Source: Posidonia oceanica
Taxonomy: Eukaryota > Streptophyta > Magnoliopsida > Alismatales > Posidoniaceae
NCBI GenBank assembly: GCA_037176725.1
Contig: JAZBRS010000026.1
Location: 102,903,501 to 102,967,500 of the forward strand
Direction of reading: 5' to 3'
DNA: 64,000 nucleotides
Shown: positions 1-64,000 of the stretch, in pieces
How the letters are laid out: the number at the start of each line of letters is the position of its first letter
Position numbering within the stretch: the first letter of the stretch is position 1
Position numbers and translations under genes: made by a program
Notes under the pieces: model-generated
Told to the model about the DNA's origin: nothing
Database searches by the model: none
The model's input: the letters and a program-made list of their open reading frames with translations, nothing else

Positions 1-156
1 GGACGCTAACTCCGTATCCTGGTGAGTCCATGGTTGCATCATTGGCCAGATTAACTCCGGTTTTCCTACTTACTAAGTTTTCACTTGTATGTGGGTTGGA
101 TGTCTTGGTTTTTTTTTTTTTTTTTTGGTTTTGTAAATTTTTTTGGTGTTTTGAGT

Positions 157-283
157 TATGTGATTTTTTTGGATTTTGGTTTATATGATTTTTTTGGATT
201 TTTGGGTTATATGATTTTTTTTGGTTTTTGGTTGTATGATTTTTTTGGATTTTTGGATTATATGATTTTTTTTGGATTTTGGG
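157..283. repeat. AT-rich minisatellite, ~25-26 bp x 5
   Basis: About five tandem copies of a T-rich unit of the form TATATGATTTTTTTGGATTT followed by a few more T and G bases, with small length changes. It follows a run of T at about 110-126. The short ORF that crosses it encodes only F/G/Y-rich sequence and is not a gene. Confidence 0.7.
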
Positions 284-627
284 TTCTTCTAATGGGGAAA
301 GATGAGTACCTATCTTAAGCATTAACCTCGGGGTTTGTTTCAACCAGATGAGTGGGCCTTACATTTGCGGGCGTGTCCCTTGGGTCATGCCTGCACTCTT
401 TTTTAAAGACTTCGGTCCACACACCAGTTCTAACTTGGGTTGCTACTCCTTGGGCCTTTTCAGTCCTTGACCACCTGGGGTTGCTTACTCCTTGCCTGTT
501 AGTGAGAATAGGATAGGGGAAGTTTTAGGATTTAGTGGACTCTCGGTTTTGGCTTAGGCCTTGATTCCTGCTTGCCTTTCTTTAGTCCTTAATGCATCTT
601 TCTATGGTATATACTTTTAGATGCATA

Positions 628-632
628 GACAG
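628..632. repeat. Target-site duplication of element A (left copy)
   Basis: GACAG lies immediately before the TGTTGACA start of the 5' LTR. It is repeated exactly at 28293-28297, immediately after the 3' LTR. A 5-bp duplication is normal for Ty3/gypsy integration. It fixes both ends of element A and shows that the two LTRs belong to one insertion. Confidence 0.95.
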
Positions 633-3600
633 TGTTGACACCCCATCTTGACAGGCTCGGATCATTTGGGACCTTCTGGTGACTTCTGGATCTAAACCTA
701 GGTCAAAACAACCCCCAACCCTCTTCATCTCACCCTTCAAAACAAGCCTAACTTGACCTAAGCCTACACCCTCTTCCCAAGCCCAAAACCTGCCCAAAAA
801 CCATAGGAAAACCCATCAACCCCTACTTAGCAAACCTACCCAAACACTTAAAAACTTTCAGCCCAAAACCATTCCCAAAAACCCTAGAAAACTTAGGTGA
901 AACCACCCTTTTTCTACACCTCAAAACCCCTCCAAAACTTGCTCAAAATCAGACCAAAGCCCTAGAACCAACATTAGAAATCCTAGGCTACACACTCCCC
1001 AATTTTCACCCCATTTCAAAACTTTTAAGCCTTCCTTTCACCTAAATTATCCTTTTCTCTCTCCTGGATTATCCTTTTCTCTCTCCTCTCTCTCTCCTAA
1101 TTATCCTCCCTCTTTTCATCCCCTTCTCTCTCTTTTTCTTGCCTGGCTGTGGGCCCCCTTTGTGCTTCTATCTCTTCTCTATCTTATTTCTATTTTTACC
1201 TTATTTTTGGCATTTTCCCTGACTTTTAAAAAATTATTCTCCTCCAACTCATCTCTTTCCCCTTTATTCTTCCTTTTTTCCTTTTCTTCTCCTTTCTCTT
1301 TTCCTTTTTTTTTCTTTTGCTAAAATCCATAAAAACCCTTAAAAATCCCTAAAACTCTAAAAATAAAGGGAAACAAACCAGAATCCTAAGAAAAATAATT
1401 AAAAATATTAAACAAACAATTAAAAACCTAAACCTAACCAAATCTAGCTAAGATAGAAAGCTAGGAGTGTAACCTAAAAAATACGAAATAACCAAAAGAA
1501 AATGCTATAAAATCAAGGAAAAAACTAAAATATAATCAAAACCAACCAAAAGTGAAAGCCCTATCAAAATAATCTAAAAACAAACCCTAAGAAGAAGTAA
1601 AACTATTAAAAACACTAAGACAAATAATTAATGAAAAAACTTAACTTAACAAACCCAAGAAGAACAACTTAAGAACTTAATTAAAAAGAAAATGAGAAAC
1701 AAATTAAAAAGATTTAAAGATACTTAATCAAACAAGAGAAACCTAACTAAAAAACATCAAGAGAACTTAACAAACAAAAAATCAAAAGTGTAATTTAAAG
1801 AAGACCTAAGAAAAATCCTAAAAAGACTAAAATCAAAAGCCCAAAACTCACTCTAATTAATCTAAAAATAAATCTTAAAAAATCCTAATTAACATCCCAA
1901 GTACTTAACAAGAAAAGCATAATTAAAAAATAACTTAAAAGGCTTAACAAACACTTAATCAAAATGGAAAACAAATTAAAAACAAAGAAAACCCTTAAAA
2001 TCCTAATCAAACCCAAAACCCCTCTAAAACCAGAATTAATCAACTAAAAACAGCCATTAAAAATTTAATCAAGATCCTAACTTACAGCACAATCATTCTA
2101 ATATTTTTACTTATTTTTATTTTATTTTTACTTAATTTATTTTCTCCTCTCTTTCCTTTCCATTTCTCTTTTCTTCCTATTTTTCTTCCTTTCCTCTTCT
2201 CCTGCTGGGCCCAGTCCAGCCCGTCCACCCTTTCCTTCTTTCTTTTTTTCTTTTTTCCTCAGCTTGCGGCCCGGCCCGCCTTCCTCCTTCTTCCTCTTCT
2301 ATCTTCTTCCTCTGCATTTTCCTTCTCCTCCCGCGAGCCTACAGCACTCCCTCTTCTTTTTTGAATTCGATTCTCCCTCTCCATCCAATCCAGCAACAGC
2401 TCGCCGCTTCTCTCTTGGCTCTCAGCGGATTTTCCGGCGAGGCATTTACTGCCTGTCTCCCTCGCCGCTTGTCTCCCTCAGTTGCAGTTCTCAGCGCCGG
2501 TGGAATTCGAATTCCACAGCTCGCGCCCAGCAACCTCAAGCCCTCTGATAAAGCCAGCCCTTCAGCCCCTCTTCCAATGCCTTTTCGCCATCCGAGAGAG
2601 AGAGCCAGAGAAATCCAGAGAATTCCCAAGCAAACTTCTCCTTCTTCTCCCTCTGAATTCAACAGCCTTCCCCTTCTTTTACCTCAGAAACCAAGCCCGT
2701 TCCAGCCTCCAATTCTCTTCCATTTTCATCCCCTAAATCCACCCAGAGTCCCAGCATTCCTCCTCCACCATTTCCCGGCCTTTCCACCCCTGAAAACACC
2801 TTCAATTCACCTGAACTCCACCGTAGAAACTAACTGCAACCCAACACCACCTCTCCTGAAATTGCCTTCACCACAGACCTCCACTCCATCCCAAACCTTC
2901 CCCAGTCACTCGCCTGAACTCCACCTCCCCAAGCCACCCAGCCTTCAGCCTTCTCCCCCCTCACAGGCCGAACCTTTCACCACAAACACTTACCGTCCCC
3001 TCTGACCAGAAAACCATCCAATCTGCAAACCCACTCCACAGCCCACCAAGACCCAATTCAACCACCCAGAATCGACCACCAGACCTCCAGCAATCTTCCA
3101 GAAGATCCCATCCGGCCTGAGGAGCAGCGGACACTCCCCCCGGTCTCCGGCTGCCTCTGTGAACCCAAGATCAGCCGAATCTTCCTCCGGTCTTCGCAGC
3201 AGCCTTCCAAGCATCCAGGAAGCTCCGGAGGGTCGCTCTGAGGAGATCCAAGCCGTCCCGAGCCATCGACGCCCTTTCCTCTCACCAGACGAGCTCCACC
3301 GGCGACCTCTGAAACCGCCTGCGTCGGGAGGACTTCCCAGCCACGAAAACAAGTAAACTCTTATTCCTTTAGCATAATCTTCCTCTCCTCTTGCTTTTCC
3401 CCCCCTTAGAATAGGTTTTTCTTCGCTCCTGCGCCGAGTCAACTCCGGCCAGAGTCGTCTTCTCCGGCGAGCCTCTCCGTGCGTCCCTCCGTTCCGGTCA
3501 GCAGAACAGCGTTCTAGCAGCACCCTCCGGTCCGCACGAGTCTTAGGAACACGCTCCGGCCTTCAGATCGCCGCGTCGTCGCGCCGATCGGCCGGGGTGC

Positions 3601-5539
3601 GCTTCTGAAGCTCTGCAGATCTCCGGTGGCTTCTCCGGCTCGCTCCAGCCCGCGTCGAGCTCCGCCGAGCGTCGTCCGAGCACCGTCTGGACCTGGAGAT
3701 GCTTCCCCGCCGGTCTGCGCTGCCCCAACATCCCTGTGCCGGCGTTCATGGACGCTGGCAGCTTGCTGCTACAGTGTCCATGGCCACCGGCCTTTGCACT
3801 GTTCATTTATTTTTCTCTTATCTAAGTCTTTTGGTAAATATTGCATTTCTGGTCTGGGTTCTTGTTATTTTGCATTCCAGTCCTTTATTTGATTTAATCT
3901 ACTGATTTCTGAACTGAAACTATATTAAATTGCATGAAATGTTTGTGGTTTTCCTTATTTGCATGCTGATCCATTTACTGTGCTTTTCTTCAGTAATAAG
4001 TTAGACTTTGGCCCTCCTGCTTTTGATTTTTGCACTTAAGTCCTGCAGTAGTTCAATTTAATTTAACGCATGAATTTTGTCATAGGAAATTGCATTCTGG
4101 GTCCTCTCTGTTTTCAGTATCTGCATCCTGATCCTCTGTCCTGTAGAACTTAGGTTTTATTTTTCATTTTTGCTTGTTGCATTGCATTTCTCCCCCTCTG
4201 TTTTCTGATTTTTGCATGTAGGTCCTCTTCTAATGCACAGTAATCATTTTAATGCATATTTAGCTTATTAAATTGTATTTTTGACCTTGCATATTTTAAA
4301 AATTGCATGTCAATCCTCTGTCTGCCCCTTTAATGCATATTTTGCTTCAAAAATTGCATTTTTGACCCTGCATGATTTGAAAATTACACATAGGTCCTCT
4401 ACATGCTTATAAAAATCATTTAAATGCATATTTTGCTTCAAAAATTGCATTTTATAGCCCCCCATGTTTGGAAAATTGCATGCAAATCCCCCATTTGCAT
4501 TCCCAGACTACTTAGGACCCTGTTTTTCTGGAAAAATTGCATTTTAGACCCTAATGATTTCAAAATTGCATTCCAATCTGCCACATGTTTTCAAAACTTG
4601 TCCTGATGCATACCCCTCTTGGAAAATTGCATTTTAAACCCTGCCTTTTGTAAAATTGCATGCAGACCCTCCTTTTTTAAATTCCTTGCATGAAAGTCCC
4701 AAACCCTTCAAAACCTTTGCATTTAGACCCCCATCCTTTCAAAATTGCATTTGAACCCCCAATTTTTCTGAAAAATCACCCTTAAGTATTTTCTTGTATT
4801 CTGCATGCATTGCATTCATGCATTCTAGCTTTTTGCATCCTTTGCACACACTTAAAGCTTTATTAGCTCCCATTTACATGGGGGGACCCGTCTGCACACC
4901 CCTAGGACCTCCTGAACACTTAGATCTATTCTTCTCCCCTGTTCTGGCCCCTCTGCCTTGAAGCTGGGACATCTTCCAATCCGGCCGTTGGATCTTCTCA
5001 AACAAGCTTCCCAGACGACCCCGGCGAAGCGCTCTTCAGCATGGACAAGCAGATTTCAGATCAGGCTCTAGATTTTCCAGGTACATCCTCCTAAACCCCT
5101 ACACAGCATTCATTTGCATACCATTTGCATTGCATGCATCGTTTTCGCTTTTTGTTTCCTCGATCATGTAGAATACGACTTCCTCTTCTTATCTATCAAT
5201 CCCGTTCCTCTTTTCGCGTATTCCCAAGTGTTTCGTGTCGTGTTTCCCCTGGATTCACCACTTATTGCGACTTTCTTCCCCTTTTCCACGATCCGATCGC
5301 GCCGCGAGCTTTGGGCAGCGTGCGAGACACATCGTGGGGCGGCTTAGTGGGAAACAGTCACAAAGCGGTGGTAATCCCTCCACTTGCTTATTCTCCGCAT
5401 TGTAGGTCTTCACACCTACTCTGCGTGGTCCTTAAACAGTGTCTGTTCTCACACACGCACTGTTTGCCTCCCCTTTCACTTTTCTCAACCTCTCTCTTTG
5501 CATTTGCATCTGCATGGTTTTGCCGAGGTTTTATTCCGT

Positions 5540-5825
5540 CTTTGGCACCGTTTTGCGTGCCCACTTCGCTTTTGGCACCGTTTTGCGTACCCGCTTCGCT
5601 TTTGGCACCGTTTTGCATGCCCGCTTCGCTTTTGGCACCGTTTTTGCGTGCCCACTTCGCTTTTGGCACCGTTTTGCGTGCCCGCTTCGCTTTTGGCACC
5701 GTTTTGCGTGCCCGCTTCGCTTTTGGCACCGTTTTTGCATGCCTGCTTCACTTTTGGCACCGTTTTGCGTGCCCGCTTCGCTTTTGGCACCGTTTCGCGT
5801 GCCCGCTTTGTTTCTGGCATTGTTT
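5540..5825 (+). repeat. 30-bp minisatellite in 5' LTR of A, ~9 clean copies
   Basis: The tandem unit of about 30 bp contains TTTTGGCACCGTTTTGCGTG followed by CCCGCTTCGC. There are nine good copies and then about three decayed ones running to about 5890. The 3' LTR carries about 13 good copies, which accounts for nearly all of the 115-bp LTR length difference. Cys/Phe/Arg-rich ORFs in all frames across it are a by-product of the repeat. Confidence 0.85.
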
Positions 5826-5971
5826 TGCGTGCCGATCTTGTTTTCTTGCACCGTTTTGCACGCCGCTCTCGTTTCTCGCATTGTTTCGCGTGTTTTACGC
5901 CGTTTTCTCTTGCATGTTGCCTGCATTGCTTGGTTTTACCGTTGTTTTGCTTTTTGGCTTGCATTTGCATA

Positions 5972-6310
5972 TAGGGCAGTGATGCTTACTGCCTGGAGTT
6001 CTCATGAGCCCTGTTTCGCCCGGTTCGGAACACAGACAGCGTTGCTGAGCGTTTAGACTGCACGTTTACTTTCCTTGCATTGCATCCCACCACTTAGAGC
6101 ACACCTATGAGCATTCATTCAGGCATTCATTGGCATTTAGGCATTCAAATTTGCATTTCCCTGCGAATGCGAGCGTAAGCCTAGAAAGACCGATTCTCGG
6201 GCGTGTCGGGGGTGCCTAACACCTTCTCCGTGCGTAACAGGAGTCCTTGCCCAGTCTTTTGGCCCGCAATGACCATATCGCCCTTATCCTAGGCATGAGT
6301 CATCTCATTT
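5972..6310 (+). promoter_or_regulatory. Conserved LTR end block shared by A, B and (in part) X
   Basis: Two sub-blocks are kept between LTRs that are otherwise strongly diverged. The first (about 5972-6050) contains GGCAGTGATGCTTACTGCC, which can fold with a 6-bp stem, followed by a CGCCCGGTTCGGAACACAG motif. The second (about 6160-6310) contains GGGGGTGCCTAACACCTTC and GCGTAACAGGAGTCCTTG. Antisense counterparts are at 55144-55490 (B), and at 43894-43982 for the first sub-block (X). The position near the LTR end suggests R/U5 functions such as 3' processing or an RNA structure. This is inferred from conservation only. Confidence 0.55.
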
Positions 6311-6426
6311 GCATGTATTTGCATTTGTTTTCCTTTGCATTGCTTTGCTTTGCATTTCTTGCTTGGTTTTGCGTGTTAACTCACGCATTTCCCCCGGTTT
6401 TCCTTGTCTCCCGATAATAGACACAG

Positions 6427-6441
6427 TGGCGACTCTGATTT
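6427..6441 (+). other. Primer-site-like relic inside the LTR of A
   Basis: TGGCGACTCTGATTT preceded by ACACAG lies about 120 bp before the true LTR end. It resembles the real junction (CTACAG then TGGCGACTCC). The same relic is in the 3' LTR at about 28170, and a decayed form is in B's LTR near 55031-55050. It may mark an older LTR end. Confidence 0.5.
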
Positions 6442-6549
6442 GTCTTATCTTCCTCTTTTTCCCTCTATTTTAAGTGTTTTCGAGTTGAGCCCTCCTCCTC
6501 GGACCCTCGTCGCTAATAGTAAGTCTGATTCTGATTGGGATTACTACAG

Positions 6550-6567
6550 TGGCGACTCCACTGGGGA
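6550..6567 (+). other. Primer-binding site of A (tRNA-Arg type)
   Basis: TGGCGACTCCACTGGGGA starts two bases after the LTR end. TGG is the complement of the tRNA CCA end. Ogre elements are known to use a tRNA-Arg primer with this kind of sequence. I did not align it to a tRNA. Confidence 0.8.
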
Positions 6568-7760
6568 TGACAGACTCCGGCTTTCGTTCCTGGCTTCTTC
6601 TTTTTTTTTTTCTTTTCCGCTCGCCTGTTTTGCAGCTTTGTCTGCCTTTTGTGCCTTCTTTGCCTGTTTTGCTCGCTTTTCTGTGCAAACTCCTAGCGAG
6701 TCGCCTCGTGGCTACTCTGCCTAGGTTTTGCACCTCCTTTGCCTCGGCTTGCGCTCTGTTTTGCTTTGCTTTGCCTGCTGTGGCGCTCTTACTTGATTGC
6801 TTGCTTGATTGCTTGCTTGTTGCTTGTTTGTTTCTCTGCTTCTGCTCTTACCTGCTTTAATGCTTACTTATCTTTCTTTATCTATCTGCTTATAATTGCT
6901 TTACTTCTCGCACAATGCATGTCTACATACTTGTTTGGCAACAATGCATGCTTTTTGAATGCTGAATGCTTTTCTTACACATTTGCTATGCCACTACGCA
7001 CGCACATGCCTTGCATATATGCCTTTTGACATGATGAATGCTCTTTCTTCAGTATCATGCTCACGAACACTCGCACATGCCATGCACTTGCCTTTTGCTG
7101 TGTTGTATGTTGTTTGCCTGCCATGTCTGACTGATTTTCTTCCCTTTCGCACGTGCCATACCTAGGATAGTAGAGACTTGTTTGCTCTCCCCATAGTTAA
7201 CTAAAAATGGCAAGTAAAAGGAACTTTTAGGAGTAACTAGAGACTTCAAACAATCCTTCACCCCCTTTGGTTAATAAAATGCGCAAGATAAAAGACTTTA
7301 ATCATTTGCATAAGCATCATATAGGGCATGCATCTTCTCATCTGAGTCCACCTATTAGTCTGCGAAGGACAGTCCCGGCCTCTTGTTCCACCGCTTTGAG
7401 CGTGGCGCGAGTCAGTCGGTCTGTCCCCCCTTGTCCGGGGGTCGTGTCGGTGTTAGTAGAGGGTACCACCCACGCTTTGGCGGGGTAGAGGCCACCAACG
7501 CACCACCCTGTCATTACCTGAGCTTTGGGCCAGGAGTTAGGCAGGGAACCCACTTTTCTGACCTGAGTCGGTGACCCGTACACCCAGGGATACCCGAAGT
7601 AGATCACCTGCTAGGATACACTAGTTAGGTAAGGGGGGCATACTAGAAAGCATACATATCATTCATGTCATTTAACTTAACTCATTTGCATTCGTCTTTT
7701 CAGTTTCTAACCTCAGTTTCCTTCTGTTTGCGTCAGCAGTGATCGGTAAGCGAGTTCCCC
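6568..7760 (+). other. Leader of element A before gag
   Basis: About 1.2 kb without a convincing gene. It begins with a T/C-rich run (6598-6620), continues through TGC/TTG-rich low-complexity sequence (about 6750-7030), and then becomes more GC-rich from about 7340. Short ORFs here have no recognisable domain. Confidence 0.6.
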
Positions 7761-10700
7761 TTGCTAGAGCTTGAGTACCGACCCTCGTTGACGCCCCTGT
7801 TGCGACCTTATTCGCGACCATTCCCCCCTTCTGAGCTATCCGCCTTTGCGACGATAGCTCCTATTAGGAATCGTCGCTTGCACATCCGGTGCAGCCCTGT
7901 TCTCACGCGCTCTAGGTCAGCAATGGCCCAGTACGTCAGTGAGCCTCTCTTCACTCCTGTCACGGAGGGTGTTTCCGTTCCGACCCCTCTGGTTGCTCCT
8001 TCTGTCCCTCTTGTTTCCCCTCCGACGCCAGGGTTTCCTCCCCTGGCGCCTCTAGGATCCCAGTATGTCCCGGGACAGTGGCAAGCATCTCTTCCTCCGG
8101 ATCCGGTCGCCGAGTCTATCTTGATGACCGTTACTCGCGCTTCGGAGACGCCACTGCCCCCTCCATCCCAGGGATACGTCGCCTTCGACATCCCTCCTAC
8201 CACTGCTGCGACTTTTTCTGTAGAACCTCTTCCTCCCGGACAGTCTGTGTCCGTGCCATTTGCTTCTCAACCTTCGCCGGCACTGCACTTCAGCGTCCCC
8301 ACGGGCGAGACGCCTGAGGCGCAGTACCAGCACCTGATGGAGCTTGCCCAGAGACTGCAGGGCATGGCTCTATCGGTTCGTCCTTCCTGTGCTCCTGTCG
8401 TTCCTGAGGTTCCTTTGAGTCCAGTTCCTGCACCTCATGCATCTACCTCCACACCTTCGCCTCGACCATCGTCTCAACTGCTCACGGTTCCGACGATGGG
8501 GGCCCGTCTACCGCCTCCTGCTGCACAACACTTAGCACAGCATGCTCCTCTTCCCCCTGATGGTCAGTCCTTTGGACCGGCTGGAGCCCAGTACCTCACT
8601 GGCTCGCTGTCTGGCACCCCGCCTGTACAGCAACTGGTGCTCCGTCATCCTACCCCTATCACAGCACAGCATGGCATCTACTCTTCTCCTTTGCATCAAG
8701 CCCAGCATCCTGCATACACTCCTGCATACACAGTTCCCCAGCACGGATACGTCGGCCATCCCGTTGCTCCACCAGGCGACGCTATGGTAGATCTGGAGGA
8801 GCACTTAGGTGCGACCCATTCGGCGTATGTGCTCACTACCCCTGCTGATCCCTCCCCTATAGCAGCAACTCCGGACCCCATCAACAACCGAATGGACGTC
8901 CTGGAGAAGGCACTACGACTAGTGCAGGGTACTGAGCACCAGACCTACCAATTTCGGGACCTCTGCTGCTTTCCAGAGGCGGTACTCCCTCCGAAGTTCA
9001 AAATCCCGGACTTCGAGAAATACAATGGTAGGGGCTGCCCCGTGGCACACCTGAAGGCGTATTGCGGTGATCTCGCTCAGCTTCAGGCTGACGAAAGGTT
9101 GCTGATCTGCCTGTTCCAGAAGAGTTTGACCGGGCCGGCACTCAAGTGGTTTACATCGCTTGATATGTCAGCCATTAAGACTTGGAACGACCTCAGTCAG
9201 GCATTCCTGGAACAATACTCCTTCAACCTCGATCTAGTCCCAAAGCGGGTGGACTTGATCGCAATCAAGCAGAATTTCGGCGAGCCGTTCGGGGAGTACG
9301 TCGGCCGCTGGCGCGCCCTTGCCTCTCAGGTTCGAGATAGACCCTCTGACGAGGAGTCTATTGAGATCGTCATCAAAGGGGCGCAGCCGTCTCTCGGAGC
9401 TCTGCTTAGCATCCAACCAGTCACTACTTTTGCAGCACTCATCAGAGCTGGAGTGCGCGTGGAGAGTTCTTTGCGGAGTGGCAACTTCCCGGCTCTCTCT
9501 GCGTTCACTAAGCAGGCCGCGATCAGCAGTAACAGTGCCAACAGCAGCGCCTCCAACAACAACAGCGGCAGCAACAACAACCGCCCGAAGAGGAAGGACT
9601 CGCCGAAAACCGCTGTTGCATTTCTCGACTCCCCTGCTGTGCCTGTTCGCTTGCCATCCCGGCCTGCCCCAGCTCAGATGGTGTACGCTCCTGCACCTAG
9701 GAATCCACCCACACCACAGATCACAACCACCGCTAGACCGGTCTACCCTGCCGCACCGGTTCAGCAAGGCTCATACCAGAGGCAAAGAAGGCCACTCACT
9801 GAGAAGCGGAAATTCGCCCCACTGGTGGAACCGCTCACGGTCATCTTGCCAAAGGTTGCATCGCTCCTGAAGTTCCCGGAGGTTCGTCCGCCCCCAAATC
9901 CCCTACCGCATTGGTTTAGGGCGAACCTCTTCTGCAATTTCCATCGAAGTGCCGGGCATTCGACGGACAATTGCTTCTCCTTGCGGAACGTTATTCAGGA
10001 TTTAATCGAATCGGGAACGATTGTGATTGACACGCATGAGGCATCCACTCAAGCACACACACATGCATCTGCACATTCAGCTGTTCCCCCTCATTCTGGC
10101 ATCATCCACCAACCCCTACCGGAGCACTCTTATCCGGGAGGGGCCGGAACCTCAGGCATCCATTCTGTCTTTCCTTCTAGGCCTACTACCTCCGTGGTAG
10201 ACCCTTCTGATCTTATCTCTGATATTTCTGAGCCTTTCCCTGTAAATCTCTATCTTGCGGCAATTGCCGGCTCTGAGTCGGGAGTTCACACGATCCGACC
10301 GCGTGCCAGGCCGGAGCGCCCCTCCGCGCCCCCCGTTGTGCTTCCTCAGGCTCAATCCCCTGTACACCTTCTAGCTAGGGCCCAGCCTAGATCCCCTGTC
10401 CACCTCTTAGGGCGACCTCAGCTAGAATCCCATGTACACCTTCTAGGCAGACCTCAACCTGCCCCAGCCTTCCCACCCCAACAACCATACCCTCTAGGCA
10501 GACCTCAATACCCTGTAGGTCCCCCTGTAACCCCTCCTGTGCTCGCAGCACGTGTTCCAGTGGTTATTGACTTAACCTTGGACACCCATCGCGTCCCTTA
10601 CAACTACGCCACAGAAATGTGTGCGGAAGTAACGCGATCGGGGAGGGTCTACAGGCCCCCAGCACCGGCAATTAGGCCAAATCACCCCAAGCCTGCTATG

Positions 10701-12485
10701 CCCCCACCCTCCAACCAACCCGTAGCAGATCCAACCCCAAATCAACCCGTAGCAAGCCAAATCCCTGCCCAGCCTGTAGCGGCCCAGCTTCCTGCCACTA
10801 CCCCCTTAGAGCTCGCCCAAACAACCCCTCCTGTTGCCAAAAAGAACCAACCCAAGGCGGACTTAACCTCCCAACTTAAGAAGGTCAAAGCTGACATTTC
10901 CATTTGGGACCTGATCCACACCTCTGCCGAACACCGCGAGGCCTTTTTTCGCGTGTTCCAGGCTGCCCGTGTGTCCCAGTCTATTGAGCCTTCAGCCTTG
11001 GAAAGCATGGTAGGGTTGATCGCGGAGCCCCAGGTCATCTCTTTTACAAGTGATGAGCTGCCTCCGGCGGGGATTAATCATAACCAACCCCTGTTCGTCA
11101 CGGTTCAGTTCAAAAGCTTTCGCATTCCCCTAACACTGGTTGATAATGGGTCAGGCCTTAACGTCTGCCCCTTGCGTACTGCAACTAAGCTCGGATTCAA
11201 AGCCGAAGACATCACGCCAGCCGTAAAGGGAATGACAGCTTTCGACAACACCCACCATGACGCTCTAGGGACCCTGATTATTCCTCTTGCTATTGGCCCG
11301 GTTGTCTTCGATGTAGAATTCTATGTCGTCGACTTGAAGCCAAATTTCAATCTTCTGCTTGGGTGCCCTTGGCTCCACAAGCATCAGGTCCTTCCTTCGA
11401 CCCTCCATCGGATGATAAAGTACCGTCGCGGCGATGATGTCATTGTCGTCATGGTAGAGAACTTTGAGAAGGAGCGGATCGAAGCAGTCTCCCCCGTGTC
11501 TTCACAAGCTATCCCGTTTGACCCCGAGACTTCTAAAGCTCTATATCGTGTTAATCGGTGCGAGCCGGTTAACTTCATTCCTGATCTTGAACATGTCAAC
11601 TCCTTGGCCGTTCACAGCAACCCCTTCCGAATGGTCGAGAACGTATGTCACAGGTGGGGTTACATAAAGGGTACACCGCTCGGGCGTCATGGCCAGGGGA
11701 TCGCAGAGCCGATCGTAGCAGTGGAGCGGAGGAAATCTGAAGGCCTCGGTTATGAACCCAAGCTCAACGAAGATCACTGCCTTCAGCTCAAGGATCAAGA
11801 GCCAGCCATCCCCAGAAACCTCACTAACTTCACCAGTGCAGGAATCTTGGGATCGATCGATGATCAAGTCGCGGCACTGACTGAAGACTGGGTCTGCATT
11901 GAGGACTACTACTCGAATGAGGAGCAGTCTGGCACAGTAGAGGCAGTCCCAACTGGCAGCAAGGCAATGATCAGCACAGAGGCACCACAATCAGTATGTT
12001 CAGCTCTCCCTCTAGCAGATACAGCAGACAGCTCAGCAGGCTCTGTGGCAGAACTGGCAAGCTCTCACACTTTTGCAGCCACATCTACATCACAAGTCCA
12101 GGCAGCAGCAGTGCAAGAGTCAGGGACACTCCTTCTGGCAGAATCGGGTAGACTACCAGCGGTCACAGTCACACCAGTGCCACTGTCCCTCTCTCTAGAG
12201 GGGCAGTCAATTAATTCAGTCAGCAGCACAGTTCAGCTCACTCCAGCAGCCTCATCACTGGGAATGCAGTCGGCGCAGTCCGCTTCGCATCTTCCTGACG
12301 CCAAGCAGCAACTCTCTTGGCAGGCCCCCACCCCGTCAGAAGCTACACTCTCCCAGTCACAACCAGTTACAGAGGACCAACTAAGCGCCGTAGTCTCCCG
12401 GCCCTTTAGCCCTCAGAAGAGCACCTCTGCCTGCCCTCCACCTGCAACAGTGACCCTGGCAGCATACCCATCTGTGCCCCACTGA
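7761..12485 (+). CDS. Gag-protease polyprotein of element A (1574 aa, open)
   Basis: Gag forms the particle and the protease matures the polyprotein. Residues 1-400 are a Pro/Ala/Gln-rich extension. A retrotransposon gag core follows at about 400-570 (FKIPDFEKYNG, ALKWFTSL). A zinc-knuckle variant C-x2-H-x4-H-x4-C lies at about 722-740 (CNFHRSAGHSTDNC). A PVHLLGRPQ-type repeat occurs three to four times at about 861-915. A retropepsin at about 1110-1230 has active site VDNGS near residue 1128 (N in place of the usual T/S) and a partner motif LLGCPWL. A weak G-patch-like segment lies at about 1290-1335 (PLGRHGQGI). A Ser/Ala/Gln-rich tail ends at TGA. A second possible start is Met55 (MAQYVSEP, at 7923), where homology to typical gag is likelier to begin. 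The frame is fully open, in contrast to pol. In Ogre elements splicing joins protease to RT; no site could be fixed here. Confidence 0.9.
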   Translation: MLELEYRPSLTPLLRPYSRPFPPSELSAFATIAPIRNRRLHIRCSPVLTRSRSAMAQYVSEPLFTPVTEGVSVPTPLVAPSVPLVSPPTPGFPPLAPLGSQYVPGQWQASLPPDPVAESILMTVTRASETPLPPPSQGYVAFDIPPTTAATFSVEPLPPGQSVSVPFASQPSPALHFSVPTGETPEAQYQHLMELAQRLQGMALSVRPSCAPVVPEVPLSPVPAPHASTSTPSPRPSSQLLTVPTMGARLPPPAAQHLAQHAPLPPDGQSFGPAGAQYLTGSLSGTPPVQQLVLRHPTPITAQHGIYSSPLHQAQHPAYTPAYTVPQHGYVGHPVAPPGDAMVDLEEHLGATHSAYVLTTPADPSPIAATPDPINNRMDVLEKALRLVQGTEHQTYQFRDLCCFPEAVLPPKFKIPDFEKYNGRGCPVAHLKAYCGDLAQLQADERLLICLFQKSLTGPALKWFTSLDMSAIKTWNDLSQAFLEQYSFNLDLVPKRVDLIAIKQNFGEPFGEYVGRWRALASQVRDRPSDEESIEIVIKGAQPSLGALLSIQPVTTFAALIRAGVRVESSLRSGNFPALSAFTKQAAISSNSANSSASNNNSGSNNNRPKRKDSPKTAVAFLDSPAVPVRLPSRPAPAQMVYAPAPRNPPTPQITTTARPVYPAAPVQQGSYQRQRRPLTEKRKFAPLVEPLTVILPKVASLLKFPEVRPPPNPLPHWFRANLFCNFHRSAGHSTDNCFSLRNVIQDLIESGTIVIDTHEASTQAHTHASAHSAVPPHSGIIHQPLPEHSYPGGAGTSGIHSVFPSRPTTSVVDPSDLISDISEPFPVNLYLAAIAGSESGVHTIRPRARPERPSAPPVVLPQAQSPVHLLARAQPRSPVHLLGRPQLESHVHLLGRPQPAPAFPPQQPYPLGRPQYPVGPPVTPPVLAARVPVVIDLTLDTHRVPYNYATEMCAEVTRSGRVYRPPAPAIRPNHPKPAMPPPSNQPVADPTPNQPVASQIPAQPVAAQLPATTPLELAQTTPPVAKKNQPKADLTSQLKKVKADISIWDLIHTSAEHREAFFRVFQAARVSQSIEPSALESMVGLIAEPQVISFTSDELPPAGINHNQPLFVTVQFKSFRIPLTLVDNGSGLNVCPLRTATKLGFKAEDITPAVKGMTAFDNTHHDALGTLIIPLAIGPVVFDVEFYVVDLKPNFNLLLGCPWLHKHQVLPSTLHRMIKYRRGDDVIVVMVENFEKERIEAVSPVSSQAIPFDPETSKALYRVNRCEPVNFIPDLEHVNSLAVHSNPFRMVENVCHRWGYIKGTPLGRHGQGIAEPIVAVERRKSEGLGYEPKLNEDHCLQLKDQEPAIPRNLTNFTSAGILGSIDDQVAALTEDWVCIEDYYSNEEQSGTVEAVPTGSKAMISTEAPQSVCSALPLADTADSSAGSVAELASSHTFAATSTSQVQAAAVQESGTLLLAESGRLPAVTVTPVPLSLSLEGQSINSVSSTVQLTPAASSLGMQSAQSASHLPDAKQQLSWQAPTPSEATLSQSQPVTEDQLSAVVSRPFSPQKSTSACPPPATVTLAAYPSVPH

Positions 12486-12535
12486 CCAGTCTGTTTGGAT
12501 CTCCCACGCCAAAGCTGCCGCTATCAGGCGCGCCC

Positions 12536-15500
12536 ATGAGCCAGATCATGCAAATTCCAAGGGCAGCAATCCGCCTTGCAGCCGGGCTAGTGCCGCAGGC
12601 CCCCGACGCCTACTACGTCGACTCACCCTCGAACGAGGAGGAAGGAGTGGCGATAGAAGCCCAAGTCAATTCGTGGATGTCCGACTTAGAGCTACTTTAT
12701 CAAGAACAAATCAAGTCGTTAGCAGAAGACCTGGCAGAGCATCGAGCCGCAGAAAGGAAAGGGAAAGCCGTGGTTACGGACCCTCCTCTGCAAGAAGACC
12801 ATGCCTCTATCATGGTCCTGGAAGAAGGCTCGGTAGCACCGGACTCCCCTAGACCAGATGAGCTCATCACTCTCCGACCAGAAGGCGGGTGTAGGTGGTT
12901 TGTGCAACACATGCCTCACCAGAGCAGCATAGCGAGCGGCAATGCCCAGATCAACCGCCGGTCCGGCATACCCTCCCTAAGCACACTAGAAGACTCAGAG
13001 GAGGAAGCACTAGCAGTCCAAGCAGCAGTAGTAACAGAGCAGAAAGCAGAATCAGTAACAGAGTTGCTAGCAGCCTCAGTAGCAGAATCATCAGCAGTAT
13101 CAACAGCAGAATCAGCAAGGCCCTCAGCAGTATCAGCAGAGCACTCAGCTGAATCAGTCAGGCCAGAACAAACAGTAGAAGGAGTTGCTGGGACGGAGGT
13201 CGCGCACCAAGGCTACAAGAATACTCGAGTGAGCGTGACCATCCTGAAGCGTCACCAGGGCCAAGCAGCGGAACACATACACTCTTTCGACATCACAAGT
13301 CCTTATTTTGAGAAAGAGATCCTCTCGGAACTTATTGCTTATGGAGAGGAGGACGAAACGGGCATGAATGAGATTGACGAACCGTTGCCCGAGTTCCGGC
13401 CCTATGACGACGACCCAGAAGGCCCCAACCTCCATGTTGAAGAAGAAGTAGAGGTTGTCAACATCGGTACAACTGAGGAAGTCAGAGAAGTTCGTATCAG
13501 TGCTCAGCTGTCCTCCCAGGCTCGAGCAGAATTCATCGCATTTTTGAAAGAAATGCGGATGTCTTTGCCTGGAGTTACGAGGATATGGTCGGCCTTGACA
13601 TAGAGATAGTGGTGCACAATCTGCCCTTAAACCCGGATGCCAAGCCAATGAAGTAGAAACTAAGAAGATGGCGACCGCAGTGGCTGCTCATGATTAAAGA
13701 AGAGATAATGAAGCAGCTCAGAGTCAACTTTCTGAAGGTCGTTCTTTATCCTGAGTGGCTAGCAAACATTGTACTTGTGCCCAAGAAAGATGGCCGAATC
13801 CGGATCTGCATCGACTATAGGGACCTGAACAAGGCGAGTCCCAAGGACGACTTCCCCTTGCCTCACATTGACGTCCTAGTTGACAATACAGTGGGCCACA
13901 AGATGCTCTCCTTCATGGAAGGCTTTTCTGGATACAACCAAATCAAAATGGCAGAAGAAGACATGGAAAAGACTTCATTCATCACCCCTTGGGGAGTCTT
14001 CTGCTACCAAGTCATGCCGTTCGGTCTGAAGAATGCTGGTGCGACCTATCAAAGGGCCATGACTGCGCTGTTCCACGACCTCATGCACCAAGAAGTAGAG
14101 GTCTACGTAGACGATATGATTGCTAAAACCAGAGAGCCTGAAGACCACCTTGCCTGTCTAAGAAAGCTCTTTCACCGTCTACGGAAATACAAGCTGCGCC
14201 TAAATCCCAAGAAGTGCGTATTTGGGGTGTCTTCTGGCAAACTGCTCGGCTACATTGTTAGCCAAAGGGGGATTGAGGTGGACCCGATGAAAGCAAAAGC
14301 CATCGTGGACATGCCACCCCCCAGAACTGAAAAGGAGGTCAGAAGTCTGCTTGGGCGTTTACAGTATATCAGTCGCTTTATTGCACAGCTTACGCCCATC
14401 TGTGAACCCATATTCAAGCTCCTGAAGAAGAATGCGCAGATTCACTAGAGCGAGGAGTGTTAGGCTGCATTTGCCAAGATCAAGCGGCCGTTGATCAAGC
14501 CTCCTGTCCTGGTTCCCCCTACACCAGGGAGACCTTTGCTTCTCTACCTTTCTACCACGCAGCATTCCATGGGCGCCGTCTTGGGCCAACATGACGAATC
14601 TGATAGAAAGGAGCGCGCCATCTACTATCTGAGCAAGAAATTTAATGAATGCGAAGCCAGGTACAGTACACTAGAGAAGACCTGCTTGTCCCTTGTCTGG
14701 GCTGCACAGAAGCTAAGGCACTACATGATGGCATACCCAGTTCAGCTCTTATGCCGGCATGATCCTATCAAGTTCCTCTTTCAAAAGCCGGCCATGGTGG
14801 GCAGATGTGCTAAGTGGCAGGTGTTATTGTCTCAGTACGACATCACCTTTGTCACATAGAAATCCATGAAGGGTCAAGCCATGGCAGCCCATCATGCTGA
14901 TCTTCCTCTGCTTGAATACCAACCCCTCCAGACGCAGTTCCCTGATGAAGACATCCTCTTCGCAATGGAGGACTCTGAGGAGAAAGATCCTGAAAAACAA
15001 GAGGAATGGCAGCTCTACTTTGATGGCGCTGTCAACAAAAAGGGTCGAGGCGTAGGCACAGTGCTGACCACGCCCCAGGGACAGATGATCCCCTTCGCGA
15101 GGAAGCTGACTTTCACCTGCACAAACAATCAAGCAGAATATGAAGCATGCATCCTGGGATTGAAAGTCGCCCTCGAGCATAAGGCGCGGAAGCTGCATGT
15201 GCACGGTGATGCCATGCTAGTAATTTCTCAAGTGAACGGCGACTGGAGGACAAAAGATCCCAAGCTTGTGCCGTATCACGAACACCTGCTGAGGCTGATG
15301 GAAGAATTCGAGAGCATCTGCTTCACATACATGAACAGGGCAAAGAATGCGTACGCAGACGCGCTAGCAACTTTGGCATCCTGGCTCACTATACCTGAAG
15401 ACGGCACAGTGGATGTATCTGTTACTTGCATTGAGCAGCCTGCATATTGCCTGAACATAGAAGAGGCAGATCCAGCAGAGGAGCAACCCTGGTATCAAGA

Positions 15501-16731
15501 TATAAAATCTTTCCTGGAGTCTGGTAGCTTTCCTCCCGATACCGCAGCAGCAGACAAGAGAACTCTGGCGCGTCTGGCATCAAAGTATGTGTTGGGGGCT
15601 GGGCAGCTGTACAGAAGGTCATATAATCAGATGCTACTGCACTGCCTGAACAAATCGGAGGCTGACACGCTGATGCTTCAAGTGCATGCAGGGACCTGTG
15701 GCCCGCACATGAACGGCGTCCTCCTGGCCAAGAAGATCATGCTCCAAGGATATTTCTGGCAGACCCTGGAAGCAGACTGCTGCCGATTCGTGCGTAGATG
15801 CCACAACTGCCAGATCCATGGTAACTTCATCAAGGCCCCCCCACAACAGCTGCACAACATGTCTTCGCCATGGCCTTTCTCCACCTGGGGGATCGATGTC
15901 ATTGGCGCCATCCACCCGACTGCTTCAAATGGACATCGTTACATTCTGGTAGCGATCGATTACTTTACCAAGTGGGTGGAAGCAGCCTCTTATAAGACAG
16001 TCACCGCTGTGGCAACAGAAAAATTTATCAGGAACAATATCGTTGCCTGATATGGGGTCCCGCACTCTGTCATCTCTGATAATGGCACAAATTTCATCGC
16101 CAAGAGGATCGAGGAATACCTGCAAAGTCTCAAGATCAAGCATCATAGATCCTCGCCCTACCAGCCACAGATGAACGGAGCGGTGGAGTCTGCAAACAAG
16201 AACATTGTTAAAATCCTGAAGAAGATGGTAGAAATCCACAAAGATTGGCATGACAAGCTCCCGTACGCGCTCTGGGCGTACAGGACATTAATCCGGACCT
16301 TGACGGGAGCCACCCCGTACTCTCTGGTGTACGGCATGGAAGCGGTGTTACCTGTTGAAGTAGAGATCCCCTCTCTGCGGATCTTACGAGAAGCTGAGTT
16401 GGAAGAGGCAGAATGGGTCGAAGACCGCTGCGTCCAACTAAATTTGATTGATGAGCACAGACTGCAAGCTATGCACAACGCTCACTGCTACTAGAAGTGG
16501 ATGGCCAGAGCATTCTTGAAGAAGGTTCAGCCCAGAAACTTTCAGCCAGGGGACCTTGTCTTGCGCGCCATTCATTTGCCTGATGGTCGAGAGAAATTCC
16601 GACCCAATTGGCGCGGCCCCTTTGTGGTCAAGCAGATCTTCTCAGGAGGCGCTGTAACTCTTGAAGATATGGACCAGGTCGAGCAGTCCGAGCCCGTCAA
16701 CCTCTGCTATCTCAAGAAGTACTATCAGTAG
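12536..16731 (+). pseudogene. Pol of element A: RT, RNase H, second RNase H, integrase (broken)
   Basis: The enzymes copy element RNA into DNA and insert it. An acidic and Ser/Ala/Gln-rich N-terminal part runs in one frame to about 13557, where an apparent 1-base loss shifts to the pol frame (VFAWSYEDM). Then come RT (YVDD intact at about 14107; motif A reads MEGFSG, Glu instead of the catalytic Asp), a gypsy RNase H (about 14500-14850), a second archaeal-type RNase H (about 15005-15380: YFDGA, NNQAEYEA, HGDAMLVI, AYADALA) and integrase. Integrase has an HHCC finger (about 15685-15820), Asp (GIDVIG), Asp (SDNGTNF), Glu (NGAVESANK) and a C-terminal domain to 16731. In-frame stops lie at 13654, 14446, 14461, 14857, 16048 and 16492. 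Five look like CAG or CGA turned to TAG/TGA and one like TGG turned to TAG. The dual RNase H is diagnostic of the Tat clade. Confidence 0.9.
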
Positions 16732-18183
16732 CCGAAAGCGGCCCCGTTGCAGATGCCCTTCTCCCACCTACACACTTGCATTCTCACTACTTGCATTCTC
16801 GTCCTACCTACATCTTCTATCTATCCTACTCTTGCATTCTCTCTTTTCAAATCATCATCGTCATCTTCTCAAAGACATCCACCATCTCTTTTCAAAATCA
16901 TCGTCGTCATCCCTTCCAATCATGCATTACATCTCGTGGCCCGGTGATGAAAACCGGAAGTGCTTGCCTGCTCTGGAAAGAGTCCGCCCTACCTCACCCG
17001 GCACTACTTAGATGTCTTAGCTAGTGAGGGAGCCACCATCAATCAGGACAGGCGAACTGCCTAATCTCGTAAGGACATACACCTTTGAGGGAGAAAAAAT
17101 GTTAGGATGTGAGTCTGGAAAAAGTGAGAGTAGACATCTAGGCTTGGGCACGTCCAAGGAACAGAAGACGAAGACAGAAGCCGGCCCTAGAGATAGGGGT
17201 GTGCAGTCTAACCCTGCTCCTTCTACCCATCACATAGCAGACCCAAAGCCCAGATCCATCACGACTCAAGCACCCTTCTTTTGCCACCAAAATGGGGATA
17301 GCGAAAGCCTGAAAAAAAAAAGAGAGAAATCAAACAAGCAAAAAAAAAAGAAAAAGAAGAAGAGATAGAACAAAAACAAAGAAGAGAAAAAAAAAGAAAG
17401 AAGAGAAAAGGGCAAGATGCAGCCCAAAAATGCAGGCACCATCATCCCCCATACCTTACAAGAAACCCAAGGGTGTTAAGCTTAAAAAGGGTCTACCACC
17501 TCCCTCCAAAAGCAAACACTTACCCTCTCCAAGCTAGGGGCAGAGAAAGACTGCATACCTATGAGGGAGGAATCAAAAAAAGAGAGAGCAGAAAGAGTAG
17601 GTGTAGGTCCTGAGAGTTCGGCAAGAAGCCTGTCCTCACCACACCACCACCTGTACAAATGCCAACACCCGTTCCGGAGTGCCACCAGCGAGCCAAGAAT
17701 CTAAGTAGGGCCCAGTGAGTCGGGGACCACTCCTTTCCTTTGCAGCAGGCACCAAAGCACTCCGTATGCTGAGGGCACCCAAGCATACCAATCATTTCAT
17801 AAGCATACCGACCTGCATCATGCATACATGCATCTTCAATTATCCTTTCTTTCTTATCGATCGTTCCGCTCTGCAACTCGCTTCGACCCTGAGACAGTAC
17901 TTCTTGCCTAGAACGCGTTGAAGCTGCTCGAGCTGCGCTGGTCCAGATCTCCTGCCAGCCCTCGCCCCTGTGTCCACAGGACTGCTGCAGATTTTCCTTG
18001 CTCATCGTTGCTTAACTGCTATATTCTGATCTTTAGCTGCTGGATGCATATTGAACTATTATCAGCCTCAGATTCTGCTCTCTGTCAGAGGTTATATGCC
18101 TGTGTGATCTGACTGTTTGCAATGGTAATAACAGGTACCTTCAAGATCTGCGGTTATCTGCCTGTACCCCTGCGATCTGCGCA
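16732..18183 (+). other. Spacer of A between pol and the extra ORF
   Basis: No gene was recognised. The first 200 bp are C/T-rich with repeated TTGCATTCTC words. A sense-strand purine tract (A and G almost only) lies at about 17310-17412. A pyrimidine tract ending TTTCCTTTGCAG at about 17745 resembles a splice acceptor and could serve a spliced message for the extra ORF; this is speculative. Confidence 0.5.
17310..17412 (+). repeat. Purine-rich tract downstream of pol in A
   Basis: About 100 bp almost wholly A and G on the sense strand (AAAAAAGAAAAAGAAGAAGAG and similar), interrupted by a few C and T. Comparable tracts stand upstream of gag in C, M and P. Confidence 0.6.
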
Positions 18184-19386
18184 ATGGGCTTCCCCACTCT
18201 GTTGACTCCAGCGTACTGCTCGGAGACCTTGCAAGAATGGATCGGCGAGCTTACCCAAGAAGATTGCGAAAAGCTGCGCCTGTGGGGCATCTCAAACAAG
18301 CTGCTGAAGGCTGCTGATGTGGAAGTAAGCCGCCATCTTCTGTGTGCCGCCGCAAGATTCTGGAAACCGGCGCACCACGTCTTTCGCTTCGGCAGAACTG
18401 AGCTTACACCCACACTGGAAGAAGTGCGTCGGATCTGCGGTTTCTCTAAGATCATGGGGCTGCCTATCTTCATGAGGTGTGATGGATATCTCGCGGTCCT
18501 GAGCCAGCTGACTGGCCTCCCTACTCGAAGCTGCCAGCAGAGACTGATCTGCACCAGTGGACCTGAACCTATGCTCCGCCTAGCGCACTTTGATGATGTC
18601 ATGAAGAAGCGCGTCGAACTCGGAGATGAGCTGTGGCTCCGAGGGTTTGTCATCCGCTTCCTGGGCGAGCTGATCTTTACTCATGGCCGACTGACAGTGG
18701 CCATTGAGGTTGCAGAAATAGCACTTGCTGTGGTGACCCGGTAGATAGACCTGGCACCAGTTGTTCTGGCAGAAACATACCACAGGCTGGACCGCATCTC
18801 ACATCGCTGCCGCCACTTCCATGGCTGCGGGGCACTCATACAAGTCTGGCTAGCTGCACACTTAGAAATGAACCTTCTGCGCCCCCAGGTGCATGCTTTT
18901 GAAGCCTACTGCAGCAGCGGCCGTGCCAAGACAGTCAAGAGCGTCAAAGAAGAATACGAAAGGCTATCAGCACTGACTGACGACGCTGTAACTTGGCATA
19001 TCATCCCCTCTGTAGCCGAGCCATTCACTGTCTTTTTCAGCGCGCGTGACACGCGGCTGATTGTGCTGTCAGGATTCACGGCGGGTGTGGAATACCACCC
19101 TATCAGGGTTATGCGCCAGTTTGGCTTCCAGTAGGGCGCCTTTGTTGACAGCACAGCGCCCGAGCTTCTTCAAGCATACCCTCTCAGCACGACCGCCCCA
19201 ACCAAAAAGCTGGCTGATCTGATGCAGCATGGGGTACGATCAACAGACATTGCAGCAGTGAGAGGTGTAGGATGCGCCCCTGAGTATGTGACTGAGGTCC
19301 AAGAGCTCTGGCCCGTCGATGAAATCCCGCCAGGCGGCCCCCTATTCCCCGACTCCAGGCAGTCAAAGAAGGCCCGAACCAGCTAG
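18184..19386 (+). pseudogene. Extra ORF of element A, plant-mobile-domain-like (broken by two TAG)
   Basis: This is one reading frame of 401 codons, MGFPTLLT to a TAG at 19384, interrupted by TAG at 18742 and 19132. Residues about 55-85 (AARFWKP, then ELTPTLEEVRRICGF) resemble the core of the plant mobile domain and of related domains found in legume transposon proteins. The middle (LAETYHRLDRI, ALIQVWLAAHLEM) and end (SGFTAGVEYHPIRVMRQFGFQ region) fit the same family pattern, in which a Tyr/Trp-rich core is followed by a conserved N-P-x-x-x-x-R-Q-x-G segment. Function is unknown. Tat/Ogre elements are known to carry extra ORFs; Ogre ORF1 usually stands before gag, while this one follows integrase on the same strand. 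Both stops can come from CAG. Assignment to the domain family is by eye. Confidence 0.65.
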
Positions 19387-19670
19387 GCACTTGTGCAAAC
19401 ATCATGTGGTCTTCTTTCAAGTTATGCTGTATATTTTTGGCCTGCCACAGGCATGTACTCATCAAGTTCTTTCAATGAAAAAACTGTTTTTGCTGTCTGC
19501 TTGCACTTCAACACCATCTATTGCATTGCTTTATCGTTGCCAACATCATCTTGGGCCCTCTGGCCAGACTTGCAGCCAACACAACGCAGGAAAGTCCTCA
19601 GCACCCACTCCAGAGTCCAGAATCTCTGCGGACCCGCACCGTCAAGACACGCCATCCAGCGTCCCCAGCT

Positions 19671-19876
19671 GAGTCATCATCTTCTGCGGGCTGGCACCCC
19701 CAACTGCTCGGCGATAGGTCCGTCAATCTGTCATCTTCTGCGGGCTGGCACCCCCAACTGCTCGGCGATAGGTCCGTCAACCTGTCATCATCTTCGGGCT
19801 GGCACCCCCAACTGCTCGGCGATAGGTCCGTCAACCTGTCATCTCCTGCGGGCTGGTACCCCAAACTACTCGTCTG
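19671..19876 (+). repeat. 54-bp minisatellite x ~4 in the 3' region of A
   Basis: Nearly identical units of 54 bp, each containing GGGCTGGCACCCCCAACTGC then TCGGCGATAGGTCCGTCAA. The first carries a small insertion and the last is decayed. The length is a multiple of three, so each strand reads through as an 18-residue repeat. This is probably incidental. It stands 60 bp before a strong stem-loop. Confidence 0.85.
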
Positions 19877-19935
19877 ACAAACACGTCAGTTTTGTCTTCA
19901 CCCTCTGCTTTTGATGCCAAGGACGCGTTGGCCAA

Positions 19936-19962
19936 CCCCTGGTGTCATCCCGACACCAGGGG
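19936..19962 (+). other. Stem-loop in the 3' region of A
   Basis: A perfect 11-bp stem: CCCCTGGTGTC pairs with GACACCAGGGG around a 5-base loop. Element B carries the homologous hairpin with a paired substitution (62619-62645), and a second weaker copy at 62436-62464. A role in the RNA is suggested by this pairing and is otherwise unknown. Confidence 0.8.
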
Positions 19963-20048
19963 CATCTTTTGATCGCCCCTTGGTACCATTCTCCCCCTCT
20001 TTCCCCTATGATATTCCTGGTGTCATGGGATGATTCGCTCTCGCGAAA

Positions 20049-20611
20049 CCTTTTCAATCAATCAATCTCATCATTACCTCATCCCCTCTTTGCCGGCCGA
20101 TAAGTCCGATATCTTATCACCTTTTCAATCAATCAATCTCATCATTACCTCATCCCCTCTTTGCCGGCCAATAAGTCCGATATCTTATCACCTTTTCAAT
20201 CAATCGATCTCATCATTACCTCATCCCCTCTTTGCCGGCCGATAAGTCCGATATCTTATCACCTTTTCAATCAATCGATCTCATCATTACCTCATCCCCT
20301 CTTTGCCGGCCGATAAGTCTGATATCTTATCACCTTTTCAACCAATCGATCTCATCATTACCTCATCCCCTCTTTGCCGGCCGATAAGTCCGATATTTTA
20401 TCACCTTTTCAATCAATCGATCTCATCATTACCTCATCCCCTCTTTGTCGGCAGATAAGTCCGATATCTTATCACCTTTTCAATCAATCGATCTCATCAT
20501 TACCTCATCCCCTCTTTGCCGGCCAATAAGTCCGATATCTTATCATCTCTCATCATTCCCTCATCCCCTCTTTGTCGGTCGATAAGTCCGATATCTTATC
20601 AATCTCCTCTT

Positions 20612-20625
<14 letters not shown>
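20049..20625 (+). repeat. 71-bp tandem array, ~7 full copies
   Basis: The period is exactly 71 bp, with unit starts at 20049, 20120, 20191, 20262, 20333, 20404 and 20475, followed by two shortened copies. Each unit has CCTTTTCAATCAATC, CTCATCATTACCTCATCCCC and the inverted pair GATAAG ... CTTATC. It ends in a short (AATC)n run at about 20615-20640. It forms the first part of the 3' repeat region of A. Confidence 0.9.
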
Positions 20626-20640
<15 letters not shown>

Positions 20641-20643
<3 letters not shown>

Positions 20644-21715
20644 CTGCTCTTTCCGGTTGATAGGACCGTAAACTATCATCTTGGGCTGATCCCCGATCTG
20701 GCCCGCAGTTGTGTTATACGGCTGACATCCAGTAACTGTCCCTCGTAATTACACTTTCCAATTGATAGGACTATAAACTATCGTTCCAGTTGATAGGACT
20801 GTAAACTATCGTTCCAGTTGATAGGACTGTAAACTATCATTCTCTGGCTGATGATCCAAAACTCATCCTTGGCTGATATCCGAAACTATCACTTGCAATT
20901 ACGTTATACGGCTGACATCCAGTAACTGTCCCTTGCAATTGCAGCTTCCAGTTGATAGGACTGTAAACTATCGCTCCAGTTGATAGGACTGTAAACTATC
21001 GTTCCAGTTGATAGGACTGTAAACTATCATTCCTTGGCTGATATCCGAAACTATCACCTGCAAATGCATTATACGGCTGATATCCAGTAACTATCCCTCA
21101 TGATTGCGTTTTCCAGTTGATAGGACTGTAAACTATCGTTCCAGTTGATAGGACTGTAAACTATCGCTCCAGTTGATAGGACTGTAAACTATCGTTCCAG
21201 TTGATAGGACTGTAAACTATCCCTCGCAATCATGTTATACGGCTGATATCCAATAACTATCCCTCGCAAATGCCCTTTCCAGTTGATAGGACTGTAAACT
21301 ATCGTTCCAGTTGATAGGTCTGTAAACTATCGTTCCAGTTGATAGGACTGTAAACTATCATTCTCTGGCATTTGCGTTATACGGCTGATACCCAGTAACT
21401 ATCCCTCATGGTTTGTGCTTTCCAGTTGATAGGACTGTAAACTATCGCCTCCAGTTGATAGGACTGTAAACTATCGTTCCAGTTGATAGGTCTGTAAACT
21501 ATCGTTCCAGTTGATAGGACTGTAAACTATCCCGCACAACCATGTTATACGGCTGATATCCAGTAACTATCACTCACAACTGCCTCCGGTTGATAGGACC
21601 GTAAACTATCGTTCCAGTTGATAGGTCTGTAAACTATCGTTCCAGTTGATAGGACTGTAAACTATCACTCCCGGTTGATAGGACCGTAAACTATCCGGCC
21701 GATAAGCCCGACACC
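20641..21715 (+). repeat. 28-bp palindromic tandem array with a second unit type
   Basis: More than twenty copies of a 28-bp unit containing CAGTTGATAGGACTGTAAAC then TATCGTTC. Each holds the inverted pair GATAG ... CTATC. They stand in groups of two to four, separated by a second unit with TTATACGGCTGATATCC and AGTAACTATCCCTC. Element B has a related array with unit about 47 bp (61930-62310) built on the same GATAG/CTATC pair. Confidence 0.9.
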
Positions 21716-22213
21716 TTATCACCTTTTTGGAGTGGCCTTGTCCCAGGAAGGCAAAGTCCCGCATTCCCCTTGCGAAAGGAGAGTTGGCCTCTCTCCCCTC
21801 GCACCCCTCTTTTTTCTGCTAGCTTGCTCCCTGGGCAGGGACAAGCTGCGCCTTCCTTTTTCCTTGCCTTGTCACGCAAGTCTGGCCTTCCTGCCGGGTC
21901 CTCGCGCCACATCGCGCCTTTCTTCTAGCATTTCTCTTGCATCATCTCTGCACCTTCTCAACTAGCATTGCATAATAATTTAGCATCATCAGCATCACAT
22001 GCACTACATCAGCATTCTAGTTGCACTAACTTTTGTACTAATGCTTGCATTGCATCTGCATTAGCATGCATTGCATACTCTGCGCATCATCCATCTGCAC
22101 CTGCATTTTGCAATGCGGCAACGGGCTACGATTTTCGGTGCATCCGCCGAATAAGTAGCTCACGCCCATAGCAAACCTCTGCTCCCGCCGGTCAGTTGGG
22201 GTGTCTTGTCTAC
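21716..22213 (+). other. 3' untranslated region of A before the polypurine tract
   Basis: About 500 bp without a gene. A GC-rich first part (21730-21910) is followed by a stretch of CATCA/GCATTGCAT words (21960-22110). A segment near 22140-22215, including GGTGTCTTGTCTACCC, is conserved in B at about 60622-60700. Confidence 0.6.
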
Positions 22214-22261
22214 CCTGAGCAGCGGCCTCGCTCCGCTTGACCTTGCTCAAGGAGGGGCATC
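22214..22261 (+). other. Polypurine tract of A with adjoining hairpin
   Basis: AAGGAGGGG (22249-22257), then CATC, stands directly before the 3' LTR and is the expected second-strand primer. It overlaps the 3' arm of a hairpin, CCTGAGC (22214) with GCTCAAGG (22245). B keeps both at 60576-60623 on the other strand. Confidence 0.8.
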
Positions 22262-25200
22262 TGTTGACACCCCATCTTGACAGGCTCGGATCATTTGGGA
22301 CCTTCTGGTGACTTCTGGATCTAAACCTAGGTCAAAACAACCCCCAACCCTCTTCATCTCACCCTTCAAAACAAGCCTAACTTGACCTAAGCCTACACCC
22401 TCTTCCCAAGCCCAAAACCTGCCCAAAAACCATAGGAAAACCCATCAACCCCTACTTAGCAAACCTACCCAAACACTTAAAAACTTTCAGCCCAAAACCA
22501 TTCCCAAAAACCCTAGAAAACTTAGGTGAAACCACCCTTTTTCTACACCTCAAAATCCCTCCAAAACTTGCTCAAAATCAGACCAAAGCCCTAGAACCAA
22601 CACTAGAAATCCTAGGCTACACACTCCCCAATTTTCACCCCATTTCAAAACTTTTAAGCCTTCCTTTCACCTAAATTATCCTTTTCTCTCTCCTGGATTA
22701 TCCTTTTCTCTCTCCTCTCTCTCTCCTGATTATCCTCCCTCTTTTCATCCCCTTCTCTCTCTTTTTCTTGCCTGGCTGTGGGCCCCCTTTGTGCTTCTAT
22801 CTCTTCTCTATCTTATTTCTATTTTTACCTTATTTTTGGCATTTTCCCTGACTTTTAAAAAATTATTCTCCTCCAACTCATCTCTTTCCCCTTTATTCTT
22901 CCTTTTTTCCTTTTCTTCTCCTTTCTCTTTTCCTTTTTCTTTCTTTTGCTAAAATCCATAAAAACCCTTAAAAATCCCTAAAACTCTAAAACTAAAGGGA
23001 AACAAACCAGAATCCTAAGAAAAATAATTAAAAATATTAAACAAACAATTAAAAACCTAAACCTAACCAAATCTAGCTAAGATAGAAAGCTAGGAGTGTA
23101 ACCTAAAAAATACGAAATAACCAAAAGAAAATGCTATAAAATCAAGGAAAAAACTAAAATATAATCAAAACCAACCAAAAGTGAAAGCCCTATCAAAATA
23201 ATCTAAAAACAAACCCTAAGAAGAAGTAAAACTATTAAAAACACTAAGACAAATAATTAATGAAAAAACTTAACTTAACAAACCCAAGAAGAACAACTTA
23301 AGAACTTAATTAAAAAGAAAATGAGAAACAAATTAAAAAGATTTAAAGATACTTAATCAAACAAGAGAAACCTAACTAAAAAACATCAAGAGAACTTAAC
23401 AAACAAAAAATCAAAAGTGTAATTTAAAGAAGACCTAAGAAAAATCCTAAAAAGACTAAAATCAAAAGCCCAAAACTCACTCTAATTAATCTAAAAATAA
23501 ATCTTAAAAAATCCTAATTAACATCCCAAGTACTTAACAAGAAAAGCATAATTAAAAAATAACTTAAAAGGCTTAACAAACACTTAATCAAAATGGAAAA
23601 CAAATTAAAAACAAAGAAAACCCTTAAAATCCTAATCAAACCCAAAACCCCTCTAAAACCAGAATTAATCAACTAAAAACAGCCATTAAAAATTTAATCA
23701 AGATCCTAACTTACAGCACAATCATTCTAATATTTTTACTTATTTTTATTTTATTTTTACTTAATTTATTTTCTCCTCTCTTTCCTTTCCATTTCTCTTT
23801 TCTTCCTATTTTTCTTCCTTTCCTCTTCTCCTGCTGGGCCCAGTCCAGCCCGTCCACCCTTTCCTTCTTTCTTTTTTTCTTTTTTCCTCAGCTTGCGGCC
23901 CGGCCCGCCTTCCTCCTTCTTCCTCTTCCTTCTTCTTCCTCTGCATTTTCCTTCTCCTCTCGCGAGCCTACAGCACTCCTTCTTTTTTGAATTCGATTCT
24001 CCCTCTCCATCCAATCCAGCAACAGCTCGCCGCTTCTCTCTTGGCTCTCAGCGGATTTTCCGGCGAGGCATTTACTGCCTGTCTCCCTCGCCGCTTGTCT
24101 CCCTCAGTTGCAGTTCTCGGCGCCGGTGGAATTCGAATTCCACAGCTCGCGCCCAGCAGCCTCAAGCCCTCTGATAAAGCCAGCCCTTCAGCCCCTCTTC
24201 CAATGCCTTTTCGCCATCCGAGAGAGAGAGCCAGAGAAATCCAGAGAATTCCCAAGCAAACTTCTCCTTCTTCTCCCTCTGAATTCAGCAGCCTTCCCCT
24301 TCTTTTACCTCAGAAACCAAGTCCGTTCCAGCCTCCAATTCTCTTCCATTTTCATCCCCTAAATCCACCCAGAGTCCCAGCATTCCTCCTCCACCATTTC
24401 CCGGCCTTTCCACCCCTGAAAACACCTTCAATTCACCTGAACTCCACCGCAGAAACTAACTGCAACCCAACACCACCTCTCCTGAAATTGCCTTCACCAC
24501 AGACCTCCACTCCATCCCAAACCTTCCCCAGTCACTCGCCTGAACTCCACCTCCCCAAGCCACCCAGCCTTCAGCCTTCTCCCCCCTCACAGGCCGAACC
24601 TTTCACCACAAACACTTACCGTCCCCTCTGACCAGAAAACCATCCAATCTGCAAACCCACTCCACAGCCCACCAAGACCCAATTCAACCACCCAGAATCG
24701 ACCACCAGACCTCCAGCAATCTTCCAGAAGATCCCATCCGGCCTGAGGAGCAGCGGACACTCCCCCCGGTCTTCGGCTGCCTCTGTGAACCCAAGATCAG
24801 CCGAATCTTCCTCCGGTCTTCGCAGCAGCCTTCCAAGCATCCAGGAAGCTCCGGAGGGTCGCTCTGAGGAGATCCAAGCCGTCCCGAGCCATTGAAGCCC
24901 CCTCCTCTCACCGGACGAGCTCCACCGGCGACCTCTGAAACCGCCTGCGTCGGGAGGACTTCTCAGCCACGGAAACAGGTAAACTCTTATTCCTTTAGCA
25001 TAATCTTCCTCTCCTCTTGCTTTTCCCCCCCTTAGAATAGGTTTTTCTTCGCTCCTGCGCCGAGTCAACTCCGGCCAGAGTCGTCTTCTCCGGCGAGCCT
25101 CTCCGTGCGTCCCTCCGTTCCGGTCAGCAGAACAGCGTTCCAGCAGCACCCTCCGGTCCGCACGAGTCTCAGGAACACGCTCCGGCCTTCAGATCGCCGC

Positions 25201-28200
25201 GTCGTCGCGCCGATCGCCCGGGGTGCACTTCTGAAGCTCTGCAGATCTCCGGTGGCTTCTCCAGCTCGCTCCAGCCCGCGTCGAGCTCCGCCGAGTGTCG
25301 TCCGAGCACCGTCTGGACCTGGAGATGCTTCCCCGCCGGTCTGCGCTGCCCCAACATCCCTGTGCCGGCGTTCATGGACGCTGGCAGCTTGCTGCTACAG
25401 TGTCCATGGCCGCCGGCCTTTGCACTGTTCATTTATTTTTCTCTTATCTAAGTCTTTTGGTAAATATTGCATTTCTGGTCTGGGTTCTTGTTATTTTGCA
25501 TTCCAGTCCTTTATTTGATTTAATCTGCTGATTTCTGAACTGAAACTATATTAAATTGCATGAAATGTTTGTGATTTTCCTTATTTGCATGCTGATCCAT
25601 TTACTGTGCTTTTCTTCAGTAATAAGTTAGACTTTGGCCCTCCTGCTTTTGATTTTTGCACTTAAGTCCTGCAGTAGTTCAATTTAATTTAACGCATGAA
25701 TTTTGCCATAGGAAATTGCATTCTGGGTCCTCTCTGTTTTCAGTATCTGCATCCTGATCCTCTGTCCTGTAGAACTTAGGTTTTATTTTTCATTTTTGCT
25801 TGTTGCATTGCATTTCTCCCCCTCTGTTTTCTGATTTTTGCATGTAGGTCCTCTTCTAATGCACAGTAATCATTTTAATGCATATTTAGCTTATTAAATT
25901 GCATTTTTGACCTTGCATATTTTAAAAATTGCATGTCAGTCCTCTGTCTGCCCCTTTAATGCATATTTTGCTTCAAAAATTGCATTTTTGATCCTGCATG
26001 ATTTGAAAATTACACATAGGTCCTCTGCATGCTTATAAAAATCATTTAAATGCATATTTTGCTTCAAAAATTGCATTTTAGCCCCCCATGTTTGGAAAAT
26101 TGCATGCAAATCCCCCATTTGCATTCCCAGACTACTTAGGACCCTGTTTTTCTGGAAAAATTGCATTTTAGACCCTAATGATTTCAAAATTGCATTCCAA
26201 TCTGCCACATGTTTTCAAAACTTGTCCTGATGCATACCCCTCTTGGAAAATTGCATTTTAAACCCTGCCTTTTGTAAAATTGCATGCAGACCCTCCTTTT
26301 TTAAATTCCTTGCATGAAAGTCCCAAACCCTTCAAAACCTTTGCATTTAGACCCCCATCCTTTCAAAATTGCATTTTAACCCCCAATTTTTCTGAAAAAT
26401 CACCCTTAAGTATTTTCTTGTATTCTGCATGCATTGCATTCATGCATTCTAGCTTTTTGCATCCTTTGCACACACTTAAAGCTTTATTAGCTCCCATTTA
26501 CATGGGAGGACCCGTCTGCACACCCCTAGGACCTCCTGAACACTTAGATCTATTCTTCTCCTCGGTTCTGGCCCCTCTGCCTTGAAGCTGGGACATCTTC
26601 CAATCCGGCCATTGGATCTTCTCAAACAAGCTACCCAGACGACCCCGGCGAAGCGCTCTTCAGCATGGACAAGCAGATTTCAGATCAGGCTCCAGATTTT
26701 CCAGGTACATCCTCCTAAACCCCTGCACAGCATTCATTTGCATACCATTTGCATTGCATGCATCGTTTTCGCTTTTTGTTTCCTCGATCATGTAGAATAG
26801 GACTTCCTCTTCTTATCTATCAATCTCGTTCCTCTTTTCGCGTATTCTCAAGTGTTTCGTGTCGTGTTTCCCCTGGATTCACCACTTATTGCGACTTTCT
26901 TCTCCTTTTCCACGATCCGATCGCGCCGCGAGCTTTGGGCAGCGTGCGAGACACATCGTGGGGCGGCTTAGTGGGAAACAGTCACAAAGCGGTGGTAATC
27001 CCTCCACTTGCTTATTCTCCCCATTGTAGGTCTTCACACCTACTCTGCGTGGCCCTTAAACAGTGTCTGTTCTCACACACGCACTGTTTGCCTCCCCTTT
27101 CACTTTTCTCAACCTCTCTCTTTGCATTTGCATCTGCATGGTTTTGCCGAGGTTTTATTCCGTCTTTGGCACCATTTTGCGAGCCCGCTTCGCTTTTGGC
27201 ACCGTTTTGCATGTCCGCTTTGTTTTTGGCACCGTTTTGCGTGCCTGCTTCGCTTTTGGCACCGTTTTTGCGTGCCCGTTTCGCTTTTGACACCGTTTTG
27301 CGTGCCTGCTTCGCTTTTGGCATCGTTTTGCGTGTCCGCTTTGTTTTTGGCACCGTTTTGCGTGCCTGCTTCGCTTTTGGCACCGTTTTTGCGTGCCTGC
27401 TTCGCTTTTGGCACCGTTTTGCGTGCCCGCTTTGTTTTTGGCACCGTTTTGAGTGCCCGCTTCGCTTTTGGCACCGTTTTGCGTGCCCGCTTTGTTTTTG
27501 GCACCGTTTTGCCTGCCCGCTTCGCTTTTGGCACCGTTTCGCGTGCCCGCTTTGTTTCTAGCATTGTTTTGCGTGCCGATCTTGTTTTCTTGCACCGTTT
27601 TGTGCGCCGCTCTCGTTTCTCGCATTGTTTCGCGTGTTTTACGTCGTTTTCTCTTGCATGTCGCCTGCATTGCTTGGTTTTACCGTTGTTTTGCTTTTTC
27701 GCTTGCATTTGCATATAGGGCAGTGATGCTTACTGCCTGGAGTTCTCACGAGCCCGGTTTCGCCCGGTTCGGAACACAGACAGCGTTGCTGAGCGTTTAG
27801 ACTGCACGTTTACTTTCCTTGCATTGCATCCCACCACTTAGAGCACACCTATGAGCATTCATTCAGGCATTCATTGGCATTTAGGCATTCAAAATTGCAT
27901 TTCCCTGCGTATGCGAGCGTAAGCCTAGAAAGACCGTTTCTCGGGCGTGTCGGGGGTGCCTAACACCTTCCCCGTGCGTAACAGGAGTCCTTGCCCAGTC
28001 TTTTGGCCCGCAATGACCATATCGCCCTTATCCTAGGCATGAGTCATCTCATTTGCATGTATTTGCATTTGTTTTCCTTTGCATTGCTTTGCTTTGCATT
28101 TCTTGCTTGGTTTTGCATGTTAACTCACGCATTTCCCCCGGTTTTCCTTGTCTCCCGATAATAGACACGGTGGCGACTCTGATTTGTCTTATCTTCCTCT

Positions 28201-28292
28201 TTTTCCCTCTATTTTAAGTGTTTTCGAGTTTAGCCCTCCTCCTCGGACCCTCGCCACTAATAGTAAGCCTGATTTTGATTGGGATTACTACA
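22262..28292 (+). repeat. 3' LTR of element A (6031 bp)
   Basis: Same ends as the 5' LTR (TGTTGACA ... TTACTACA). It is followed at once by the GACAG target copy. Differences from the 5' LTR are scattered single bases, mostly transitions, plus a longer 30-bp minisatellite. At the end of its pyrimidine/C-rich block it has CAGGTAAACTC near 24976 where the 5' LTR has CAAGTAAACTC. Confidence 0.95.
27168..27565 (+). repeat. 30-bp minisatellite in 3' LTR of A, ~13 copies
   Basis: Same unit and place as 5540-5825 but with about four more copies. The extra copies alternate between TTCGCTTTTGGC and TTTGTTTTTGGC endings. Copy-number change may have arisen during reverse transcription or after insertion. 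Confidence 0.85.
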
Positions 28293-28297
28293 GACAG
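28293..28297. repeat. Target-site duplication of element A (right copy)
   Basis: GACAG, identical to 628-632. Confidence 0.95.
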
Positions 28298-28668
28298 CTT
28301 TTGCCATGCTCTTTTCTGCTCTTTGGACAGCTCTTTGCTGACCTCTTTTAGTCGGATAGTTTCTTTTACTATCTCTTTTCGTTGGTTCCTTACTTGGACA
28401 GCTTCTTTGCTGCCTTCTTTCCTCTCAGTTTGGGCGGTTTTTGCCATCATCTTTTCTTGACGCTTTCTAAGTCGTTTTGGTAAGCAGTTCGTACTCTAAG
28501 CCTCTGCTCCGAGCCTACTTTTTCCTTACCTTCCAGTGCGGTGTGTATGTGGAGACAGGACAAGGCATGAGTTCCCCAGGTGTTCCTCTTCCTATTGGCT
28601 TTGGGAATCTCTCTCTTTTCTTGCTTGGTGTTAGGCCCTAGGTCTCTTTAGTGATATAGACATGCTGA
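28298..28668 (-). other. 3' non-coding part of element C
   Basis: No gene seen. It contains a short internal duplication (TTGGACAGCTCTTTGCTGAC and a variant about 80 bp later) and a run (28607-28624) that is purine-rich on the minus strand. That run could be a polypurine tract, but no LTR start follows it, so I do not call one. Confidence 0.45.
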
Positions 28669-31600
28669 TCAAGGGTAGTACCTTTTCAGGTGCATTGCAT
28701 TCCAAGGGTCAGGAAGATCCGTTCCGTTATGGGACAGTCGATAAGCATTCCCTGGATATACAGCAACCACTATGTAGGGTCCTTCCCAAGTTGGCTTTAA
28801 CTTTCCCTTAGGGTGGGGCTTATTGTAGGGCAACACTTCTTTAAGCACTAGATCATCAATTTTAAAGTTGCGTTCGATTACTTTCTTCCGGTAAGCCTTG
28901 GTTAACCTTTGTTGGTAGACACGCATATGCTCGGCGGCTGCCAGCCGTTTCTCATCAAGGAGTTCCAAATGAAGGAGTAAAGCTTGCCTCTTTTCTTTGG
29001 CAGACATTCTCCTATCAATCTTAACTCTTAATGAGGGGATCAGGATCTCGTATGGGACCACTGCTTCCATACCAAAGGCTAAAGCATAGGGGGTTTGACC
29101 CGTTGCCGTCCTTATGGTGGTGCGGTATGCCTATAATGCATTAACAAGCTTATCTGACCAATCCGATCCCGTAGCATCTTCTACCGTCTTTTTAATGATT
29201 TTGATTAAGGTTTTGTTAGTAGCTTTTGCTTGACCGTTCCTTTGCGGGTAATATGGGGAAGAGTGGTGTAGAGTGATATCGAATTTCCGGCACAACCGCT
29301 TGAACTCTTCTGAGATGAAGATTGGTCCGTTGTCTGCTACTAAGGCTTTAGGCACCCCGAACCTTGCGATGATATTTCGCTGTACGAATCGACACAGGGT
29401 TGTGGCCTTGATGTTTGCGAACGCCTCTGCTTCGGCCCATTTGGTGAAGTTCCGTTGCAGTCAGGATGAAAGTGTTGCCCTTTCCCTGATGGATAGGTCC
29501 CACCACATCGAAGGCCCATATGGAGAAAGACCATGATGTTGATAAAGCGTGAAGCGCTAAAGTCGGAGCATAGATTTTGTTGGTATGCAGTTAGCAGCTC
29601 TTGCATCGCTTGACTTTACTTGCGCAGTCGGCTTCCATGGTTGGCCAGTAGTGCCCCCTTCTGATGATCATTTTAGCCATGAACTGGGAGTTGATGTGGC
29701 CTCCGCAGACCCTCTCATGTGTTTCCTTGAGGATCTCGGCCGACTCAGATGTATCCACACACCGGAGTTCAATCCCTAGGGGCATTCTCCGAAAAAGTGT
29801 GTTGGCTCTGATGTAGTATTTGGTAGCCATCATCCTCAGTGCTTCTCTGTCCTTGGGAGTCGCATAGGCCGAGAAGGTGCAATCTTGTACATAATTCTGT
29901 ATGTCATAATACCACGGGTTGCCATCATCGTTTACTTTTGTAGCTCCTTGATAATAGACCTCTGTGCATATTAAGCTTTCCTGGTTTAGTTCCTCTCTGA
30001 GTTCTTCAACCCATTTAGTGGCAGACCCCACTGTTGGGGTGCTGATTCTTCGCACCATGATGGATTGCTCATCTGTCCTTGAGCTGAAGGGGAGCGAGGA
30101 TGCCAATGAGGTTAATGAATCAGCCAGGATGTTGTTGCTTCTAAGGGTGTGTACATATATAACCCAGTCAAATTTCTTCAGTAAGGCTTTGGCTAGGTTG
30201 CGATATTCCTGCAACTTTAGTGAGAGGGTCTTGTATTTGTTGAGGACTTGTCGTATGACAAGCTGTGAGTCCCCAACCACTTTCAGCCTTCTTGCCCCTA
30301 GATCGAGAGCCATTCGGAGCCCTAGAATGAGTGTCTCGTATTCTGCAATGTTGTTACTTGCTGAGAAGTGTAGTTGCGTTGCAGCGAGGAGAACAACACC
30401 CTCTGGAGTGAGGAGTGTTGCCCTTATTTCAGCGCCTTGTGAATTTAGCGCTCCATCGAAATGGAGGGTCCATTCTCTGATGAGTGGCACGACACTATTG
30501 ATTGCCAGTATCTCCTCGTCTGGGAAATCTGTTGACACTGGCTGATACTCTGACACAGGTAGCCCAGCGAGTTGGTCCGCGATGGCTTGCCCCTTGATTG
30601 CCTTCTAGGTGATGAATTGTAGGTCAAACTCAGAAAGGAGCATTTGCCATCGTACTAGCCTTCCAGACAATGCTGGTTTCTCGAACATGTACTTGATGGG
30701 GTCCATCTTGGCTAAGTAGCAGACTTTGTGTGCAAGAAAATAGTGTCTGAGCTTTTGTGAGGCCCATACTAAGGCTAAGCAGTGCCTCTCGATCTGGGAG
30801 TACTTCCTCTCATATTCGATGAACGTTCTAGTGAGGTAATAAACTGCTTTCTCCTTCCTCCCAGTTTCATCGTGTCGTGCAAGGACAACACCCACCGAGT
30901 TATCAGTAACGGCCAAGTAGAGTAGTAATGGCCTCTCGGGGACTGGAGCAGTCAGTACTGGAGGGTTGAGGAGGTAGAGTTTCAGCTCATCGAAGGCCTT
31001 CTGACAGGTATGATCCCACCTGAATTCTGCACCGCCTTTCAAGAGCTCATAGAATGGTCTACACTTTTTCGCATGCTAAGAGATGAACTTTCGGATGAAC
31101 TGTAGCCTCCCTATGAGTCCTCTGAGTTCCTTGATGTTCCTTGGCGGTGGCATGGCTGTTATAGCTTTGGCTTTGGTGGAATCCACTTCTATGCCCCTTT
31201 TGCTTACTATGAAGCCTAGCAACTTTCTGGCAGTGACCCTGAAGACACATTTCTTGGGATTTATTCTGAGATTGTACTGGTCTGCTCTCCGGAGTACTCT
31301 TTCTAGTGCTTCAAAGTGTCCCTCTCTTGTTTCTGACTTTACTAACAGGTCATCCACATAGCACTCCATGCAATCGTGTATCATGTCGTAAAAGATTGCC
31401 ATCATAGCCCTCTGATAGGTGGCTCCGGTGTTCTTTAATCCGAGCAGCATGACTACATAGCAGTAGGTCCCCCATGGAGTAGTAAATGCGGTTTTCTCCT
31501 GGTCTTCTTTTGCAAGCTTAATTTGGTTGTAACCGGAGAAACCGTCTATGAATGAAAGCATCTCATGGCCTGCAGTGTTGTCTATGAGGATGTCTATGTG

Positions 31601-32509
31601 CGGAAGAGGGAAATCGTCTTTTGGGCATGCTTCATTGAGGTTTCTGTAGTCAATGCACACGCGCACTTTGCCATCTTTCTTCATCACTGGAACTATGTTG
31701 GCAATCCATTCTGGATACACCACAACTCTGATGAACTTCGCTTTGTGTAGCTTGTCTATCTCCTCTTTGACTTTTAGAGCGAGGTCTGGACGTAGACGCC
31801 GGAGCTTTTGCTTCGCTATCTTAGCGCCTGGCTTGAGAGGGAGCTTGTGCTCCACTAGTAGTGAATCAAGCCCAGGCATTTCTCCGTAGGAGAAGGCCAG
31901 TACCTTCATATACTTTTTTAGTAGTCTCTCCATTTTGGTCCGTTCATCTGGGTTGAGGGCAGAGCTTATCCGTACTGGTCTTGGATCATCTTCGGTGCCC
32001 AGATTGACTTCCTCTGTTTCTTCAACGGCAGCCTTGGTCTGCTCATCGTATTTCTTCATCATTTCTTCGAAGATGGCAGGGTCTACCGATTCTTCATCTG
32101 GGTCCTCTTCTGTATCCACCAGCTTGAAGACTTCATAGTTTCCAGTGTTTTTACCAGTGATATTTGACACTTCTTCAACCAAGAAGATGGCATGCGACAT
32201 GGCTAACTCTTGTGGCAGTGTTGTGGTATAGTGACATACTTTTATAGTTTGGGTGATCGGCTCCTTACTGTCCCGACCTGCACACTTAGTAGAGTGATTA
32301 GATACTTTTTGCGAGGACACGGTGGCGGTTAAGCCGTCCCTGCCTTGCTCTCGTTTACCTTCCCCACTACTATCTAAACTAGGAAGTAAATTGATGGAAA
32401 GTAAATCATGCGAAAACAAAATGCAGGAATTAAATGCGGGAAAGAAATTATTCACAAGGGTAGGGGGTTTGTCCCTAGGTTTGCCTCTGCGGTGGAGGCG
32501 GTTCGCCAT
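28669..32509 (-). pseudogene. Pol of element C: RT, RNase H, second RNase H, integrase (broken)
   Basis: Read right to left. A variable, acidic N-terminus is followed by RT (about 31080-31930; motif A SFIDGFSGYNQI, YVDD intact, but VMPFGLKN-type motif altered to LLGLKN), a gypsy RNase H (30605-31042), a second RNase H (about 29960-30470: HFDGAL, NNIAEYE, VGDSQLVI, ILADSL) and an integrase finger to KRCKSC. A catalytic core is split by a frameshift near 29440, and the C-terminal domain ends LKRYYP. Stops lie at 31076, 30605, 29591 and 29131. They fit CAG or CAA turned to TAG/TAA, and TGG to TAG. In integrase the first two Asp remain (FDVVG, VADNG), but the catalytic Glu position reads Lys (NGQAKATNK). 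The protein would be inactive. Confidence 0.88.
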
Positions 32510-32521
32510 TTGGCGTTCAGT

Positions 32522-32824
32522 CTGTGGCCCCAGCCCCTTCTTGCTTAGAGGGGCAAGGCCGTGGGTTGCTAAGGAAGCGGGAGAGCTTGAAGATGGGGTC
32601 GGAGTCCTCTGCTTTGGTGTCTTCCGTAGAGGTTCCGGAGGAGTCGCTTGCTTGGATGTCCGGAGGTTGGGGAGTCTAACCTGTGGCCTTGGTCCCTTCT
32701 TGCTTCAGGGGACAAGGTCGTAGATTGTTGAAAAGGTAGGTGAGCTCACCGACAGGATCAGAGTCCTCTGCTTCAGTGCCTTTAGCAGAGGTTCCGGAGG
32801 AATCGCTTGCTTGGATGTCCGAAG
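32522..32824 (-). repeat. Tandem duplication between protease and RT of C
   Basis: Two imperfect copies of about 140-160 bp (about 32522-32660 and 32688-32824). They share TCCTCTGCTT, AGAGGTTCCGGAGGA and TCGCTTGCTTGGATGTCCG. They encode Ser/Asp-rich sequence at the end of the gag-pro frame. This is the place where Ogre-type elements carry an intron. Confidence 0.75.
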
Positions 32825-33930
32825 ATAAAGGAGCTTCTGGGGATGCGGGGAAAGCAGTAGGGACCTCTTCCGTGTAGGAGGTTGGTGCTTCTTCCTCGGG
32901 CTTCGTCGAAGTGTTGAGGATGGTTGGAACTTCTTCTAGGCAGGGAGAAGGAGTTAGTGCCGTCTCAGGGTCTGTAAGAGCGCCGAGGATGACGGGCTTA
33001 GGGGCCTTTGCGGCTGTTGTTGTTGCTGGGAAGTCAGGAACTGTGTCTGACACTTGCTTGTCGTGCACTTGTAGCCCGACTGACATGAAGTGGTTGGCAA
33101 GTGACCATGCTAGAGGTTTGCTTGGGTCTGGCTGCCCAAGGTACCCTAGCCTGGTACGACTGTGCTCCTCTGGTGTTTCAAGCGCGTCCCTCATTCCTTG
33201 TTCCTGGCGGCCAAGTCCTTTCCCCAGGGTGTATCCTATCTTGAGGAGGATCTCCCAAGGCCTTTTCATGTGGTCGGGGTAATCGTATTGATTTATGTCA
33301 ATACTCTTGGGAGTGAAGACCTTTTTGACATTGTTTATGGCCTTGGCAGTTGAGTCCCCGATCAATGGCGCCGGTGTGGTAGTCGGGATTGTTACCAGGT
33401 GGGCTTCAGCTTCCATCGGCTCGTCTCCCCGTATTTTGATGATTTTCCCTTGGTATGGGAACTTCATGCATTGGTGGCGCGGGGAGGTGACTGCCTTGAT
33501 CTCCTCGATCCATTGTGCCTTAAGATGAGCCGATATGAGATTGGGGCATCGACTACTATGAGCTCTATTTCCATTTGGAGAGGGCCAATGGTAACTTGGA
33601 CAGTTATCTTTCCCAAGGCTGCTTTTTTGTTGTTGTCGTACCCTGATACAGTTAAGGCTGCTGGGCATAATTGAGATTCGGTTAGCCTAACTAACTGCAG
33701 GGTTTCTAGGGAGCATATGTTTAAAGTTGCCCAGTATCGACAAGCACACCAGAAAGTTTGTAACTGTTTATTACAATAGTAACATTTAAAGGTAAAGTCC
33801 TCCTTTCAGGAGGAGCTAATTCGGAGTCGGTGAAGATAACTGTGGGCTCCATGAACACAGCAGCGGTGACGGTGACCAGAGCTTCAGCAGGCATGTCCTC
33901 CGGTACCTGGGCTTTCTTCAATACCTCCAT
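32676..33930 (-). pseudogene. Second retropepsin and G-patch region of element C (frameshifted)
   Basis: After a linker of the type that precedes the protease in Tat elements (SIYELIRASEKHWD), the sequence reads FTDSELAPPERR and then VLVDTG. An apparent single-base loss near 33735 breaks the frame. The protease continues in another frame (ICSLETL, VTIGPLQMEIELIVVDAP), and a second shift near 33517 leads to HQCMKFPYQGKIIKIRGDE. A clear G-patch follows (GYTLGKGLGRQEQGM, about 33185-33240), then an acidic tail to TGA at 32676. This is the usual position of the Tat protease. A different protease lies upstream at about 34500-34900. Confidence 0.75.
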
Positions 33931-34002
33931 CAGGATGTCCCAGTGCTTCTCCGAGGCTCTGATCAGCTCGTAGATGGAGATCTTTGCTTGTGTTTTTCTG
34001 AG

Positions 34003-37000
34003 CTACTCCAGGACGTCGAAGGTGCCTTCTACCCTCTGGGGTATGTGGAACTCTGGTTGAGGTGGGGAAGTGGCTGGTTCTGCATTAGGCGGAGGCAGTG
34101 CGACTTGGTTGGAGATCCGCCCGGTTCTTGTGATGGGGGCCTGCTGAGCCTGGTTGTTTTCTCCCTTGGCGTGGCCGGACTTGAGTAGAGATAGAGGTTT
34201 CCTGAGAAGAGACTGCCCCTGGTTTATGGGCAGCTGAGATGAGTTCAACAATGTAGGCCTCTGGATCTGGGTATAATCTTGGGTTGCTTGATTATCGGTG
34301 AGCTGCTGGAATCCTTGGATACTTGGGACTTCATCGTCCCCATCATCAATCCAGCCGCCTGTGCCATTTGGTGCTGGGTCTCCCATGTGGAATCCTGCCA
34401 GATAAGGTCCCCAGATCATTTCCAGGGTCGTTTCATGGTCCGCCTGGATGGTGATCATCTCGCCTTGGAACTTGAACTTTAATAGCTGGTGCGTCGGGGA
34501 CGCAACTGCACATATTTCCACCAGCCAAGTTCTCCCGAGGATCAGCGGTTCTGCTAGGTCACATTCTACCACCATGACCTTGGTAATGCTGGTGAGGGGG
34601 GTGATGGTAATTGCCAGCTGAACTGTCCCTATCACCTCTGTCTGGATATTATTAAAGCCCTTGCAGAAGATCTTCTCCCTGGTGATATCCTCTTCTTCGA
34701 CATCCAGGTAGTCGAGTGTGTTCAGAGAGCACGCACTGCGACTAGCCCCTGTGTCTACAAGTATGCCAGGGAGGAAGTAGCCGTTGACCTCTATAGTGAT
34801 CACCAAAGGCCAGAGCCGTTTCTCTAGAGTGGGTAGTTCTGAGTCCTTGAAGACTATATTTCTCCGCTCATACTCCTTGATAATTTTCTGGGCTATCTCG
34901 AAGGGATCTGTCTCGGCATTTTGTTCTTGGGATTGGCCTTCTCCTAGGAGGAAATTGAAGCACCTGAGGAGCTCGAGGTCATCCTCCTCGCCTTCTTCAT
35001 CTTGTGTTGTCTCTATTGGGAATTCCCATTCTATGAATCCCTGTTCAGAGCACACCTTGATGTCATTGCTTTCCGCAATGGAGGAAGTCGGCTTTGGTTC
35101 TGATTCAATTAGGCACATGATGACGGTCTTGGCTTCAGGTGGGTTGTCTTCTGTCTCCAAGTGCGCCACCGGGTGATTAGGTAGAGGGTTCTGGTGTATC
35201 TGCAACTTGTGCTGTCCCGTCCTAGCCTCTTTCAATCTATCCTTGAGGGCTGACCACATTATTTCTCCCTTATCATTTAGATCGTATATTCGATCTTTTA
35301 ACACATAACATTCCTCAAGTGTGTGCCCATTTTTCTGGTGGTAGGCACAGTACTTGGTCATGTTTGCATTGGGAGCATTCGATTTTGGCACTGGGAGTTG
35401 TAAGTCCCCACTTTCGATCAGCATCCTGAAGATGTCTGGGATCGTCTCTGGAAGTGGTGGGTAGCATTGTCTCCTTGGTCCTCTAGGTGCCTGTGGAGGA
35501 GGAACATTATGGTAGTCCCTCTGCCCTTGTGGTGGTGCTTTGTATTGACCGCTGTTCTGCCCCTGTTGAGCAATTACCGGGGGGTTAAGATGCTGGGGTT
35601 GGAACTGTTGGAATGGCTGCCTCTATGGTTCCACTTGATATTGAGGCTGCTGGAAGGGCTGCCCATTCCATCCCCTCTGATGCTGCGTGGTTAGTTGTGC
35701 CATGTTGCCAGTGACACCTTCTATGGTATGTCCCGCAGTCTTCTTCCGGCTTTTTGCTTTGAGCTCTAGGAAAGGTAGCTCTTCTCTGTTCCGCATCACC
35801 TTGGTGGCCCGCTCATATAACTGTGGATAGGTGTGGAAGTCACCTACCAACAGTCCGGCTCTGAGTGCTCCCGTGGTATTTCTTGCGATTATTTCCACGG
35901 CTTGGCCTTCAAGTATGTAGCACTCTGATCTAGCGAAGGTGACGAAGTCCTTATTTGACCTCATCCTCTCAGCTGTGAGGTCGCCCACAGTGAGTTTGTG
36001 TGGCACCCGGTGACTGTATTGATTTAGAAATTTTTCCTCAATTATCCTAAAATCTTGGAGATCATAGGAAGTCAGGGTGTCAAACCACTTTAAGGCTTCT
36101 CCCTCAAGCGTCTTGAAGAAGAGGTATGTAGTGAGCCCGGCATCATAACGGTATGGCAGAGTATCCATAGTGAAGGCAGCTATGTGGTTCCTGGGATCCT
36201 CTGTACCGTTATATCTCCACATTTTTGGCATTTTAAACCCTGGGGGAAGGGCAAAGTGAGGGAACTTGGAGATGTCGTAGCCGATGGGCGTCTTGGAAGT
36301 GACCCCGGCCTCCGTTAAGGCTTCAGCAATCATCCTCTTAAGATCAGTCCCTGGTGCAGCGTAATGCCCCTGGCTCGGGTGCTGGTGTGTTAGTGGGAAT
36401 GGTGGTAGCGATGGGTTATGTGGCGAATGGAAGACAGATGATTGGGGTCGTGTAGGGTAGTAAGGTGTGTTAATGGGAGGTTGTTGTGGATGGAAGAACG
36501 GTGGTGGAGGTGGAGTGGGGTAGTATGGCGTGTTAGCGGGAGGTTGTGGCAGGTATGGGGTTGCGTATGGTGGAGTTGGGTGGATATAAGGGTAGGTGGG
36601 CATCGTGTAGTATGGTGGATAGGGGCCTTGGTTAGGGAAGATAGGGTTAGGTGTGGCGTGCGTGTAGACGGGTGTATGGAATAGGTGGTTGTGGTGTTCT
36701 AGGAGGGTGGAGGTTTGTGGGTTTGTGTGCGTGAAATGTTGTTGTTGAGCCAGGGATTGTCGGACCTCATAAGTCTCCTCCTCAATTGGGTAGGAAGTAG
36801 TCACAACAGGAGGCACAACGTTAGAAGTTGCCTCGGGACGTATGAACTCGGGCGGGATGTCTATTGTTCAGGATTGATCCGCCTCCCCTCCTTCTTCGTT
36901 TGTATCAGTGTGGTAATCGAAGGGGATGGAGGCGTGCGGGAATTTTCGCCGGCCGATGGCTAGTGAGAAGCTGGGGGTTCCTGGCCCTTCCATTTGTGAG

Positions 37001-37080
37001 GCTGAGCCTCTGAAGAAAGACCCCTCCGGGCCTTGGCCTTGCTGTGCCATGGAGGTAGAGGTAGTGCTCATGCGCTCCAT
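34003..37080 (-). pseudogene. Gag and first retropepsin of element C (three in-frame stops)
   Basis: One frame from Met at 37080 to a TAG at 34003, with TGA at 36868 and TAG at 35623. The start is low-complexity, then Pro/Tyr/His-rich (about 36370-36700). A gag core follows (KMPKMWRYNG, LKWFDTL; about 35760-36250), then a zinc-knuckle variant C-x2-H-x4-H-x4-C (YCAYHQKNGHTLEEC; about 35310-35355) and an acidic linker. A retropepsin has FKDSELP, VDTGAS (active Asp near 34757) and LILGRTWL. The frame after the 34003 stop continues into the linker of the second protease, so gag, PR1 and PR2 were probably one polyprotein. All three stops fit CAG or CGA decay. No alternative role is evident. Confidence 0.87.
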
Positions 37081-37084
37081 TGTT

Positions 37085-37182
37085 CTTTATACTTTCTTTT
37101 TTCTTTTTTTTCTTCTTTCTCTTTTTTCTTTTCTTTTGTCCTTTTTTTTTCTTTTTTTCTTCTTTTCTTTTTTTGCTTTTCT
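37085..37182 (-). repeat. Purine tract just before gag of C
   Basis: The plus strand is nearly pure T and C (TTTCTTTTTTCTTTTTTTTC and so on), so the sense strand is a purine tract of about 100 nt ending a few bases before the gag start codon. M and P have the same arrangement. Confidence 0.75.
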
Positions 37183-37356
37183 AGATTATTACAGGAGATA
37201 AAAAAGAAATTACAGACTCGAGGAACACTAATTAATACAGACTCGATAGAATTTGAAAAAAAATTAATAGAAATTGAAATAGTCTGCGCTTATAGCCCTG
37301 TGGTTAGCAGTATGCCTAATCCCTGCAAATAATGCACTGAATCGTAATTCCCTGCT

Positions 37357-37440
37357 AGTCGCCTGTTTTACAGGCAGCCTGACAAGTCGCCGGTTTCACC
37401 AGCGGCTCACTGAGGCGCCTCCTGAACTAGCGGTTGTGCC
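37357..37440 (-). repeat. 28-bp palindromic triplet in leader of C
   Basis: Three consecutive 28-bp units starting at 37357, 37385 and 37413. Each begins AGTCGCC or AGGCGCC and, about 10 bases on, carries a roughly complementary GGCAGCC, GCGGCT or GCGGTT. Confidence 0.75.
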
Positions 37441-38141
37441 CCTGGTTCAGTCAGCAAACCGGGTCTGTCTCGGACAGACCACACAATAGTCAAGAAGGAA
37501 AACGAGAGCAGGTTTCAAACAATGCGTTGCTTTTACTTGTTTAGGTGTTTAATTAATGGATTGATTAATTAAACCTGCGTGGGTCACAAGCAACTGGGAT
37601 TGGTTGGCTTTAAGGTATTCCTCCTTGACCTTCGCTAGGGTCCACCAAGAGGGGCCTAGATGGGGGGCTTGTCTCTCTAAAGAGGGACCCTCCACCTAGG
37701 ATTCTGTCCTTAGGCTCGGCACATAACAAACCACAAAGCAATAAACAAACACGAAGTATTAAGGTGTAAAGTATCTACCAAGTGTCACTATTGGCTCAGA
37801 GAGAGAGAGAAGCCAATAACAATACTTGGGACACCTTGAGATCTTGATCTAACTATTGCAGCTAACACTGAGTATGGAGAGTGACTTGCACTGGCCCGGG
37901 TTTGCTCAGGTTAACTGTTCTAGCTAGAGGAAGACTTCCTCAAGGGACTTCCACTTTAATACTAAACAATTAGTTTCCACCTTAAGGGTGGACACAAGCA
38001 AAGCTAAAAACCGTTAAAAAACTAGAAGACAATGGACATGGAAAGTTGTTTTTTATTTTTAGTGCTACTGCAGATCTAAAAACACAACACAAAATACAGG
38101 AAAAAACTAAGAGGTCTGCAGTAAAAAAACCGGACTGAGGG

Positions 38142-38225
38142 AGGCGCCTGCTTAAACGACGTCTATTTCAGTCGCCCTCTGGAGGAGCGGCTCAAACAGA
38201 CGCTGCTAGTACTGGCGGCTCGCAG
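38142..38225 (-). repeat. 28-bp palindromic triplet near the primer site of C
   Basis: Three consecutive 28-bp units starting at 38142, 38170 and 38198, with left arms AGGCGCC, AGTCGCC and AGACGCT and right arms ACGTCT, AGCGGCT and GGCGGCT. Confidence 0.75.
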
Positions 38226-38441
38226 CACAGTCTCCTAACCTCAGTAAAATAGCCCCAGCTACTGGAGCTTGGGATTTTACTGACGTCAGAAACAGAAGGA
38301 GAGAAAAAATGGAAAAGGTTCGAAATATCGTGAAAACCTAAGCGCACGATTATCTGAACCTAAAAAAACTACTCCTAAATCTATAAGGATAATGGAAAGA
38401 AGGGGAGGAATTGACTCACGTAGCATGGGGGTTGGCTAAAG

Positions 38442-38463
38442 CCGAGTCCCACCGTGATCACCA
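38442..38463 (-). other. Primer-binding site of C
   Basis: On the minus strand TGGTGATCACGGTGGGA begins seven bases after the LTR end. M and P have a close relative (TGGCGATCAC/T...). I could not match it to a plant tRNA. Confidence 0.6.
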
Positions 38464-39111
38464 CTTAATTTGTAGATGTGGAATTCAGGGGGGGTGTTTA
38501 AGGAGATGTCAGCGCTTCCACGACGTCGACAGCCTTTGTTGTGATCACCACTCATCTCTGGGCAGACAAGACACCTGGGGGGAGATTATGATGATGCGGG
38601 TCCTCAGACCACTACATCGACGGCAGGGTGTCGTCTAGCGGCTTCCTCGTGCTGCGTGAGTTCCTTCCTTTCCTTCAAAACCAAACGACAAAGATTAGCT
38701 TCGGTGTAGTATCAGTAACAGAGGTGAATGAAACGACATGACTAAAAGAAAATAAATACTGACCGGGGGTTGTTCCCCGTATGTATATGCTATGATTCTA
38801 TGCTACGGAATGTAAAGAGATGTAGTAAGAAACTAGATTGGAAGAAGATACTCCCTTTCACCCTTATGCTGTGTGCAATGAGGTTGGAAGGAAGCACGGT
38901 CGAAGCTCCAGTGTAGCTGAGGATTCCCGGATTGGAGGTAGAAGCTCACGTTGGTGGCCTATTGGGGAGAGGAGATAGTGTTTTTGGACTGGAAAACTAG
39001 CTCTCTGAAGGTGGCTCACAACTGACAGGGCTCTGTCTCTTTTGGAAGTTCCTCTCTGGGGGGATTTCTCTCTCAAAAATTCCGACCCTCAAACCATCGG
39101 CCTAGGGGGTC

Positions 39112-39119
39112 TATTTATA
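39112..39119 (-). promoter_or_regulatory. TATA box of C's LTR
   Basis: Minus-strand CTATAAATAG in a GC-rich setting, about 870 bp from the LTR start. The form and place fit a pol II promoter driving transcription toward gag. Confidence 0.65.
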
Positions 39120-39485
39120 GACTCTACGGGTGTAGGGACGGTTGGAGTTCAGAAAATTCTAGAAAAATGGCAGTTAGTTTGAGTCGCCGGTTGGAGTGGC
39201 GCCTAAACCTAGCAATCGCTTGGTCAAAGTGTGGGACGACCCGAGAACGAGGCCACGACTTTTAATCGCCGCATGAGCTGGCGCCTAAAGGTCGAGGGGG
39301 GAGTGGGAAATAACTGTGGAAAAGCGGTTCGAAAGGAGCACGATCGCTAGTCGCCACATAGAGTGATGCTTGACGGTCAAAGATCGTGGGAAGACCGAGG
39401 CAGTTCCACAACCGTTCAGTCGCCTGATGAGCTGGGGCTGAGAGTTGAGGGGATAGTGGGGCGCAACCGCTGCCCACGATCGCCT

Positions 39486-39639
39486 AGTCGCCTATCTAGT
39501 TGACGTCCACATGGGTCGCCTTCTGAGATGGCTTCTGACTGAGCCGCCTCCTCGGCAGGCTACTAGTGTAGTCGGCTGGGAACTGTCGCCACCTTAGGTA
39601 GCTACTATGTGAGTCGCCTCCCCAAGTGGCTACTAACTT
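39486..39639 (-). repeat. 28-bp palindromic units in LTR of C
   Basis: Three units in tandem at 39486, 39514 and 39542 (left arms AGTCGCC, GGTCGCC, AGCCGCC). A degenerate stretch follows, then another unit at 39612. Single related units lie at about 39182, 39263, 39350 and 39418. Confidence 0.65.
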
Positions 39640-39990
39640 GCCTGGGTCATTTTTAGCTCTTTTCCTGGGTTTTTGCCAGAGGAAACAAGATGGGAGGCTG
39701 GGAAACTACAGATAGCCTATGAAATCAAGGAAGCATCTCTGTTAACCCAAATCTAATTTTAAATCTGAGTTGAAGTGAAGGATACCCAGGGTACTTGGAC
39801 TTGTCCTGAGCCCGAGCGAGTTAGCTCTGCCACAGCCAACAACCTGAGTCTAGGTAGGGTCTAGTGATGCTTTAAAGAGGTTAAGGAATATCTGGAAGAT
39901 GTGTTATCAAACTTAGGCATGAGATTTGGGGCGCCTCAAGGTTTCTACCATCAAAAGAACTCTTAGAAATGCGAAAATAGGATATCTACA

Positions 39991-41034
39991 GCTACCATTT
40001 CCCGCCATCTGTTGGTGAATGCTACCCAGCTCTCGCCTTGCTTCATGACCTCTTTGCTCAGGTCGTGGAAGGTCGACTTAGGATCTATCTTGTGCTGGTA
40101 TTTTGTGAGGAATCTCTCTCTGATTTTATTAAAGCTGCTGAGGTCTTCCTTAGAGAGAGTGAGAAACCAATCCATAGGCTGTCTTTCAAGTGAGTAGAAG
40201 AACAAGTGTACGACAAGCCCCAAGTCATGGAAGTAGGGGGCTGACTCCAATTGGAACCACACTAAGTGACTGAGTGGGTTGGTGGTTCCGTTGAACTTGG
40301 GAGTCTTCGGGTACTTGAAACTCGAGAGGAATCTGAACGTAGGAAACCGGCTCATATCAAAGTTTGCTGGAGCTTGGGTATGTACCCCTAATGTGCTGAG
40401 CATTTTTCTCATCTCATCTAAATTTGTTATCCCGGCTGATGGGGTCGGGATATGCGAGTTGAAGGATTGATGGTTCTATTGCTGATGAGGATAGCTATTG
40501 TAGAAGTATTGAGGCGCAACCGGCTCGTGTTGTGGAGGAGATGCCTAGTGGTGGTGATAATTCGGCTGAAGCTGATTGCCCGCTGTAGGTGCTTGGAGAT
40601 GCTATTCTTGGTGCCCGTAGGGCGGATAGACTCTTTCCTTGTATTCGTCATGTGGCATGTGATTTTGTTCCTGCATCAAGGGGTTTGTCCTTGATTTATA
40701 AGCTCCGTTGAGCGCTGTACCATGTCCTGGGTGGTTCCTATCCGGCAGTGGGTTGGCATACTGTCCCTGGTGTAGTTCGTCTGGTGTATGGTCTGCAACT
40801 GGCCTTTGTTATCTTTCACCGGGGTAGGGTGGCTGCTGGAGGTTGTTCTGACACGGCCCCGTGGGGGTTGATGTCTCTTCATTTAAGAACTGATACATGG
40901 CTCTATACTGGATCGAGTTTGGATCCAAGGCTTCTCCGGTGGTCGGATGGTAGATTATAGGCTCCTCTCCTGCTCTACTTGCCGAGTCTGACCTCTCTTT
41001 CTAGCTGTTCAGCTTCAAAGACTTGGTTAATCAT
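39991..41034 (-). pseudogene. Gag fragment of element M
   Basis: A start codon at 41034 opens a frame that soon meets a stop. In a neighbouring frame EEPIIYHPTTGEALDP matches the N-terminal part of P's gag. The central gag domain (FPKTPKFNG-like, HLFFYSLE, MDWFLTLS, FLTKYQHKI; 39991-40412) is well kept and aligns to P at 54010-54370. The frame is cut by the LTR of C in the middle of the domain. Several frame changes separate the two parts, so the copy is dead. Confidence 0.8.
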
Positions 41035-41074
41035 TGTAGCAACTTAGATAATGAGATGAGAATGGCTTCAGGGC

Positions 41075-41131
41075 GTAATACGCCTCACACTGCAGCGTAC
41101 AATGTTGGATGCAGATTTTGCTGCATTCAAC
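41075..41131 (-). repeat. Palindromic pair next to gag start of M
   Basis: The second unit (41104-41131) has arms GTTGGATGC and GCATTCAAC. The first unit is weaker. It stands immediately upstream of the gag start, the same place as the last pair in P. Confidence 0.7.
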
Positions 41132-41149
41132 GCCCTTAGCTGTATTCCT

Positions 41150-41306
41150 CTGTTCTTTTGTCTTCACTGTTTTCTTCATTCTTGTTTTCTTTCTCTCCTC
41201 TTTTTTTCCCTTGTTTTTTTTTCTTTTTCCTTTTTCTCTCTTTTCCTTTTCTTTCCTTTTTTCCTTTTTTTTCCCCTTTTTTTTTCCTTTTTTTTCTTTT
41301 ATATAA
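41150..41306 (-). repeat. Purine tract in leader of M
   Basis: The plus strand is a T/C run of about 150 bp, so the element's sense strand is A/G-rich. It stands about 120 bp before gag. Confidence 0.7.
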
Positions 41307-41487
41307 ATGAAGGATTACAAGTACTTACAAAAGGAAATTACAAAAAATTTGTGATTTAATACAGGTTCCTAAAAAAGTAAAATAGAACTAAAAGACTGAC
41401 TGTCACTGTTTTGGGTTTGTGAAATGTTTTCTCCTACCAATCAATCACAGAGGAGCCAAAAAGAATAAACAGCCAAGCAGAGAATGC

Positions 41488-41543
41488 GTTAGACGCGGGA
41501 TCTACTACATACAATGTTAAACGCAGATATCCCAACGTCTAAC
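41488..41543 (-). repeat. Palindromic pair in leader of M
   Basis: Two 28-bp units. Outer arms GTTAGACGC and ACGTCTAAC also pair with each other across the dimer. Confidence 0.7.
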
Positions 41544-42242
41544 ACCCTATTTACAGGAAAACTGCACAAAAACACTTTCAGACAGCGATTAAAGTTTTAA
41601 TTTCTATTTTCGCTTTAAGATTAGTGTTTTAAACCTCCGTAGCTCTCAGGGTTCCTTAAGGCTTAGGTATGGCTTCTTTTCTTCGGGATTTCTATGGCTC
41701 CTCACTAGATGGGTGAAAATTTCTCCTTGGTACTGCCCCCAACCTCAACTCCTGAGGATGTTAGGGGGAGCCTGAATACACTTAGGTCCCTACCCTTAGA
41801 GGTAGAGCCCAGCGTACTCAAGATTGATCAGGTCTCTCGCGTATCAACACAGCAAACACAATCAAACCATCGAAGGGGGGAGGAATACAAATCAAAACTT
41901 GAGGTTCTAATTAACTTTCACAGAAGCCAAGGGAAGAAAGAGAGGCCCTTGTTAAAGAAAATGACAATACAAGCACCTTTTCTAGGCCCTTTGCAACAGA
42001 GGTGCTCGGGACCTAAATGGTTACTTATATAACTCAAGAGAAGATACAAGCAATTAGTTCCCAATAAGGGTCATGCAAGTCATATAGAAAGATTCAATTT
42101 TTTTTTATTTTTGACAAACACCCAAAGATTAAGGTTCCGGTCCCTACGGCAAAGCCGGTCACCTCACACCTCAGTCCTCGGGCCAGTTATAAAAAGAAAA
42201 CTAAGAAAAACTTTAAAACAAAAAGGTTTCTATTCAGTGGTC

Positions 42243-42298
42243 GTTGGCCGCGTATTCTGGAGCGTCCAATGTTGGACGTAGCAGATCGCGCGTATAAC
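42243..42298 (-). repeat. Palindromic pair in leader of M, close to the primer site
   Basis: Two 28-bp units. First arms GTTGGCCGC and GCGTCCAAT; second GTTGGACGT and GCGTATAAC. Confidence 0.65.
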
Positions 42299-42566
42299 GT
42301 ACTAACAGTGTTTTTTCAGAAAAACAGTAGCTTTTACAGATCACCCCCATGCCCGAGAATCCCAGAGAGAAGGGGGTGATTTTAGTTATTTTGACGTAAG
42401 AGAAAACAAGGAAAAGATCACAGCACCTCGAAACACTATGAGGAATTTCACCGCTTCTTTAAAACTTAAGAAAATCTAAGAAACTAAAAATTAAAAACTA
42501 GGAATGTCACTAGTGAGGAGGAAGAAGAAAGAAGGGCTTACTTACTTTGCACGGGGGCACTTTTAA

Positions 42567-42586
42567 CCATCCCACCGTGATCGCCA
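42567..42586 (-). other. Primer-binding site of M
   Basis: Minus-strand TGGCGATCACGGTGGGATGG, three bases inside the LTR end. P has the same site with two changes. Confidence 0.65.
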
Positions 42587-43288
42587 GACTGTGGATATGG
42601 GGTTTTGGGTGGTTGGGAGAAGCCTCGTAGGTGTCTATTTGTGCTTCCTTGTCGCCTTTTTTTTGTATTCAACTCCGTCACTCCACAGGAGACGAAATCG
42701 GTGTGATTGCCACTCTAGGTTCGCTTTCGCCGGCCCTGGAGACGCCTTGGGAGATGTGGGGTATGAGTTCTGCTACCTTGGGACAACGCCTATGTTGCCC
42801 AAGGGTACTTGTGCTTATGAATCTCTTCTTCTTTCTTCTTCCTCCTCGTATGACAGATGTTAACAAAACAAACAGAAATAACACATATATGGATCAATAC
42901 GGCGTAGTATTCTATTCAAAATATGTAAAACAAATCTTGAATATATATGAAAAAGAAAGAAACTCACCTGAGGGATTTGATCCCCCCGGTTGCAACTAAT
43001 GTAAATGATTATACTATCCTATTCTACGCAATCGAAATATGATATAAAGAAAGGAAATGAAAGAAACTACAACAAAGGGTCCCCTTTTAATTCATGCACA
43101 TAGTGCCATGTGGATCGACATGATGTTGCTGTCAATAAAGGGAGATCAAACTGTTCTTAGAACTCTTTCAGTGATTTGGTTTCTCTCTCTAGGAATCTCT
43201 CCACTATTTTACTTCTCAAAATATATCCGTCTCCATCAAAATCTATCCTTTTTTTTTCCGTCCCTTGACCTTGTGGGGTTACCTCTGC

Positions 43289-43295
43289 TTTTATA
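43289..43295 (-). promoter_or_regulatory. TATA box of M's LTR
   Basis: Minus-strand CTTCTATAAAAGCAGAGG. P has the same box at the same place in its LTR. Confidence 0.7.
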
Positions 43296-43359
43296 GAAGC
43301 AGGGGAAGAACAAAAAAGGAACTGAATGAATAGATCAACAAACTTTCCAATTCAAGGAT

Positions 43360-43415
43360 GTTATACGTTGAAAATTCAGTGCATAACGTTATCCACTAAA
43401 AAATCAGCGTATAAC
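43360..43415 (-). repeat. Palindromic pair in LTR of M
   Basis: Two 28-bp units with arms GTTATACGT/TGCATAAC and GTTATCCAC/GCGTATAAC. The arms differ from the GTTGGACGC type but still largely pair. Confidence 0.7.
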
Positions 43416-43590
43416 GACCTCTGAAGCACAGTTGCCAGGATCAAGAAATATCCCCTAATTAAAACTTGATTAAGTGTCATTAAGCTAGTGTTAATTGCCT
43501 TGACCGGTCAACAGAGTCCAAAGATGGCAAAAACATGAAATTTATTTCTAGCCAAATAAAGAAAGTTTGGGGCTGGCACTAGGCTCCCAC

Positions 43591-43674
43591 GTTAGACGCT
43601 GGAAAACCAGCGGCCAACGTTAGCTGCTGGAAAATCAGCGGCCAACGTTATAAGCTGGGAATCCAGCGTATAAC
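43591..43674 (-). repeat. Palindromic triplet in LTR of M
   Basis: Three exact 28-bp units at 43591, 43619 and 43647. The third has GTTATAAGCTGG pairing with CCAGCGTATAAC at 11 of 12 positions around a 4-base loop. Confidence 0.8.
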
Positions 43675-44353
43675 ACCCTCAGTCGGTCCAACTTCCAAAT
43701 TTGGTCAAGAAATGAAGAACATTCAAGTTGCTGATACTTAAAGCTTAATAAGGGATGACAATGACGTTTTGAACTGGAGAAAAAGCGTTTGGCTCAAAGT
43801 GAGAGGTCCTAGATAGAACAAAGAGTTTCTAATAACGACCTAATGCAACGGACTACACTACTATGAAGGGAGTGCCAAAACGGGATATCTACACCTATGT
43901 GCTCAGCAACACTGCCTATGTTCCAAACCGGGCGAACCCTGGTTCGTAAGAACTCCAGACAGTAAATATCACTGCCCTAATGTAAATGCAGGTGATAAAA
44001 CAAAACACCGATAAAATCATGCAATGCAAGTGTACGACATGCAAAAGGGAAAGAAAACAAGGACGGAAAAGCCAAATAAAACCACACGATGCGAGTGTAA
44101 AACAAGCAAAGGAGAAAGAAAACGGATACGATAAACCAAGTGAAAACCACACGATGCAAGTGTATGACATGCAAAGGGGAAAGAAAACCAACGTGGAAAA
44201 CCACGGGAAAGCGGGCGATACAAGGCGTAAAACCGAAAACAGGGGTCCGGCAGCATGCATGGGTGTCAAGGCATGTGTCGAAGGCAATAAAATGCGGAAA
44301 GCGATGGCCAATACAAAATCGACGCTTTAAAATAGTGTTCAGCCAACTGTAAG

Positions 44354-44410
44354 TGTTGGACGCAACAATTACCTGCATCCTATGTTGGACGCAGGACAGA
44401 CAGCGTCCAA
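44354..44410 (-). repeat. Palindromic pair 1 in X
   Basis: GTTGGACGC/GCATCCTAT, then GTTGGACGC/GCGTCCAAT, in 29 and 28 bp. Confidence 0.75.
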
Positions 44411-44601
44411 TACTTAAAGAAGGAAAACCTGCAGAAACCATGCAATTTTGGAAAACAAGCATTCTAGATGTATGAATGCGATGCAAATGCAATAAAGCAG
44501 TAGAAGACATGTATATCATGCAAAGCAATCAAGGTAAACAGCCAAAGGAAAGATTTAATGGCATGGTGCAAGCATGGAACATGATTTAAGCAAAGCAGAG
44601 T

Positions 44602-44659
44602 GTTGGACGCTAGGGTACACAGCGTCCAACACAGGATGCTGGTGCACTCTGCGTCCAAC
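44602..44659 (-). repeat. Palindromic pair 2 in X
   Basis: First unit has perfect arms GTTGGACGC and GCGTCCAAC in 29 bp. Second unit ACAGGATGC/GCGTCCAAC, 29 bp. Confidence 0.8.
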
Positions 44660-44832
44660 AAAGGGGCAGACTGAAGCATAAAGAAATGCATGCAAACTGA
44701 TAGAGAGAACATTAAGGCATACATTCAAGTTGTTTTGAATGGGCTAGGGTTAAGCATACATACATGGATCACATAAAAATCCAAAAAGAAAAGCATTTAC
44801 AAAGCATACATAAGGAAAGACACAACCAGTGT

Positions 44833-44890
44833 GTAGGACGCAAGCACCACCTGCATCCTATGTAGGACGCCAGCAATACCTGCGTCCAAC
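44833..44890 (-). repeat. Palindromic pair 3 in X
   Basis: Two 29-bp units, GTAGGACGC/GCATCCTAT and GTAGGACGC/GCGTCCAAC. Confidence 0.75.
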
Positions 44891-45061
44891 ACAAAGGAAG
44901 GCAAGGACATGGAGAAATCTGCATAAACCCCTGATAAAAAACCATAAAACTTGACAACAGTTGTTATAAGGGCTAAGCACGATCATGCAAGCACAGATCA
45001 AGCAAACACAAGAGATAATAGCTTCATGCAAGTATTAAGGCATAAGTAGCTAAGCAGAAAC

Positions 45062-45119
45062 ATAGGACGCAGAGTACATCTACGTCCAACATAGGATGCA
45101 GAGTGTATCTGCGTTCAAC
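45062..45119 (-). repeat. Palindromic pair 4 in X
   Basis: Two 29-bp units, ATAGGACGC/ACGTCCAAC and ATAGGATGC/GCGTTCAAC. Confidence 0.75.
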
Positions 45120-45443
45120 ACAGAAAAGAGGCATATCAAGCTGCAAGGAAGAACTGAGCTCAGAGACCACTTAAATATGCATGCAAGCTATTGAAAGCGG
45201 GCTAAACCAAGGCATGCAACATAGATCAAGCAAGTATCCTAAAATAGAACATTTTAAGAGGCATGTATAGGGAAATAAGGGAGCATACACTCATGTAAAC
45301 CAACATGCAACCTTAAAAGGGAACTTGCAACCTTGAAAATAGTAGCCATAGAGCCCAATCATCACTACACATGCATGGAGCAAGTATTCAACTCAAAAGA
45401 AAGCAACACTCAAGCATGGAAGCATGTGTAAACAAGCAGAGCA

Positions 45444-45501
45444 ATAGGATGCTAGACACACCAGCGTCCAACATAGGACACAGTATGTTCCAGCGTCCAA
45501 C
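45444..45501 (-). repeat. Palindromic pair 5 in X
   Basis: Two 29-bp units, ATAGGATGC/GCGTCCAAC and ATAGGACAC/GCGTCCAAC. Confidence 0.75.
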
Positions 45502-45692
45502 AAAGGGAAACAGCATGATGATCTAAAGCAAGAAACATAGATCCAAACTAGGATAAAAACTTGATACTAAACATACCATGGCATCTGTAAGCATAAAAGG
45601 AAGCATGTAACATAAACTCACAGAGAAGCAACCAAACCATAGCAACATGGAAGCAAAAATGATGCAAAGTAAAATAAAAGACCTACAGGGTT

Positions 45693-45749
45693 GTTGGACG
45701 CTGCCTCAGGGCATGTCCAACGTTGGATGCACCAAGGTGTGCATCCAAC
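45693..45749 (-). repeat. Palindromic pair 6 in X, with paired change
   Basis: The second unit (45722-45749) has perfect arms GTTGGATGC and GCATCCAAC. Relative to the usual arms both sides changed and still pair. Confidence 0.8.
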
Positions 45750-46575
45750 AGGTCAGGAAGTTTCTCGGCCAAGATCAGTGGCCAAATCAACCAAAAATCT
45801 CAAAAAAACTAGCTAGGAAGCTAGAGTGAATGACGACGAGCATGTCCATGTGCTCGGTGCCAGAAATGGGTGGGTGGATTGCTCCACACACCTCCTCCTC
45901 GCAGCTGGAAAGCCAAGGCGGGGGGATGTGTGTGCTGTGCTAAGACACGTAAAAACTATCTTATCATGCTACCACATGCATGTGCAAGCTAGGAGTGAAG
46001 AAAGCCTACCTGGTCGTGGCTTGCAGAGGAGTGTTTGCACTCGGTCGGCAACACGGAGAATGGTGGCAGCTGAACTCCGACGAGCACTCTGGGCGCAAGG
46101 GAAGGCTGGGGAGCTTGGCTGAAGGTCGGGGAGTGTTCGTGGGAGCTCACTCAAGGTCGCACAAGCTCTGGTTTTTCTCACAAATGGGTGTGGTGATCTG
46201 CAGATGGCGGTGAAGTGTTGGTTTTGTTGGGGTTCCTCTAGTAATGGCAGCAGCGTTGCAGAGGCTTTGGCAGGGCTTGGCAGGGGTCGTGGTGAGTGGG
46301 GAGGCCACGAGGAATGTCAGGCGAGTAAGTGTGGTGTGTCAGGAGGTCACGAAAGTCTTGGTGGTGGGAGGACGCAAGCGGCCATGACAGTGAGGGCGGT
46401 GAGAGCTGAAGACGTGTCAGCGGAGGTAGGGACGTCGTGGCAGCGAGTAAGTGGGCTTGGGGCCTAGCAGGTGGCCGTAGTGAGGTGAGGGGACGGATAG
46501 TAAGTGAGGTTTGGGCGGGAGGAAGGACGGAAGCGGTGAGCCAGAGGTGGCCGTTGCCGCTGCAACTCCCGACTC

Positions 46576-46633
46576 GTTGGACGCTAGCACAGAGCACGTT
46601 GAACGTTGGACGCTACCAATGCCAGCGTCCAAC
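46576..46633 (-). repeat. Palindromic pair 7 in X
   Basis: The second unit has GTTGGACGC and GCGTCCAAC in 29 bp; the first has a changed right arm (ACGTTGAAC). Confidence 0.8.
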
Positions 46634-46833
46634 GAGCCCAAGAGGAGAAATGTTTAAGTTAGGCTTGGCTTTGGTTTGAAACTTGGGTTAAGGTTTAGGT
46701 TGAGGTTTGGTGATGTTTTAGGATGGGTTTTAGGATTTGAATGGGGTTTGAGTGGAAATGGGCTATCCTAGAGTCCGAGCAAGCTTGCAGGAAGGTCCAC
46801 CATCTTCCAGGTTGTCAAAATGGGGTGTCTACA

Positions 46834-49258
46834 GATACTATACAAGTGTGTTTTCATTTGCAGCAGGATTCGCGGGCGGTGTCGGTTGGTGAACGCGCGA
46901 GATCCAAGTTTTATGAGGAAAAGCAGACACTGTGTATCTTTTCCTCGGCTTTAAATTTCTGTAGTTTTTCCTTATTCGCACCTCACATTTCTTCTTCTTC
47001 TTCTTTCTCTTCTCTCTTCTCTCTCTCTCTCTCTCCCTCCAGTAACTCTTTCGCACCCCTCCCCTCCTCCACTCCCCTTCTCCTCCCCTGCTTCCCTCCT
47101 CCCTCCCCCCCAATCTCTCTCTGCAACCTCCTCTCCCTCTCGTTCCCCTCTCCCCCACACTCCACTCTCCACTCTCCCTCCCCACCATCTCCCCTCCCTT
47201 CCCTTCCCATCTCCTCCCCCCTCTCTCCCCCTCCCCTACATCTCTCCCTCTCCCCCCTCTCGGTCGTGCCCTAATCCCTGGCTGGCGCGAGCTCCACCTC
47301 CTCCCCTCACCCACCTCTTCCTCGCCGATCTCCCCTCCTCCTCCTCCTCCCTTCCCTCTCCACTTCCCCTTCCCCCCCATTTCCTCTCCCTCTCATTTTT
47401 CCCCCTTTTTTTGGTTCGGCAATGGCCACTGGTGGCGATGCGCGGTGGCATGCAACGACGGTGCGCCGGACTCCGATCTTCATCCCGGTGGAGTGGCGAG
47501 CCCGAGTGCAGCATGTGGGACTTGGAGTCGGCGATGGGTCGCTGAGTCGCGAGGTGGATCGCCGGAGAACAGTGATTTTCTCACTATTCCCAAGGTACAC
47601 ATCCCACCTCCTTGCTCCAAATAGCTAAAAAATTATAGAATTAAGCTCCTTGCTATGAATTGAATGTTATGGTAGTGGTTTGGTAATTTTTAGAGAATTA
47701 TATGGATTTTTGGCCGTATTTATTTGGCTTCTATTGAGATTATGCATGTACTATGGTTTTATGGGTTTTCTGTGAGCTATGATCCTCGGATTGGCATGAT
47801 TCTTGTGTGGTTGTGTTCCTTATTGAATTCTGGTCATTTCGGTATATAGCATGTATTTGTTGGTGTTTTGTGTAGGTTTTGGGATCCAAAACGGATCCCC
47901 CCTTTGTTCCGCTACAGACTCTAGTTCGGCATGCCGAAATGGGTTCGGCATATCGAAACTGGGTCTGAGATGTTTCTCAGCCCCATTTTGTGGGGCCGGG
48001 GGGGGCTTGCTTAAGGTTTTGATTATGCTTTTAATTGTGTTTAACCATGCTTATGCCTATGATGGTTTGGTGGCTTGTTAGAGATTCTTAGTAATGATTT
48101 TTGGATAATTATGGAAATGTTTTCAAAGAGGTTTTCTGAGGAAAAATATAATTGCTTTGCAAAAGATTTGCCGAGGTTTTTCTATGGCCGAAACCTAGGA
48201 GTTGTGTGGTCTAGACCCAGGGATGCGACGGCACTCCAAGTGTGTTGCACACTTCGCCTAGGCTGAGGTTTGGGGTTCGGGGTGCCGCCCGTACCTAGCA
48301 GTATCATGGCAGTGGACTTGGGAGGTATGATACTCTTACGTAGCTAGGCGTTATACCCTAATCGCTACGAACACTAGGACTCGCCTTTTTGTTTTGGGGT
48401 GCTGGCTAAGCCTAGGGGTGAGGAGCCTCTAGTGGTCAGAGCATTGAGTTTGTGGACGTCGATTGTTGCGTGCCTTGTGGTCTTGCCCCGATTGTGGACA
48501 GCTTTCCCAGGTGGGGATCGCTTTTTGAGGCTTCTCTGGTGTGAGAATGTCGTGACGGGCACGCTCCCCCACAGGACAGGTGTCCGTGGCTGTGCAGTGC
48601 GTGCGGGGGTGAGTCCCTGACTACTACTTGAGGCCAGCTCGATTGTTGGGCACCAGGCAATGCGACTAGTTGTTTCTTTTGTACCCGTTTGGGCTGTGCT
48701 TGGTTTGTTTTGGTAGTATTGGGCCTAGAGCTTTGCCTGTTTTGTGGCTTGTTGGCTTTTGCCAAGTTTTGGCCACATTAGGCCTAGAGTTTTCCGCCTT
48801 TTTGCGGCATTGTGTTTTCGACTGAGTTTTGGGCCAGTGGGCCCCACTTTGAGAAATATGGGATTGTTTTACATCTGGTTTCCCAGTTTAGCTTATTGGG
48901 CTTTGGGAATGGTGTTTTATTATTATAAAATGATTATGTGGGCCTGGATTTGGGGTTTTGACTAGTTTGACGCCTTATTGTGGTTTTATGCTGGTTGTCT
49001 CATGATTTTTGCGGGGTGTGTGCTGGGTGACAATTTCTAGTTAGTCACGTGTCTTTTATTGTGTTTTTAGTTGCAAGTGCAGATGGTTAGCTGGTTTGGG
49101 ATCATAGAGCATATAGTCGGAGTCACGTAGCTGTCCACTGCAGGTTCCTGGCACAGATTCTTGTTGTTTGGTCCATAGATAATTGTAAATGTTATAATTA
49201 TTTAAGTTTTAATTTGTTTGGATTTTGGAATGTGTTGGTAGTGACTCGGGTCGTTACA
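46834..49258 (+). mobile_element. Element T: LTR of a chromovirus-like element (start not in place)
   Basis: The sequence ends GGTCGTTACA at 49258, immediately before a Met-type primer site, so it is the 5' LTR of the gag at 49433. Its start is not present: 46834 abuts X, which probably inserted into this LTR. It holds a long pyrimidine-rich tract (46990-47400), a perfect 14-bp palindrome TTCGGCATGCCGAA at 47925-47938, and T/G-rich sequence to the end. No gene was recognised; the ORF at 46741-47274 is low-complexity. Confidence 0.7.
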
Positions 49259-49262
49259 GAAC

Positions 49263-49282
49263 TGGTATCAAAGTGCAGGTTC
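49263..49282 (+). other. Primer-binding site of T (initiator Met type)
   Basis: TGGTATCAAAGTGCAGGTTC differs from the common plant TGGTATCAGAGC site at few positions, and stands four bases after the LTR. Confidence 0.8.
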
Positions 49283-49432
49283 ACTAGGTTGCACTAGCCT
49301 AGGGGTGTTCAGTCTAGTGACTCCATAGGATTTGCATATCATGGTTGAGTCTGCACTTGTCGGCTTTCTATCATATATTGTTGTTTGTCTTATTGACTGT
49401 GGTGTATGTTGTTGTTCCTCTTCTGTTACAGA

Positions 49433-50075
49433 ATGCCTCCCCGTGGTCGTAAGAAGGATAAGGCACGTGCTGCAAAGCCCAACTCTCGGGAGGAGAGCGG
49501 ATGGCAGGGCGAGCGGACTGAGTTGCGGAGCTGGATGCACGGAATCTCTCATGTTTTTGGCAAGGGCGGCTCTAGTAGATCGCCTAGCGGAGATCCGTGG
49601 CTACGCCAGTTGAGCAAGCTTCACTCGCCGACGTTCAAGGGAAAATGTGCTCCTGAGGAATGCGAGGCATGGCTGTGGTGGATCGAGAAGTTCCTGAATA
49701 GCATGGCGTGCCCGACTGAGCATTGGGTGCAATTGGCCTCGTTTCAGCTGGAAGGAGATGCTGATGATTGGTAGACAGCCACAAGGCGGCTGTAGTTTCA
49801 GGATTCTATAACGGTCGACTACAAGTGGAAGGACTTTGAGGCAGCTTTCCACGAGAAGTACTTCCCGAGCCATGTGAGGAATAGATTTGACCGAGAGTTT
49901 TGGAATCTCCAACAAGGTAGCATGACTGTGGCGGAATATGAGGCTACGTTTGCTCAGTTGGAGAGGTTTGCCCAAGCCTTCGACACTGAAGAGAGGCGGG
50001 CGAATAGATTTCTGGAGGGCCTTCAACCCAGCTTGAGGATGAAGGTGATGGGCTGCCGATGCACGACGGTAGCTG
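49433..50075 (+). pseudogene. Gag fragment of element T (chromovirus, Tekay/Del-like)
   Basis: Start MPPRGRKKDK is typical of chromoviral gag. The gag domain follows (FKGKCAPEECEAWLWWIEKF; later FWNLQQGSMTVAEYEATF, RFLEGLQPSLR). Stops at 49772 (a TGG-to-TAG type change after DDW) and 49793 (CAG to TAG) lie in one otherwise continuous frame. The insertion of P at 50076 cuts it before the zinc knuckle. The rest of T must lie beyond the window to the right of B. Lineage within the chromoviruses is inferred from the motif style only. Confidence 0.8.
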
Positions 50076-50235
50076 TTGTAGATACCCCGTTTTGGCACTC
50101 CATTCATGGTAGTGTAGTCTGTTGCATTAGGTAACCTCTAGAAGCTCTTTGCCCAGCTCAAGTACTCTCATCTAACTTATTGACACTTGTCCCCGTGATT
50201 GAGAGGCCAGAATTGGCAAGTTTGCATTTGAGTGT

Positions 50236-50293
50236 GTTGGACGCTGGATACCCTAGCGTCCAACGTTGGACGCTGTGAATCATGGCGTCCAAC
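50236..50293 (+). repeat. Palindromic pair 1 in LTR of P (2 x 29 bp)
   Basis: Two adjoining 29-bp units, both with arms GTTGGACGC and GCGTCCAAC around 11 bases. The first can extend to a 10-bp stem. Confidence 0.88.
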
Positions 50294-50466
50294 AACCTGA
50301 TTTTCTGTTTCCCCAAACTTGCCATATTTGGTTGAAATCAAATTTCGTGCTTTGCCTCCACTAAAGGTTCTTTGACCAGTCAAGGCCTTAATTGGCTTTA
50401 ATGATCACTAATCAGCCACCTATTGAGGAATATTCTTTGATCCTGGCATCTTTGCCTCGGAGGGTC

Positions 50467-50524
50467 GTTGGACGCTATGAGTTCCAGCGTCCAACGTTGG
50501 ACGCTGTAACGGTCAGCGTCCAAC
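50467..50524 (+). repeat. Palindromic pair 2 in LTR of P (2 x 29 bp)
   Basis: Both units have perfect arms. The second pairs over 11 bp (GTTGGACGCTG with CAGCGTCCAAC, 7-base loop). It stands about 65 bp upstream of the TATA box. Confidence 0.88.
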
Positions 50525-50587
50525 ACTTTTGAAACAGGAAAGTTGCTGACTTGGCCTTTGTGTCCTTATTTGTTCCTCCCCTGCTTC

Positions 50588-50594
50588 TATAAAA
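50588..50594 (+). promoter_or_regulatory. TATA box of P's LTR
   Basis: CTTCTATAAAAGTAGGGG, shared with M. Transcription would start about 30 bp downstream, making 50076-50615 roughly U3. Confidence 0.7.
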
Positions 50595-51338
50595 GTAGGG
50601 GTACCCCCACTAGGTTAGAGGACGGATTTAGGACGGATGGAGGATGGATTTAGGACAGATTGAGAAGGGATTTTTGAGGATTTTCTTGAGAGAGAAACAC
50701 AATTTTAGAAGAATTATTGAGAGCAAGTAGAAAGTGTTTTAAGCCTGAATCTCGAGAGAAGTTATGTGGAGAAAGAGTTTTGAGAGAGCTTGAGTTCTCC
50801 TCTGTCGTCAGTGACATCATGTCGACACCTCTTGCATTCCGTGCATAGATAAAAATGGGGCTCTCTTTAGTTTTCCTTTTCTTTTCATATCTTATGTTTA
50901 AATTCGTAGTATAGCAAAGCATTTTAATTTCATATATTGTTGTAGCTAGGCATAGTCATACTTAGTTGCAACCGGAGGGATAAAACCCCTCGGGTAAGTA
51001 TTCCTCCTTTCATTTTTTGTTAATTTTCAATTTGCTTTGAATCATATACTACACTTTATTAATCTACATCTTTAAAATCTGTTTTGCAAGGAAAAGAAGA
51101 AACTCACCAAACACGGGCACCCTTGGGCAACGCAGGCGTTGTCCCAAGATAGCAGAACCCACAACCATATCACATCTCCCAAGGCGTCTTGAGGGCCAAC
51201 GAAAGCAAACCAAGAGTGGCGATCACACCAATTCTGTCACCTGTGGAGTGACGGAGTTGGATATAAAAAAGGGACAATGAGGAAGCACCAAATAGACACA
51301 ACAAGCTTCTCCTAACCAAAAACCCCATATCCACAGAT

Positions 51339-51358
51339 TGGCGATCATGGTGGGGTGG
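51339..51358 (+). other. Primer-binding site of P
   Basis: TGGCGATCATGGTGGGGTGG, three bases after the LTR. Same site as in M and similar to C. Confidence 0.65.
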
Positions 51359-51569
51359 CTAAAAGTGCCCCCGTGTTAGGTGAGTATTCTCTTCTTCTTC
51401 GTACTTTTCTTTTGCAACTCTTATTTAATTTTTGCTGAATTTTTCGGGGTCGTGGCGAAATTCCTTCTAGTGTTTTGAGGCACCACGACCCTCTTAGTAT
51501 TTGTTCTTTATTTATGCACTTAAAAACATGCTTCTATCTCTTATTTAAATAAGTTTGTTCTGTTAGTAC

Positions 51570-51627
51570 GTTAAAAGTTGTGCTAGGCAGTGTCCAACAT
51601 AGGACGCAGTCTATTCCATCGTCTTAC
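51570..51627 (+). repeat. Palindromic pair in leader of P (decayed)
   Basis: Two 29-bp units, GTTAAAAGT/GTGTCCAAC and ATAGGACGC/TCGTCTTAC. Confidence 0.6.
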
Positions 51628-51805
51628 ACCTCTAGCCAGTTTTCTGTTTTTCCCTGCAATTTCTTCTGTTAGGTTTTTATATGTTGAAAAATGCATGCAA
51701 CCACCCCTTTCTTTTGTTCTGATTCTCGGGAATAAAGGGGTGTTTGACTAAAAAAAAAATTTCTCTTGTTTTAGTTTTCTGAAAAAAAATATCTCCTGTT
51801 TGTGT

Positions 51806-51863
51806 ATTGGACGCTAATATGCAATGCGTCTTACATAAAACGCCACCATTTGTTGTGTCTTAC
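51806..51863 (+). repeat. Palindromic pair in leader of P
   Basis: Two 29-bp units, ATTGGACGC/GCGTCTTAC and ATAAAACGC/GTGTCTTAC. Confidence 0.65.
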
Positions 51864-52576
51864 ATATCTGGACAGGATTCATTCTGTTGTTAAAATCTTT
51901 CTTTGTTTTCTTTTTATAATTGACCCAAGGAACGAGGTGTGAGGTGATTAGCTCTGCCGTAGGGACCAGAGCCTTAATATTTGGGTGCTTTTCAAAAATC
52001 CAAATAAAAATCGAGTTTTCCGTGTGACTTGTATGGCCATTGATTGGGAACTAATTTGATTGTGTCTTTTCTTGGATTACACAAAATAACCACTTAAATC
52101 CTGAGCACCTCTGTTGCAAAGGACTTAAGAGAGGTGTTTGTGTTGTCACTTGCTTTCACAAGGGGCACTCTTCTTTCCCTTGCTCTGTGTGAAAGTAAGT
52201 TAGAATCCCAAGTCTAGATTTATATTCCTTCCCCCCCTTTTGGTGGTTTGTTTATCTTGATTATTATTGTGTTAATACACAAGAGACCCGATCAATTCTG
52301 AGTACGCTGGGCTCTACGTCTACAAGGTAGGGACCTAAGTGTATTCAGGTTCCCCAAAGATTCTCAGGAGTTGAGATAGGGGCAGTACCAAAGAAGAGAA
52401 ATATTTTGTCCTGTTTGTGAAGATCCATAGACAACCCACGAAGGCAAGCCATACCCAAGCCTTAAGGAACCCTGAGAGTCACGCAGGTTTAAAACACTAA
52501 TAACAAAGTGAAATTCAAAAATCAAAACTTTAATCGTTGTTTGAAAGTGTTTCTGTACAGCTCTCTGTTACAGGGT

Positions 52577-52633
52577 GTTGGACGCTATATCTATCTGCGT
52601 CCTACGTTGGACGCAGCCTGGAGTGCGCCCAAC
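52577..52633 (+). repeat. Palindromic pair in leader of P
   Basis: GTTGGACGC/GCGTCCTAC (29 bp) and GTTGGACGC/GCGCCCAAC (28 bp). Confidence 0.75.
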
Positions 52634-52859
52634 ACATTGTTTGTTTATTCCTTTTATTGTTTGGTTATTTTGTGGAATTATTGAATGATGTAGGATGAAT
52701 GTTTGAACTGGGGTTGTAAATAGGTCATTTGAGCTTTATTTTTGAGTAATTTTCTTTTCTTAGAAGCTTGTATTAGGCTATACAAGACCTTTTGTAACTC
52801 TTGTTTCTTTTCTTTCTTTTGTCTACCAAAGTGTAAGCATTGTAATGTTTTCCCTTTAC

Positions 52860-52980
52860 TAGTAAAAAGAGAAAGAGAAAAGTCAAAAATCAGTAAAAAA
52901 AAAATGAGAGAAAAATCAGAAAAGGAAAAAGGAAAAAAGAAAAAAAAAGAGAAAAAAAAAGAAAAAAGAAGAAAGAAAGT
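52860..52980 (+). repeat. Purine tract in leader of P
   Basis: About 120 bp almost only A and G (AAAAAGAGAAAGAGAAAAG and so on). It stands about 430 bp before gag. Confidence 0.75.
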
Positions 52981-53089
52981 CCTTGTATGGTCCTGTGATC
53001 CTCAAGAACACAGGATTTTGTTCATCAAGAAATATCTATCAAAGTAGCATTTGGCAGTACAAAGATCAGTTCATCAAACAACTTGAAGT

Positions 53090-53147
53090 GTTGGACGCTA
53101 TAATTCAGAATGTCCAACATTGGACGCTATCATTATCAGCGTCCTAC
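53090..53147 (+). repeat. Palindromic pair in leader of P
   Basis: Two 29-bp units, GTTGGACGC/ATGTCCAAC and ATTGGACGC/GCGTCCTAC. Confidence 0.75.
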
Positions 53148-53309
53148 ACTGCCATTTTACTTCGGAGCCAATCAGCGCATTAGTTGCTTGCCATTTGCCA
53201 AGATTATATCTAAAAATACAATGAGTGTGTTCTAGGGAGTTGTGGTAGTCATTTCTGCATAGTCAAGCATTGATTGCATTGATTAAACCAACCAATAGAA
53301 GACAGGGGT

Positions 53310-53367
53310 GTTGGACGCTATCTAATATTGCGTCATACATTGGACGCTGCTAGTATCTGCGTCCTAC
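53310..53367 (+). repeat. Palindromic pair just before gag of P
   Basis: Two 29-bp units, GTTGGACGC/GCGTCATAC and ATTGGACGC/GCGTCCTAC, ending 47 bp before the gag ATG. Confidence 0.75.
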
Positions 53368-53414
53368 AATTACTATAACTGAACTTAAGCAGAAGTGAAG
53401 AAAAGCTGAGCCAA

Positions 53415-54864
53415 ATGTCTGAATCCGAAAGTAGCTACTCAGATACAGATAGCATGCCCGAGGAGGAACCCATCATGAGGTTATTCGATCCAACCAGTGG
53501 AGAGGAACTGGATCCCGACTCGGCCCAATATCAAGTATTGTGTCGCTTCCTTTACAGTGACAACAATCATCCCGGTTCGTCAAATCAAAGAGATGAGGAT
53601 CTCCATCAAGATCAACACCTCCTTGGTAAAAGACTACGAAGGTCTATTGCAAGCCACATCCCTGAGAATTGGTACCAGAGACAGCACGGAAATGCGCCGT
53701 CGGATACCCAACACCAGGGGCAAGGAAACGACTCACCAAGAGGATTCCGAGAAAGGTCCAATCCTTTTTTCGTTCAACAGCCACAGCAACGGCCTTATGG
53801 CAGAAGAGCCGAACCCTTATTCTCTAACCAACCAGAGCGGAGTCACCAGATCCCTCTTCAGCCGGGTATGAATGTTCAAGGTGACAATCGACAGCCGCAT
53901 GCTAATCAAGTATCAAATTCTCAAACTCATGGCGGGTTCAGCAATTTAGCAGAAATGAGGAAGGTCTTAAATTCCTTGGGGGTTTAGACACAAGCTCCCC
54001 CAACTTTTGACATGGGCCAATTTCCATCATTTCAGCTTCCTTCTGGCTTCAAGTATTCAAAGATGCCTAAGTTTGATGGGACCATCAACCCACAAACCCA
54101 CATCGTCCGGTTTCAAATGGAGTCAACTCCGTACTTCCATGACTTGGGCTTCATCATCCACCTTTTCTTCTATTCATTGGAAGGTGAACCCATGGATTGG
54201 TTCCTTACCCTCTCCGGAGACGACCTCAGCAGCTTCAATAAGATCAAGGAGTGTTTCTTGACCAAATATCAACACAAGATCGAGTCGAAGCCAACCTTTC
54301 ATAACTTGAGTAGGGAGACCATGAAGCCAGGTGAAGAATGGGTCACCTTTGCAAATAGATGGTGGGAGATGGCTGCCAAATCAGGCCTGGACATCCCGGA
54401 AAGACAAGTTATCCAGACATTGATTGCAAACGCTACTGGTCCAATGAAAAGGGGGTTGGCAAATGCCTATTGCCCTTCTGTGACTGCACTCTACGAGGTA
54501 GCTGCTTCTGTGAAGGAAAATATGCATAAATTTCAAAAGATGGAAGGCGATACTGAGTCCATTCATCAAGTTGCGAAGTAACAAGATTCTCCTCTTCAAG
54601 ATTACCGGCAGAATGGCAACCACTCTGGAAAAGATGGCAACGCCAGGGGCAACTACCATCATACAGCTCCACAATAGCAGTCCAAGAGACCAAAGCGCAC
54701 AAGCTATCCTCCTATCCTAGTCACGCTGATGAACATGTTCACAGAAATGATAGAGGCCCGAGCAATCGACCTCCCGCCTTGAAGACCTGAAGGGGTGAAC
54801 TGCGACAGAAGCAAATATTGCCAGTACCACAAGAGACGTGGGCACAATTTAGAAGACTACTGGG
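53415..54864 (+). pseudogene. Gag fragment of element P (four in-frame stops, cut by B)
   Basis: One frame from MSESESSYSDTDS. An acidic N-terminus is followed by a Gln/Arg/Pro-rich part (residues about 60-185), then a gag core (FPSFQLPSGFKYSKMPKFDG, HLFFYSLEGEPMDWFLTLS, FLTKYQHKI, MKRGLANAYCPSV) and a knuckle C-x2-H-x4-H-x4 in which the last Cys reads Tyr (YCQYHKRRGHNLEDYW). Stops lie at 53985 TAG, 54579 TAA, 54675 TAG and 54780 TGA; all fit CAG, CAA or CGA decay, and Cys to Tyr fits G-to-A. B's LTR begins right after the knuckle. M's gag is the closest relative in the window; C's gag is more distant. Confidence 0.85.
54860..54864. repeat. Expected target-site copy of B
   Basis: CTGGG precedes B's LTR end. 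The matching copy is not in the window, because B runs off the right edge. Confidence 0.4.
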
Positions 54865-55143
54865 TGTAGTAATCCCGATGTTCAGATCGTCCATGCACAC
54901 AGCCAAAGCTCGCGTGCACCGATCAGAATCAAGTTCACTATTAGCGGCTGTGTCCGAGAAGGAAGACTTAACTCGAAAACACTTAAAAGAGGGGAAAAAG
55001 GAAAGAAAAGGAGAAGATAAGACAAATCAGAGTTACCGCCGTGTCTATTAAGTCGGGAGACAAGGAAAACCAGGGAAATGCGTGAATAAACACGCAAAAT
55101 CAAGCAAAAGATGCAATGCGATGCAATGCAAAAGAAATGAGAT

Positions 55144-55490
55144 GCAAATGATGTGACTCATGCCTAGGATAAGGGCAATATGGTTATTGCGGGCCAAGAG
55201 AAAGGGCAAGGAATCCTGTTACGTGCGGGGAAGGTGTTAGGCACCCCCGATACACCCAAGAATCGGTCTTTCTAGGCTTACGCTCGCATACGCAAGGAAA
55301 TGCATACTTTGAATGCCTAAGTGCCATGAATGCCTAATTAGATGCTCATAGGTGTGCTCTAAGTGATGAAATGCGTGCAAGGAATTAAACGTGCTATCTA
55401 AGTGCTCAGCAACGCTGTCTGTGTTCCGAACCGGGCGAACCCTGGTCTGTGAGAACTCCAGGCAATAAGCATCACTGCCCTAAATGCAAA
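55144..55490 (-). promoter_or_regulatory. Conserved LTR end block in B
   Basis: Antisense counterpart of A 5972-6310, with the GTGTTAGGCACCCCC, CCTGTTACGTGCGGGG and GAACCGGGCGAACCC motifs kept. Confidence 0.55.
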
Positions 55491-55564
55491 TGCAGGCGAT
55501 AAAACAAAACATCGGTAAAACCAGGCAATGCGGGTGACATGCAAGGGAAAACAACGTCAAACAC

Positions 55565-55800
55565 GTAAAACGGTGTGAGAAACGAAAGTCGGCATGCAAA
55601 ACGATGCAAGAAACAAAGCAGGCATGCAAAACGGTGCAAGAAACAAAGCAGCCATGCAAAACAGTGCAAGAAAAAAAACAGACACACAAAACGGTGCAAG
55701 AAACAAAGTGGGCACACAAAACGATGTAAGAAACAAAGCAGACATGCAAAACGATGCAAGAAACAAAGTGGGCTCGCAAAACGGTACAAAAGCAAGCGAA
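55565..55800 (-). repeat. 30-bp minisatellite in LTR of B
   Basis: About eight units built on GCATGCAAAACGGTGCAAGA plus AACAAAGCAG. Same place and period as in A, different unit sequence. Confidence 0.8.
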
Positions 55801-56569
55801 AACAGGCGATGCAAGAACAAGCGAAACAAAGCATCAAAAAAGCCATGCAATGCAGATGTAAAAACATGCAAAAGGAGGAGAGTGAAACAAGTAAGGAGAG
55901 GCAAGCGGTGTAAGTGTGAAAACAAACACCGCTTAAGGACCACACAATGTAGGTGTAAAGACCTACATTGAGGAAAGGAAGCAAGCAGAGGGATCACCAC
56001 TATCCTGTGACTATTTCCCACTAAGTCGTCCCACGATGTGTCTCGCACGTTGCCAAAAGCTCGTGGTGCAATTGGATCGTGGAAAAGGGGGAAGAAAGTC
56101 TCAATTAGTAGTGAGTCAAAGGGAAACTCAACCCAAAAACGCTAAGAGTACGCGAAAAGAGGGAGTAGAGTAGATAGGCAAGAAGAGGAAGTCCTAATCT
56201 ACATGCTTGGAAAACGTGGGGCGAAAACAATGCATGCAAAGCGAATGATATGCAACAAAGTGCTATGCAGGAGTTCAGAAGGACTTACCTTGGAGATCTG
56301 AGGCCTGATCAGAGGTAAACTTGGTCAGCATAGGAGTCCGCTCCACCAGGGTGATCCGGGTAGCTTGGTTGCGAAGATCCGGCGGTCCGATCGGGCGTTG
56401 CACGGGCTTCAAGATTAGAAGACCCAAGAACCAGAGGAGGAGAAGGGATCTAAGTGCAAAAAGGGTCCTAGGGGTGTGCAGAACAGGTCCTCCCACATAC
56501 ATGGGAGCTAAAAGTGTGCAAAAAAAGCTAAGTGCAATGATGCATTGGTGCAATGCATGCAAAAATGCA

Positions 56570-56800
56570 AGAAAAGAACCTAAATGTGATGGTTTTGAAA
56601 AGTTAGGGACCTAAATGCAATGATTTTAAAAGGTTAGGGACCTATATGTAATGATTTTGAAAAGTTGGGGGCCTATATGCAATGATTTTGAAAAGTTAGG
56701 GACCTGGATGCAAACAAATGCAAAACCAGGGACCTAAATGTAATATTTTTTAAAACTTGGGGACCTAAATGCAATGTTTTTGAAAATCTAAGGGTCTGGA
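56570..56800 (-). repeat. 34-bp repeat in LTR of B
   Basis: About six loose copies of a unit with GGGACCTAAATGCAATGATT followed by TTGAAAAGTT. It corresponds in place to the diffuse GCATTTT repeats of A's LTR. Confidence 0.7.
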
Positions 56801-59800
56801 TGCAAATAAAACAAGTTTCTGGGTTTTTTAATAATGCAATAAGGTTTAAAACAGGGATTAAATGAAATCTGAATGGACTAAGGATCTAAATGCAAATTCG
56901 AAAAAATGCAGGGTCTGAAATGCAATCAATATGGAAAAATACAATTTAATTGAATGCTGTGCATGCAGGCAGAGGACTAAAATGCAATTTAAAAACATGT
57001 AGGGGCTAAAATGCAATTTAATATGGTAAAGATGCAATTTAAATGAATGCTGTGAATTATGCAGAGGACTAAAATGCAATAATAAAATAAAACAGGATAA
57101 AAGTGCAATGCAATATGGTAAAATACGAAATTAAATGAATTTAACAACTGAATTGAGGACTGATTTGCAAATAAAATAAACAGCAGGACTTAAAAGCAAT
57201 GTAATAGAGTAAAACAGGCATTTAAATGACATTTATCAACTGGAGGACTTAGATGCAAAATAAATAAACAACTGGACTAAAAACTAAGATACAGAAAAGT
57301 ATTTTGAACTACAGTAGGATCAACATGCAATAAAAATAAATAACAGGGCTAAAACTAAAAGAAAACTAAAAGCTTTGAACTGCAGAGGACCAAGTTGCAT
57401 TAAAAATAAGTAGCAGGACTAAAACTAAAAGAAAATAAAAAGCTTTGAACTACAGCAGGACTAACATGCATATAAAAGAAACTACATATTTATTATGCAA
57501 TTTTATATGGTTTTTATTCAGAATTAAATGAAACGTAAACTGTGACTGGACTGGAAAGTAAATAGCTAAAACTACAAGGCAGAAATGCAATATCATGGTA
57601 AAATTTGTAAGTTAACAGAAAAATAAAACGAAAGCAAACGTACGGCATTATAAAAATAAAAACACTGTAGCTAAACTTGCAGAGCCTCTGGTCGGAGAAG
57701 ACGACCCGATCCGGCGGAGCTGGAGGGCTGGCAAGTTGCGCCGGACGTCCTCGGAGGCCGGAGGCTGGTCGGCGAGGCAAGACTGGGGCTGGAGCGGACC
57801 GGAGGAGGCGACGGAGCTCTGCAGAAGGTGTCAGAGCCATACCGGAGGCTGCGGGCGCTCCCGACGGAAATGGAGAACAGGACGGAGTTGCTGGAACCTC
57901 CACCGAGCTCGGAGGGTCGACGGCGAGGCAGGTGGACGTCCAGAGCAAGGTCACCGGAGAAGAAAGGTCCACGGTGGCGACGACTTCGCGCGACCGACCT
58001 CGAAACCTATTTCTAATGGGCTGGGGAGCAAGAGGGGAAGGAAACTAAGCTACAGGTGCGATCAAGTACCTTTTTCGGTGGTTGGTACACTCCCCCGACG
58101 TCAGTGGTTTGAGCAGACGACGGCGGCGATGGTCCAGCTGCTGCAGGCACTCCCGGCGGCACGCGAAGGTCTGGTTCGACTCCCGACAGTGCTCCGGAGC
58201 TCTCTGGATGCACAGGCGCAAGCTTGCGGACCGGAGGGAAGAAAGTGGCTTTTTGGGTGCCACTGGTTCTACCGGAGGTGGGGGAGGTGAGCTGTTGCTC
58301 CCCGAGTTGGGTGGAAGCCTCCGATGGGTTGCTGGAGGTTCGATGATGGTGAGGAAGGGTTTGAATTGGACTGAAGAAGGCTGTGGTGGGAGTTTGCAAG
58401 TTGGGTGGATTTTGGACAGAAACTGATGCAGGTGTTTGTGGTGTCGTGTCTGGGCTATGGTGGGTGTTTAGGCTGAGGGTCGGGAGGTCTGGAAAGGTGG
58501 AGTTTAGGGGAGTTGGGTGGAGGAGTTTGGGGTGAGTTGGTGGTCTATGGTGCGGGGAATTTTGAGGTGGAGGGTGATGGGTTCTGTGCTGGTGAGTGGA
58601 GGTGTTTCGGGTAGTTCTGGGTTGATGCTGGGCGTGGAATGAGTGGAGGTGGATGTAGGGATTTCGGGTGAGGTTTGGGGAGGATGATGCTGGAGTTTTG
58701 GAGGTGTAGATGGATCAAATGCTGGGAGAGGGAATGCTGGGTTTTTTTCAGAGGAAGGAAGAGGGATTCTGGGTGGAATTCTCACGCTCTCTCTGGTTCT
58801 CTCAATTGGCAAAGGTGGTGGAGGAATGGGGAGATGCTGGTTTTAACAAGGAGGAGCTGAGGGTCGAACGCGAGTAGTGGATTCAAATCCACGGACGTGG
58901 GGGAAGACTACAGCTGAGGGCTGACCAGCGAGGCGACGCACGAGTTAATGCCGTCACGGAAGATGCGGCCAAGACTGAGAGAGGGTGTGAGAGCAGAGGG
59001 TGGCAGCTGGCTGATCTGATGGATGGGGAAAATTCAGATTTGAAAATGGGGGAAAGACTGGTGCTGGCGCTCGCGGGAGAAAAGCAGAAGGAAGAAGAAG
59101 GAGGAAGAAAGGAAAGAAGGGAAGGTGAAGGGCTGAGGCAGCAGGTGGGCTGGGCTGAATTGCGGGAGAAAGAAAGAAAAAAGAAAAGAAAGAAAGGAGG
59201 GGAGAAGGCAGTGGGCCGGGCCGGACCGAAAGAAAAGAAAAGAAAAATAAGAAAGAAAAGGAAAGGAGATGGGGAAAGAGAAAAAGAAGACAGATTGGAA
59301 AAAGATTAAAATAAAAAAGGGATTTGGAAATATTTTAGAATAGTTATTTTTAAGTTAAGATTTTTAATTAAGTTTTAAAGGATTGTTTTTTAATTTTTTA
59401 AATTAGGGTTAAGAGGGGTTTTAGTTTTGATTTTAGTTTTTACAATTTTTCTTAAGTTTTTCTTTAAATTGTTTTTTAAGGTTTGTTTTAAATGTTTGTT
59501 AAGTTTTTCAATTTATTTTTAAGTTAAGTTTTTCTTGTTAAGTTTTTCCTCTTTTTCTTTTTTTTTAATTAAGTCTTTTAAATCATTTTAAGTTTTTGTT
59601 TTTAATTGTTTCTTTAGATTTGTAAAATGATTTTTAATTACTTATCCTAGGTTTTTTAATTGTTTCTTCTTTCCTAGGATTTGGTTTTGATTGCTGTTAT
59701 TTTTAATGGGGTTCTTTCTTTTTGCTTGTTTAGGATTATATTTTTCTTTTGTTTGTTTTTATGGGCATTTTCCTCTGGTTTGTTTTATATTTTTTGGATT

Positions 59801-60575
59801 GCATTCTTAGTTTTTTAGTTGCTTTTAGTTGGATTTTTCTTTTAATTGTTTGTCCAAGTTTTTTAATTATTTCTTAAGGATTTGATTTGTTTCTCTTTTT
59901 GTTTTCCTTTTTTAATTAGAGTTTTAAAGGTTTAGTGTGGAAGAAAGGAAAAGGAGAGGAAGAAGAAAAGAAAGAAATGGAGAAAGAAAGAAAGAAAGAA
60001 AGAGAGGGGAGGGAAGAAATTAAAGATTAGAAAATCATGAGATAAAAATACAGATAAAATACAGGAAGAAAAGATGCATAAGATGGGCCCACTGCAAAGC
60101 AAGAATAGGAGAGAGAAGGAAAGGAAAAGAAGGAGAATGAGGTGGAGGATAAAGAGGAGAGAGAAAAGAATAATTTGGAAAGAGAAAAGGATAAGTTGGA
60201 GAGATGAGGAGGATAAAGGCTTGGATTTGGAGGGGGATTGGGTGAGTATGTGAGCTAGGGTTTCTAGTGTTTGACCTAGGGTTTGAAGTGGGATTTTGGG
60301 TGTAGAAAAGGGGTGATTTTACCTAGGTTTTTTATGATTTTTGAGAGTAGTTTTGGTGGGAGATTTTAAGGGTTTTTTGGAGGATTTTCTAGGTTGAAAA
60401 GGATGGATTTTCCTAAGGTTTTTGGGTGATTTTTTGGGTCAAAATAATGGGTGTGATTCTAAGTTTGGTTTTGGGTTTGTATTGGAGAGAAGGATGTGGT
60501 TTTGGGTTTAGGTTCAGGTTCAGAAGCCACCAGAAGGATTCCACTAATCCAGCCTGTCAAAATGGGGTGTCTACA

Positions 60576-60623
60576 AATGCCCCTCCCTGAGCGATGTCAA
60601 GCGAAGCGAGGTCGTTGCTCAGG
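60576..60623 (-). other. Polypurine tract and hairpin of B
   Basis: The minus strand reads GGGAGGGGCATT directly before the LTR. A hairpin CCTGAGC (60586-60592) with GCTCAGG (60617-60623) adjoins it, as in A. Confidence 0.78.
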
Positions 60624-61056
60624 GTTGACAAGACACCCCATCTAACCAGAGAGAGCCAGACGTTACTATAGACGTGAGTCACTTATTCGGCGGAAGCACC
60701 GAAAGTCTTGACTCGTCGCCAAATGCAGATGAATGTAGATGTAATGCTTATGCTAATGCAAATGTGATGCCTACACTAATGCTCATTGCGCTGTACCCCT
60801 CTGAGGGAAAGCGAGTGATGCATGCACCTGGAAAGGCGGAAAAAATGCAATGCAACATCGTCGGGCAATACTTCGGGAGAGCCGAACGATTTGGGTGCGC
60901 TGAGCGGTGTGCAACTCTAGCATGGGGGCGCTGTTTGCCAAGCTTCTGCTATAGGCATAGGCGATGCAGGTGTTGAAAGTGAAAGGCTGAAGGAAGGATG
61001 TTGAAAGAGAGATGCTGTGAATGTGCATGCGATGGCAGGCATGTAATGCCAAGGAA
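60624..61056 (-). other. 3' region of B next to the polypurine tract
   Basis: No gene seen. The first part is conserved with A (GACAAGACACCCCATCT); the rest is ATGC-rich word repeats. Confidence 0.5.
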
Positions 61057-61852
61057 GCGATCCTGGCCGTGCACTGCTGCGGGTGTCATCTTAAGCTGGC
61101 AAGCTGCGAAAGTCTTGCTGGTGCCGAGGATGTCACCTTAGCAATGCACAATCAAGGGCTTGATTTCCTAGGCATGCCATGACAAGGAAACGGGATGTGG
61201 AAGCTGATGTAATGACTACAGAGGAGTAGCAGCGCAATAAGAATGCAATGTTATGCAATGGGGCACACGAAACCGAGAAAACGGTCCTAGGCCGCGCACT
61301 ACTGCGAGTACCATCTGAAGCCGGCAAGCTGCGAAAGTCTTGCGGATGCCGAGGATGCTACCTTGGGCAGTACGCGAACCACGGGTTCGAATCCTAAGCA
61401 TGCGATGCTATGCAATGGAAGGAAAGGTATAAACAGTGGAACGCCGGGCACACGGAACCGAGAAAACGATACCAAGGCCGCGCACTACTGCGGGTGCCAT
61501 CTGAAGCGGGCAAGCTGCGAAAGTCTTGCGGGCGCCGAGAATGGTACCTTAAGCAATACACGAACCAGGGGTTCGGATCCTGAGCACGCCATGTCCGTGT
61601 AATGATGAGATGCTATACTAGGACTGACTCTATAGAGGATACAAGATAGCTTTATGATGTTATGCAATGAAATGCTAATGTTATGCAGTGTATAAACAAT
61701 CGAGCGCTGCGCATGCGGAACCGAGAAGACGATCCCAAGACCGCGCACTATTGCGAGTATCATCCAAAGTTGGCAAGCTGCGAAAGTCTTGCGGGTGCTG
61801 AGGATGCTACCTTAGGCAGTACACGAACCACAGGTTCGAATCCTAAGCGCGC
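61057..61852 (-). repeat. Four dispersed copies of a ~123-bp repeat in B
   Basis: Copies at about 61057-61178, 61283-61405, 61465-61589 and 61728-61852. They share GGCCGCGCACTACTGCG, the near-invariant GCAAGCTGCGAAAGTCTTGC (an inverted pair GCAAG/CTTGC) and, in three of four, GGTTCGAATCC or GGTTCGGATCC. Not seen in A. Confidence 0.8.
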
Positions 61853-61929
61853 GATGCTCGGGTGATGATGAAATGCAAATGCCATGCAACAGAATGCTAT
61901 TACACTACGACGAAAGGGTGATAAGTTAA

Positions 61930-62310
61930 CGGACCTATCGTCGGATAGTTAGGGAGTATCGGCCCTCTGAGGAGTTGACGGACTCATCACCGAATAGTTA
62001 GGGCTATCAGCCCGATGAGGAGTTAACGGACTAATCACCGGATAGTTAGGGCTATCAACCTGGATGAGGAGTTAACGGACTCATCACCGGATAGTTAGGG
62101 CTATCAACCCGATGAGGAGTTAGCGGACTCATCACTGGATAGTTAGGACTATCAGCCCGATGAGGAGTTAACAGACTCATCACCAGATAGTTAGGGCTAT
62201 CAGCTCGATGAGGAGTTAACGGACTCATCACCGGATAGTTAGGGCTATCAGCCCGAATGAGGAGTTAATGGACTCTTCGCCAGATAATTAGGGCAATCAG
62301 CCCGAATGAG
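61930..62310 (-). repeat. 47-bp tandem array in B, ~8 copies
   Basis: Units contain GGATAGTTAGGGCTATCAGC, CCGATGAGGAG and TTAACGGACTCATCACC. The inverted pair GATAG/CTATC is kept. It stands where A has its 71- and 28-bp arrays. Confidence 0.85.
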
Positions 62311-62435
62311 GGTGGAAAGGGGGTGGGGATACCGAACCAGAAGGTACGGCAGAGGTCCAGAGACGCTCCCACGACAGTTGGGGATGTTAGCCCGATGCAG
62401 ATGGAAATGGGATACCATAGGGCAGCAAAAAGATG

Positions 62436-62464
62436 CCCCTGGTACTGGTGAACGATACCAGGGG
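62436..62464 (-). other. Stem-loop copy 1 in B
   Basis: CCCCTGGTA pairs with TACCAGGGG over 9 bp around an 11-base loop. Weaker relative of the next feature. Confidence 0.7.
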
Positions 62465-62618
62465 ACAGTCGAAGCGCCCATGGCATCAAAATGCAAGGTG
62501 GATGAATGAATGGAGGAATGGATGTGAGGTGATAGGTTGACGGACTTATCGCCGAGCAGTTAGAGCTGCCAACCTGATGAGATAAGGGGAATGATACCAC
62601 ATGGTAGTAAAAAAGATG

Positions 62619-62645
62619 CCCCTGGTATCAGGATGATACCAGGGG
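62619..62645 (-). other. Stem-loop copy 2 in B, homologue of A 19936-19962
   Basis: CCCCTGGTATCA pairs with TGATACCAGGGG over 12 bp around 3 bases. Flanks (AAAAGATGCC) also match A (GGCATCTTTT, other strand). Confidence 0.82.
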
Positions 62646-64000
62646 ACAGTCGAAGCGCCCCTGGCACCGAAATGCGAGGGTGGATGAGTGGATGATAGGT
62701 TGACAGACCTATCGCCGAGCAGTTAGGGGTGCCAGTCTGAATGCAAGGAATGATAGAATGCAAGAGAATACCGAGAAAACAGGAAACCCCTCATGGTGGG
62801 TGCGCAATGGTCTCAGCACAGGCATGCTTCGTGGCGTCACGAGGTGACAAACGAGGGACATGCTGGTCATCAAGGACCTATCCAACGTGGTGGGTGGCAA
62901 AACTTTGAAAAGCACGGAGCCTCTAAGCGAGATCAGGCAAAAGGTGCTCATCCTTGGCTCCAGTTTTCGAAAACAGGGAGAAGGGAAGAAGATAATAATA
63001 TATTACAGTATGCATGTTTTGGTGGCTTTGGACTCAAAAACAGCTACTAAGAGGCTGCTTCTGCACTTTCTAACTCAGGAGACTTGATCCTCGTGCAATG
63101 CCATGCCGAACAGTGGTCGGTGGCTCTCTTTCTCACTCTTGGCTCGGGGTGAGGCCTCAGCTTCGCAGAGTATAGCCTTTAGCTGCAGGTAGGTAGCAGA
63201 AGCGTTGGATGTAGCTTCACAGCCTCTGTCTTAATTCCTCGGGGACCGACTACCGCTTTTGACGCTCACAGAATGATATTTCTTTTCCCCTCGTGAGTGA
63301 CCGAATCTGCATCTAGCCTGCCAGGGAAGTAAGTGTTGTCTGCATAAGGGATTGGAGCGTGCTGCTGCGCTCGGAGGGTGGGGCCAGGTCCTCCCGATAT
63401 GATGTCCCGTGCAATTGCCAGTGTGGCGCTTGAAGTTAATAACTGAGGGGGCTTCGATACTCGTCCGAGTCACTCCTCTCTTGAGCGCCTTCTTTCTTCA
63501 ACTTCTTTCTTCATATTTCTTTTATGCTCAGCATGCATATCATGTTATCATATTCTTTTGCTCACATGATCTCTATTCTTTTGGATATGCATGTCTTCGC
63601 CCTCTTGAGGTAGCAGTCCCTGGTGAGGCATTAAGAGTTCAGCTGATCGGCGTACACCTTCAGCCTCTGCAATGTGTGCTGGCAGCCTCTGGCTATGCTC
63701 TGCTTTGCTTCGGCCCTCTCCATGTCTGGTGGACTCTCTTGATAGGGTGGATCTCGCTTCTAGTGTTCTGAAACTCAACGAGATGCTCTATTCTGCTCTC
63801 AGTCTCACTTTGTGGCCACATGCAAGAGATGGCGCTGCTCAGGTGAGACCTGCTTGAGATTGTCACTGCTTGACATCCTCCAGGCGCTACTTGTTTGTCC
63901 GTAGCCAGGTTTCTGATTATACAAATGTTTATGGGTTTTGTATTTTTTAGAAGGAGAAGGGACAAGCATGTTTTTAGGTTTTTGCATTGGTTTTGTATTT
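62646..64000 (-). other. Unassigned internal sequence of B
   Basis: Apart from one more short GATAGGTTGACAGACC-type unit at about 62694, I see nothing that can be named. In A this place would hold the extra ORF, but no open frame longer than about 120 codons and no mobile-domain motif was recognised on either strand. It may be a decayed extra ORF or a different insertion. Confidence 0.35.

Follow-up and report, generated by a model that had tools for sequence, protein, structure and literature searches.

Palindromic boxes repeated within a retrotransposon are known from the LTRs of Sireviruses (Ty1/copia), whose 'repeated motif' (RM) boxes are dyad palindromes that differ between families, number at least eight per element, lie mostly in the LTR upstream of the TATA box, are rich in CpG and have further copies outside the LTR; in the part of the source available to us, 12 of the 13 RMs tabulated carry a CGG-CCG core, and the boxes are absent from the other Ty1/copia elements compared (PMC2829016). 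An earlier note on the DNA studied here, a 64-kb stretch from Posidonia oceanica (the window), had described paired palindromes and knew of no named feature of this kind, a statement that the Sirevirus boxes contradict. In the window, a half-site is repeated in units of near-fixed length, the units abut as dimers, and the resulting modules lie near the promoter, retain CpG and recur in four elements (P, Q, R and S). As far as the available description of RM boxes goes, the two systems share a repeated palindromic box with dyad symmetry and element-specific letters, a copy number of at least eight per element (here 14 units in P, 11 in Q and 14 in R), a place upstream of TATA in the LTR (here in P, Q and S) and CpG richness (here 1.15 in P, 1.37 in Q and a weaker 0.73 in R, as observed/expected ratios rather than a formal CpG-island call). 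They differ in that the CGG-CCG core is absent here, the half-sites being GTTGGACGC in P and R and GTTATACGC in Q; in that the present elements look Ty3-type and carry units of 28-29 bp in dimers (with one trimer, in Q); and in that the extra copies lie in the leader before a gag-like ORF, not before an envelope gene. RM boxes are the closest known counterpart, and the present modules look like a Ty3-type variant of them with a dimer form and leader copies.

Retroviral leaders carry paired 5′ stem-loop hairpins for dimerisation and packaging, and paired stem-loops could form in the 5′ leader here too, but here copies also lie upstream of TATA and the arms lack covariation of the RNA type. A functional parallel only is offered by VANDALs, which are DNA transposons. 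Their noncoding target repeats are read by VANC anti-silencing proteins through short family-specific motifs that change together within a family (PMC10398659); the VANDAL reader is self-encoded, and the available part of that source makes no mention of palindromic dimers. In the window, a change of motif by family may show in unit length, which differs between P and Q, and in the half-site of S, which is different, but the arms of Q are mixed. Repeat arrays, palindromic in some cases, occur in the cis-regulatory regions of several TE families (PMC10760457), and both cases share the notion of palindromic repeats as markers of LTR control regions, although fixed-length dimers and leader copies are not described in the accessible portion of that paper. 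Elements of the Retand lineage (Tat clade) have tandem arrays between pol and the 3′ LTR, and their antisense protein TRP28 is predicted as a possible DNA binder (PMC11963269); element S may share the Tat clade, but palindromic dimers in LTR or leader are not mentioned in as much of that text as was available. Among the matches listed in a literature search covering titles and the starts of abstracts, with most subscription journals outside its coverage, none named palindrome dimers in Ty3 or Tat elements. That elements which look Ty3-type carry dimers of palindromes in comparable positions, the leader included, each with half-sites particular to the element, suggests a wider design in plant LTR elements.

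Results and Discussion

Dimeric palindromes in the LTR and leader of element P

Element P starts at 50077 with TGTAGATACC, has a TATAAA box at 50588-50593 (+) and, near 51340, a stretch that looks like a primer site when aligned P, Q and S are inspected by eye. Its 5′ side is the part in view, and the end of the LTR is placed by inference. The ORF at 53415 gave no Pfam match, so that its 'gag' label is likewise inferred. All seven modules that the earlier note had placed in P were located on the plus strand, two in the LTR upstream of TATA and five in the leader. Both LTR modules, module 1 (50236-50293) and module 2 (50467-50524), consist of two 29-bp units with all arms perfect. In the leader, module 3 (51570-51627) is decayed, and only its second unit was caught by the automatic scan; module 4 (51806-51863) is partly decayed; module 5 (52577-52633) has units of 29 and 28 bp; and module 6 (53090-53147) is followed by module 7 (53310-53367), whose end is 47 bp short of the ATG that opens the gag-like ORF. 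The dimer form was borne out, both units of each dimer abutting, as was unit length, which is 29 bp in 13/14 cases (the exception, at 52606, is 28 bp). No pattern match occurred beyond 53367, hence none in the gag-like ORF (53415-53987), in agreement with the claim that modules are confined to LTR and leader.

A search of the 64-kb window for the pattern GTTGGACGC-N11-GCGTCCAAC, allowing up to 3 mismatches, returned 19 matches against 0.01 expected, and none of 100 shuffles reached that number. Ten matches fell in P and nine in R (44355-46633), the latter absent from the earlier note. In total, 39 units (14 P, 11 Q, 14 R) were set in register, four of which the automatic scan had missed and which were placed by hand (P 51570, Q 41515, R 45119 and R 44659); in all three elements the units within each module abut. 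Counts throughout come from one copy each of four elements in one window, and units of one dimer share ancestry.

The earlier note's description of arms that are kept while the 11 inner bases vary freely was accurate only in part. Among the P arms, module 51570 has 4/9 and 6/9 arm pairs, and module 51806 has 6/9 in both units. The inner bases do vary, but the dyad consensus reaches inwards (TG...A adjoining the arms), the loops themselves score as palindromic (self-palindrome score 82, against 8.2 +/- 14.5 for 300 shuffles of the loops) and sister loops within a dimer are alike (direct p 0.003, inverted p 0.006).

In place of the AAC read in the LTR modules of P, many right arms have TAC or TAT at their end (51806-53367, +; 44631-45501, -), which gives a T.T mismatch with the left arm in 12/39 units (five in the leader of P, six in R and one in Q); these arms are perhaps a second site type. 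P itself appears to be inserted into the gag-like region of a neighbouring element, whose apparent LTR (47925-47957, +) holds two TTCGGCAT-type palindromes 19 bp apart.

Related modules in three neighbouring elements

Element Q, on the minus strand from 43893, is homologous to P, with blastn aligning the two in six pieces, three at 76-85% identity (leader, LTR end and LTR start) and three at 65-69%. Its modules, all on the minus strand, occupy the places of P module 1 (43591-43674, three 28-bp units), module 2 (43360-43415, two 28-bp units with GTTAT-type sequence in all four arms), module 4 (42243-42298) and module 5 (41488-41543, second unit placed by hand) and, less surely, that of module 6 (41075-41131, close to the gag-like region and paired with P module 6 by one of two alignments); for P modules 3 and 7 no counterpart was found. 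Units measure 28 bp in 10/11 cases, a difference in length from P that is significant by Fisher's test (p 3.5e-5; 1.1e-4 on the 23 automatically found P and Q units). The arms are partly changed relative to P and are mixed, of GTTGG and GTTAT types, with GTTAT in both arms of 3/11 units.

Element R, on the minus strand from 46833, is interrupted by Q. By blastn the R slice matches element F at the LTR start and near the slice end, and element E1 near the slice end only. Against P there were 13 matches, all centred on modules, and the two elements are also briefly alike where the LTR begins. The P half-site forms seven dimers in R, on the minus strand and within about 2.5 kb of the LTR start: module 1 (46576-46633), some 200 bp inside that start, and modules 2 (45693-45749), 3 (45444-45501), 4 (45062-45119), 5 (44833-44890), 6 (44602-44659) and 7 (44355-44411), the first units of modules 4 and 6 being hand-placed. 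Unit length is 29 bp in 12/14 cases. A search like that used for P, Q and S found no TATA in the R slice.

Element S, on the minus strand from 39990, resembles P and Q at its start and has a similar layout. No blastn match to either was obtained at E 1e-4, and tentative blocks of alignment with them lie around the primer site and within the leader. Its LTR holds a cluster (39509-39634, -) upstream of a TATA at 39119, in which four units, delimited by eye, form two pairs with a step of 28 bp and a half-site of GGCGACT type; a further right half-site occurs at 39492, 28 bp beyond. Two pairs, their extents judged by eye, were seen in the leader on the same strand, one with a 28-bp step (38165-38221) and the other (37357-37409) near the place of P module 5 according to flanking blocks. 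GGCGACT has 17 copies in S with at most one mismatch (500 shuffles: mean 2.9, maximum 8) and eight exact copies, although the half-site was chosen after inspection of the sequence and is more fairly set against the commonest 7-mer of each of 200 shuffles, which had 3 to 5 copies. Seven pairs lie 27-29 bp apart (500 shuffles: mean 0.008, maximum 1) when one mismatch is allowed; only one such pair is formed by exact copies. Spacing inside the unit differs in S. The arrangement common to P, Q and S is thus one of LTR modules upstream of a TATAAA, with their other modules in the leader.

As to element class, the domains of S and E1 run from reverse transcriptase through an RNase-H-type domain to integrase zinc-binding, which is the Ty3 order; judged on these domains of S and E1, the modules sit in elements that look Ty3-type. 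In S, RVT_3 is followed by integrase H2C2 in one ORF. A second RNase H (aRH) between RH and INT marks the Tat clade (Ogre/Retand; PMC6317226), and the RNase-H-type domain before the integrase suggests that S may belong there. No relatives of the S reverse transcriptase were found in a viral-contig collection.

Conservation of arms, spacing and CpG

Within elements the arms are close to their own consensus, with mean identities of 0.88 in P (28 arms), 0.87 in R (28) and 0.79 in Q (22). Between P and Q, 128/180 arm letters agree over ten matched units (71%), while eight 60-bp flanks show 64-84% identity with 1 to 4 gaps each; matched modules are therefore no better kept than their flanks. The inner bases of matched units agree at 48/72 aligned positions (67%), against 64% for non-matching loops. 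The modules keep CpG that has been lost from their surroundings, observed/expected falling between modules to 0.39 in P, 0.46 in Q and 0.44 in R, the contrast being least clear in R.

DNA sequence or RNA structure

Arm covariation, one of the checks named in the earlier note, was not seen within units: when right arms were redealt within each element, 272 pairs stood against 267.1 (p 0.2), and at module level 265 against 260.3 (p 0.20). In 24 of the 28 P and R units, arms paired at 86.1% against 86.0%, with 266/500 shuffles as high. Given no excess over redealt arms, the arms match through one repeated half-site and not through compensating change in each stem. On the sense strand, arm mismatches comprised 28 G.U and 28 A.C among 351 cells; leaving out position 1, beside the junction CpG, gave 23 and 17, a bias towards G.U that is too slight to be of use. 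Pairing was highest between the outermost arms of a module (141/171 cells), followed by arms within a unit (272/351) and arms across the junction (129/180).

Further inwards, Watson-Crick pairs at positions 10-12 of P, Q and R were in excess (56 against 44.9, p 0.006; 54 against 42.8, p 0.007; within-family permutation). With G.U counted, in the same 24 P and R units, 166/500 shuffles were as high at positions 10-12 and 132/500 over the five inner pairs. These tests are mixed, so that an inner dyad is weakly supported. An RNA stem with compensatory change is accordingly not supported, given the lack of arm covariation, the equality of G.U and A.C and the mixed inner-pair tests.

Nine modules were folded as RNA (six of seven from P and three of five from Q), and eight were far stabler than shuffles (z -3.7 to -9.1, 0/200 as stable), the ninth, at 51802-51867, folding little better than shuffles (z -1.2, 27/200 as stable). 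Predicted topology varied, with two hairpins in some modules and one long hairpin in others.

Interpretation

Our preferred view is that the modules are dyad sites in the DNA, present in several copies, where a dimeric protein would recognise the sequence and affect the activity or silencing of the LTR, a reading to which we give about half of our belief, and in which the reader, its binding to DNA and its effect are alike putative. Each dimer would present four copies of the half-site in alternating orientation at fixed spacing; a sequence-specific protein, the host's or the element's own, would bind these as a dimer or tetramer; and LTR transcription, or its silencing, would be governed from the copies upstream of TATA and those in the leader. 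The repetition of the half-site, its near-fixed spacing and its position around the promoter suggest a protein that binds DNA as a dimer or tetramer, and the lack of within-unit covariation beyond the shared half-site is what one would predict if the sites are read by their letters. The half-site consensus is identical in P and R, which favours this reading, although P-R matches all centre on modules. Against it stand P-Q arms no better kept than flanks, a dyad made imperfect by T.T mismatches, the siting of leader modules downstream of the promoter, where a classical enhancer would not usually lie, the different inner spacing of S and the mixed arms of Q. Among the roles proposed in the earlier note, that of a functional site marked by a fixed-length dimer with matching arms holds up, with protein binding the best fit; RNA dimerisation or packaging lacks support, since the arms lack covariation, G.U and A.C mismatches are equally frequent and two P modules lie upstream of TATA. 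A concrete half-site can now serve as bait for a reader protein.

Were the modules instead to act in the transcript, near the 5′ end through the leader and near the 3′ end through U3, they could serve packaging, dimerisation or translation as stem-loops. The stability of eight of the nine folded modules, leader copies that stop shortly before the gag-like ORF and the small lean to G.U once position 1 is left out all point this way, but good folding is expected of any DNA palindrome, one module (51802-51867) folds near shuffle level, and topology is inconstant. As the arms show neither covariation nor more G.U than A.C overall, and the inner pairs of the 24 P and R units are not above shuffles when G.U is counted, we think such a role unlikely.

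Template switching within palindromes could maintain the likeness of arms without selection. Function might then be dispensed with altogether, a short palindrome having duplicated in tandem and spread within and between elements by recombination or by template switching that kept its arms alike. The resemblance of sister loops is as after tandem duplication, P and R have their modules and little else in common, as after transfer, and P-Q arms are kept no better than flanks. Passive spread accounts poorly, however, for CpG retained in modules and depleted around them, for unit lengths that stay near-constant while the eight P-Q flanks hold gaps, for module positions relative to TATA that are alike in P, Q and S, and for inner bases that have diverged to background in the P-Q comparison when the arms of each element remain close to its half-site; we rate it as improbable to about the same degree as the RNA role. 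Less credible again, and in our view a long shot, is that the modules are mainly hairpins or repeats feeding small RNAs and methylation, a handle for the host kept only through linkage to promoter function. LTR palindrome clusters of maize Sireviruses attract small RNAs (Bousios et al. 2016, as cited in PMC10760457 and PMC5311732), but near-exact half-sites and unit length would be left unexplained, and PMC10760457 states, in its available part, that no obvious peak of these structures is present in the Ty3 elements of maize.

A more specific form of the protein-site reading, which we hold to be rather doubtful, is that the dimers are self-recognition sites, each family encoding or enlisting a protein specific for the half-site that the family carries in U3 and leader, with site and reader changing together. 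If so, families in one genome would keep separate addresses, and the system would be an LTR-retrotransposon counterpart of VANC anti-silencing.

Other repeats in the window

A dimer scan of the window that made no assumption about arm sequence found 17 sites, of which P, Q and R account for 11 and the rest of the window for six, five shuffles giving 2 to 7; the six outside score 14 or 15, which is chance level, and no shuffle site exceeded 15. In the LTR regions of E1 and F the same kind of scan found isolated inverted repeats only, with no adjoining palindrome pairs. Two arrays were considered as equivalents of the modules and rejected, the 30-bp array of E1 and F and a 28-bp array near 20.7-21.7 kb, whose units did not surpass their shuffles in palindromic character (p 0.57 and 0.58 for the two). 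Beyond the window, the single-unit pattern occurred in one contig (L001) of the viral-contig collection, and a longer pattern had no match in a genome-contig collection. Insertion into palindromes, as treated in the available part of PMC6911290, is a different matter from the present modules.

E1 has direct repeats of about 6 kb (633-6549 and 22262-28293; 98% and 96% identity in two main pieces), which are long for LTRs and contain the 30-bp array. It also has an ORF (18184-18744) whose plant-mobile-domain and DUF7745 matches fall below curated cut-offs. An eight-copy tandem array of a 48-bp unit lies at 61924-62311, and this unit is more palindromic than shuffles (p 0.02).
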